A program made the translations under genes and the position numbers. The notes under the pieces are model-generated. The model worked only from the letters and a program-made list of their open reading frames with translations, was not told the DNA's origin and made no database searches. Positions 1 through 33,429 of a stretch of DNA of 33,429 nucleotides are shown piece after piece. Source of the DNA: an uncultured Acidimicrobiales bacterium (GTDB taxonomy: Bacteria; Actinomycetota; Acidimicrobiia; Acidimicrobiales; SHLQ01); contig CALHXU010000037.1 of assembly GCA_938040365.1 (NCBI GenBank), positions 1 to 33,429 of the forward strand. The letters run 5' to 3'. Position 1 is the stretch's first letter. The number at the start of each line of letters is the position of its first letter.

Positions 1-1436
1 CGCACCCACCCAACGACACGATGTGGCGAGCGCTCGCGAGCGGCAATTTCGACCACGTCGGAGATACTGAAGAGCGCGCGGAGGATCTCGATCTCGCGAT
101 CGTGGGTAAGCACGCTGAGATCGACCTCGGAAAGCGGAGCCCGTTCGATTCCGGCTTCGGCGACTTTGGTCTGCACCCGCCGGATACGAGCGTGCGCGTA
201 CTGGGTGTTGAAGACCGGATTGTCCTTCGCCTGAGAGGCTGCGAGCGCCAGGTCGAATGTCTGCTGGCTATCGATCGAATGCAACAGGTAGGTAAAGCGC
301 GCCGCATCGACACCGACCTCGTCGACGAGATCGCGAAGCAACTCGATATCGCCAGCACGCTTCGACAACTTGACCTCTTCGCCATCGCGCATGAGCTTGA
401 CCATCTGAGTGATCTGCACATCGAGTGCGTCTCGGTCGTGACCGAGCATCTCCATCGCAGCCTTCATGCGAGGCACATAACCGTGGTGATCGGCGCCCCA
501 GACGTTCACCAACTCGCCAGCTCGAGCGAACTTGTCGTCGTGGTACGCAATGTCGGGAGTCAGGTACGTGTACTGCCCATCGGATTTCACGAGCACGCGA
601 TCTTTGTCGTCACCGAAATCGGTGCTGCGCAGCCACGTAGCACCATCATCGTCAAAGACCATCTCCCGGTCGCGCAGACGATCGAGCGCGGTGTCGAGCT
701 TGCCGTCATCGACAAGCGACCGCTCGCTGAACCACACATCGAACGAAATGTTGAGCGAGGCAAGAACCTCTTGCTGATCCTGAATCGCACGCGCATAACC
801 CCATTCGATCGGGTCGGCGTCGTCTGGCATCTCGGCGGCCCACTCGGTGATGTACTCACCCATGTATCCACCCTCGTCGGGCTCGCGGCCAGCTTTGCGA
901 GCAGCGAGTGACGACCCGTAGGTCTGCATCTGCACACCGCGGTCGTTGATGTAGGTCTCACGAATAACGTCGTAGCCCGTCCATTCGAGCAGGCGCGCCA
1001 GCGCATCGCCGTACACCGCTCCCCTGCCGTGGCCCGCGTGAAGTGGCCCGGTCGGGTTCGCCGATACAAACTCGACGTTGATCGTCTTGCCCTCATTGGC
1101 AGTACTCGCGCCAAAGCCGTCCTCGCCGACTTCGATGACGTGGCCGAGAACATCGTGGAGCCACGTCGGGGCGAGGTGAAAGTTGATGAACCCAGGACCG
1201 GCAATTTCGATCTTCGTGACGTGATCGAGCGCTTCGGCCTCGAGTCGTTCGACGAGACGACCAGCCAAATCACGGGGGTTGCCGCCGACCTGTTTCGACG
1301 TTGCGAGTGCCAGATTCGACGACCAATCGCCGTGCTCGCGGTTCGCAGGCTGTTCAAGGCCAAAGTTGTCAGGAACGTCGAGTCCTTCGGCCTCCCCGAC
1401 AAGGGTGAGCGCGCGACGAAGCTGTTGGTCGATCAT
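1..1436 (-). CDS. argS: Arginyl-tRNA synthetase, 5' part (runs off window)
   Basis: Class I aminoacyl-tRNA synthetase that charges tRNA-Arg in the cytoplasm. About 478 N-terminal residues are present and the C-terminal end lies outside the window, so roughly the last 80-100 residues of a usual ~560-residue enzyme are missing. The HIGH-type ATP site reads HAGH at residues 133-136, inside ANPTGPLHAGHGRG. The KMSK-type loop reads KLSKRAG near residue 356, followed by the start of the helical anticodon-binding domain (YLLHSID, then FDLALAASQ). The ATG at 1436 is chosen because the ArgS N-terminal domain begins immediately (MIDQQLRRAL). The gene diverges from a tRNA-Arg gene 93 bases away, so enzyme and substrate genes are neighbours. 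Confidence 0.95.
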   Translation of the reverse strand, partial: MIDQQLRRALTLVGEAEGLDVPDNFGLEQPANREHGDWSSNLALATSKQVGGNPRDLAGRLVERLEAEALDHVTKIEIAGPGFINFHLAPTWLHDVLGHVIEVGEDGFGASTANEGKTINVEFVSANPTGPLHAGHGRGAVYGDALARLLEWTGYDVIRETYINDRGVQMQTYGSSLAARKAGREPDEGGYMGEYITEWAAEMPDDADPIEWGYARAIQDQQEVLASLNISFDVWFSERSLVDDGKLDTALDRLRDREMVFDDDGATWLRSTDFGDDKDRVLVKSDGQYTYLTPDIAYHDDKFARAGELVNVWGADHHGYVPRMKAAMEMLGHDRDALDVQITQMVKLMRDGEEVKLSKRAGDIELLRDLVDEVGVDAARFTYLLHSIDSQQTFDLALAASQAKDNPVFNTQYAHARIRRVQTKVAEAGIERAPLSEVDLSVLTHDREIEILRALFSISDVVEIAARERSPHRVVGWV

Positions 1437-1513
1437 GGAGGGCAACTCTAACGGTGGACACGGCTAACGGCGAACAGGATGACCGCGACGAGCCGTCAGC
1501 GCTTCTCGCCCGG

Positions 1514-1519
1514 TAGTAT
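1514..1519 (+). promoter_or_regulatory. Probable -10 element of the tRNA-Arg gene
   Basis: TAGTAT fits the TANNNT consensus and ends 10 bases before the mature tRNA. A convincing -35 was not found, so the call rests on position and the -10 match only. Confidence 0.4.
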
Positions 1520-1529
1520 CACTCGGCAA

Positions 1530-1601
1530 GCCCTCGTAGCTCAGGGGATAGAGCATCGGCCTCCGGAGCCGTGAGCGCAGGTTCGAATCCTGCCGAGGGC
1601 G
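1530..1601 (+). tRNA. tRNA-Arg (anticodon CCG)
   Basis: A cloverleaf folds by eye. The 7-bp acceptor stem is GCCCTCG/CGAGGGC. The D arm is GCTC/GAGC. The anticodon loop is CTCCGGA with anticodon CCG at 1563-1565, which reads CGG. The T arm is GCAGG-TTCGAAT-CCTGC and the variable loop is short. The outermost anticodon-stem pair is a T-T mismatch. The 3' CCA is not encoded: the discriminator G at 1601 is followed by CAA. An IS is inserted three bases after the gene and its target duplication covers the 3' end of the tRNA, but this copy is intact. Confidence 0.93.
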
Positions 1602-1604
1602 CAA
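1590..1604. repeat. Left 15-bp target site duplication of the IS
   Basis: The 15-base sequence CTGCCGAGGGCGCAA occurs here, as the 3' end of the tRNA plus three bases, and again exactly at 2888-2902 on the other side of the IS. This marks the insertion site. Confidence 0.9.
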
Positions 1605-1629
1605 TGTGATGTCTCAGGACATCGGAAAC
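1605..1629. repeat. Left terminal inverted repeat of the IS
   Basis: Starts TGTGATGTCT and ends ACATCGGAAAC. The last 11 bases match the right end perfectly. Confidence 0.85.
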
Positions 1630-1665
1630 CCTCGAACCTGCGGTTCGGGGGTTTCCTCATTTTTT
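1624..1665 (+). terminator. Strong hairpin plus T-run just inside the IS left end
   Basis: A 15-bp stem (1624-1638 with 1642-1656, one G-T pair, loop TGC) is followed by TCA and six Ts at 1660-1665. It points along the plus strand, so it would stop transcription entering the element from the upstream tRNA gene. It overlaps the inverted repeat and the stop codon of the transposase. Confidence 0.75.
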
Positions 1666-2817
1666 GAAGCGTGGTTGGTAGCCGGTTTCGGGGTTGAGTG
1701 TGAGGTGTCGGAGGAGTTCTCCGGTGGTCTTGTTGACGACGCGTATGTCGAGGTCGTCGATGATGAGGATGACGGGTTGGTGTTTGTGGGCTCGGCCGAT
1801 CCCGATGTGGTGCATGCGGCCGGCTCGTCGGAGCGACACTGCCCCGGTTTTGTCGATCTTGTCGTGGCGGATTCGGTAGTGGTTTCCGGCTCCTTGGTCG
1901 TGCGGGGCGTCTTTGGGTAGCCGGTTGTAGGCAATGACGGGTGGGACTTTGCCGATGGCGGTGTGGGCTCGTTGGTGGTTGTAGATATCGACGAACTCGT
2001 CGGTGAGTTGTTGGAGTTCGGTGATGGTGTTGGCGGGTGGCCGTGCGGTGAGCCATTTCTTCATGGTTTGTTGGAAGCGTTCAACTTTGCCGGTCGTTGT
2101 CGGGTGGTTTGGTCGTGTGTGTTTTTGGGTGATGCCCAGGTCTGCGAGTCGGGTCTCGAGTTGGTTGCGTCCGCCTTTCCCGCCCGCGAACCGGGTTGTG
2201 TAAACGAGTCCGTTGTCGGTGAGGACCGATGCTGGGAACCCATTGGTTTCAGCGGTTTCGTTGAATGTGTCGCGGACGATGTTGCCGGTTATTCGCCGAT
2301 GGGCCGAAACGTGGAGTGCGTAGCGGGAGTGGTCATCGAGCCACGTAATTGTTTCGGTATCGGTGCCATCAGCGAGCCATATGTGGGTGAAGTCGGATTG
2401 CCATGTTTCGTTCGGGAGTGCTGCTTCGAAACGCATGTACGTGTTCTTGGGCCGTTTCTTCGGCTCTGGCTCGATCAGTCCGGCAGCGAGCAGGCGGCGT
2501 CGGATTGTCGACACTGACACAGTGATGTTGTGGTGGTGTTTGAGGTGCCATTGGATCGTGTGCGGCCCGGCATCTAAGCCTTGTTTGGTGAGGTCGACGC
2601 GCAGGTTCACTATCTGTTGGTTCACGACATCTGCAACACTCGTTGGTGAGGTATGGGGTCTCCGTGATTTAGGTTCGAACGCGGCTTCGCCCTCGGTTCG
2701 GTAGCGGGCCATCAGCTTGGAGACCCAGCTGCGCGAAACCCCGAAACGCCTCGCTGCTTCAGACTGTGAGATGCCCTCCACAGTCACCGACATGATGATC
2801 GCTCGCGCCTTTGACAT
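1657..2817 (-). CDS. IS481-family DDE transposase
   Basis: Catalyses transposition of the surrounding IS. An N-terminal helix-turn-helix (EGISQSEAARRFGVSRSWVS) is followed by a second DNA-binding segment and an integrase-core domain. Catalytic acids are visible as D142 (WQSDFTH), D201 (LTDNGLVY) and E246 (GKVERFQQT). The ATG at 2817 gives 386 residues. An in-frame TTG at 2832 would add five residues, and neither start has a clear ribosome site. The stop codon lies beside the IS left-end terminator. No frameshift or internal stop is seen, so the enzyme may be active. Confidence 0.92.
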   Translation of the reverse strand: MSKARAIIMSVTVEGISQSEAARRFGVSRSWVSKLMARYRTEGEAAFEPKSRRPHTSPTSVADVVNQQIVNLRVDLTKQGLDAGPHTIQWHLKHHHNITVSVSTIRRRLLAAGLIEPEPKKRPKNTYMRFEAALPNETWQSDFTHIWLADGTDTETITWLDDHSRYALHVSAHRRITGNIVRDTFNETAETNGFPASVLTDNGLVYTTRFAGGKGGRNQLETRLADLGITQKHTRPNHPTTTGKVERFQQTMKKWLTARPPANTITELQQLTDEFVDIYNHQRAHTAIGKVPPVIAYNRLPKDAPHDQGAGNHYRIRHDKIDKTGAVSLRRAGRMHHIGIGRAHKHQPVILIIDDLDIRVVNKTTGELLRHLTLNPETGYQPRFKK

Positions 2818-2862
2818 CACCCACGATGCCAACCCGATTGTTTCCTATGTCCAGAACAAAAT

Positions 2863-2887
2863 GTTTCCGATGTCTTGAACCACAACA
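2863..2887. repeat. Right terminal inverted repeat of the IS, with subterminal copy
   Basis: GTTTCCGATGTCTTGAAC at 2863-2880 is echoed 23 bases further in by GTTTCCTATGTCCAGAAC at 2840-2857 (15 of 18 bases alike). The doubled motif at this end, in front of the transposase gene, could be a second transposase-binding site. Confidence 0.8.
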
Positions 2888-2902
2888 CTGCCGAGGGCGC
2901 AA
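2888..2902. repeat. Right 15-bp target site duplication (3' end of tRNA-Arg)
   Basis: Exact copy of 1590-1604. It is a fragment of the tRNA 3' end and cannot form a tRNA on its own. Confidence 0.9.
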
Positions 2903-2979
2903 CACCGATCGACTACACTAGAAATGCCGCACAAAATCGTGTTTTGGTGTTCTGCCAAAGTCGTTTGTACTCTCAGGGT

Positions 2980-2997
2980 TTGGTGCGGCTGCACCAA
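2980..2997 (+). promoter_or_regulatory. Leader hairpin before the first coiled-coil gene
   Basis: TTGGTGC-GGCT-GCACCAA is a perfect 7-bp stem with a 4-base loop. It ends 16 bases before the ATG at 3014, leaving the ribosome site GGAG free. The second coiled-coil gene has a hairpin of the same shape at the same place. A possible -10 (TACACT, 2914-2919) upstream would put it in a 5' leader of about 85 bases. Confidence 0.4.
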
Positions 2998-3013
2998 CGA
3001 GTCCGGAGTAGGG

Positions 3014-5944
3014 ATGTCAGGTAGCGATCCGTCTGAACAAGGCGATCAAACAAGGTGGGAAAACACCGAAGAAACGCGCGCCCAGTCACGGTTCCCGGGT
3101 GCCGATCGCTGGCGCACGCCGGTGGTTGAGGACCGAAGCGAACAACTCATTCGAGAGCGCGAATCGCTCGTCGAGTTCGCTGGTGAGCTCCGTGCGTTCC
3201 GACTCGACCTCGAGCGTCAACGAGACGAACTCGACACGACCCAGCGCGAACAACACCGACGCAAGGTTGCGCTCGACCTCGAACTCTCCAAGCTCCACGC
3301 AAAAGAAGCCGAACTCGCCGACCTCAACGCATCGCTTAACGCGCAGGTAGAAAGCCTCGAACGCCAAGTCGAAGAAGCAGCAGACTCCACCCAGATGCAA
3401 AGTGCCGAACTCGAGGCACTGCATATCGAGCGGGGACGAATCGAACACGCTCGCAACGAACTGCGCGACGAAGAACAAGTACTCATCGAGCAACGAGAAC
3501 GACTGAAGAAACAATTCGAAGACCTCGGATTCCAAGAGGGCACGGCAAGACGAGAAGAGCTCGAACTCGAACAGCGCCTCGGCGAGCTTCGCGAACGCAG
3601 TCAGGAACTCGAAGACCTCAATGCCGACCTCGCAGAGGAAGAGGCTCTGCTCGCTGCTCGAACCTCCGAGATTGGGACTCGCTCCGAGCGACTTGCTGAC
3701 CAGCGCAAGAAAATCGCCGCCGAAGCCCAGGAACTCGACGAGGTCGAGATTGGTCACGCTCGCCGAATCGCCGAACTCGAACTCGCCGAAACCGACATCC
3801 GTCTCCAAGAGACCGACATCGACAACCAGCGTAAGGCGCTGACCGCCCGCGAGGCCGAACTCGGCGCCAAGCGCGAAGCGATCGACGAGGCCGAGCACGA
3901 ACTCCGCGCACTTCGTGCCGAAGTGAGCAACCAACGCGACGCAGTGGAACAACAGCGCGAGGCCCAGCGGGTAGAAGCCGAACGACTTCGTAGCGAAAGC
4001 GCCGCCGAATTCACCGCGGCAGAGGACCTCGCTGCATTACGCAGCCGGTCGATCGAAGAACAGCAGCGCGAACTCGATAGCGCGGCCGAAGATCTTGAGC
4101 GCCGCCGCCTCGGCCTCGCCGCTGAAGCAGATCAGCTCGCTGGGGCACGCGCCGAACTCGACGTCGAACGCGACGATATCGAGGCCGAACGTGTGGTTCT
4201 GGCCGCACAATCCGAGGAGATCGACCAGCTCGAGGACGAGCTCGACGAACGCCGGATCACCATCGAGATGGTCAACGCTCGCCAAGCCGAACTCGCTGCC
4301 CAAACCGCAGAACTCGACTCGATCGACGAAGAATTGGCGATGCGCCGTACCGCCATCGATGCAACGAGAGCACAGATCGCAGAAGACGAAGCGCTACTCG
4401 CCGAACTCGACGATGAACAAGCCACGATCGCAGCAAAGCGGGCCGCACTAGAAGGCCAGCGCGCCGAGCTCGCCGAAGCGGTCGAATCCAACCGGGCGTG
4501 GCAAGCCGAAGTCGACCTCGAACGCAGTTGGCTCGAAGCAGAACAAGCCGGACTCGACTCGCGCACTGCAATGTTACGAACGAGCCAGGCCGACCTCGAA
4601 GACCGCGAGAATCGGGCGGCCGAACGCGGCTCGATCCTCGACGACCGTGAGCGCGAGCTCAAGCGCCTCAACGGCGTCCTCGATGATCAACAGACGGTCC
4701 TGACCGCCCGTGTTGCCGAGCTCGAACAACTCCACCACACCCTCGAGAGTCGTGCGGAGGACCTAGAGGCCGAAGCCAGCCGACTCGATTCTCGGGACGA
4801 AGTTCTTCGTGCCCGCCGAGAGAACCAGGCCGAGGCCGAGGCAGAACTCGAAGAGCTCGATGCCGTGATCCTGCAAAGCGCTGAGGAACTTGACGCCCGT
4901 CTCGAAACCCTGGCCGCGCACGAAGCACAAATCGCCGAGCGTGAGCACAACTACAACGTCCAGCGGCACGAGATGATCGACCGTATGGCACAGATCGAAC
5001 AAGACCGAGCCCAGCTCGAAGAGGCTGAGCGCCTCATCTCGCGCTTGGAGAACGAACGGCGCGAGGTCGATGACGAACTGATTGCGCTTCAGAACCGCCG
5101 TGAAGAACTGTCGATCGAAAAGGCGCGACTTGCTGGCGCCGAAGAAGAAGTGTCGATGACAACCGAACAGCTCAACCTGGAGCGAAACCAACTCGAGAGC
5201 GAACGCCATGACGTTGCGGTGCAGCGCAAGTCGCTCGCCGAGCAACGCGAGCGACTTCTCGTCGCCGACGCGGCAGTCCGGGCCCGAGAGCTCGACCTCG
5301 ATGCCGAGAACGAAACGCTCGACGCCGACGTTGCCCGCCTTGCCGAGCGGCGCCGAGCACTCACCGACGAGCGGGTGGGCCTCCAAGAAGCAACGCTGCA
5401 ACTCGAGCAGCGTCGCGCTGCACTCGAAGCCGATCGAGAAATGGTCGATGCCGAGTACCGCGCGGTTACCGAAGACCAGGTCGAGAGCGAACGTCAACGA
5501 AGCTCACAACGCAAGTTACTCAGCGACGTGCAGAGCCGGGCCGAGTCCCTGCGCAAGCAGTCAGCGACGATCGATATGCGCACCAAGACGCTGTCATCGA
5601 ACGAGGCCGACCTCGACGAAGCCGCCGCAGCACTCGAGCTTCGTCAGCGCACTCAAAACCAGACCGCGCAGCGTCTCGAAGAATCCCGACTCGAACTCGA
5701 CGACGACCGAAAAGAAATCGAAGAGCGACGCAAAGCGCTCGTCGCCGAGCGGACCCGCATCGAACAGATGTGGAGCCTCATGGAGCAACACCGCGAGACA
5801 TCGGCCCAGCTCGTCGATTCACTCGCACCCGATGAGCGGGTTGCCAACGCCGAATTCATCGACCTCACCGAGAACGACGTGACAGCCGCCGACATTGATT
5901 TGACCACTCCTCCAGTTTCAGAAAACCCGTCAACAGCCGATTAA
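3014..5944 (+). CDS. Very long coiled-coil protein (976 aa), paralogue of the next gene
   Basis: No enzyme domain, signal peptide or membrane segment is visible. After a polar N-terminus of about 40 residues, an almost unbroken coiled coil runs to about residue 940. It is rich in Glu, Arg, Ala, Leu and Gln, with hydrophobic residues at heptad spacing. It has no ATPase head, so it is not an SMC or Rad50. Near the C-terminus ERTRIEQMWSLMEQHRE (Trp at 920) matches ERTRIAEMWELVGRHRE in the next gene. The acidic tail carries the repeated word IDLT (FIDLTEN, DIDLTTP). The ATG at 3014 has GGAG five bases upstream. A longer frame from 2924 would add a Cys-rich stretch unlike the rest and is rejected. 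A structural or scaffold role is inferred from composition only. Confidence 0.8.
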   Translation: MSGSDPSEQGDQTRWENTEETRAQSRFPGADRWRTPVVEDRSEQLIRERESLVEFAGELRAFRLDLERQRDELDTTQREQHRRKVALDLELSKLHAKEAELADLNASLNAQVESLERQVEEAADSTQMQSAELEALHIERGRIEHARNELRDEEQVLIEQRERLKKQFEDLGFQEGTARREELELEQRLGELRERSQELEDLNADLAEEEALLAARTSEIGTRSERLADQRKKIAAEAQELDEVEIGHARRIAELELAETDIRLQETDIDNQRKALTAREAELGAKREAIDEAEHELRALRAEVSNQRDAVEQQREAQRVEAERLRSESAAEFTAAEDLAALRSRSIEEQQRELDSAAEDLERRRLGLAAEADQLAGARAELDVERDDIEAERVVLAAQSEEIDQLEDELDERRITIEMVNARQAELAAQTAELDSIDEELAMRRTAIDATRAQIAEDEALLAELDDEQATIAAKRAALEGQRAELAEAVESNRAWQAEVDLERSWLEAEQAGLDSRTAMLRTSQADLEDRENRAAERGSILDDRERELKRLNGVLDDQQTVLTARVAELEQLHHTLESRAEDLEAEASRLDSRDEVLRARRENQAEAEAELEELDAVILQSAEELDARLETLAAHEAQIAEREHNYNVQRHEMIDRMAQIEQDRAQLEEAERLISRLENERREVDDELIALQNRREELSIEKARLAGAEEEVSMTTEQLNLERNQLESERHDVAVQRKSLAEQRERLLVADAAVRARELDLDAENETLDADVARLAERRRALTDERVGLQEATLQLEQRRAALEADREMVDAEYRAVTEDQVESERQRSSQRKLLSDVQSRAESLRKQSATIDMRTKTLSSNEADLDEAAAALELRQRTQNQTAQRLEESRLELDDDRKEIEERRKALVAERTRIEQMWSLMEQHRETSAQLVDSLAPDERVANAEFIDLTENDVTAADIDLTTPPVSENPSTAD

Positions 5945-5968
5945 ATCAGGTACACAGATAGTTAATGG

Positions 5969-5986
5969 GCCGAGAGGATTCTCGGC
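5969..5986 (+). promoter_or_regulatory. Hairpin between the two coiled-coil genes
   Basis: GCCGAGA-GGAT-TCTCGGC is a perfect 7-bp stem with a 4-base loop. It ends 15 bases before the ATG at 6002, just upstream of the ribosome site AAGGA (5990-5994). No T-run follows, so it is not an ordinary terminator. It may set mRNA stability or the ratio of the two proteins. Confidence 0.4.
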
Positions 5987-6001
5987 ATCAAGGAACCTTT
6001 C

Positions 6002-7975
6002 ATGTCTGACTCGACATCAGAAGACAACAACGCAAAGGATGATCCGTCCGAGGACCTTCGGCGCACCCGCATCGATCGCTCGGCAGCGTCACTCGACGCG
6101 GAAGAAGAGCTGCTCGTCACCCGTCGCAAGCAGCTCGACAAGCTTCGTGAGCAGATCGAACGAACCCAAGGCGAACAGCGGGCCGAGCTTGCCCGAATCG
6201 AGGAGGGACGTCGCCAACTCAACGACCTCGCCGCCGAAGTCGAGCAACGCCGCTACGAAGTCGATGATTACCGGGCGCAACTGATCGAGGCCGAGAACGA
6301 CCTCAGCAGCCGCCGCGGCGCGCTTTCGAAAATGCGGGTCGAAGGCGACGCAACGACGAGCGCAGATGCTGAAGAAAACGCTGACGAGCTGGCCGCGGAA
6401 CGCGCCGCGATTGAGCAGCAAACGACCGAACTCCGAGAGCTGCGCGCCACGCTCGATTATGACCGAGTGCAGCTCGAGAAGCGCACAAAAGAGCTCGAGC
6501 GCCGAACCGATGAGCTCGATGCTGAGAAGAAGCAGCTGCGCGATGAAACTGCAGATGAGTCCGCGAACCTGAGCGAAGCAAAGGCGGCGCGAGCTGAAGC
6601 GAAGGCCGAGCGTGAGAAGCTCGAAGCTGAGCTTTCCGAACTCGAAGAGTTGCGCGTTGAAGTCGCAAATGCAACAGGTGAGGTCGAGGCGCTGAAATCC
6701 ATCGCGTCAGACTCGGGCGGCAAGGAAGACGCGAGCGGGGTGCTTCTCGACGAGGCCGAGGTAGAGAAGCGAAAGAAGGCGGTAAAGCGTCTGAAGAAGT
6801 CTCTGGCCAAAGATGAAGAAGAGATCAACGCACGGACCGCCGAGCTCAACAAAAAGCGAGACGAGATCGCTGGTCAAGACGCCGACGTCACCCAAGCCGC
6901 CACAGCCCTCGAGGAGCGCACGGCTGCACTCGAATCGGCAGAGGCGGTCGTCGTTGCAGACGAGCGGGCGCTCGCTGCACGTCAGGCCCAACTCGAAACC
7001 GACACGAACTCGCTCGAGACTCGGTCGAGCGAACTCGAAGATCGTCAGGCCGCCCTTGAGGAGCAGCGGGCACAGCTCGTCGAGAGCGAAGCCGAACTCG
7101 ACGAACTACGAACTCAGATGGAGATGCTCGATTCTGAACGCCAGCAACTCGACGACGACGCTGCGCTGCTCTCTCATCAACGCGCCCAGATCGACTTTGA
7201 GAAGGCGCAGCTCGCTGGTTCATCTGCCGAGCTCGAAGATCAGCGGAACATGTCGATCGAACAGCGCGAGCACATCGAGGCCGAGCAAGCGTTGCTTATC
7301 GAGCAGAAGGAAGCGCTCGCCGAGCAGCGCCGACAGCTCGGCCAGCAGGCCGAGTTCGTTGCCCGCCAGCAACACCAACTGACCGAGCGTCGCCGTCAGC
7401 TCGATGAGGAGGGCGACATCCTCGACGAACGTGCAGCGCAGTATGAGCGGGATCGAGGCGTCCTCGACGAAAAGCTCGAACTCCTCGCTACCCAGCAAAC
7501 AGACTTTGAAGATGCCGAGAGCCACACCACCGCTGAGCTCGCTCAGCTGAGCAACGTGCGGGCCGAGGTAAATAGTCGGCGTGAGGTCATTAAGGGCGAA
7601 GAGGCTGAGCTCCGCAAGCTCATGGCGATCGTCAATGACCGCCGCGAAACGCTGAACACCAATCAGCTCGAGTTCGACCGCAAACAGACCGAGATCGCCG
7701 CCGAGAGCGGCCGCCTTGATTCATTGCGTGCCGACAACAGTGAGGAGAAGCGACGTCTCGACGCAGAGCGCATTCACCTCGACGAACTTGCGAAGCGCCT
7801 TCGGGCCGAAGAGCGTGCGCTCAACGAGGAGCGCACTCGTATCGCAGAGATGTGGGAGCTCGTTGGACGCCATCGCGAACAGGCCCGCCAGATCATCACG
7901 GCGCTCGGCCCAGAGGCCATGGGGGCTTTCGACGACGGCCTCAGCGGCCTAGACGCAATCGACGGCGGCGCTTAG
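6002..7975 (+). CDS. Long coiled-coil protein (657 aa), second of a tandem pair
   Basis: Same design as the preceding gene, 57 bases downstream: a short acidic N-terminus, then coiled coil from about residue 15 to 635, with no enzymatic or membrane domain. The C-terminal motif ERTRIAEMWELVGRHRE has its Trp at 618, and Leu and Pro downstream (ALGP) match SLAP in the partner. The tail here is short and Gly/Asp-rich and lacks the IDLT words. The ribosome site AAGGA lies seven bases before the ATG. The two genes look like one operon arising by duplication and divergence. Such composition is often labelled SMC-like in automatic annotation, but there are no Walker motifs. Function unknown. Confidence 0.8.
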   Translation: MSDSTSEDNNAKDDPSEDLRRTRIDRSAASLDAEEELLVTRRKQLDKLREQIERTQGEQRAELARIEEGRRQLNDLAAEVEQRRYEVDDYRAQLIEAENDLSSRRGALSKMRVEGDATTSADAEENADELAAERAAIEQQTTELRELRATLDYDRVQLEKRTKELERRTDELDAEKKQLRDETADESANLSEAKAARAEAKAEREKLEAELSELEELRVEVANATGEVEALKSIASDSGGKEDASGVLLDEAEVEKRKKAVKRLKKSLAKDEEEINARTAELNKKRDEIAGQDADVTQAATALEERTAALESAEAVVVADERALAARQAQLETDTNSLETRSSELEDRQAALEEQRAQLVESEAELDELRTQMEMLDSERQQLDDDAALLSHQRAQIDFEKAQLAGSSAELEDQRNMSIEQREHIEAEQALLIEQKEALAEQRRQLGQQAEFVARQQHQLTERRRQLDEEGDILDERAAQYERDRGVLDEKLELLATQQTDFEDAESHTTAELAQLSNVRAEVNSRREVIKGEEAELRKLMAIVNDRRETLNTNQLEFDRKQTEIAAESGRLDSLRADNSEEKRRLDAERIHLDELAKRLRAEERALNEERTRIAEMWELVGRHREQARQIITALGPEAMGAFDDGLSGLDAIDGGA

Positions 7976-7987
7976 GCCCCAGCTATC

Positions 7988-8031
7988 ACGCCGACCGGCC
8001 CAGTAAGACACGCCCACCGGCCCGGACAGAC
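7988..8031. repeat. 22-bp imperfect tandem repeat
   Basis: Two adjacent copies (7988-8009 and 8010-8031) agree at 18 of 22 positions; each begins ACGCC and contains ACCGGCCC. They fill most of the 69-base gap between two convergent genes. Confidence 0.6.
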
Positions 8032-8044
8032 CAAACGGTGTGGA

Positions 8045-8377
8045 TTAACTAGGTACGTCAGCTTCGCTGAACGAGCATGGAAGCGACACGCCGTCGAAGA
8101 GTTGACGCTGTTCGAGCGAGAGGCTCTCGGGGTTCTCACGCAGTAGCTCATCGAGTTCGACAAAATCGTTGAAGCCAAGTTCAGAGGCGGCGGTGTAGAA
8201 CGCGCACTGGCAGAACTCGCTGGCGTCGTCGCCGTCTTGGGCGGCTTCGCAGGCGCTGACGAACTGGCGCTCGACGCGCCCGCCTTGGTCGGCGAAGCTA
8301 CTCGGGACGCCTTCGCTCGTGCACGCTGCGAGTGCGAGGCCAAATGCGACAAGGGTGAGTCGAAGTGATCGAGACAT
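8045..8377 (-). CDS. Small secreted lipoprotein, unknown function
   Basis: 110 residues. A lipoprotein signal peptide is visible: SRSLR, a hydrophobic stretch, and the lipobox LAAC with the lipidated Cys at residue 19. The mature part contains paired cysteines (ACEAAQ, then FCQCAFY, and SLPCSF near the end), suggesting disulfides or a small metal site. FCQC with a downstream Cys resembles a group of short actinobacterial lipoproteins, but no function can be given. No ribosome site precedes the ATG. A TANNNT promoter element lies 8 bases upstream, so the mRNA is probably leaderless. It is convergent with the coiled-coil gene. Confidence 0.8.
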   Translation of the reverse strand: MSRSLRLTLVAFGLALAACTSEGVPSSFADQGGRVERQFVSACEAAQDGDDASEFCQCAFYTAASELGFNDFVELDELLRENPESLSLEQRQLFDGVSLPCSFSEADVPS

Positions 8378-8385
8378 AGATGGGA

Positions 8386-8391
8386 ATGCTA
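8386..8391 (-). promoter_or_regulatory. -10 element for a leaderless lipoprotein mRNA
   Basis: Reads TAGCAT on the minus strand, with 8 bases between it and the ATG at 8377. It overlaps the last codons of the upstream glycosylase gene. Confidence 0.5.
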
Positions 8392-9054
8392 GCGGATCGC
8401 GGCGAGCTTCTTTGCTCTCGAAAAGATGTCATCGAGCATCGGTTCGGTCAATCGGCCGGTGAACGTGTTTTGTTGGCTCACGTGATAGCTGCACAGGAGT
8501 GTGAGCCGGTCCGATATCTCCACCTCCACGCCGTGGCCGAACTTGGGTCGGGGTGAGATATCAAAGTGCCGGGCAACCGCGGTTGTTCCGATGCCGCCGA
8601 GGGTCACAATGACGCACAGGTTGGGAAGCGCTTCGAGTTCTCTGGTGAGAAATGACCGACACGTGTTTTGTTCGGTGGCGGTCGGTTTGTTGTCGGGAGG
8701 TGCGCACTTCACGGCGCTCGTCACCCAAACGTTGGAGAGCTCGAGACCGTCATCGACCCCCGTTGCTTCTGGTTGGTTGGCAAGCCCAGCGCGGTAGAGG
8801 CCGCCATAGAGCCAATCGCCGGACCGGTCGCCGGTGAACATGCGGCCAGTCCGGTTAGCGCCGTGGGCTGCCGGGGCGAGACCAACGACCGCAATCGCCG
8901 CCTTCGGGTCCCCAAACCCGGTGACCGGCTTACCCCAATACCGTTCGTCTCGGTACGCCGCCCGCTTTTCTTCTGCCACCCTTTCTCGCCATTCCACGAG
9001 GCGCGGGCAGAGGTGGCAGGCTTCAATTTCTAAGTTCACGCTACGTAGGGCCAT
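8389..9054 (-). CDS. Uracil-DNA glycosylase, family 5 (UDGb type)
   Basis: Removes uracil and related damaged bases from DNA as the first step of base-excision repair. 221 residues. Four cysteines (13, 16, 117, 132) fit the 4Fe-4S cluster of family 4/5 enzymes. Motif A is GLAPAAHGANRTGR (58-71), with Ala instead of the catalytic acid as in family 5. The distal motif HVSQQNTFTGRLT has His191. The ATG at 9054 fits the family N-terminus (EACHLCPRL follows). The frame stays open further upstream, but that part would overlap the divergent gene and does not look like protein. A TANNNT element 7 bases upstream suggests a leaderless mRNA. Confidence 0.9.
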   Translation of the reverse strand: MALRSVNLEIEACHLCPRLVEWRERVAEEKRAAYRDERYWGKPVTGFGDPKAAIAVVGLAPAAHGANRTGRMFTGDRSGDWLYGGLYRAGLANQPEATGVDDGLELSNVWVTSAVKCAPPDNKPTATEQNTCRSFLTRELEALPNLCVIVTLGGIGTTAVARHFDISPRPKFGHGVEVEISDRLTLLCSYHVSQQNTFTGRLTEPMLDDIFSRAKKLAAIR

Positions 9055-9061
9055 CGGACGC

Positions 9062-9067
9062 AACGTA
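9062..9067 (-). promoter_or_regulatory. -10 element for the glycosylase gene
   Basis: Reads TACGTT on the minus strand, 7 bases before the ATG at 9054. It lies in a 34-base divergent spacer. Confidence 0.45.
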
Positions 9068-9074
9068 GTGGCGC

Positions 9075-9080
9075 TAGCGT
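9075..9080 (+). promoter_or_regulatory. -10 element for the histidine phosphatase operon
   Basis: Reads TAGCGT, 8 bases before the ATG at 9089. There is no ribosome site, so a leaderless start is likely. Confidence 0.45.
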
Positions 9081-9088
9081 GAAATGCA

Positions 9089-9733
9089 ATGCCAAAGAAG
9101 AATCCGCCCAAACCAACGGTCGTCTTGTTTGTCCGGCACGGCCAGACTCCAACGACCGGAAAGAAGCTTCCCGGGCGAGCGCCGGGCCTGCACCTCGCTG
9201 AGCGGGGTGTTCGCCAAGCCGAAGCCGTCGGGCAGCGTATCGCCGCGCTCAATGGCGTGAAAGCGATCTACTCGTCGCCGATGGAACGCACCCAGGAAAC
9301 CGCCGCCCCGATTGCGAAGGCCTGCAAGCTGCGCGTCAGGACGCATAGGGGTTTGATCGAAGCCGACTTTGGTACGTGGACGGGTAAGAACCTTTCGTCG
9401 CTTCGCAAGCTGCCCGAGTGGACGACCGTGCAGAATTATCCGAGCGGATTCCGTTTCCCGCGCGGCGAGTCCTTTTCAGAAATGCAGACTCGAATGACCG
9501 GAGCGATCACCGAACTCGTGGGAAAGCACCCGGGCGAGACGATCGTTGCGGTCTCCCACGCCGACACGATCAAAGCCGCGGTCGCCGATGCGGTCGGGAC
9601 ACCGCTCGACTTGTTCCAACGCATCGTCATCTCGCCGTGCTCGGTGAGCGCGGTGATGTACACCATGAACGGCCCGATCGTGCTCGCGATCAATTCGACC
9701 GGCGATGACCTCGCTGCGTTGGTCCCGAGCTAG
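9089..9733 (+). CDS. Histidine phosphatase family protein (MSMEG_4193 / Rv2135c type)
   Basis: Phosphoglycerate-mutase-fold phosphatase of 214 residues. The catalytic RHG motif is FVRHGQT near residue 14, with the second His in SHADTIK. The acid/base region is YSSPMERTQETA, then GLIEADFGTWTG. The true substrate of this actinobacterial subfamily is not established as far as I recall. It opens a three-gene run with the DUF3090 protein (9-base gap) and the SCO1664-type protein, an arrangement conserved in actinobacteria. Despite the fold it is unlikely to be a glycolytic mutase. Confidence 0.88.
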   Translation: MPKKNPPKPTVVLFVRHGQTPTTGKKLPGRAPGLHLAERGVRQAEAVGQRIAALNGVKAIYSSPMERTQETAAPIAKACKLRVRTHRGLIEADFGTWTGKNLSSLRKLPEWTTVQNYPSGFRFPRGESFSEMQTRMTGAITELVGKHPGETIVAVSHADTIKAAVADAVGTPLDLFQRIVISPCSVSAVMYTMNGPIVLAINSTGDDLAALVPS

Positions 9734-9742
9734 GGCAAGCTC

Positions 9743-10228
9743 ATGGACTTTGAAATTGGCCATGTCGATTCGTTCACGACGGGAACCGTTGGCCCGAAGG
9801 GGCAGCGAACCTTCTTTCTTCAGGCGACCGCCGACGGTCGCACCGTTTCGCTCAAGCTCGAAAAGCAGCAGGTGAGCGCTATGGCCGACCATCTTTCGAA
9901 CCTTCTCGCCGACCTGCCAGAGATCGACGCAACGGAATGGACGAGTGCACCTCAGCTCGCCGAACCGGTCGAGCCAATGTGGGCTGTAGGCGCAATGGGC
10001 GCGATGTATGACAACGGCTCGGACAACATCGTGGTGATGGCCGAGGAGGTCGTCGAAGACCCCGACCTCGAAAATGCGGCGACGGCGACGTTTCTCTTAG
10101 GCCGGGCGCAGACCCTCGCCTTCATCGAAAGAGCCCGCGAAGTCGTCGGCGCGGGCCGCCCTCCGTGTGCGTGGTGTTCGCGCCCGCTCAACTACGGCGA
10201 AGATGGCTTCTGTCCTTGCTGGAACTAA
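9743..10228 (+). CDS. DUF3090 family protein
   Basis: 161 residues, function unknown. The N-terminus fits DUF3090 (FEIGHVDSFTTGTVGPKGQR, then FFLQA), and the C-terminus has cysteine pairs (PPCAWCSRP, then FCPCWN) that could bind zinc. It is the middle gene of the conserved phosphatase/DUF3090/SCO1664 cluster. The short gaps on both sides (9 and 19 bases) imply one transcript. An AGGG about ten bases before the ATG may serve as ribosome site. Confidence 0.88.
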   Translation: MDFEIGHVDSFTTGTVGPKGQRTFFLQATADGRTVSLKLEKQQVSAMADHLSNLLADLPEIDATEWTSAPQLAEPVEPMWAVGAMGAMYDNGSDNIVVMAEEVVEDPDLENAATATFLLGRAQTLAFIERAREVVGAGRPPCAWCSRPLNYGEDGFCPCWN

Positions 10229-10247
10229 CCGTGACCGGAGTTCCGAG

Positions 10248-10997
10248 GTGACAGAAGAGGAGCCTGAGAGCCCGTTTCGGTCCCGCGGCCCACTCACGAC
10301 CGAGGAGGCCCTGGCGATCCTGTCCAGTTCCGAAATCGAGATCCTGGGGCGTATGCCATACAGCTCGAACGGAACGTTTCTCGTCGATCTGACCGTCGAC
10401 GATGACGTACCCGCCCAAGCGATCTACAAGCCCGAAGCTGGCGAGCAACCGCTCTGGGACTTCCCCGGGTCGCTCTACCGCCGCGAAGTCGGCGCGTTTC
10501 ACCTGTCACAACAGCTGGGGTGGGGCTCGGTCCCGCCAACCGCAGAGGTCGAGGGTCCGCTCGGAATTGGTTCCCTGCAACTGTTCATCCCAACGGTCTT
10601 CGAAGAGCACTACTTCACGATGTTGGAAGACGAATCCTTCCACCCGGTGTTCAAAGAAATCTGTGCGTTTGACTTCGTTGCGAACAACACGGATCGAAAA
10701 TCAGGACACGTGCTGCTCGGCGAAGACGGCGAACTTTGGGCGATCGATAACGGCCTGAGCTTCCATCAAGAGTTCAAGCTCCGAACGGTCATCTGGGACT
10801 TCGCCGGCGACGACCTCCCCGAGTCGATAACCGAAAGCTTGACCACCTTCCTCGATGATGGCATCTGCGATGAATTAGCAGCGCTCCTCAATCCATTCGA
10901 ACGCGACGCCGTCCTCACGAGAGCCCGTTCGCTCCTCCACGCTGGCGTCTTCCCAACCGACCCAACCGGCCGCCGCTACCCCTGGCCCATGGTCTGA
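10248..10997 (+). CDS. SCO1664 family protein, PI3/4-kinase-like fold
   Basis: 249 residues from a GTG start that has GGAG seven bases upstream. The frame is open further upstream, but that would overlap the DUF3090 gene. Family landmarks are IYKPEAGEQPLWDFPGSLYR (probable ATP-site lysine), REVGAFHLSQQLGW, and the kinase-like catalytic segment FDFVANNTDRKSGHVL followed by the metal-binding-like IDNGLSFH. The fold is related to phosphatidylinositol-kinase-like enzymes, but the substrate is unknown. It is the last gene of the trio. Its TGA stop is part of a large hairpin that probably ends the operon. Confidence 0.88.
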   Translation: MTEEEPESPFRSRGPLTTEEALAILSSSEIEILGRMPYSSNGTFLVDLTVDDDVPAQAIYKPEAGEQPLWDFPGSLYRREVGAFHLSQQLGWGSVPPTAEVEGPLGIGSLQLFIPTVFEEHYFTMLEDESFHPVFKEICAFDFVANNTDRKSGHVLLGEDGELWAIDNGLSFHQEFKLRTVIWDFAGDDLPESITESLTTFLDDGICDELAALLNPFERDAVLTRARSLLHAGVFPTDPTGRRYPWPMV

Positions 10998-11052
10998 TTT
11001 CCTTCGATTGGTAGGGCCTCCGGCCCCGATTATGCCAATCTCGCAAATCAGA
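10993..11052 (+). terminator. Three-tier hairpin at the end of the DUF3090/SCO1664 operon
   Basis: Nested stems: TCTGATTT with AAATCAGA (8 bp), GATTGG with CCAATC (6 bp), and GGGCC with GGCCC (5 bp, loop TCC). It begins two bases before the stop codon. There is no T-run, so it may stabilise the 3' end or belong to the repeat island that follows rather than act as an intrinsic terminator. Confidence 0.4.
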
Positions 11053-11140
11053 CTCATCCCCTTCGGGGACCGTTCCAGTGCCACGGAGGCGGTCCGGCGG
11101 AGCCGGTGCTTTCGCCCTTGTAGCCAAGGACTGTTCACAT

Positions 11141-11181
11141 CTACCGGCGGATTTGGGGTCTGACCCCAAATCCGCCGGTAG
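11141..11181. repeat. Perfect 41-bp palindrome
   Basis: Two 20-base arms (beginning CTACCGGCGG and ending TTTGGGGTC before the centre) flank a single T at 11161 with no mismatch. The core GGGGTC-T-GACCCC extends outward through AAATCC. There is no T-run and no gene overlaps it. It resembles REP-type intergenic repeats more than a terminator. Confidence 0.9.
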
Positions 11182-11243
11182 TCGCGATTTAGGCGTGGAG
11201 GGGACGAGGGCTTTCCTGCCACGGCCAAGCCGGGGCCTCGGCA

Positions 11244-11304
11244 GCGCTGAGGTGCGATGCCGGAGGTGACAGGTCAGAGCGCTGAGGGGCGATGCCGAAG
11301 GTGA
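11244..11304. repeat. 35-bp-period imperfect tandem repeat
   Basis: GCGCTGAGG starts at 11244 and again at 11279. The first 26 bases of the two copies agree at 24 positions (both contain GCGATGCCG and AGGTGA), and the end of the second copy diverges. Confidence 0.6.
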
Positions 11305-11373
11305 TGGGCGTGTGCGATCGAAGCCGACTTTGGTGAAGCGAAGCGGAACCCGAGGCGAGATCGTGCGTGGCCA

Positions 11374-11439
11374 GCGCCGAAGGGAGCGCGACTCAGCGCG
11401 TGCTTGGCCCGCGCCGAAGGGAGCGCAGCTCGGCGCGGT
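11374..11439. repeat. 37-bp-period imperfect tandem repeat with hairpin potential
   Basis: GCGCCGAAGGGAGCGC occurs at 11374 and 11411. The second copy can fold GCGCCGA with TCGGCGC, and the first forms the same stem with one mismatch. Confidence 0.55.
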
Positions 11440-11452
11440 CAAAGGAAAACGC

Positions 11453-11479
11453 AAAAGCCCCCGGCCTTAGCCGGGGGCT
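11453..11479 (-). terminator. Intrinsic terminator of etfBA
   Basis: A perfect 10-bp GC-rich stem AGCCCCCGGC/GCCGGGGGCT with a 4-base loop is followed on the minus strand by TTTTGCGTTTT. It lies 22 bases past the etfA stop codon. Confidence 0.85.
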
Positions 11480-11501
11480 CTTACAGCTCTTGGGAGCTTT
11501 G

Positions 11502-12473
11502 TTAGCCGCGTGCTTTAAGTGCTTCGATGAGCTTTGGCATGACGCTGTGCACGTCGCCGACAATGCCGAGGTCGGCTACGCCGAAGATGGGTGCTTCCTC
11601 ATCTTTGTTGATGGCGATGATGTGCTTTGAGCCCTTCATGCCAACGAGGTGCTGGGTGGCGCCAGAGATTCCGAGTGCCAGGTAGACGTCGGGCTTGACG
11701 ACCTTGCCAGTCTGTCCAACCTGGGAGCTGTAGGGCACCCAACCTGCGTCGACGATCGCTCGGGAGGCACCTGCAGCGCCACCGACGAGGCCGGCCATCT
11801 CTTCGACCATCGAGAACTTCTCGGCGTCGCCGAGACCACGGCCACCAGCGACGACAAAGCCAGCTTCGTCGAGCTTTGGACCATCGCTCTCTTCGACGAA
11901 CCGGTCGATGACTTCAGCTGCGCCTGCGGCTCCAACATCTGCGGTTGCAAGGTCGGCAGCGGCTGCTGGACCACCGCCGGTTTCTTCGGCTGCGAACGAC
12001 TTTGGTCGAACGAGCGCAATCTGTGCCTTGCCGCCGGTGAACTTGGTCTTGACGTTTGTCGTGCCGCCAAAGACAGGTTCGGTTCCGACGAGCGCATCAC
12101 CGTCAACTTCGAGGTCGACGACGTTGCTGATCACCGGCGCATCGAGTGCAACCGACAATCGAGCAGCCACATCGCGGCCGTCGTAGGTCGTACCGGCGAG
12201 GAGTGCGTCAGGGCCAACACCGGCGTCGATGGCCGCTGCGATTGCAGCTGCCACGTGCACGCCTTGGAGACCAGAGCCGAGATCGCCTGTCGCATGAACC
12301 GTGCCGGCGCCGTGAGCACCCGCAGATTGGTTGATCGCATCGGTCGTTGCCGAGCCGAGTACGACATCGACCGAATCCGAGAGATCGCGAGCCTTAGCCA
12401 GCATCTCGGTGGTGAGCGTTGAAAGCTCGCCTTCGACAACTTCTCCGTAAACCCAAATTGATGAGATTCCCAT
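11502..12473 (-). CDS. etfA: Electron transfer flavoprotein, alpha subunit
   Basis: The FAD-carrying subunit of the cytoplasmic EtfAB dimer, which passes electrons from acyl-CoA and related dehydrogenases to the quinone pool. 323 residues, the normal length. The C-terminal FAD domain shows [42 protein letters not shown] and [20 protein letters not shown]. The N-terminal domain carries an Ala/Gly-rich stretch near residues 165-185. The ATG lies two bases after the etfB stop, so translation is coupled; a GAAGG within etfB serves as ribosome site. An intrinsic terminator follows. Confidence 0.95.
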
Positions 12474-12475
12474 GT

Positions 12476-13255
12476 TTAGAGCACCTTCAGTTCTTCAAGG
12501 AACGCAATGATGCGCTCGTGGGCGTCGCCCTCGTCAACAACTTTTTCGCCCGCTTCGCGAGCTTCGGCTTGTTCGATCTCGATGATCTCTTGACCGCCGC
12601 CCGCAGTGCCGACCGTGGCCGGATCGATTGAAAGGTCGGCGAGCGTCACCTCGTCGACCGGCTTCGACTTTGCCGCCATGATTCCCTTGAACGATGGGTA
12701 GCGAGGTTCGACAACGCCGGCAGTAACCGAGACGAGACATGGCGTTGGGCAGTTGACCGAATCAAATCCAGATTCGGTCTGGCGCTTTACCGCAACCGTT
12801 CCGTCTCCGACCTCGATCGACTTTGCGAAGGTCACCGATGGCAAGCCCATCACGGCGGCGATCTGTTCGGGCACGGTACCGGTATAGCCGTCGCTCGATT
12901 CGGTAGCGGCGAGTACGAGGTCGGGCTCAGCGCGAGCAATCGCCGCGGCGAGGACCTTTGCGGTCGACAACGCATCGGACCCAGCAAGCGCATCGTCGCT
13001 CACGAGGATTGCATCATCGGCACCCATGGCCAGCGCAGTGCGCAGGCCTGCGGTTTCTTGATTCGGAGCCATGGACACGAGCGTGACCTTGCCTCCACCT
13101 GCGGCCTCGACCAGTTGCAACGCCATCTCGACTCCATAGGAGTCGGATTCGTCGAGAATCGGCTTCGAATCTCGATTGAGCGTTTTGGTCTCGGGATTCA
13201 GCGAACCGACCTCGGCCGGATCGGGAATCTGTTTCACACATACAGCGACGTTCAT
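12476..13255 (-). CDS. etfB: Electron transfer flavoprotein, beta subunit
   Basis: AMP-binding partner of EtfA. 259 residues with the family start NVAVCVKQIPDP, the segment DSYGVEMALQL, and the nucleotide-region motif ATESSDGYTGTVPEQIAAVMG. The C-terminus is the usual helical arm (AGEKVVDEGDAHERIIAFLEE). It is first in the etfBA operon. The 221-base spacer to the divergent lipid kinase gene must hold its promoter, but I could not pick out a clear -10/-35 pair. Confidence 0.95.
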   Translation of the reverse strand: MNVAVCVKQIPDPAEVGSLNPETKTLNRDSKPILDESDSYGVEMALQLVEAAGGGKVTLVSMAPNQETAGLRTALAMGADDAILVSDDALAGSDALSTAKVLAAAIARAEPDLVLAATESSDGYTGTVPEQIAAVMGLPSVTFAKSIEVGDGTVAVKRQTESGFDSVNCPTPCLVSVTAGVVEPRYPSFKGIMAAKSKPVDEVTLADLSIDPATVGTAGGGQEIIEIEQAEAREAGEKVVDEGDAHERIIAFLEELKVL

Positions 13256-13476
13256 TGGCGTAGCATGCCCCTTGTTAGAGTTGAGTTAGGTTGGCGGCGC
13301 GCGCTCAATTTTGAACACCGTCGCACTGCTCAAGATAGTTGGACTTCGAAGCAAAACCTCAAAGCCCAAACCCGCCCTACCGGTGAGTAACCGATCGCGG
13401 GAACATGAGCAACTCGTCGATTTTTCCACAACACCGAGAGTGAGAGCGGACCGAACCCGACCATGAGGCCCGGATT

Positions 13477-14427
13477 ATGAAGATCGTTCTCATCGCAAAT
13501 GCGTCAGCATCGTCGGTCACCGCGCGAACTCGTGTCGTCATTCAGAAGGCGCTCTCGGCCGACCACGATGTGGAGCTTCGTGAAACGGCGAGGCGTGGGC
13601 ACGCCACGCGAATCGCGAAGGGCGCAGCTGCCGAGGGTGTCGATATCGTTGCCGTCCTCGGCGGCGACGGGACGCTCAACGAGGCTGCCAACGGTGTCGT
13701 TGGGACCAACACGGCGCTCGCACCGATCCCGGGCGGATCAACGAACGTCTTTGCTCGGACGATCGGCTTACCCGAGGATCCCGTTCACGCCACCGCTGCG
13801 ACGTTAGAGGCAATCGATTCGGGCTCGATCCGCAGCGTCGGTGTGGGTTCGGCCAACGAGCGCTACTTTCTCTTTCACGTCGGTATTGGATTCGATGCAG
13901 CGGTCGTTGCCCAGGTCGAGAAACGCAGCCACCTGAAGCGATACGGCGGACACGCCTTCTTCGCGTGGGCAGGTTTCACGACGTGGCTGCAACACTTCGA
14001 CCGCAGCTCGCCCCACTTCGCGGTTGAGTATGGTGACGGCACGGTCATCGACGACGGCTACTTCACGATCGGGCTGAACACCGACCCATACACCTACCTC
14101 GGCACTCGACCATTTACCGTCACCCCTGATGCAACCCTCGAATCGCCGTTGAGTCTGGTCACCCTTCGTTCATTGGGCAGCGTCACGCTCACCCGGCTGA
14201 TGCTTTCGAGCTTGCGCAATCCCGACGGGGTTTCGACCGGGCGCGGGGTCGACGTTGCAAAGGGGATCGAGTCGGCTCGCATCCACAGCGAGACGCCGTT
14301 TCCGTACCAACTCGACGGCGACTACCTAGGCGACGTGACCTCGATCGACCTCAGGTGGGAGGCCGAAGCGCTGCGTCTCGTCATGCCCGACCGACGCCAC
14401 GTGCCCCGGCCCAAAGAGGTGTTGTAA
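13477..14427 (+). CDS. Diacylglycerol kinase family lipid kinase
   Basis: ATP-dependent kinase of the DAGK/YegS/sphingosine-kinase fold. 316 residues. The phosphate-binding motif GGDGTLNEAANG is at 62-73, followed by PGGSTNVFARTIGLP. The C-terminal beta-sandwich ends with FPYQLDGDYLGDVT, as in lipid kinases of this group. It probably phosphorylates diacylglycerol or a related lipid at the membrane; the substrate cannot be read from sequence. The ATG at 13477 has GAGG eight bases upstream. The convergent neighbour is a glycerophosphodiester phosphodiesterase, so two lipid-related genes meet here. Confidence 0.9.
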   Translation: MKIVLIANASASSVTARTRVVIQKALSADHDVELRETARRGHATRIAKGAAAEGVDIVAVLGGDGTLNEAANGVVGTNTALAPIPGGSTNVFARTIGLPEDPVHATAATLEAIDSGSIRSVGVGSANERYFLFHVGIGFDAAVVAQVEKRSHLKRYGGHAFFAWAGFTTWLQHFDRSSPHFAVEYGDGTVIDDGYFTIGLNTDPYTYLGTRPFTVTPDATLESPLSLVTLRSLGSVTLTRLMLSSLRNPDGVSTGRGVDVAKGIESARIHSETPFPYQLDGDYLGDVTSIDLRWEAEALRLVMPDRRHVPRPKEVL

Positions 14428-14445
14428 TGCGAACGGGTCGTTCCC

Positions 14446-14489
14446 GCTAGCGGAGCGCCTGGACAGCCCGGCTAGCGGAGCGCCTGGAC
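14446..14489. repeat. Direct repeat containing the end of the GDPD gene
   Basis: GCTAGCGGAGCGCCTGGAC (19 bases) occurs at 14446-14464 and 14471-14489. The inner copy holds the last codons and stop of the phosphodiesterase gene, and the outer copy repeats them downstream of the stop, out of frame. Confidence 0.85.
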
Positions 14490-15152
14490 GGCAAGGTCTG
14501 GGACGTTGGTGATGATGCCGTCGACGCCCATCTGGGCCAGCTCGATCATGCGATCGGGGTCATCGACAGTCCATACGTTGACCTCAAGTTCGGCTTCTTT
14601 TGCTGCGGCAATCCACCGCGGGGTAACGAGTGCGTCCCAAGGATTGATCGCTCGATGCGAATGTGCGGTCACCCGACCGATTGAAACCTCTGGGCCGACA
14701 TCATCTTGAGTGATAAGTGCCGTCATGATTCTCGGATCGAGGTCGCGCACGGCGTTGACCGCACCCATGTCGAACGAACTGATGAGGCATTTGTCTCGCG
14801 AGAGGTGGGCGAGTGCGACCTCGACCACGGCGGGCACCATTTTGTGCTCGGGGTCGAAACTCTCCGACGTTGGTTCGTTCTTGATCTCGATGTTGACGCC
14901 CATTGCCCCGCACGCCGCGATCGCGTCGGCCAGTTCGGGGACTTCATCGGGTAGATCGGCAAAGGCGGTGTCAGCAACGAGGCGACCGTCGGCGAGTTCG
15001 ACATCATGAAAGACGGCGAGCTTGCCGTCCTTTGTTGCCTGCACATCGAGTTCGACCCAGTCGGCTCCGAGCGATTCGGCTCCGGCAAAAGCGGCGAGTG
15101 TGTTCTCGGTGAACGCAGCAGATGCGCCACGGTGTCCAATGATTAACGTCAT
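14472..15152 (-). CDS. Glycerophosphodiester phosphodiesterase
   Basis: Hydrolyses glycerophosphodiesters to an alcohol and glycerol 3-phosphate. 226 residues, a compact single-domain GDPD. Catalytic features are GHRGASAAFTENTLAAF (HRG at 7-9), ELDVQATKDG (Glu and Asp metal ligands), VFHDVELADG and NIEIKNEP, and the barrel ends with VNVWTVDDP and GVDGIITNVPD. The ATG at 15152 (MTLIIGHRGAS) is the usual family start; an upstream in-frame start would add 14 unconserved residues. There is no signal peptide, so the enzyme is cytoplasmic. A TANNNT element six bases upstream indicates a leaderless mRNA. Confidence 0.92.
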   Translation of the reverse strand: MTLIIGHRGASAAFTENTLAAFAGAESLGADWVELDVQATKDGKLAVFHDVELADGRLVADTAFADLPDEVPELADAIAACGAMGVNIEIKNEPTSESFDPEHKMVPAVVEVALAHLSRDKCLISSFDMGAVNAVRDLDPRIMTALITQDDVGPEVSIGRVTAHSHRAINPWDALVTPRWIAAAKEAELEVNVWTVDDPDRMIELAQMGVDGIITNVPDLAVQALR

Positions 15153-15158
15153 CGTTCG

Positions 15159-15164
15159 ATAGTA
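15159..15164 (-). promoter_or_regulatory. -10 element for a leaderless GDPD mRNA
   Basis: Reads TACTAT on the minus strand, six bases before the ATG at 15152. Confidence 0.5.
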
Positions 15165-15231
15165 CCGATCGACAATTCGCGTCGCGGCGTCCATTCAGCC
15201 TGTTTTTTCAGGAGATTCCTTCTCGATTAGT

Positions 15232-15287
15232 TCGTGAGAAACAGTTCATGAGAAACGCTGCACCGCTCATGAGAAACGCTGCACCGC
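15232..15287 (+). repeat. Tandem repeats upstream of the WhiB gene
   Basis: Two perfect 21-base copies beginning TCATGAGAAACGCTGCACC sit head to tail at 15246-15266 and 15267-15287. A shorter degenerate copy (TCGTGAGAAAC) starts at 15232. Starts are 14 and 21 bases apart. They lie in the divergent GDPD/WhiB spacer and may be repeated regulator-binding sites. Confidence 0.75.
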
Positions 15288-15297
15288 GCGGCCCAAA

Positions 15298-15332
15298 TTA
15301 CACTGGTGTAACACTAAAAGTGCTCGTGTAAC
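15298..15332 (+). promoter_or_regulatory. Putative operator of the WhiB gene
   Basis: TTACAC-TG-GTGTAA (15298-15311) is an inverted repeat. GTGTAAC occurs at 15306 and again at 15326, exactly 20 bases apart, on nearly the same helix face. The sites lie 120-155 bases before the chosen start. The binding protein is unknown. Confidence 0.5.
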
Positions 15333-15453
15333 TACAAAGAGCGAGGAAATGCTTGATCCGCTCCGTGCACAGAAGTACATTCGTACTCACGAGCTGAGTT
15401 CTAGGCATGCTGGGCGGCATGGGCATAGGGCAGGTTCGATGCGTGGAGGAAAC

Positions 15454-15783
15454 GTGTCAATTCAAATTCATGATCCAGCAGTATTTCCGACGACGGAGTC
15501 TGCACAACCTCGAGTCTGGCGTAGCAATGCTGCGTGCCGAGATACCGACCCGAGCCTGTTTTTCCCCGTGGGACAGACCGGCCCTGCGATCGAGCACATT
15601 GCGAAGGCCAAAGCGGTTTGCAACACCTGTGACGTCAAGGTCGAGTGCCTCGAGTATGCCCTGATGACAAATCAGGACGCAGGCGTATGGGGTGGCCTCA
15701 CCGAAGACGACCGACGCAAGATTCGTCGCGAACGTCGCAAGGCCAACCGCGCTGCCCAAGCAGCAGCGAAGGCACAGCAATAA
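15454..15783 (+). CDS. WhiB-family iron-sulfur transcriptional regulator
   Basis: Actinobacteria-specific regulator that carries a 4Fe-4S cluster and usually acts with the principal sigma factor. From the GTG start it has 109 residues with the four cluster cysteines at 28, 56, 59 and 65 (ACRDTDP, then VCNTCDVKVEC). The GVWGGLTEDDRRK turn and a basic, Ala-rich DNA-binding tail follow. GTG at 15454 is preferred because GGAGGA lies just ahead, although the three-base gap is short. An in-frame ATG at 15439 and longer starts exist but add unconserved residues. Two kinds of repeat upstream suggest tight control. Which WhiB subgroup it belongs to was not determined. Confidence 0.93.
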   Translation: MSIQIHDPAVFPTTESAQPRVWRSNAACRDTDPSLFFPVGQTGPAIEHIAKAKAVCNTCDVKVECLEYALMTNQDAGVWGGLTEDDRRKIRRERRKANRAAQAAAKAQQ

Positions 15784-15812
15784 CGAGCCCCAAGAACTAA
15801 GAGAACTACCAG

Positions 15813-15843
15813 AGAAGCGTCGGACTAACGGTCCGGCGCTTCT
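15813..15843. terminator. Bidirectional terminator between WhiB gene and rsmI
   Basis: A 13-bp stem (AGAAGCGTCGGAC with GTCCGGCGCTTCT, one G-T pair, loop TAACG) sits between the convergent stops. The T-runs are short on both sides. Confidence 0.65.
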
Positions 15844-16719
15844 TTAGGTTTTCGACACGAAGTCGACCTCGAGCGCAAGGTCATAAACCTGACGCTTCTT
15901 CGCACCGGTCATCTCCACCACCGTGTCGACCGCGTCGCGCCGCGTCGCCCCACCATCGGCCTCACGAACAAGTGCTGCCCGAAGCGCCCCGACCGAAGCG
16001 TCGACCTCTGCTGCACCCTCGAGCACAACCACATATTCGCCGCGAGGCTCTCGCTCGCTGCAAAACACGACCGCTTCATCGAGCGACCCACGCCAAACTT
16101 CCTCAAACTTCTTCGTCAACTCACGAGCGAGCGCCACCGCCCGATTACCGCCGAGAACTTCACGCAGGTCACAAACGGTTCGCTCCAAACGATGCGGCGC
16201 CTCAAACAACACGACGGTTCTCGGCTCGGTTCGCAGCGACGCTATTCGACGCTGACGCTCAGAACCCTTCCGAGGAAGGAAACCGTCGAAGCAAAATCGG
16301 TCCGACGAAAAGCCGCTGACCACGAGCCCAACAAGCGCCGCGCTTGGACCGGGCAAGGACTCAACCCGGAACCCAGCGTCGATCACTGCCGCAACCGCCC
16401 GGTGCCCAGGATCGCTCACACCGGGCGTTCCAGCATCTGAAACGAGGCAAACAACCTCGCCTCGACGAATCCGCTCAAGAATCTCTGCACTCGCCGCAGC
16501 TTCGGTGTGGTCGTTACAAACAATGAAGGGATCGTGCGCAATGTCGAAGTGCGCAAAGAGCGAACCCGTGCGGCGCGTATCCTCACAGGCAACCGAATCG
16601 GCGGTCATCAATGCCTCGACCGACCGAGGAGCAAGATCGCCGAGATTACCAATCGGCGTCGCTACGAGCCGAAGGTAACCAGCACCGTGCGACTCGCGCA
16701 CAGGCTCGAGAGGGCTCAC
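15844..16719 (-). CDS. rsmI: 16S rRNA (cytidine-2'-O)-methyltransferase RsmI
   Basis: Methylates the ribose of a cytidine (C1402 in E. coli numbering) in the ribosomal decoding centre using S-adenosylmethionine. 291 residues. Tetrapyrrole-methylase-fold landmarks are LVATPIGNLGDLAPRS, ACEDTRRTG, CLVSDAGTPGVSDPG and LPGPSAALVGLVVSG, then FLPRKG and a C-terminal helical domain. The GTG start at 16719 overlaps the TGA stop of the upstream DUF192 gene as GTGA, so the two are translationally coupled. Longer starts within the DUF192 gene are therefore rejected. Confidence 0.93.
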   Translation of the reverse strand: MSPLEPVRESHGAGYLRLVATPIGNLGDLAPRSVEALMTADSVACEDTRRTGSLFAHFDIAHDPFIVCNDHTEAAASAEILERIRRGEVVCLVSDAGTPGVSDPGHRAVAAVIDAGFRVESLPGPSAALVGLVVSGFSSDRFCFDGFLPRKGSERQRRIASLRTEPRTVVLFEAPHRLERTVCDLREVLGGNRAVALARELTKKFEEVWRGSLDEAVVFCSEREPRGEYVVVLEGAAEVDASVGALRAALVREADGGATRRDAVDTVVEMTGAKKRQVYDLALEVDFVSKT

Positions 16720-17066
16720 GCCGAGGCGCTTAAGACATCGCCACGGATCTCGAGTTGGGCACCCGGCTCGATCTGCCAATGGTTAAACCGTCCGGCGGTC
16801 GTCTCGATCGCATACGAGGCCCCGAACTCGATCTTTGACACCCGATGCTTTGGCATCGTGACAATCCGCAGGACGCGCATGTCGTCGTCGCAGAATGCCA
16901 CATCGATCGGAAACTTCATGCCGATCGTGTGCACGCTCTTCGTGCCCTCCAACAAAAGTGCACCGTCGATCTCATCACGACCGAGTAGGCCAATCGTGCG
17001 AGCCTTGACCGAATTGGCCCGCTCCACCGATGCGAGCACCGTTCCGTCATGTACCAGCCATGTCAT
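16716..17066 (-). CDS. DUF192 family protein
   Basis: 116 residues, small beta-rich domain of unknown function. Family marks are ARTIGLLGRDEIDGALLLEG, SVHTIGMKFPIDVAFCDDD, and the C-terminal AIETTAGRFNHWQIEPGAQLE. Many relatives have an N-terminal signal peptide, but this one starts directly with TWLVHDG and looks cytoplasmic. It leads a two-gene operon with rsmI, overlapping by four bases. A TANNNT element seven bases before the ATG and the lack of a ribosome site suggest a leaderless mRNA. Confidence 0.88.
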   Translation of the reverse strand: MTWLVHDGTVLASVERANSVKARTIGLLGRDEIDGALLLEGTKSVHTIGMKFPIDVAFCDDDMRVLRIVTMPKHRVSKIEFGASYAIETTAGRFNHWQIEPGAQLEIRGDVLSASA

Positions 17067-17073
17067 AGCCCAA

Positions 17074-17079
17074 ATCTTA
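17074..17079 (-). promoter_or_regulatory. -10 element for the DUF192-rsmI operon
   Basis: Reads TAAGAT on the minus strand, seven bases before the ATG at 17066. Confidence 0.5.
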
Positions 17080-17125
17080 GATCCATCGACGCGACGAGAA
17101 CCAACGCAGCACCAACACCGGCCGT

Positions 17126-17131
17126 TATGCT
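17126..17131 (+). promoter_or_regulatory. -10 element for ychF
   Basis: Reads TATGCT, nine bases before the ATG at 17141, with no ribosome site between. Confidence 0.5.
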
Positions 17132-17140
17132 CAGCGCGAT

Positions 17141-18214
17141 ATGGAACGATTCGGATTTGTAGGACTCCCTAACGCGGGAAAGTCCTCGCTCTTCAACGCC
17201 CTCGCGGGCGGCGGCGCGCTGGCAGCGCCCTACGCGTTTGCGACCACCGACCCCAACGTCGGCGTAGCCAAGGTATTCGACCCCCGACTCGACGAGCTCG
17301 CCGCAATGTCTGGGTCACAGAAGATCATTCATGCGAGCGTCCAGTTCAATGACATTGGCGGCCTTGTCGAGGGGGCGAGCCAAGGCGAAGGACTCGGCAA
17401 CAAATTCCTCGCAGGCATTCGTGAGGTCGACGCCATCGTATTCGTCCTTCGCGCCTTCCCCGATGACGATGTGCCCGGCCCAACCGATCCGCTCGAACAT
17501 CTCGGAATCGTCGAAACCGAGCTCGCGCTCGCCGACCTCGACACCGCCGAAAAGCAGCTCGAGAAAGTCGGACGGGCCGCACGCGTCGACAAGTCCAAGG
17601 CAGGCGAAACCGCGCTCCTCGAAAAAGTCGTCGAGCTCCTCAGCGATGGAACCCCCCTCTACAAGAGTTCGCTCACCGAAGATGAGCGACTCGAACTCAA
17701 ACCCTTCTTCTTCCTCACGAACAAACCCGTCCTCGCCGTTGTGAACATTGGCGAAGATCAGCTCGAAGAAGGCGAAGCGCTCGCCGCTCCCGTCAGTGAA
17801 GCGCTCGGCGGTGCAGAAGTCGTTGCGACCTGCGTGCAACTCGAAGCCGAAGCAGCCCAACTCGACGAGGAAGAACGGGCCGAAATGCTCGAAGGGCTCG
17901 GACTTGGCGAAGGCGCAATGCCACGCTTTATCCGAGCGGCCTACGAACTCATGGGATTGCGCACCTACCTCACCACAGGCGAAAAGGAATCGCGTGCGTG
18001 GACCTTCCGAGCCGACTCCACAGCGCCACAAGCCGCTGGAGTCATCCACACCGACTTCGAACGCGGCTTTATCCGCGCCGAGACAATCAACTGGAAAGAT
18101 CTCGTCGATGCAGGGTCCTGGGCCGCGGCACGAGACAAAGGCCTCGTCCGCTCTGAAGGCAAGGACTACATCGTCAAAGACGGCGACGTCATGGAATTTC
18201 GCTTCAACGTGTAG
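17141..18214 (+). CDS. ychF: YchF/OLA1-type P-loop NTPase
   Basis: Ribosome-associated Obg-like NTPase that in known members prefers ATP and is linked to translation and stress responses. 357 residues, normal length. Walker A is GLPNAGKSS (8-16), followed by FATTDPNVGVAKV and the switch region FNDIGGLVEGASQGEGLGNKFL. The base-specificity region is NKPVLAVVNIGEDQ. The C-terminal TGS domain contains LRTYLTTGEKESRAW, then IHTDFERGFIRAE and KDGDVMEFRFNV. Small departures from the common sequence (FNDIGGLV rather than the usual VDIAGLV form) do not touch the P-loop. It diverges from DUF192-rsmI across 74 bases. Confidence 0.95.
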   Translation: MERFGFVGLPNAGKSSLFNALAGGGALAAPYAFATTDPNVGVAKVFDPRLDELAAMSGSQKIIHASVQFNDIGGLVEGASQGEGLGNKFLAGIREVDAIVFVLRAFPDDDVPGPTDPLEHLGIVETELALADLDTAEKQLEKVGRAARVDKSKAGETALLEKVVELLSDGTPLYKSSLTEDERLELKPFFFLTNKPVLAVVNIGEDQLEEGEALAAPVSEALGGAEVVATCVQLEAEAAQLDEEERAEMLEGLGLGEGAMPRFIRAAYELMGLRTYLTTGEKESRAWTFRADSTAPQAAGVIHTDFERGFIRAETINWKDLVDAGSWAAARDKGLVRSEGKDYIVKDGDVMEFRFNV

Positions 18215-18323
18215 CTCCCGGGCCCAACACACCCATACATCAGCTGCGTTTCCAATAACCAATACTGGTCAAAGAAGCGCGTTTCGCTCGTGAACAACCC
18301 CACTTGGGCCGAAACTGTTCTCA

Positions 18324-18493
18324 GGGTGCTGTTGGACTCCCCGCCACCGACAGCACCCAAACCTTCGAACAAAACAATCGTCAAGGACCTCAGAAAACAA
18401 TCTGAGAAATCCGCGACTTTCTTTGTTACCCAAGAGTCACAACATTCGGAAGCGCTGCAGGTAACCCGCCACCTGCAGCGCTTCTGTATTTTT
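18324..18493 (+). ncRNA. Candidate structured small RNA or long structured 3' UTR
   Basis: Three hairpins follow one another: GGGTGCTGT/ACAGCACCC (18324-18358, 9 bp), CTCAGA/TCTGAG (18389-18406), and a 14-bp terminator (18449-18484) with a T-run. The stretch between ychF and the terminator has no recognisable protein. An open frame from a GTG at 18290 runs through all hairpins and is not believable. No known RNA family was recognised. It could equally be the 3' UTR of ychF. Confidence 0.4.
18449..18493 (+). terminator. Strong intrinsic terminator
   Basis: A perfect 14-bp stem GAAGCGCTGCAGGT/ACCTGCAGCGCTTC with loop AACCCGCC, followed by TGTATTTTT. It ends 235-280 bases past the ychF stop, unusually far for a ychF terminator. 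Confidence 0.85.
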
Positions 18494-18607
18494 GCGGTAA
18501 CTCGTCGACACTTCCGGTCGACATCGGCCGACGCGTTGCTGGCAGCTCGAGCGGTTACTCGTCGACACTTCCGGTCGACATCGGCCGACGCGTTGCTGGC
18601 AGCTCAA
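18494..18607. repeat. 57-bp tandem repeat, two copies
   Basis: The copies 18494-18550 and 18551-18607 differ at one internal base and in the last two or three positions. Each contains GTCGAC twice and CGGCCG, so each is rich in short palindromes. The block lies between the terminator and the bL37 promoter. Confidence 0.85.
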
Positions 18608-18651
18608 GGGACTGTTTGTCACAGCAATTGGGGGTTTTCGGATCTGGTCGT

Positions 18652-18657
18652 TAGGCT
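18652..18657 (+). promoter_or_regulatory. -10 element for a leaderless bL37 mRNA
   Basis: TAGGCT, with TTGGGG 18 bases further upstream as a possible -35. Seven bases separate it from the ATG at 18665, which decides between two in-frame ATGs (18659 and 18665). Confidence 0.5.
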
Positions 18658-18664
18658 GATGCCT

Positions 18665-18754
18665 ATGTCGAAGCGCACGCAGAAGAAGAAGTTGAAGGCT
18701 CGCCGCTCAAAGGCAAACCACGGCCGCAAGCCAAACATGGGTCGCAACAGCTAA
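18665..18754 (+). CDS. Small ribosomal protein, bL37 type (29 aa)
   Basis: A 29-residue, very basic peptide: MSKRTQKKKLKARRSKANHG followed by RKPNMGRNS. The pattern of Lys/Arg-rich start and NHGRKPN near the end matches the tiny actinobacterial large-subunit protein bL37 as I remember it. It is short enough to be missed by length cut-offs. The start at 18665 fits both the MSKR opening and a -10 element seven bases upstream. No Shine-Dalgarno sequence is present. Confidence 0.75.
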   Translation: MSKRTQKKKLKARRSKANHGRKPNMGRNS

Positions 18755-18807
18755 CCCTCGGTCGAGCCGCCGATCAACCGCGCCACAGAAGTCGACCACT
18801 CACCGCT

Positions 18808-18948
18808 ATGGCTGAAGTCGTCGGTGCAATCGCTCTCGGCCTCATCGTTATCGTTTTCTTCATCGCGGTCTTCTCGCTCATCGTGCTCGCGATCATTCCG
18901 ATTGGCCGCTACCTCGAACGTCGCGCCGAACGGACGAATACCGACTAG
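18808..18948 (+). CDS. Predicted 46-aa single-pass membrane peptide
   Basis: Translates to MAEVVGAIALGLIVIVFFIA, then VFSLIVLAIIPIGRYLERRA and ERTNTD. One long hydrophobic helix spans residues 5-32, followed by an Arg-rich tail that would stay in the cytoplasm, so the N-terminus would be outside. There is no clear ribosome site or promoter; it lies 53 bases after bL37 and could share its transcript. The amphipathic pattern and codon use look real, but no homologue is recognised. Confidence 0.5.
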   Translation: MAEVVGAIALGLIVIVFFIAVFSLIVLAIIPIGRYLERRAERTNTD

Positions 18949-18965
18949 CCCCTATCGACCCGCGC

Positions 18966-18979
18966 TCGGAACGTTCCGA
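18966..18979. repeat. 14-bp perfect palindrome
   Basis: TCGGAACGTTCCGA sits upstream of the transporter operon and after the small membrane peptide. It may be a regulator site for the transporter or a chance palindrome; no T-run follows. Confidence 0.35.
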
Positions 18980-19098
18980 CACGGCGAGCGCGTGAATTTC
19001 GTCTCCCGAATACTCGCTTTGAGATTCGTTGACTAGCTTGATGATGTTACGGGTCAGCCATCCGGGTTGTCTGTACCGAATCTTGGAGGGGCATTCCT

Positions 19099-20355
19099 AT
19101 GCGCAGAAATTTCAGACTTATCCTGGCGCTGCTCGCAGCGCTCAGTCTCTTTGCCGCCGCGTGCGGCAGCACCGTCTCTGACGTTGCGTCCGACACCGCA
19201 GACGTCGTCGAAGACGCTGTCGACGGCGACGGCGACGGCGACGGCGACGAAGAAGAGGCCATGGAAGATGAAGAAGAAGCCATGGAGGACGAAGAAGAGG
19301 CCATGGAAGATGAAGAAGCCATGGAGGACGAAGAGGTTGCAGAAGAAGAAGCTGCTGCAGCTTCGAGCGACACGAGCGTTGGCCTCGTGTACGACATTGG
19401 TGGCCGCGGCGACCTGTCATTCAACGACTCGGCAGCTGAAGGCCTCGAGCGAGCAAACGATTCGCTCGGCGTGACGTTCACTGAAGCCTCGCCAAATGAC
19501 GACGGCTCAAACCGTGCCGAGCTGCTCCAGCTCGCCGCGGACGACAACCCGATCGTCATCGGCGTTGGCTTCCTCTTCGAAGCCGACGCAGCAGCGACCG
19601 CAGCCGAAAACCCAGACACCAACTTTGCGGTCGTCGACTCGGCCATGATCGACTTCAGCCTCGACCCACCAGCACCGTACGGACCAAACGTTGCCGGCCT
19701 CGTCTTTGCTGAAGAGCAGGGCTCCTACCTCGTTGGCGTCGCAGCAGCGCTCACGTCAGAGACCAACCAGGTTGGCTTCATCGGCGGCGTTTGCTGCTTC
19801 GGCCTTATCGAGAAGTTCGAAGCTGGCTTCACCGCTGGCGCACGCTCGGTTAACCCCGACATCGAGGTCGTCGTCGAATACATCACCGATGCACCTGACT
19901 TTGACGGCTTCAACCAGCCCGACCGTGCACAGGTCATCGCAACCACCATGTACGAAGATGGCGCCGACGTCATCTACCACGCAGCTGGTGGTGCAGGTAA
20001 CGGCATGTTCCAAGCAGCGGCCGACTTCTCCGACGACAACGGCACCAAGGTATGGGGCATCGGCGTCGACTCCGATCAGTTCAACACGATCGGCGCAGTC
20101 GACCCAGACCTCCAAGAGTTCGTGCTTACCTCGATGCTCAAGCGTGTCGACACCGCCGTCGTCGAGATCCTGACCGCACAAGCCAACGGCGAGTTCGTCG
20201 CTGGTCCAAACACCTACGACCTTTCGGTCGATGGCGTTGGTTACTCGACCTCGGGAGGATTCGTCGACGACATCATTCCCGACCTCGAAGCAGCGAAGGC
20301 AGCGATCATCGCCGGCGACGTCGTCGTACCAACCGACCCAACCGAGGTCGGCTAA
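19099..20355 (+). CDS. BMP/PnrA-type nucleoside-binding lipoprotein of an ABC importer
   Basis: Captures substrate, most likely purine or other nucleosides, outside the membrane for the ABC transporter encoded downstream. 418 residues. The lipoprotein signal ends in LFAAAC with Cys22. A strongly acidic low-complexity linker (about 40-91) contains GDGDGDGD and repeated EEEAMED units. The BMP domain starts at VGLVYDIGGRGDLSFNDSA and shows IGVGFLFEADA, NVAGLVFAEEQGSYLVGVAA, VGFIGGVCCFG, DVIYHAAGGAGNGMFQAA and WGIGVDSDQ, typical of BmpA/PnrA. GGAGGGG precedes the ATG. The linker is much longer and more acidic than usual for this family. Two hairpins follow the stop. Confidence 0.92.
   Translation: MRRNFRLILALLAALSLFAAACGSTVSDVASDTADVVEDAVDGDGDGDGDEEEAMEDEEEAMEDEEEAMEDEEAMEDEEVAEEEAAAASSDTSVGLVYDIGGRGDLSFNDSAAEGLERANDSLGVTFTEASPNDDGSNRAELLQLAADDNPIVIGVGFLFEADAAATAAENPDTNFAVVDSAMIDFSLDPPAPYGPNVAGLVFAEEQGSYLVGVAAALTSETNQVGFIGGVCCFGLIEKFEAGFTAGARSVNPDIEVVVEYITDAPDFDGFNQPDRAQVIATTMYEDGADVIYHAAGGAGNGMFQAAADFSDDNGTKVWGIGVDSDQFNTIGAVDPDLQEFVLTSMLKRVDTAVVEILTAQANGEFVAGPNTYDLSVDGVGYSTSGGFVDDIIPDLEAAKAAIIAGDVVVPTDPTEVG
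19249..19329 (+). repeat. In-frame 21-bp tandem repeats (EEEAMED)
   Basis: Three 21-base units (19249, 19270, 19291) and one 18-base unit (19312-19329) encode EEEAMED three times and EEAMED once. Units one and three are identical in DNA, hinting at a 42-base higher-order period. Confidence 0.85.
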
Positions 20356-20367
20356 CGCCACTGTCGT

Positions 20368-20389
20368 GAGCGTTCACTTATGAACGCTC
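20368..20389 (+). other. 3' hairpin after the binding-protein gene
   Basis: GAGCGTTCA-CTTA-TGAACGCTC is a perfect 9-bp stem, 12 bases past the stop. With no T-run it probably protects the mRNA end rather than terminating. Confidence 0.5.
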
Positions 20390-20400
20390 GTTAGCAGACA

Positions 20401-20468
20401 ACCAAGACCGGGCTCTCCGCTTTTCCTCCTACGGGAGGCATCGGGTAGGGTCCGGTCTTGGTCTTTTT
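20401..20468 (+). terminator. Intra-operon attenuator between binding protein and ATPase
   Basis: ACCAAGACCGG pairs with CCGGTCTTGGT (11 bp) and is followed by CTTTTT; the loop holds a small CCTCC-TACG-GGAGG hairpin. Partial termination here would give more binding protein than transporter core, a common arrangement. Confidence 0.75.
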
Positions 20469-20489
20469 CGGGGAAGGTGCGAGAGTGCG

Positions 20490-22022
20490 ATGAGCGCAGC
20501 TATCGAGCTAACTGGCATCACAAAACGGTTTCCAGGTGTCATTGCAAACGATGATGTGAATCTCACCGTAGAGAAGGGCGAAATTCACGCCATCTGCGGT
20601 GAGAACGGGGCCGGAAAGTCGACGCTCATGAAGATCCTGTACGGACTTCAGGGGGCAGACGAAGGCACCATGGCGGTGAACGGCGAGGTCGTCACGTTTA
20701 ATTCGCCAAACGATGCAATCGATCGCGGGATCGGCATGGTTCACCAGCACTTTATGCTCGCCGACCAACTCACCGTCCTCGAAAACATCATTCTCGGGGC
20801 CGAACCAACCTCGGGTGGCGGCGCGATCAAATTCAAAGAAGCCGAAGCTCAGCTCGCGAAGGTCGCTGCTGAATACGGGCTCACCATCGATCCGAACGAT
20901 CTGGTCGAAACCCTCGAGGTTGGTGAACGACAACGAGTAGAGATCATCAAGGTTCTCTACCGCGGCGCAGACATCTTGATTCTCGACGAGCCAACCGCAG
21001 TCTTGGTCCCACAGGAAGTCGAAGCACTCTTCGACAACATGCGCGACCTCAAAGCGGCCGGGGCAACGATTTTGTTCATCGACCACAAGCTCGACGAAGT
21101 CCTCGAAATTTCCGACAGCATCACCGTCCTTCGACACGGCAAGACCGTCGCGACCATGCGCAACGATGGTGTTACTGCGCACGATCTCGCCGAACTGATG
21201 GTCGGTAGCGAACTACCTACTCCCGAAACGGGCGAGTCGACGGTAACCGACACTGTCGCCCTTTCGATTCAGAACCTCACCGTGGTTGACGAAGACGCCC
21301 GACCGGTCCTCGAAGGCATCGATCTTTCTATCCGCAAAGGCGAGATTCTTGGGATCGCTGGGGTCGAGGGCAACGGGCAAGGCGAACTCGTCGACGCGAT
21401 CATCGGAACCGCCGCAGTTTCGGCCGGGACGATCGGCCTCCTCGGAAATGACATCACCAAGCTGTCGGTGCGCAAGCGCCGCGAAGCCGGTATTGGGTAT
21501 GTCCCCGAAGATCGCCACCGAGAAGGGCTCCTGCTCGACGCTCCCCTGTGGGAGAACGCTGCGCTTGGGCACCAGACCCAAGCACCCTATGGGTCCCGGT
21601 GGTTCATCGACCGTAAGGGAACCCGTCGGCAAACCGCCGAGATCAAAGAGCAGTTCGATGTCCGAACGCCCAACATCGACGTATCGGCACATGCACTCTC
21701 GGGCGGTAACCAACAAAAGTTGATCATCGGCCGCGAACTTACCTCCAACCCGTCGTTACTCATCGCAGCGCATCCAACGCGAGGAATCGACGTGGGGGCC
21801 CAAGCCGCGGTTTGGGAACAGATACGCGACGCCCGAGCGAACGGTTTAGCAACGTTGCTGATCTCTGCCGACCTCGACGAGTTGATCGGCCTCTCCGACA
21901 CGATCCTCGTCATGTTGCGCGGGCGACTCGTCGCTCAAGTCTCCCCCGATGACGTGACCCCACGCGACCTCGGCGCCTACATGACCGGCGCTGCAACCCA
22001 AGATGACGGGCAAGCCGCATGA
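20490..22022 (+). CDS. ABC transporter ATPase, two nucleotide-binding domains (NupO type)
   Basis: Powers nucleoside uptake at the inner face of the membrane. 510 residues with two fused ATPase domains. The first has Walker A GENGAGKSTLMK, signature LEVGERQRVEI and Walker B ILILDEPTAVL. The second has a P-loop-like GVEGNGQGELVD, signature LSGGNQQKLIIGREL and a Walker B ending LLIAAHPTRGID, where the catalytic Glu is replaced by His. Degeneration of the second site, usually to Gln, is known for sugar/nucleoside importers of this type, so only one site may hydrolyse ATP. The stop overlaps the next start by four bases (ATGA). Confidence 0.93.
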   Translation: MSAAIELTGITKRFPGVIANDDVNLTVEKGEIHAICGENGAGKSTLMKILYGLQGADEGTMAVNGEVVTFNSPNDAIDRGIGMVHQHFMLADQLTVLENIILGAEPTSGGGAIKFKEAEAQLAKVAAEYGLTIDPNDLVETLEVGERQRVEIIKVLYRGADILILDEPTAVLVPQEVEALFDNMRDLKAAGATILFIDHKLDEVLEISDSITVLRHGKTVATMRNDGVTAHDLAELMVGSELPTPETGESTVTDTVALSIQNLTVVDEDARPVLEGIDLSIRKGEILGIAGVEGNGQGELVDAIIGTAAVSAGTIGLLGNDITKLSVRKRREAGIGYVPEDRHREGLLLDAPLWENAALGHQTQAPYGSRWFIDRKGTRRQTAEIKEQFDVRTPNIDVSAHALSGGNQQKLIIGRELTSNPSLLIAAHPTRGIDVGAQAAVWEQIRDARANGLATLLISADLDELIGLSDTILVMLRGRLVAQVSPDDVTPRDLGAYMTGAATQDDGQAA

Positions 22023-23143
22023 TTCGACGCATTGCCTTCATTGCTGCAGCACCGCTGGCAGCATTTGCCCTGACTCTCGTCATTTCGTCGCTCGCTCTAG
22101 TGGTCTTTGGATCGAACCCCATCGATGCGTTCTCCGACATGATCGGCCACGCCTCCGAGCTCGAGACTCAGGTAGACATTCTGAACCGGGCAACGCCGCT
22201 TTACCTGTCGGCGGTCGCAGCGGCGATCGGCTTTCGGATGAACCTGTTCAACATCGGAGTCGAGGGCCAGTACCTCTTTGGCTACATCATCGCTGCACAA
22301 GTCGGGACGATGCTGGCACTCCCAGCGATTATCCATATTCCGGTCATCTTGATCACCGCCATGATCACCGGCGGACTCTTCGCCGCAATCGCCGGCATCC
22401 TCAAGGTGACCCGAGGGGTCAACGAGGTGATCTCGACGATCATGCTCAACTCCATTGCTGTCGCGGGCATCATCGCTGCCCTGCAGGGTCGTTGGCAGCC
22501 TGAACAAGAAGAGTTCACCGCAACCACACTCGGAACCGCGCCGATCGACGACACCGGCCTGCTTCCCAACATCAACGGACTCGTCGAGATATTCACCCGC
22601 GAGATCGAACAGGGCGGCGAGCTGACCGGAATGCTCCTCGTCGCAATCGGCGTTGGAGTGGCCTACCACCTGCTCCTCACCAGAATGCGCTTTGGCTTCG
22701 ACTTGCGGGCGAGCGGACTCAATCCGTTCGCTGCTCGCGCTGGTGGCGTTGCTCCCAAGCAGATGATCGTCGCCGCGATGTTCCTCTCGGGCGCTGTCGC
22801 TGGCCTGATCGGTATGGTCGAGCTGGCCGAAGAGGGCCGGTTCCCCGCCGACCCAATTCAAGGCCTCGGATTCGCCGGAATCGCCGTTGCGCTCCTCGGC
22901 CGCAACCACCCCGGCGGGATGGCATTTTCAGCCCTACTCTTTGCGTTCCTCGACGTATCGGCGGGCATCTTGCAATCGACTCAGACAGCGACCAAAGAGA
23001 TCGTCAACATCATGCAAGGAATCGTCTTGCTGGCAGCGGTGATCGCCTATGGCATCACCAAGCGTGTTCAGACCCGTGAAGAAGCTCGGGCGACCGCCGA
23101 GGCGCTACAAAGCGTAGAAACAAACACCGAGGTGACAGTATGA
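22019..23143 (+). CDS. ABC nucleoside transporter permease 1 (BPD_transp_2 family)
   Basis: 374-residue multi-pass membrane protein of the branched-chain amino acid/sugar/nucleoside permease family. Family marks are RATPLYLSAVAAAIGFRMNL, FNIGVEGQYLFG, GVNEVISTIMLNSIA and AGGVAPKQMIVAAMFLSGAV, then GLGFAGIAVALLGRNHPGG. It resembles the longer of the two permeases in BmpA/NupA-type nucleoside importers. Overlaps of four bases with the ATPase upstream and the second permease downstream show translational coupling. Confidence 0.92.
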   Translation: MIRRIAFIAAAPLAAFALTLVISSLALVVFGSNPIDAFSDMIGHASELETQVDILNRATPLYLSAVAAAIGFRMNLFNIGVEGQYLFGYIIAAQVGTMLALPAIIHIPVILITAMITGGLFAAIAGILKVTRGVNEVISTIMLNSIAVAGIIAALQGRWQPEQEEFTATTLGTAPIDDTGLLPNINGLVEIFTREIEQGGELTGMLLVAIGVGVAYHLLLTRMRFGFDLRASGLNPFAARAGGVAPKQMIVAAMFLSGAVAGLIGMVELAEEGRFPADPIQGLGFAGIAVALLGRNHPGGMAFSALLFAFLDVSAGILQSTQTATKEIVNIMQGIVLLAAVIAYGITKRVQTREEARATAEALQSVETNTEVTV

Positions 23144-24378
23144 GCGCGATACTGAAGCTCCCCGCATGGCTGCGATGGCCGCTCTATGTGCTGGTTGGAA
23201 TCTTTGTGCTCACGGTCGTCCAGTCGATCAGCGACACCGAGCGCCTTACCCAAGTCGCGACCGCCCGAGAGATGCTCCGCTTTTCGGTGCCGATCTTCCT
23301 CGCTGGCCTTGGCGGTCTGTTCAGCGAACGATCGGGAGTCGTCAACATTGGCCTCGAAGGCATGTTGATCCTCGGTATGTGGTTCGGCGCGTGGGGATCG
23401 ATCGAGTACGGGGCTTGGGCAGGACTAGCGATCGGCATGGCAGGTGGCGCGCTTGGCGGTCTACTCCACGCAATCGCCACCGTGTCCTTTGGCGTCGACC
23501 ACATCATCTCCGGAGTTGCGATCAACATTTTGGCGCCCGCGCTCACCCGCTTCCTCGCGGACGAAGTATGGGAATCGCCCACCACCTCGCCCCGCACCGA
23601 AAGTGTTGGGGACTGGGATGTTCCGTTCCTCGCCGGCGGAACGATCTTTGGAAACGAGACACCCGACATTTTGCTCAGCATTGGTCAAACCGAGATTTGG
23701 TTCGTGCACGACGTTGCTCAGCTCCTTCGCGGCTTGCTCCGCGGCACCCACTTCGTCTCCTACTTTGCGATCCTGCTCGTGCCGATCACGACCTGGATTG
23801 TTTGGCGGACCAGGTTCGGGCTTCGACTCCGCATCGCCGGCGAAGACCCGGTCGCAGGCGCAGCGCAAGGTATCAACATCACCCGCTACAAGTACGTTGC
23901 CGTGATTTTGTCAGGAGTGCTCGCCGGGCTTGGCGGCGCCTTCATCTCAACCGAACTCTCCGGATTGTTCCAAGGTGGCAACAGCGCCGGCCGAGGTTTC
24001 ATTGGGCTCGCCGCGCTCATCTTTGGCAACTGGCGACCCGGGGGTGTGTTGATCGGAGCGTTGTTGTTTGGCTATGTCTTTGGTCTCGATCTTCGCGATC
24101 TCGACGGCACGGCAAGCCACGCGATGCTGCTCGTGAACACCATTGCGTTGGTCGGCGTCGGTGCGTGGGCGCTTTCCCGAAACCGCACAACCGACGCGAT
24201 TCTCGCCGGAATTCTCGGCACGCTCTCGTTCATTTGGTGGGTCTCGTCAGACACCGTGCCGAGTTGGTGGAGCAACATCTTGCCGTTCGTGCTCGTGTTG
24301 TTGGTGCTGGTGTTCTTTGCCCAGCGTCTTCGAATGCCTGCAGCGCTCGGCATGCCGTTCCGAAAGGGCGATAGTTAA
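23140..24378 (+). CDS. ABC nucleoside transporter permease 2
   Basis: 412 residues, multi-pass membrane protein pairing with permease 1. Core marks are REMLRFSVPIFLAGLGGLFS, ERSGVVNIGLEGMLILGMWF, GVDHIISGVAINILAPALTR and GRGFIGLAALIFGNWRPGG. It is longer than many relatives because of an N-terminal helix and extra C-terminal helices (about residues 330-400). The ATG overlaps the previous stop (ATGA). The next gene starts two bases after its stop. Confidence 0.92.
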   Translation: MSAILKLPAWLRWPLYVLVGIFVLTVVQSISDTERLTQVATAREMLRFSVPIFLAGLGGLFSERSGVVNIGLEGMLILGMWFGAWGSIEYGAWAGLAIGMAGGALGGLLHAIATVSFGVDHIISGVAINILAPALTRFLADEVWESPTTSPRTESVGDWDVPFLAGGTIFGNETPDILLSIGQTEIWFVHDVAQLLRGLLRGTHFVSYFAILLVPITTWIVWRTRFGLRLRIAGEDPVAGAAQGINITRYKYVAVILSGVLAGLGGAFISTELSGLFQGGNSAGRGFIGLAALIFGNWRPGGVLIGALLFGYVFGLDLRDLDGTASHAMLLVNTIALVGVGAWALSRNRTTDAILAGILGTLSFIWWVSSDTVPSWWSNILPFVLVLLVLVFFAQRLRMPAALGMPFRKGDS

Positions 24379-24380
24379 GC

Positions 24381-25220
24381 GTGTCGATCGCATCGTTTTC
24401 GGCCGATAATTTTGAACGCAACGGCGTTGCGGTCTTTCCCGGCGCCGTCACGAGCGAACAGCTCGATGCGTTCAGGGAGGCAGTCGATGACCTCGTCACC
24501 GACTTCGACCCCGACGGTGTCCGCACCGTCTTTTCGACAGACGATCAGAGTCACGCCCGGAGCGACTATTTCTTGACGTCGGGCGACAAGACCCGATACT
24601 TCCTCGAGGATGGCGCCACCGATTCTGATGGGGTCATAGTCGGAGACAAACGGCGAGCCTTGAACAAGATTGGTCACGCAATGCATGACCTCGATCCAAA
24701 GATCGGCGAGTTCTGCCGGTCGAGTGGGTTCGCTGGCGCAGCGGCGGCGGTCGGGATGGTCTCGCCGTTGCTCTTACAGTCGATGGTCATCTTCAAGAAC
24801 CCCGAGGTCGGCGGCGAGGTCAGCACCCACACCGACCACACATTCTTGTGGACCGAGCCGCAAAGCGTGATCGGCTTTTGGGTCGCAGCCGATGACGCCA
24901 CCCAAGAGAATGGCTGTCTCTGGGCCCTGCCTGGGGGACACTCGATCCCGGTCAAGGAGCGGTTTCAGCGCACGGCGAGCAACGAGGCGACCGAAATGAT
25001 CGTCCTCGATGAGACGCCATATCCAACAGATGGCTGGGTACCACTCGAAGTCGAAGCCGGAACCCTCATTGCACTCCACGGATCGCTACCCCACCGCAGC
25101 GCGCCCAACCGTTCGTCGAAGCCTCGACTTGCCTTCACCCTGCACTGCATCGAAGCTGACGCCGACTACCCCGAGAGCAACTGGCTGCAACGACCAGATT
25201 TGCCTCTCATGGGCTTCTAA
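24381..25220 (+). CDS. Phytanoyl-CoA dioxygenase (PhyH) family Fe(II)/2-oxoglutarate oxygenase
   Basis: Predicted non-haem iron oxygenase using 2-oxoglutarate and O2. 279 residues. The iron triad is visible as His150 and Asp152 (STHTDHTFLW) and His238 (SLPHRSAPN), with Arg249 (KPRLAF) placed to bind 2-oxoglutarate. Substrates of this family vary widely and cannot be read from sequence; phytanoyl-CoA is only the eponym. The GTG start lies two bases after the permease stop, so it belongs to the transporter operon, which suggests action on the imported compound or a product of it. Confidence 0.88.
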   Translation: MSIASFSADNFERNGVAVFPGAVTSEQLDAFREAVDDLVTDFDPDGVRTVFSTDDQSHARSDYFLTSGDKTRYFLEDGATDSDGVIVGDKRRALNKIGHAMHDLDPKIGEFCRSSGFAGAAAAVGMVSPLLLQSMVIFKNPEVGGEVSTHTDHTFLWTEPQSVIGFWVAADDATQENGCLWALPGGHSIPVKERFQRTASNEATEMIVLDETPYPTDGWVPLEVEAGTLIALHGSLPHRSAPNRSSKPRLAFTLHCIEADADYPESNWLQRPDLPLMGF

Positions 25221-25262
25221 CTAGACCCCCTTTCGGGGCCGCTCGGCCGGCGCCGATATCGG

Positions 25263-25268
25263 TACGCT
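25263..25268 (+). promoter_or_regulatory. -10 element for a leaderless peptidase mRNA
   Basis: TACGCT, six bases before the GTG at 25275. It would let the peptidase be transcribed independently of the transporter operon. Confidence 0.4.
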
Positions 25269-25274
25269 CGGGGC

Positions 25275-27353
25275 GTGACCAACTTCGATGAACCTGCTGA
25301 CCCATCTACGCACCCCGACATCGACCCGCACCTCTGGCTCGAGGAAGTAGAGGGCGACGCTGCGTTGGCGTGGGTGAGGGCACAGAATGAACGCACCCTT
25401 GGCGAGCTGCAGAACGATCCTCGGTACGCAGGACTCGAAGCTGCAGCGCTCGATGTTTTGACCGCTGATGATCGCATTCCCTACGGGACCATTCGCGGCG
25501 GGTGGATGTACAACTTCTGGCAGGACGACGAGCACGTGCGTGGGTTGTGGCGACGCACCCCGCTCGACAGTTACCGGACCGCCGATCCAGATTGGGAGAT
25601 CTTGCTCGACGTCGACGCCTTGGCCGAAGCCGAAGGCGCCAATCACGTCTTCAAAGGAGCGAAGGTCTTTCGACGCAAAGGCGGCGAAACCTACCGATGC
25701 ATGCTCTCGTTCTCCGATGGCGGCAAGGATGCCATCACCCAACGAGAGTTCGACATTGCATCCCGGTCGTTTGTCGATGGCGGGTTCGAAACTCCCGAGG
25801 CGAAGCAAGGCGCCGAATGGCTCGACGACGACACGCTACTCATCGCGACCGACTGGGGTCTCGACGCATCCACGCTCACCGAGTCCGGCTATCCCTACGT
25901 CGTCAAGCGTTGGGAGCGCGGCACCCCGCTCGACGACGCGGTCGAGGTGCTTCGTGGAACACCTGGCGACGTTGGCGTCTTTGCGTTCACGATGGAGAAC
26001 GAGGACGGAAAGCTTCTGTCGGGAGCGGTGCAGGCCGATACGTTCTTCACCTCGACCTACTGGCTCTTCACCGACTCTGGGCCGGTGCAATTTCCAATCC
26101 CGCCGAAATCTACGCCGAACGGGATCTCAAATGGCAGGTTGCTGTTGTCGCTCGAACAGGACTGGGAGGTTGGCGGGCTGCAGTTCGCCACCGGCGACCT
26201 CGTGGCATTCAATCTCGGCCACTTCCTCGACACCCACACAATCGACACGGTGGAGCTGGTTTTCCGGCCGACCGAAAGCCAGGCCGTGAGCGGTATTGCT
26301 GTCGCTGCGGGAGGGACCTTGCTCGCCATCACCGAAAACGTTGTAGGGCGCATTCTTCGTCTCGAACCGGGGAACGACGGCTGGAAGACAACGCCGATCG
26401 ATCTTCCCGGATCTGGAGATGTTGCGATCACCTTTGCCGACCGCGACGAACAGCTCGTCCTCGTCAACTACGAAGACTTCCTCACGCCGACTTCGCTTCT
26501 GGCCCTCGATTCAGTTTCGGGAACACTCGATGTCTTGAAGACGATCCCGCCTCGCTTTGACACCGACGGGCTCATCGTCGAACAACTGATGGCAACGTCG
26601 AGCGACGGTACGCAGATCCCCCATTTCGTGGTTCGCCAAGTCGATGCTCCCTTCGATGGCACAACGCCGACGTTGCTCTATGGCTACGGCGGTTTCCAAG
26701 TCCCACTCAACCCGTCCTACAGCGGCACGATTGGACGCAACTGGCTCGAGCATGGCGGTGCATTCGTGATGGCGAACATTCGTGGTGGCGGCGAGTTCGG
26801 CCCGACCTGGCACCAAGCGGGCCTCACGACCGACCGCCAACGCGTCTACGACGACTTCATCGCCGTCGGCGAGTCCATTATTTCCTCTGGGCTGACATCG
26901 GCTGCGCACCTCGGCATCATGGGCGGATCGAACGGCGGCCTACTCATGGGCGTCATGTTGAATCAACGACCCGACCTGTGGAACGCCGTGGTAATTCAGG
27001 TTCCGTTGCTCGACATGTTGCGCTACCACGTACTGCTCGCTGGAGCCTCATGGGTCGATGAGTACGGTTCGCCCGATGATCCGGTCGAGCGGGCGTTCCT
27101 TGAGAGAACCTCGCCGTATCAGAACTTCGACCCCGAGCTGGCCTACCCAACGCCGCTGTTTGTGACCTCGACGAAAGACGATCGAGTGCACCCCGGACAC
27201 GCCCGCAAAATGGCAAAGAAGTTTGAGGACGCTGGTCTTGCCTTCTGGTACTACGAGAACATCGATGGCGGACACTCAGCTGCGGCTAACCAGACCGAGG
27301 CAGCGAAACGCACCGCGCTCGAATATACCTATCTCATGAACCAACTCTCCTAA
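25275..27353 (+). CDS. Prolyl oligopeptidase family serine peptidase (S9)
   Basis: 692 residues, typical for S9A prolyl oligopeptidases, which cut short peptides after proline in the cytoplasm; no signal peptide is seen. An N-terminal segment (HPDIDPHLWLEEVEGDAALA) leads into a seven-bladed propeller of about residues 70-430. The alpha/beta-hydrolase domain has LLYGYGGFQVPLNPSYS, NIRGGGEFGPTWHQAG and the nucleophile Ser552 in MGGSNGGLLMG. An Asp follows at 635/636 (TSTKDDRVHPGHA) and His667 (DGGHSAA). The GTG at 25275 is supported by a -10 element six bases upstream. The 3' end, including the stop codon, is part of a 13-bp triple repeat. Confidence 0.92.
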   Translation: MTNFDEPADPSTHPDIDPHLWLEEVEGDAALAWVRAQNERTLGELQNDPRYAGLEAAALDVLTADDRIPYGTIRGGWMYNFWQDDEHVRGLWRRTPLDSYRTADPDWEILLDVDALAEAEGANHVFKGAKVFRRKGGETYRCMLSFSDGGKDAITQREFDIASRSFVDGGFETPEAKQGAEWLDDDTLLIATDWGLDASTLTESGYPYVVKRWERGTPLDDAVEVLRGTPGDVGVFAFTMENEDGKLLSGAVQADTFFTSTYWLFTDSGPVQFPIPPKSTPNGISNGRLLLSLEQDWEVGGLQFATGDLVAFNLGHFLDTHTIDTVELVFRPTESQAVSGIAVAAGGTLLAITENVVGRILRLEPGNDGWKTTPIDLPGSGDVAITFADRDEQLVLVNYEDFLTPTSLLALDSVSGTLDVLKTIPPRFDTDGLIVEQLMATSSDGTQIPHFVVRQVDAPFDGTTPTLLYGYGGFQVPLNPSYSGTIGRNWLEHGGAFVMANIRGGGEFGPTWHQAGLTTDRQRVYDDFIAVGESIISSGLTSAAHLGIMGGSNGGLLMGVMLNQRPDLWNAVVIQVPLLDMLRYHVLLAGASWVDEYGSPDDPVERAFLERTSPYQNFDPELAYPTPLFVTSTKDDRVHPGHARKMAKKFEDAGLAFWYYENIDGGHSAAANQTEAAKRTALEYTYLMNQLS

Positions 27354-27379
27354 CCAACTCTCCTAACCAACTCTCCTAA
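27341..27379 (+). repeat. 13-bp tandem repeat (three copies) across the peptidase stop codon
   Basis: CCAACTCTCCTAA occurs three times without interruption at 27341, 27354 and 27367. The first copy encodes the last residues and stop; the others are untranslated. Repeat slippage would not alter the protein. Confidence 0.9.
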
Positions 27380-27427
27380 CCCCTCTTCGAACCCTCTCCT
27401 CTAGCCCTCCCCCAAACGACCCCACCT

Positions 27428-27482
27428 CAGGATTTGTCCCCCGTTTGATACCGCATAGGTTCCAAACGGGGGACAAATCCTG
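27428..27482. repeat. Perfect 20-bp inverted repeat between convergent genes
   Basis: CAGGATTTGTCCCCCGTTTG at 27428-27447 is exactly complementary to 27463-27482, with a 15-base loop. No T-run follows on either strand. It may act as a two-way transcription barrier between the peptidase and DUF72 genes, or be a mobile or REP-like repeat; it shares GGATTTG with the palindrome at 11141. Confidence 0.88.
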
Positions 27483-27499
27483 GAAGGGGTGGTCGTGGG

Positions 27500-28360
27500 T
27501 CAGCTGAAAAGCGATGGGTCGGTAACCGCAGGGGCGTCGGGCTGGGCGGGAAGGTCCGGAACCTCGACTCTGACCTCGTCGTAGAACTGGCGGGCGAGGT
27601 CGATGGCGGCGGCGTTGTCGGGAGTGTGGATGAACACGATCGGTGAGCGGCCGTCGCGTAACCATCGAGCCACCGTGGAAATCCACGGCGCCCAAAATTC
27701 TGGGTTCCCATCGGGTGCGGTCTGGCCGATGAACCGGACGATGGGCGTGTTGCTCGTCGCGACGGCCCGCACCGGAACCCGAGGCTTGTTCTCGAATGCC
27801 TCAATCTCGGACGGCGTGATTCGAGGGCCGGCGAACACTGCACGAGAATCGAGAATGATGCGGTCGGCCTCACGTGTGAAGAGCAGATCGTTGAGCGCTC
27901 GTTCGTTTGGCCCACCGTCGAAGAAATCGAGGTGACGGACCTCAACCCCATAACGAACCGTAGATGGAACCGATCGCAAAAACGTCTCGAGAACCGGCAA
28001 CGAGTCCGGGCCGAACGAGGCGGGAAGTTGCACCGCAACCGGATCCATCTTGGAAAGGCACGGCTCGAGGGCGTTGAAGAACGCGCCAACCTCGTCGGCG
28101 CAGTCTCGGAGTTTCCGTTCGTGAGTAACCGATTTCGAGAACTTGAACATGAACCGAAAGTTCGGTGGCGTTGCCTCTGCCCACCGTTGTGCGACCTCGG
28201 GTGTCGGGAGCGCATAGAAAGTCGTATTGCCTTCGACAGCCGAAACGAGGCGACCGTAGGCCGCGAGTTCTCCGCCCGCCGGGGTCGACTTTGGAATCGA
28301 ACGTCCGGGCCACGCCGAATTTGTCCACATTGCACAGCCCACCCGAAGAACACCCAACAT
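27500..28360 (-). CDS. DUF72 family protein
   Basis: 286 residues from ATG at 28360 (a GTG directly before it is an alternative). DUF72 proteins adopt a TIM-barrel fold and have no agreed function. Family marks are RVGCAMWTNSAWPG near the start, YGRLVSAVEGNTTFYALPT, PPNFRFMFKFSKSVTHERKL, VAVQLPASFG, YGVEVRHLDFF and IVFIHTPDNAAAIDLARQFY near the end. The gene stands alone and divergent from a reductase. A TATATT element eight bases upstream suggests a leaderless mRNA. Confidence 0.9.
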   Translation of the reverse strand: MLGVLRVGCAMWTNSAWPGRSIPKSTPAGGELAAYGRLVSAVEGNTTFYALPTPEVAQRWAEATPPNFRFMFKFSKSVTHERKLRDCADEVGAFFNALEPCLSKMDPVAVQLPASFGPDSLPVLETFLRSVPSTVRYGVEVRHLDFFDGGPNERALNDLLFTREADRIILDSRAVFAGPRITPSEIEAFENKPRVPVRAVATSNTPIVRFIGQTAPDGNPEFWAPWISTVARWLRDGRSPIVFIHTPDNAAAIDLARQFYDEVRVEVPDLPAQPDAPAVTDPSLFS

Positions 28361-28368
28361 CACGTCGG

Positions 28369-28374
28369 AATATA
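28369..28374 (-). promoter_or_regulatory. -10 element for the DUF72 gene
   Basis: Reads TATATT on the minus strand, eight bases before the ATG at 28360 (five before the alternative GTG). Confidence 0.5.
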
Positions 28375-28452
28375 GCCGTGGCGTGACGAGAGCGACGTGA
28401 AGAATGCCCGAACGGTCGGGGCTTGGCCGATCTTCGCTGGCAAACTGGCACT

Positions 28453-29676
28453 ATGTCCTCTTCACAGGCCGATCTACTCGTCATTGGCGCCGGGCCCGCT
28501 GGCGCTGCGACTGCCATCCGGGCAGCCCGTGGCGGTGCGAAGGTCGTCGTGTTCGACAAGGCGCCCTACGGCCGCGACAAAGTCTGTGGCGATGGGCTTA
28601 CGCCACGCGCAATCGCTGCGATGAACGAGCTCGACCTCGACTTCAGCGATGCACACCACATCGTTGGCCTTCGGATGATCGCAAACTCGACGGTTCGTGA
28701 ACTCGACTGGCCCTCGGGCGGCCGTTTCCCGAACCATGGCGCCGTCTGGCCCCGCCAAAAGCTCGACAAGGCGCTCATCGACGCTGCCACCGAGGCCGGC
28801 GCCGAAGTTATCTGGGACACCGAGGCACTTCCCCTCATGGAAGGCGAGCGCGTCGTTGGTGTTACTGCCGGCGGCACGAAATGGCTCGCCCCGCTTACCG
28901 TGATCGCGGCCGGAGCACCGGGCAAGGTTGCAAAGATGCTCGGCACCGACCGAGTAGAAGACGAGCCGTTTGGGCTTGCGATCCGAGCGTACGTGCCATC
29001 GCCTCGCCATACCGACCAACACCTCGAGGCCTGCCTCACCTTGAAGGACGAGCACGGAACTCCAGTACCGGGGTACGGATGGATGTTCCCGGCCGGGGAC
29101 GGGACGGTAAACATCGGTGCCGGTGCGCTGAGCACGATGAAGGGCTTCAAGAAGCTCAACCTCAACAAACTGCTCGATTCATACCGCGACATGATTCGCG
29201 AGGAATGGGACCTCGGCGACTACGTCGAGCGTCCACGTGCGTGGCGCCTCCCAATGAGTGCTCGACGACGCCACGGGACTGGCTGGGTCGCCATTGGCGA
29301 TGCGGCTGGCCTGATCAACCCGATGAACGGCGAGGGCATCGACTACGGCCTGGAAAGCGGCATGCTCATTGCCGACCTCTACCTCGAGAACCCAGTCACC
29401 GCTCCGGCTCGTTACGACCTTGCGGTAGCCGAACTGTTCGATGGCTTCCTCAGCACCGGACGCCGATTCAGCTTCCTCATTGGACATCCGTGGATACTCA
29501 ATAGCGGCCTGAAGATGGCAGTCGGGACCGACGCGATCGCAAAGATCACCCTCCAGGTGATGGGTAACCTCGTCGATGGTCAAACACCGGGAGCTGCGGG
29601 CCGGATCTTCCGCCTCACCGACAAGGCGTTAGCGACTGCAGACCCTGTCTTGCGCAAAACAAGGGCTGCCGCCTAA
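28453..29676 (+). CDS. Geranylgeranyl reductase family FAD-dependent oxidoreductase
   Basis: Flavoprotein that in characterised relatives saturates isoprenoid chains of menaquinone, chlorophyll or archaeal lipids; in actinobacteria the MenJ-type menaquinone reductase is the closest known role. 407 residues. The FAD-binding Rossmann motif VIGAGPAGAATAIRAARGG is near residue 10, followed by the family signature DKVCGDGLTPRAI. A second FAD contact is GDAAGLINPMNGEGIDYGLE. The ATG at 28453 places the dinucleotide-binding strand right at the N-terminus; an upstream in-frame start would add ten residues. The chain reduced here cannot be named from sequence. Confidence 0.88.
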   Translation: MSSSQADLLVIGAGPAGAATAIRAARGGAKVVVFDKAPYGRDKVCGDGLTPRAIAAMNELDLDFSDAHHIVGLRMIANSTVRELDWPSGGRFPNHGAVWPRQKLDKALIDAATEAGAEVIWDTEALPLMEGERVVGVTAGGTKWLAPLTVIAAGAPGKVAKMLGTDRVEDEPFGLAIRAYVPSPRHTDQHLEACLTLKDEHGTPVPGYGWMFPAGDGTVNIGAGALSTMKGFKKLNLNKLLDSYRDMIREEWDLGDYVERPRAWRLPMSARRRHGTGWVAIGDAAGLINPMNGEGIDYGLESGMLIADLYLENPVTAPARYDLAVAELFDGFLSTGRRFSFLIGHPWILNSGLKMAVGTDAIAKITLQVMGNLVDGQTPGAAGRIFRLTDKALATADPVLRKTRAAA

Positions 29677-29696
29677 ATCCCTGATAGGAAACAGCG

Positions 29697-30422
29697 GTGA
29701 GTGTTCAACCGCGTAAGGGCGCGCCAATTCAGTTGGTCATCTTCGACCTCATGGGAACGCTGATCACCGACGACGGCATCGTCGACCGGGCCTACGACGC
29801 TGCACTTGCCCAGGCTGGGATATTGGCTGACGATTCGCACTACGGCGACGCTCGAAGACGGATCGACGAGTTGCGAGGCCGGCCGACACTGGTAGTTCTC
29901 AGCGACATCCTGGCCGACGCGGTCGTTGCCGAGGAAGCGACCTGGGCATTCGATGATTCGATCTTGGATTCGGTCTCGACCATCGCTCCGATCGCTGGGG
30001 CAGACGACGTGCTGGACCATCTGCGTAGCGAGCAGATTCTCACCGCGGTGACGACGAGTTTCACTCCCGAGGTTCGCAAAGCGGTCCTCGCGCATTGTGG
30101 CTGGTCAGATTCTTTTGCCGAGACCTTGTCGGCCCACGGCAAGAAGCGAGGCCATCCAGCGCCGGACCTGCTTCTCGAGGCGATCCTCAACCTCGGGATC
30201 GACAGCGTGAGCCAAGTTGCGATCGTTGGTGACAGCGCTCCCGATCTCGAGGCAGGTAACCGAGCCGGAGCTGGGATCGTCGTGGGCGTTCGAAGCGGAG
30301 GTGCCCCGGCGGACGCACTCGAAACCGCCCCACACACCCACCTCATCGATTCGGTCGCAGAGCTTCCCGCAGTGCTTGCAGCACCTGGCCGACAAGGCGC
30401 TCGACGCAACACTGATCGGTAG
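29697..30422 (+). CDS. Phosphonatase-like HAD hydrolase (PhnX-like)
   Basis: 241 residues, HAD superfamily. The nucleophile loop reads VIFDLMGTLITDDG with Asp17. The usual second Asp is Met19, as in phosphonoacetaldehyde-hydrolase-like members, which have a non-acid there. The cap region (VDRAYDAALAQAG) is followed by AVTTSFTPEVR (loop II), GKKRGHPAPDLLLEA (loop III with Lys) and VAIVGDSAPDLEAGNRAGAG (loop IV). That pattern fits the phosphonatase-like group. True phosphonoacetaldehyde hydrolases use a cap lysine I could not place. The GTG start has AGGA seven bases upstream, and the gene begins 20 bases after the reductase. Confidence 0.82.
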   Translation: MSVQPRKGAPIQLVIFDLMGTLITDDGIVDRAYDAALAQAGILADDSHYGDARRRIDELRGRPTLVVLSDILADAVVAEEATWAFDDSILDSVSTIAPIAGADDVLDHLRSEQILTAVTTSFTPEVRKAVLAHCGWSDSFAETLSAHGKKRGHPAPDLLLEAILNLGIDSVSQVAIVGDSAPDLEAGNRAGAGIVVGVRSGGAPADALETAPHTHLIDSVAELPAVLAAPGRQGARRNTDR

Positions 30423-30457
30423 CCACATTCCAGACGCCCGCTGCGCGATACTTGAGG

Positions 30458-31543
30458 ATGGCGACATCACTCCCCTCTCGCGAAACGCTCCTCACGGCTC
30501 CAAAGGTCTTGCTCCACGACCACCTCGATGGCGGCCTTCGCCCGCAGACGGTGATCGACCTCGCTGACGAAAGCGGGTATTCGGGTCTTCCAACGACCGA
30601 TCCCGACGAGTTAGCAAAGTGGATGGTTCGCGGCGCTGACCGCAAAGACCTGGTGCTGTACCTCGATACGTTTGCCCATACCACAGGTGTCATGCAGACG
30701 CCCGAGGCGCTCCATCGAGTCGCCCGCGAGTGCGCAGAGGACCTGGTCGCCGACGGTGTGGTCTATGCCGAAATCCGGTTCGCTCCGGAGCTACACGTTG
30801 ATGGCGGCCTTTCCCTCGACGATGTGGTCGAAGCGGTGACCTCAGGGTTTGCCGACGGAAGCAAGGACTCGCCGCTCACGATCCGAGCGATCTGTTCAGC
30901 AATGCGACAGGCGTCCCGGAGCCTCGAGATCAGCCAGCTCGCCGTTCGGTGGAGAGATTCGGGCGTGGTCGGGTTCGACATTGCGGGCCCAGAAAACGGT
31001 TTTCCACCCGATGACCACCTCCTCGCCTTTCAGTTCGCGCAGCGCGAGAACTTTCACTACACCATCCACGCCGGCGAGGCCTATGGGCCAAAGTCGATTT
31101 GGAAGGCGCTGCAGTGGTGCGGTGCCGAGCGCCTCGGCCATGGCGTGCGGATTATGGACGACATTACGGTCGATGACAACGGCGACATTCATCTCGGCCG
31201 GCTGGCGCATTCGATTCGAGACCGTCGCATCCCCCTCGAGGTCTGTCCTTCGTCAAACCTGCACACCGGCGTTGTCGATGACCTTGCCGATCACCCGATC
31301 AAGATGTTCAAGGACCTCAAGTTCCGGGTCACGCTCAACACCGACAACCGGCTGATGAGCAACGTTTCGATGACCGACGAGATGGAAAATATGGTGCGCG
31401 TCTTTGATTGGGACCTCACCGACATGCGTTGGATAACTGTGAACGGTATGAAGAGCGCGTTCTTGCCCTTTGACGAGCGGCTCGCGCTGATCAACAAGGT
31501 CATCAAACCGCAGTACGCCCAGCTGATCTCTGAGGCGAGTTAG
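30458..31543 (+). CDS. add: Adenosine deaminase
   Basis: Zinc enzyme converting adenosine or deoxyadenosine to inosine or deoxyinosine in purine salvage. 361 residues from ATG at 30458. Metal ligands appear as HDHLDGG near the N-terminus, HAGEAYGPKSIW (His plus catalytic Glu), LGHGVRI, and NTDNRLMS with the catalytic Asp. VCPSSNLHTG is also typical. An in-frame TTG two codons upstream is possible; neither has a well-placed ribosome site, and a GATACT element five bases before the ATG may make it leaderless. Its presence about 5 kb from a BMP-type nucleoside importer supports a local nucleoside-salvage theme. Confidence 0.92.
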   Translation: MATSLPSRETLLTAPKVLLHDHLDGGLRPQTVIDLADESGYSGLPTTDPDELAKWMVRGADRKDLVLYLDTFAHTTGVMQTPEALHRVARECAEDLVADGVVYAEIRFAPELHVDGGLSLDDVVEAVTSGFADGSKDSPLTIRAICSAMRQASRSLEISQLAVRWRDSGVVGFDIAGPENGFPPDDHLLAFQFAQRENFHYTIHAGEAYGPKSIWKALQWCGAERLGHGVRIMDDITVDDNGDIHLGRLAHSIRDRRIPLEVCPSSNLHTGVVDDLADHPIKMFKDLKFRVTLNTDNRLMSNVSMTDEMENMVRVFDWDLTDMRWITVNGMKSAFLPFDERLALINKVIKPQYAQLISEAS

Positions 31544-31770
31544 GCAGCAGTATCGAGATCAGCCCGAGCGCCCGCCGTGACGATCTCGTGCATCTCTTTG
31601 ATCGCGGTGCTTCCACTGGTGCAATGGCGCCAGGGCATGACGGCGTGCACTGCACAGCACCACGCGGCCTTGAGAAGCTTTCTCGACATCCCCGCAGCGA
31701 AGGCCATGTGCTCGAAGTACGTCTCGTCAACCGACTCTGGGTGCTCTGTGAACTTCTTTGGCAACTTCAT
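31540..31770 (-). CDS. Small DUF6356-type protein
   Basis: 76 residues starting MKLPKKFTEHPESVDETYFE, then HMAFAAGMSRKLLKAAWCCA and VHAVMPWRHCTSGSTAIKEM. The pattern 'FTEHP.SV.ETY.EH', a short hydrophobic helix with VHA.MP, and a His/Met-containing tail matches the DUF6356 family as I recall it; function unknown. The ATG at 31770 gives the family-like start, and an upstream in-frame start would add 18 residues. It is convergent with adenosine deaminase, and the two stop codons share bases (TTAG at 31540-31543). Confidence 0.75.
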   Translation of the reverse strand: MKLPKKFTEHPESVDETYFEHMAFAAGMSRKLLKAAWCCAVHAVMPWRHCTSGSTAIKEMHEIVTAGARADLDTAA

Positions 31771-31814
31771 GTGACCAGAGTAGGGAAGACACGCGAGCAT
31801 GTGTATGCAAGTTT

Positions 31815-31862
31815 GATAGCTCATCGCCTCGAATCAAGTACACTTTGTTCTACAAAGCTATC
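31815..31862 (+). promoter_or_regulatory. Nested inverted repeats before the Lrp/AsnC gene
   Basis: CTTTG-TTCTA-CAAAG (31843-31857) lies within an outer pair GATAGCT (31815) and AGCTATC (31856). A possible -10, TACACT, is at 31839-31844, so a bound protein could block transcription. Lrp-type regulators commonly control their own genes from such AT-richer sites. Confidence 0.4.
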
Positions 31863-31885
31863 CGCTTGAGGAATTTTGTTTCACG

Positions 31886-32344
31886 ATGGATGATATCGAT
31901 AAGAAAATAATCCAGATTCTCCAGAACGACGCCTCGGTCTCGGTTCGCGAGATCGCCGACGAGGTCGGGCTCACATCGACACCGTGCTGGAGGCGAATCC
32001 AAGCGCTCGAAAATAGCGGCGTCATCTCCCGACGAGTAGCGCTCATCAACCCGGAAACCGTCAACCTCACACTGACCGCGCTCGTTCTCATTCGCACAAA
32101 CGAACACAACGCCGAGTGGACCGAACGCTTTCTCGCAACCGTTGAACGATTCGAAGAAGTTGTCGAGGCCTACCGGACGAGCGGCGAACTCGACTACTTG
32201 CTCAAAGTCGTCGTCCCGAACATGGACGCCTACGACCAGTTCTACCTGCGCCTGATCGAACACATCGACCTCTACGACGTGCGAAGCACCTTCGTGATGG
32301 AACAAATGAAACACACCACGGCACTACCGCTCGGGTACGTGTAA
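31886..32344 (+). CDS. Lrp/AsnC family transcriptional regulator
   Basis: 152 residues. The N-terminal winged helix-turn-helix (MDDIDKKIIQILQNDASVSV, then REIADEVGLTSTPCWRRIQA) is joined to an RAM/AsnC ligand-binding domain (VEAYRTSGELDYLLKVVVPN), which in relatives senses amino acids. The DNA-binding half is typical of the Lrp group, with TPCWRRIQALE in the recognition helix. It is transcribed on its own, with inverted repeats upstream suggesting autoregulation. GAGGA lies 13 bases before the ATG, rather far. Confidence 0.92.
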   Translation: MDDIDKKIIQILQNDASVSVREIADEVGLTSTPCWRRIQALENSGVISRRVALINPETVNLTLTALVLIRTNEHNAEWTERFLATVERFEEVVEAYRTSGELDYLLKVVVPNMDAYDQFYLRLIEHIDLYDVRSTFVMEQMKHTTALPLGYV

Positions 32345-32382
32345 GGAGCAGCTGCCTTTCTAGGCCAGCCGCCGCACGTGAG

Positions 32383-33123
32383 CTAGTCGGCCCCACAGGC
32401 GAGCGCCGCGCCGACGATTCCGGCTCGGTTCAACATCTGCGCTGGCACGACCGGGGTGCGAACCTTGTCGAGGTACTCGCTGAACTCGTCGAAATTCTTG
32501 CTGATGCCACCGCCGAGGATAAAGAGTTCCGGCCAGAACAGTTTCTCGACTTCGCGAAGCACGTCTTCGACCTCACCGCCCCACTTCTTGAAACTGAGAT
32601 CCTTCTCGTCTTTGATACGAGACGACGCTCGGTCTTCGGCAATCTTGCCGTCCATCTCCATGTGACCAAACTCGGTATTGGCGACGAGCTTCCCGTCGGT
32701 GAAAACCGCTGAGCCGATGCCGGTGCCCAACGTGAGCAAGATCACTGTCCCGGCCACGTCAGCTCCGGCTCCGAATTTGACCTCGGCCAAGCCAGCAGCG
32801 TCTGCATCGTTGACCATAGAGACCTCGCATTTGCAGACACGTGTAAAGAGCGCATCGGCATCGACATCGATCCACGACTTGTCGAGATTCGCGGCTGTGC
32901 GGATCACGCCGTTTTGCACCACACCCGGAAAGCCGATCCCGACGGGTCCGGTCCATTCGTGAAACTCAACGAGTTCACGACACACACCAGCGACTGCGTC
33001 GGGGGTTGGCCGATCGGGTGTCTCGATGCGATGCCGCTCCGACACGACCTCCCCGGTTTCAAGGTCGACCTTGGCCGCCTTGATACCGGAGCCGCCGATG
33101 TCAATTCCTAGCTTTACTGCCAC
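32383..33123 (-). CDS. ppgK: Polyphosphate glucokinase (ROK family)
   Basis: Phosphorylates glucose using inorganic polyphosphate (often also ATP), a trait of actinobacteria. 246 residues. The phosphate-binding start is [16 protein letters not shown]. Further ROK marks are [24 protein letters not shown] (catalytic Asp), [17 protein letters not shown] and [15 protein letters not shown]. The C-terminal [16 protein letters not shown] and [12 protein letters not shown] complete the family. The short length without the ROK zinc motif fits polyphosphate glucokinase better than ordinary ROK glucokinase. It starts three bases after the upstream gene's stop, so both share a transcript. Confidence 0.9.
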
Positions 33124-33126
33124 AAG

Positions 33127-33429
33127 TTAGCCTTCGTCTGAATGCGCGGTATGCGCTCCTTCTGATGCTACTGGCGCTGGAACAGCTTCTTTTGCAACCT
33201 CTGGCACTTCGATCTGCGTTTCGGCCGATGCCGACGTCTGCGGAAGCGCTGGAGCGCCGCCCGATGCTTCGCCGCCGGACGCCGCAGCCGAACTCATCCT
33301 GTCACGCAGTGGCCCCATGATGTCGACGCCGGTTGCCGTCTCGATCTGCTCGGCGATTGCGATCACCGAGGCCGGCAGTTGCTTTGCGATTCCTGGGAGT
33401 GCCTGCCCATCGCCACCGGCGTCGATCAC
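33127..33429 (-). CDS. C-terminal end of a larger protein, possibly flotillin-like (runs off window)
   Basis: The last ~100 residues of a gene whose start lies beyond the window. The visible part begins VIDAGGDGQALPGIAKQLPA, then SVIAIAEQIETATGVDIMGP, followed by a disordered Ala/Ser/Pro/Glu-rich tail ending AHSDEG. The pattern 'DGG..G.ALP.....LP' followed by 'TGVDI' resembles the C-terminus of flotillin/SPFH proteins, which form membrane scaffolds, but the SPFH domain itself is not in view, so this is tentative. It is cotranscribed with ppgK downstream. Confidence 0.5.
   Translation of the reverse strand: MIDAGGDGQALPGIAKQLPASVIAIAEQIETATGVDIMGPLRDRMSSAAASGGEASGGAPALPQTSASAETQIEVPEVAKEAVPAPVASEGAHTAHSDEG

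Follow-up and report, generated by a model that had tools for sequence, protein, structure and literature searches.

Closest described systems

Long coiled-coil proteins of bacteria are easily dismissed as low-complexity noise. Among those that have been described, the FilP/Scy/DivIVA-like proteins of Actinomycetota are long cytoplasmic coiled coils with disordered ends and no enzyme domain; FilP and Scy are characterised by extended hendecad repeats with an Ala-rich core, and DivIVA-like proteins by a GYDxxEVD motif (PMC9858780). The cyanobacterial ZicK and ZacK are two coiled-coil-rich proteins that are thought to act together (PMC7766704). A third point of comparison is offered by the spacer rods of giantin, Spc110 and Ndc80, which are eukaryotic, are flanked by known binding regions, and keep a fixed length while their sequence diverges (PMC5082667). 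The length of coiled-coil regions is in general less variable than that of other regions, and one that stays constant while sequence diverges is the signature of molecular spacers (PMC5082667).

The window analysed here, 33,429 nucleotides from an uncultured Acidimicrobiales bacterium, carries two neighbouring genes, A and B, that resemble each of these systems in part. Like the FilP/Scy/DivIVA-like proteins, A and B are long, predicted cytoplasmic coiled coils with disordered ends and no enzyme domain, but they lack the GYDxxEVD motif, are built of heptads rather than hendecads, have their conserved, Trp-containing end at the C-terminus, and are encoded as a tandem pair. Like ZicK and ZacK, they are two coiled-coil proteins that may act together; unlike them, they are paralogues encoded side by side, ending in the same cap and keeping the length of the rod fixed. 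They share a fixed rod length despite sequence divergence with the eukaryotic spacers, from which they differ in that their conserved ends are only short helical or peptide motifs and in that their length is residue-exact at about 43% identity. A and B appear to be an undescribed family of one genus with a quantitative functional signature: a shared cap, strong purifying selection, and a rod length that is residue-exact beside the cap and varies freely away from it.

The gene pair and its family relationships

Protein A (976 aa) is encoded at 3014..5944 and protein B (657 aa) at 6002..7975, both on the plus strand. The ATG of A at 3014 directly follows a ribosome-binding site (GGAGTAGGG) and is conserved in most orthologues; a longer mechanical open reading frame from 2924 was rejected because the conserved start is 3014. 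The two genes are co-directional, separated by 57 bp in the window and by 59-120 bp in four relatives. In A, a short DRW motif lies in the disordered N-terminus (3104..3112, plus strand, 9/10 orthologues), and the most conserved internal block (LERRRLGLAAEADQLAGARAELDVERDDIEAE...) lies at 4073..4252 (plus strand). Its disordered C-terminal tail, recognised from orthologues and the predicted model, carries two IDLT motifs at 5858..5905 (plus strand), and a VIDLT-type motif is found in the tail of all ten orthologues, 28-45 residues past the cap Trp. Orthologue comparison divides B, on the plus strand, into a conserved N-terminal block (residues 19-106, 6056..6319), a variable spacer (6320..7126), gauged by the distance from EEELL to DAALL, and a cap-proximal rod. 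The window's B is the shortest of the genus (781-917 aa in the others), owing to a stretch absent from the variable N-terminal half.

Profile searches did not place either protein in a known family. Neither A nor B matched Pfam, including DivIVA (PF05103) at E 0.1, a PHROG search gave no matches, and no family in Pfam, NCBIfam, PHROG or PDB accounts for them. A regular-expression scan of ten A and ten B proteins found no DivIVA-like motif, and their core consists of Leu and Arg, not the Ala-rich hendecad core of FilP and Scy. Matches of the cap in PDB were 12-18-residue stretches in unrelated proteins, such as the GTPase Rv1496 (LAELWDTVERHRQ), and were rejected as chance. NCBIfam returned SMC, HmpF and FlbB matches far below their cut-offs (30-48 bits for SMC, against cut-offs of 567-729). 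Judged by these searches, A and B form a family not described before. The sequence-only reading of this DNA, which had proposed two adjacent reading frames of almost pure coiled coil, free of ATPase, membrane or enzyme domains, and had recognised no described family for them, thus holds in each of these respects, and the two affiliations it had named as threats, to DivIVA/Scy/FilP-like proteins and to SMC fragments, were both looked for and not found.

The sub-threshold matches to the coiled-coil parts of SMC and JetC could still be read as a sign that A and B are headless fragments of SMC-, MukB- or Jet-like chromosome or defence machinery. We consider this extremely unlikely. The matches reach 16-48 bits, against SMC cut-offs of 567 and 729, and those to SMC, HmpF and JetC are confined to coiled coil. 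The ABC-type ATPase head and the hinge of SMC, MukB and Rad50 proteins are both lacking, there are no kleisin or nuclease neighbours, and the conserved start codons and caps indicate whole proteins, not fragments.

The shared C-terminal cap and the paralogy of A and B

A and B end in a matching cap, ERTRI..MW.L...HRE...L.P, located on the plus strand at 5747..5830 in A (ERTRIEQMWSLMEQHRETSAQLVDSLAP, W920; identified by scoring of sequence segments and from orthologues) and at 7829..7912 in B (ERTRIAEMWELVGRHREQARQIITALGP, W618), where the last predicted helix ends at residue 635. The ungapped BLOSUM score of the two caps in the window is 83, against at most 25 for any other pairing of segments (z 8.6); over 28 residues in the ten species the caps score 53-83 and the other pairings at most 36 (z 6.0-8.6). 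The window's B contains no Trp other than W618, the cap Trp is the sole one of B in 8/10 species, and the pattern ER.R....W.....HR is invariant in all 20 homologues.

The similarity is not limited to the cap. When profiles of the C-terminal 270 residues of each protein are compared, the score is 142 over 258 columns, with indels of only one heptad each way, and it is still 83 when the cap is left out; control scores, from other parts of A, reversed B and a coiled coil of the sister genus, are 21-58. As this C-terminal homology lies well above the coiled-coil controls, A and B are, at the level of sequence profiles, tandem paralogues over their C-terminal ~260 residues. The remainder of the two proteins gave no confident alignment. 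The matching cap and the duplication suggested earlier are thus both borne out, the cap in all ten species and without loss in any homologue, and the duplication as homology in register; the idea that the likeness consists of the cap needs correcting, since it spans about 260 residues.

Distribution and genomic context

The orthologue set consists of ten species-level genomes from one genus of Acidimicrobiales, including several close pairs, and amounts to approximately five to seven independent comparisons. The two genes lie side by side in the same direction in 10/11 genomes of this genus and in 10/10 of those holding the locus, so the co-occurrence proposed as a check on the pair was found wherever it could be. 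The eleventh genome (G002, 85% complete) appears to be an assembly without the whole locus, since the neighbouring PI3K-like gene is also missing. With a profile of 40 cap residues, precisely two genes are retrieved per locus-bearing genome of the genus (E 1e-14 or better); outside the genus, the best E is about 1e-3 in searches that covered 397 genomes from the order and 396 from the phylum. Searches of the class and the family had the same outcome, and the cap is confined to the genus among ~950 actinobacterial genomes. Weak matches elsewhere (E 1e-3 or worse) fell on coiled coil or on short fragments and were discarded. In public records, these loci belong to metagenome-assembled genomes of Acidimicrobiales.

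The usual gene order in the genus is argS (divergent), tRNA-Arg(CCG), A, B, a uracil-DNA-glycosylase-type gene, a histidine phosphatase, DUF3090, a PI3K-like gene and ETF. The tRNA-Arg(CCG) directly upstream of the pair lies at 1530..1602 (plus strand) in the window. The minus-strand frame at 1-1445 is a truncated argS (arginyl-tRNA synthetase cluster) that runs off the contig end, and the listed plus-strand frame at 21-911 is antisense to it. At the 3' end of the tRNA, the window carries an rve-type transposase element (1601..2891, minus strand; transposase 1657-2832) that has imperfect 29-bp inverted repeats at its ends and is absent from the same locus in relatives. A 15-bp flank shared at this element (CTGCCGAGGGCGCAA) duplicates the 3' end of tRNA-Arg(CCG).

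A promoter-like element, TTTTGG[A/T]-N19/20-TACTCT (TAACCT in G004), precedes A in 10/10 genomes (2942..2974, plus strand, in the window). This promoter-like sequence is undamaged by the insertion element, which stops about 50 bp before it. The form that it takes in the window occurs once in the genome, and membership of a regulon was rejected for that reason. Between the promoter-like sequence and the ribosome-binding site lies a hairpin (2980..2997, plus strand), which possibly serves 5' UTR regulation or stabilises the mRNA; several relatives have a leader hairpin before A, of differing sequence. Selection on both genes is, on the present estimates, strongly purifying, with a dN/dS of 0.03-0.10 in A and one not exceeding 0.025 in the fixed block of B, synonymous sites being near saturation in some pairs.

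The position of the pair directly downstream of tRNA-Arg(CCG), with an insertion element at the site in the window, would also suit lineage-specific cargo of a tRNA-adjacent variable site, accessory or selfish and with no housekeeping role. Other families of the order often have the argS/tRNA-Arg end but no coiled coil, with other genes or nothing in its place, and the sister genus g4 has an unrelated-looking single coiled-coil gene there. Against this, A and B are kept in every locus-bearing genome under strong purifying selection and behind their own conserved promoter-like element, their G+C equals that of the surroundings, and no plasmid or viral relatives were found, so that a mobile or viral origin was rejected. 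The cargo explanation is in our judgement very doubtful.

The g4 gene (G013, G016, G017 and G018; L116:5689-7944, L117:7994-10354, L118, L119:8574-10997) encodes 707-807 aa at the same argS/tRNA-Arg locus. It is like A and B in bacterial family, locus, orientation and long charged coiled coil, and unlike them in having its own N-terminal domain and a polyproline linker and in lacking the MW cap. The domain is highly conserved (RSAPHPGRIREQ.WFT.G.FDQVDDLE.WCDNLD), has no Pfam match, and did not turn up outside g4 in a search of 248 genomes; profile comparison of the g4 coiled coil with A and B gave a score not above coiled-coil background.

The window's own genome (G000) has five DivIVA-domain matches, on contigs C56, C252, C105, C276 and C148 (L198-L202), several of them in long frames, and these proteins could be natural partners of A and B. 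A polar or division-site scaffold working with host DivIVA, in the manner of the organiser Scy and with either the VIDLT-type tail or the cap as the partner-binding element, would be in keeping with them, with the actinobacterial host, and with the short peptide motifs conserved in the disordered ends of A. However, neither A nor B carries a DivIVA-like motif, the argS, tRNA-Arg and uracil-DNA-glycosylase-type genes of the locus are not accompanied by any division or cell-wall gene, and restriction to one genus is unlike core polarity factors. A polar role of this kind is quite improbable.

Coiled-coil character

Leucine autocorrelation in both A and B reaches 3.0-3.8 at spacings of 7, 14, 21, 28 and 35, and the two are therefore genuine heptad coiled coils; periods of 7 and 3.5 stand out in power and autocorrelation, and those of 11/3 and 51 are absent. 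One position of each heptad is strongly hydrophobic (56-69% Leu). In the cap-proximal parts the second core position, four residues after Leu, is mostly Arg (42-45%), and in the preceding segment of A Arg makes up 39% at three residues after Leu. The cap Trp sits in the second core position, W920 of A continuing the heptad core. AlphaFold2 models are helical throughout, with predicted breaks at residues 498-517 of B and 207-212, 380-386, 534-541 and 696-709 of A; at a pTM of 0.24-0.25 they were used for secondary structure only.

Relative to the Trp, the orthologue-averaged hydrophobic register of A equals that of B over the last ~239 residues. A first heptad assignment by dynamic programming had placed a stutter in B only, which would have argued against A:B dimers; this argument was dropped because the averaged register puts both proteins in the same phase. 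Charge pairing at g-e' and in the a layer showed no in-register preference among A:A, B:B and A:B.

Rod length near the cap and a possible spacer function

Distances between conserved landmarks were measured in unaligned proteins. In B, the rod from the DAALLS motif to the cap Trp (7157..7855, plus strand) is 232 residues long in 10/10 orthologues, at a mean identity of 74%. The corresponding distances in A are 243 residues from RLE(N/D)ER (9/10) and 549 from EADQL (7/10), with two further orthologues at 591, exactly 42 residues or six heptads longer. From residue 31 (DRW) to W920 the distance is 889 residues (127 heptads) in 6/10, and these six are 42-44% identical across the deeper splits. 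Length constancy rises towards the cap, as landmark distances are fixed near it while the middle of B ranges from 352 residues in the window to 561 in other species. A rods of other total lengths are found in the more distant lineages G001, G003 and G006/G008; thus, the 889-residue length is a property of a clade. Pairwise alignments of the A proteins that have this length with that of the window have zero gaps over 890 aa at 43-44% identity, and one other pair has two compensating gaps; the middle of B in the same species has 6-9 gaps per 352 aa. Identity in ungapped 60-residue segments is 0.23-0.80, against a heptad-shifted background of 0.18-0.19. Part of this conservation must be generic, given that coiled coils vary little in length (PMC5082667).

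Both proteins conserve length while their sequence diverges, and the ends of the rods carry conserved motifs (cap, DRW, VIDLT-type) that are putative binding modules. As neither a head nor an enzyme domain is recognisable, function would have to reside in the rod itself, in its ends and in how long it is. The explanation we favour, with about an even chance of being right, is that A and B are expressed together in the cytoplasm as coiled-coil rods of fixed length, which serve as spacers or scaffolds and dock through the cap. The single conserved promoter-like element before A and the 57-bp gap suggest that these tandem-duplicated genes are co-transcribed; their products, which lack a catalytic head, would act together. 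The cap, formed by the last helix turns with a core Trp, would be a common docking site or a site of end-to-end assembly, where A and B bind either the same partner or one another. Through its exact length and heptad register, the cap-proximal rod would keep partners that are bound along it or at its far end at set distances, about 132 nm in A and about 92 nm in this species' B if both are straight dimers, with the N-terminal half of B as an adjustable arm and the disordered DRW N-terminus and VIDLT-type tail of A as peptide hooks for a partner. The earlier suggestion that different lengths point to hetero-assembly is weak, as B varies from 657 to 917 aa between species and its cap-proximal part is constant.

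The main rival is that A and B are intermediate-filament-like and self-polymerising, as homopolymers or a co-polymer, giving shape or stiffness in the manner of FilP or crescentin. Both have the long cytoplasmic rod, the non-helical ends and the lack of an enzyme domain that broadly mark such proteins, and A shares with FilP a tripartite layout of disordered head, long rod and disordered tail (PMC6599971). Length-invariant rods would permit periodic lateral packing, and ZicK and ZacK provide a precedent of two mutually dependent polymerising coiled-coil proteins (PMC7766704). Filament formation is somewhat unlikely, however, given heptads rather than hendecads, no sequence relation to FilP or Scy and no DivIVA-like motif, and an N-terminal half of B whose length differs between species by as much as about 200 residues, an unusual trait for a packed filament repeat.

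If the spacer explanation is true, length-calibrated rods are a device that bacteria have in common with eukaryotes, which employ them in centrioles, kinetochores and the Golgi. In its strictest form, which we put forward tentatively and consider unlikely, the pair would be a two-component molecular ruler: adjacent paralogous rods, exact to the residue and joined by the Trp cap, that set a spacing of about 90-130 nm in the cytoplasm of this one genus and change in cap-proximal length by whole heptads if at all.

Other genes near the pair

Immediately downstream of B, six members of the genus (e.g. L039:9307-9663 and L043:11966-12304) have a small lipoprotein-like gene in the opposite orientation, which is missing in the window. 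Further downstream, positions 19099-31543 of the window hold an unbroken series of genes for a PnrA-like (Bmp) binding protein, an ABC ATPase, two permeases and an adenosine deaminase, which looks like an ordinary nucleoside uptake and salvage cluster.
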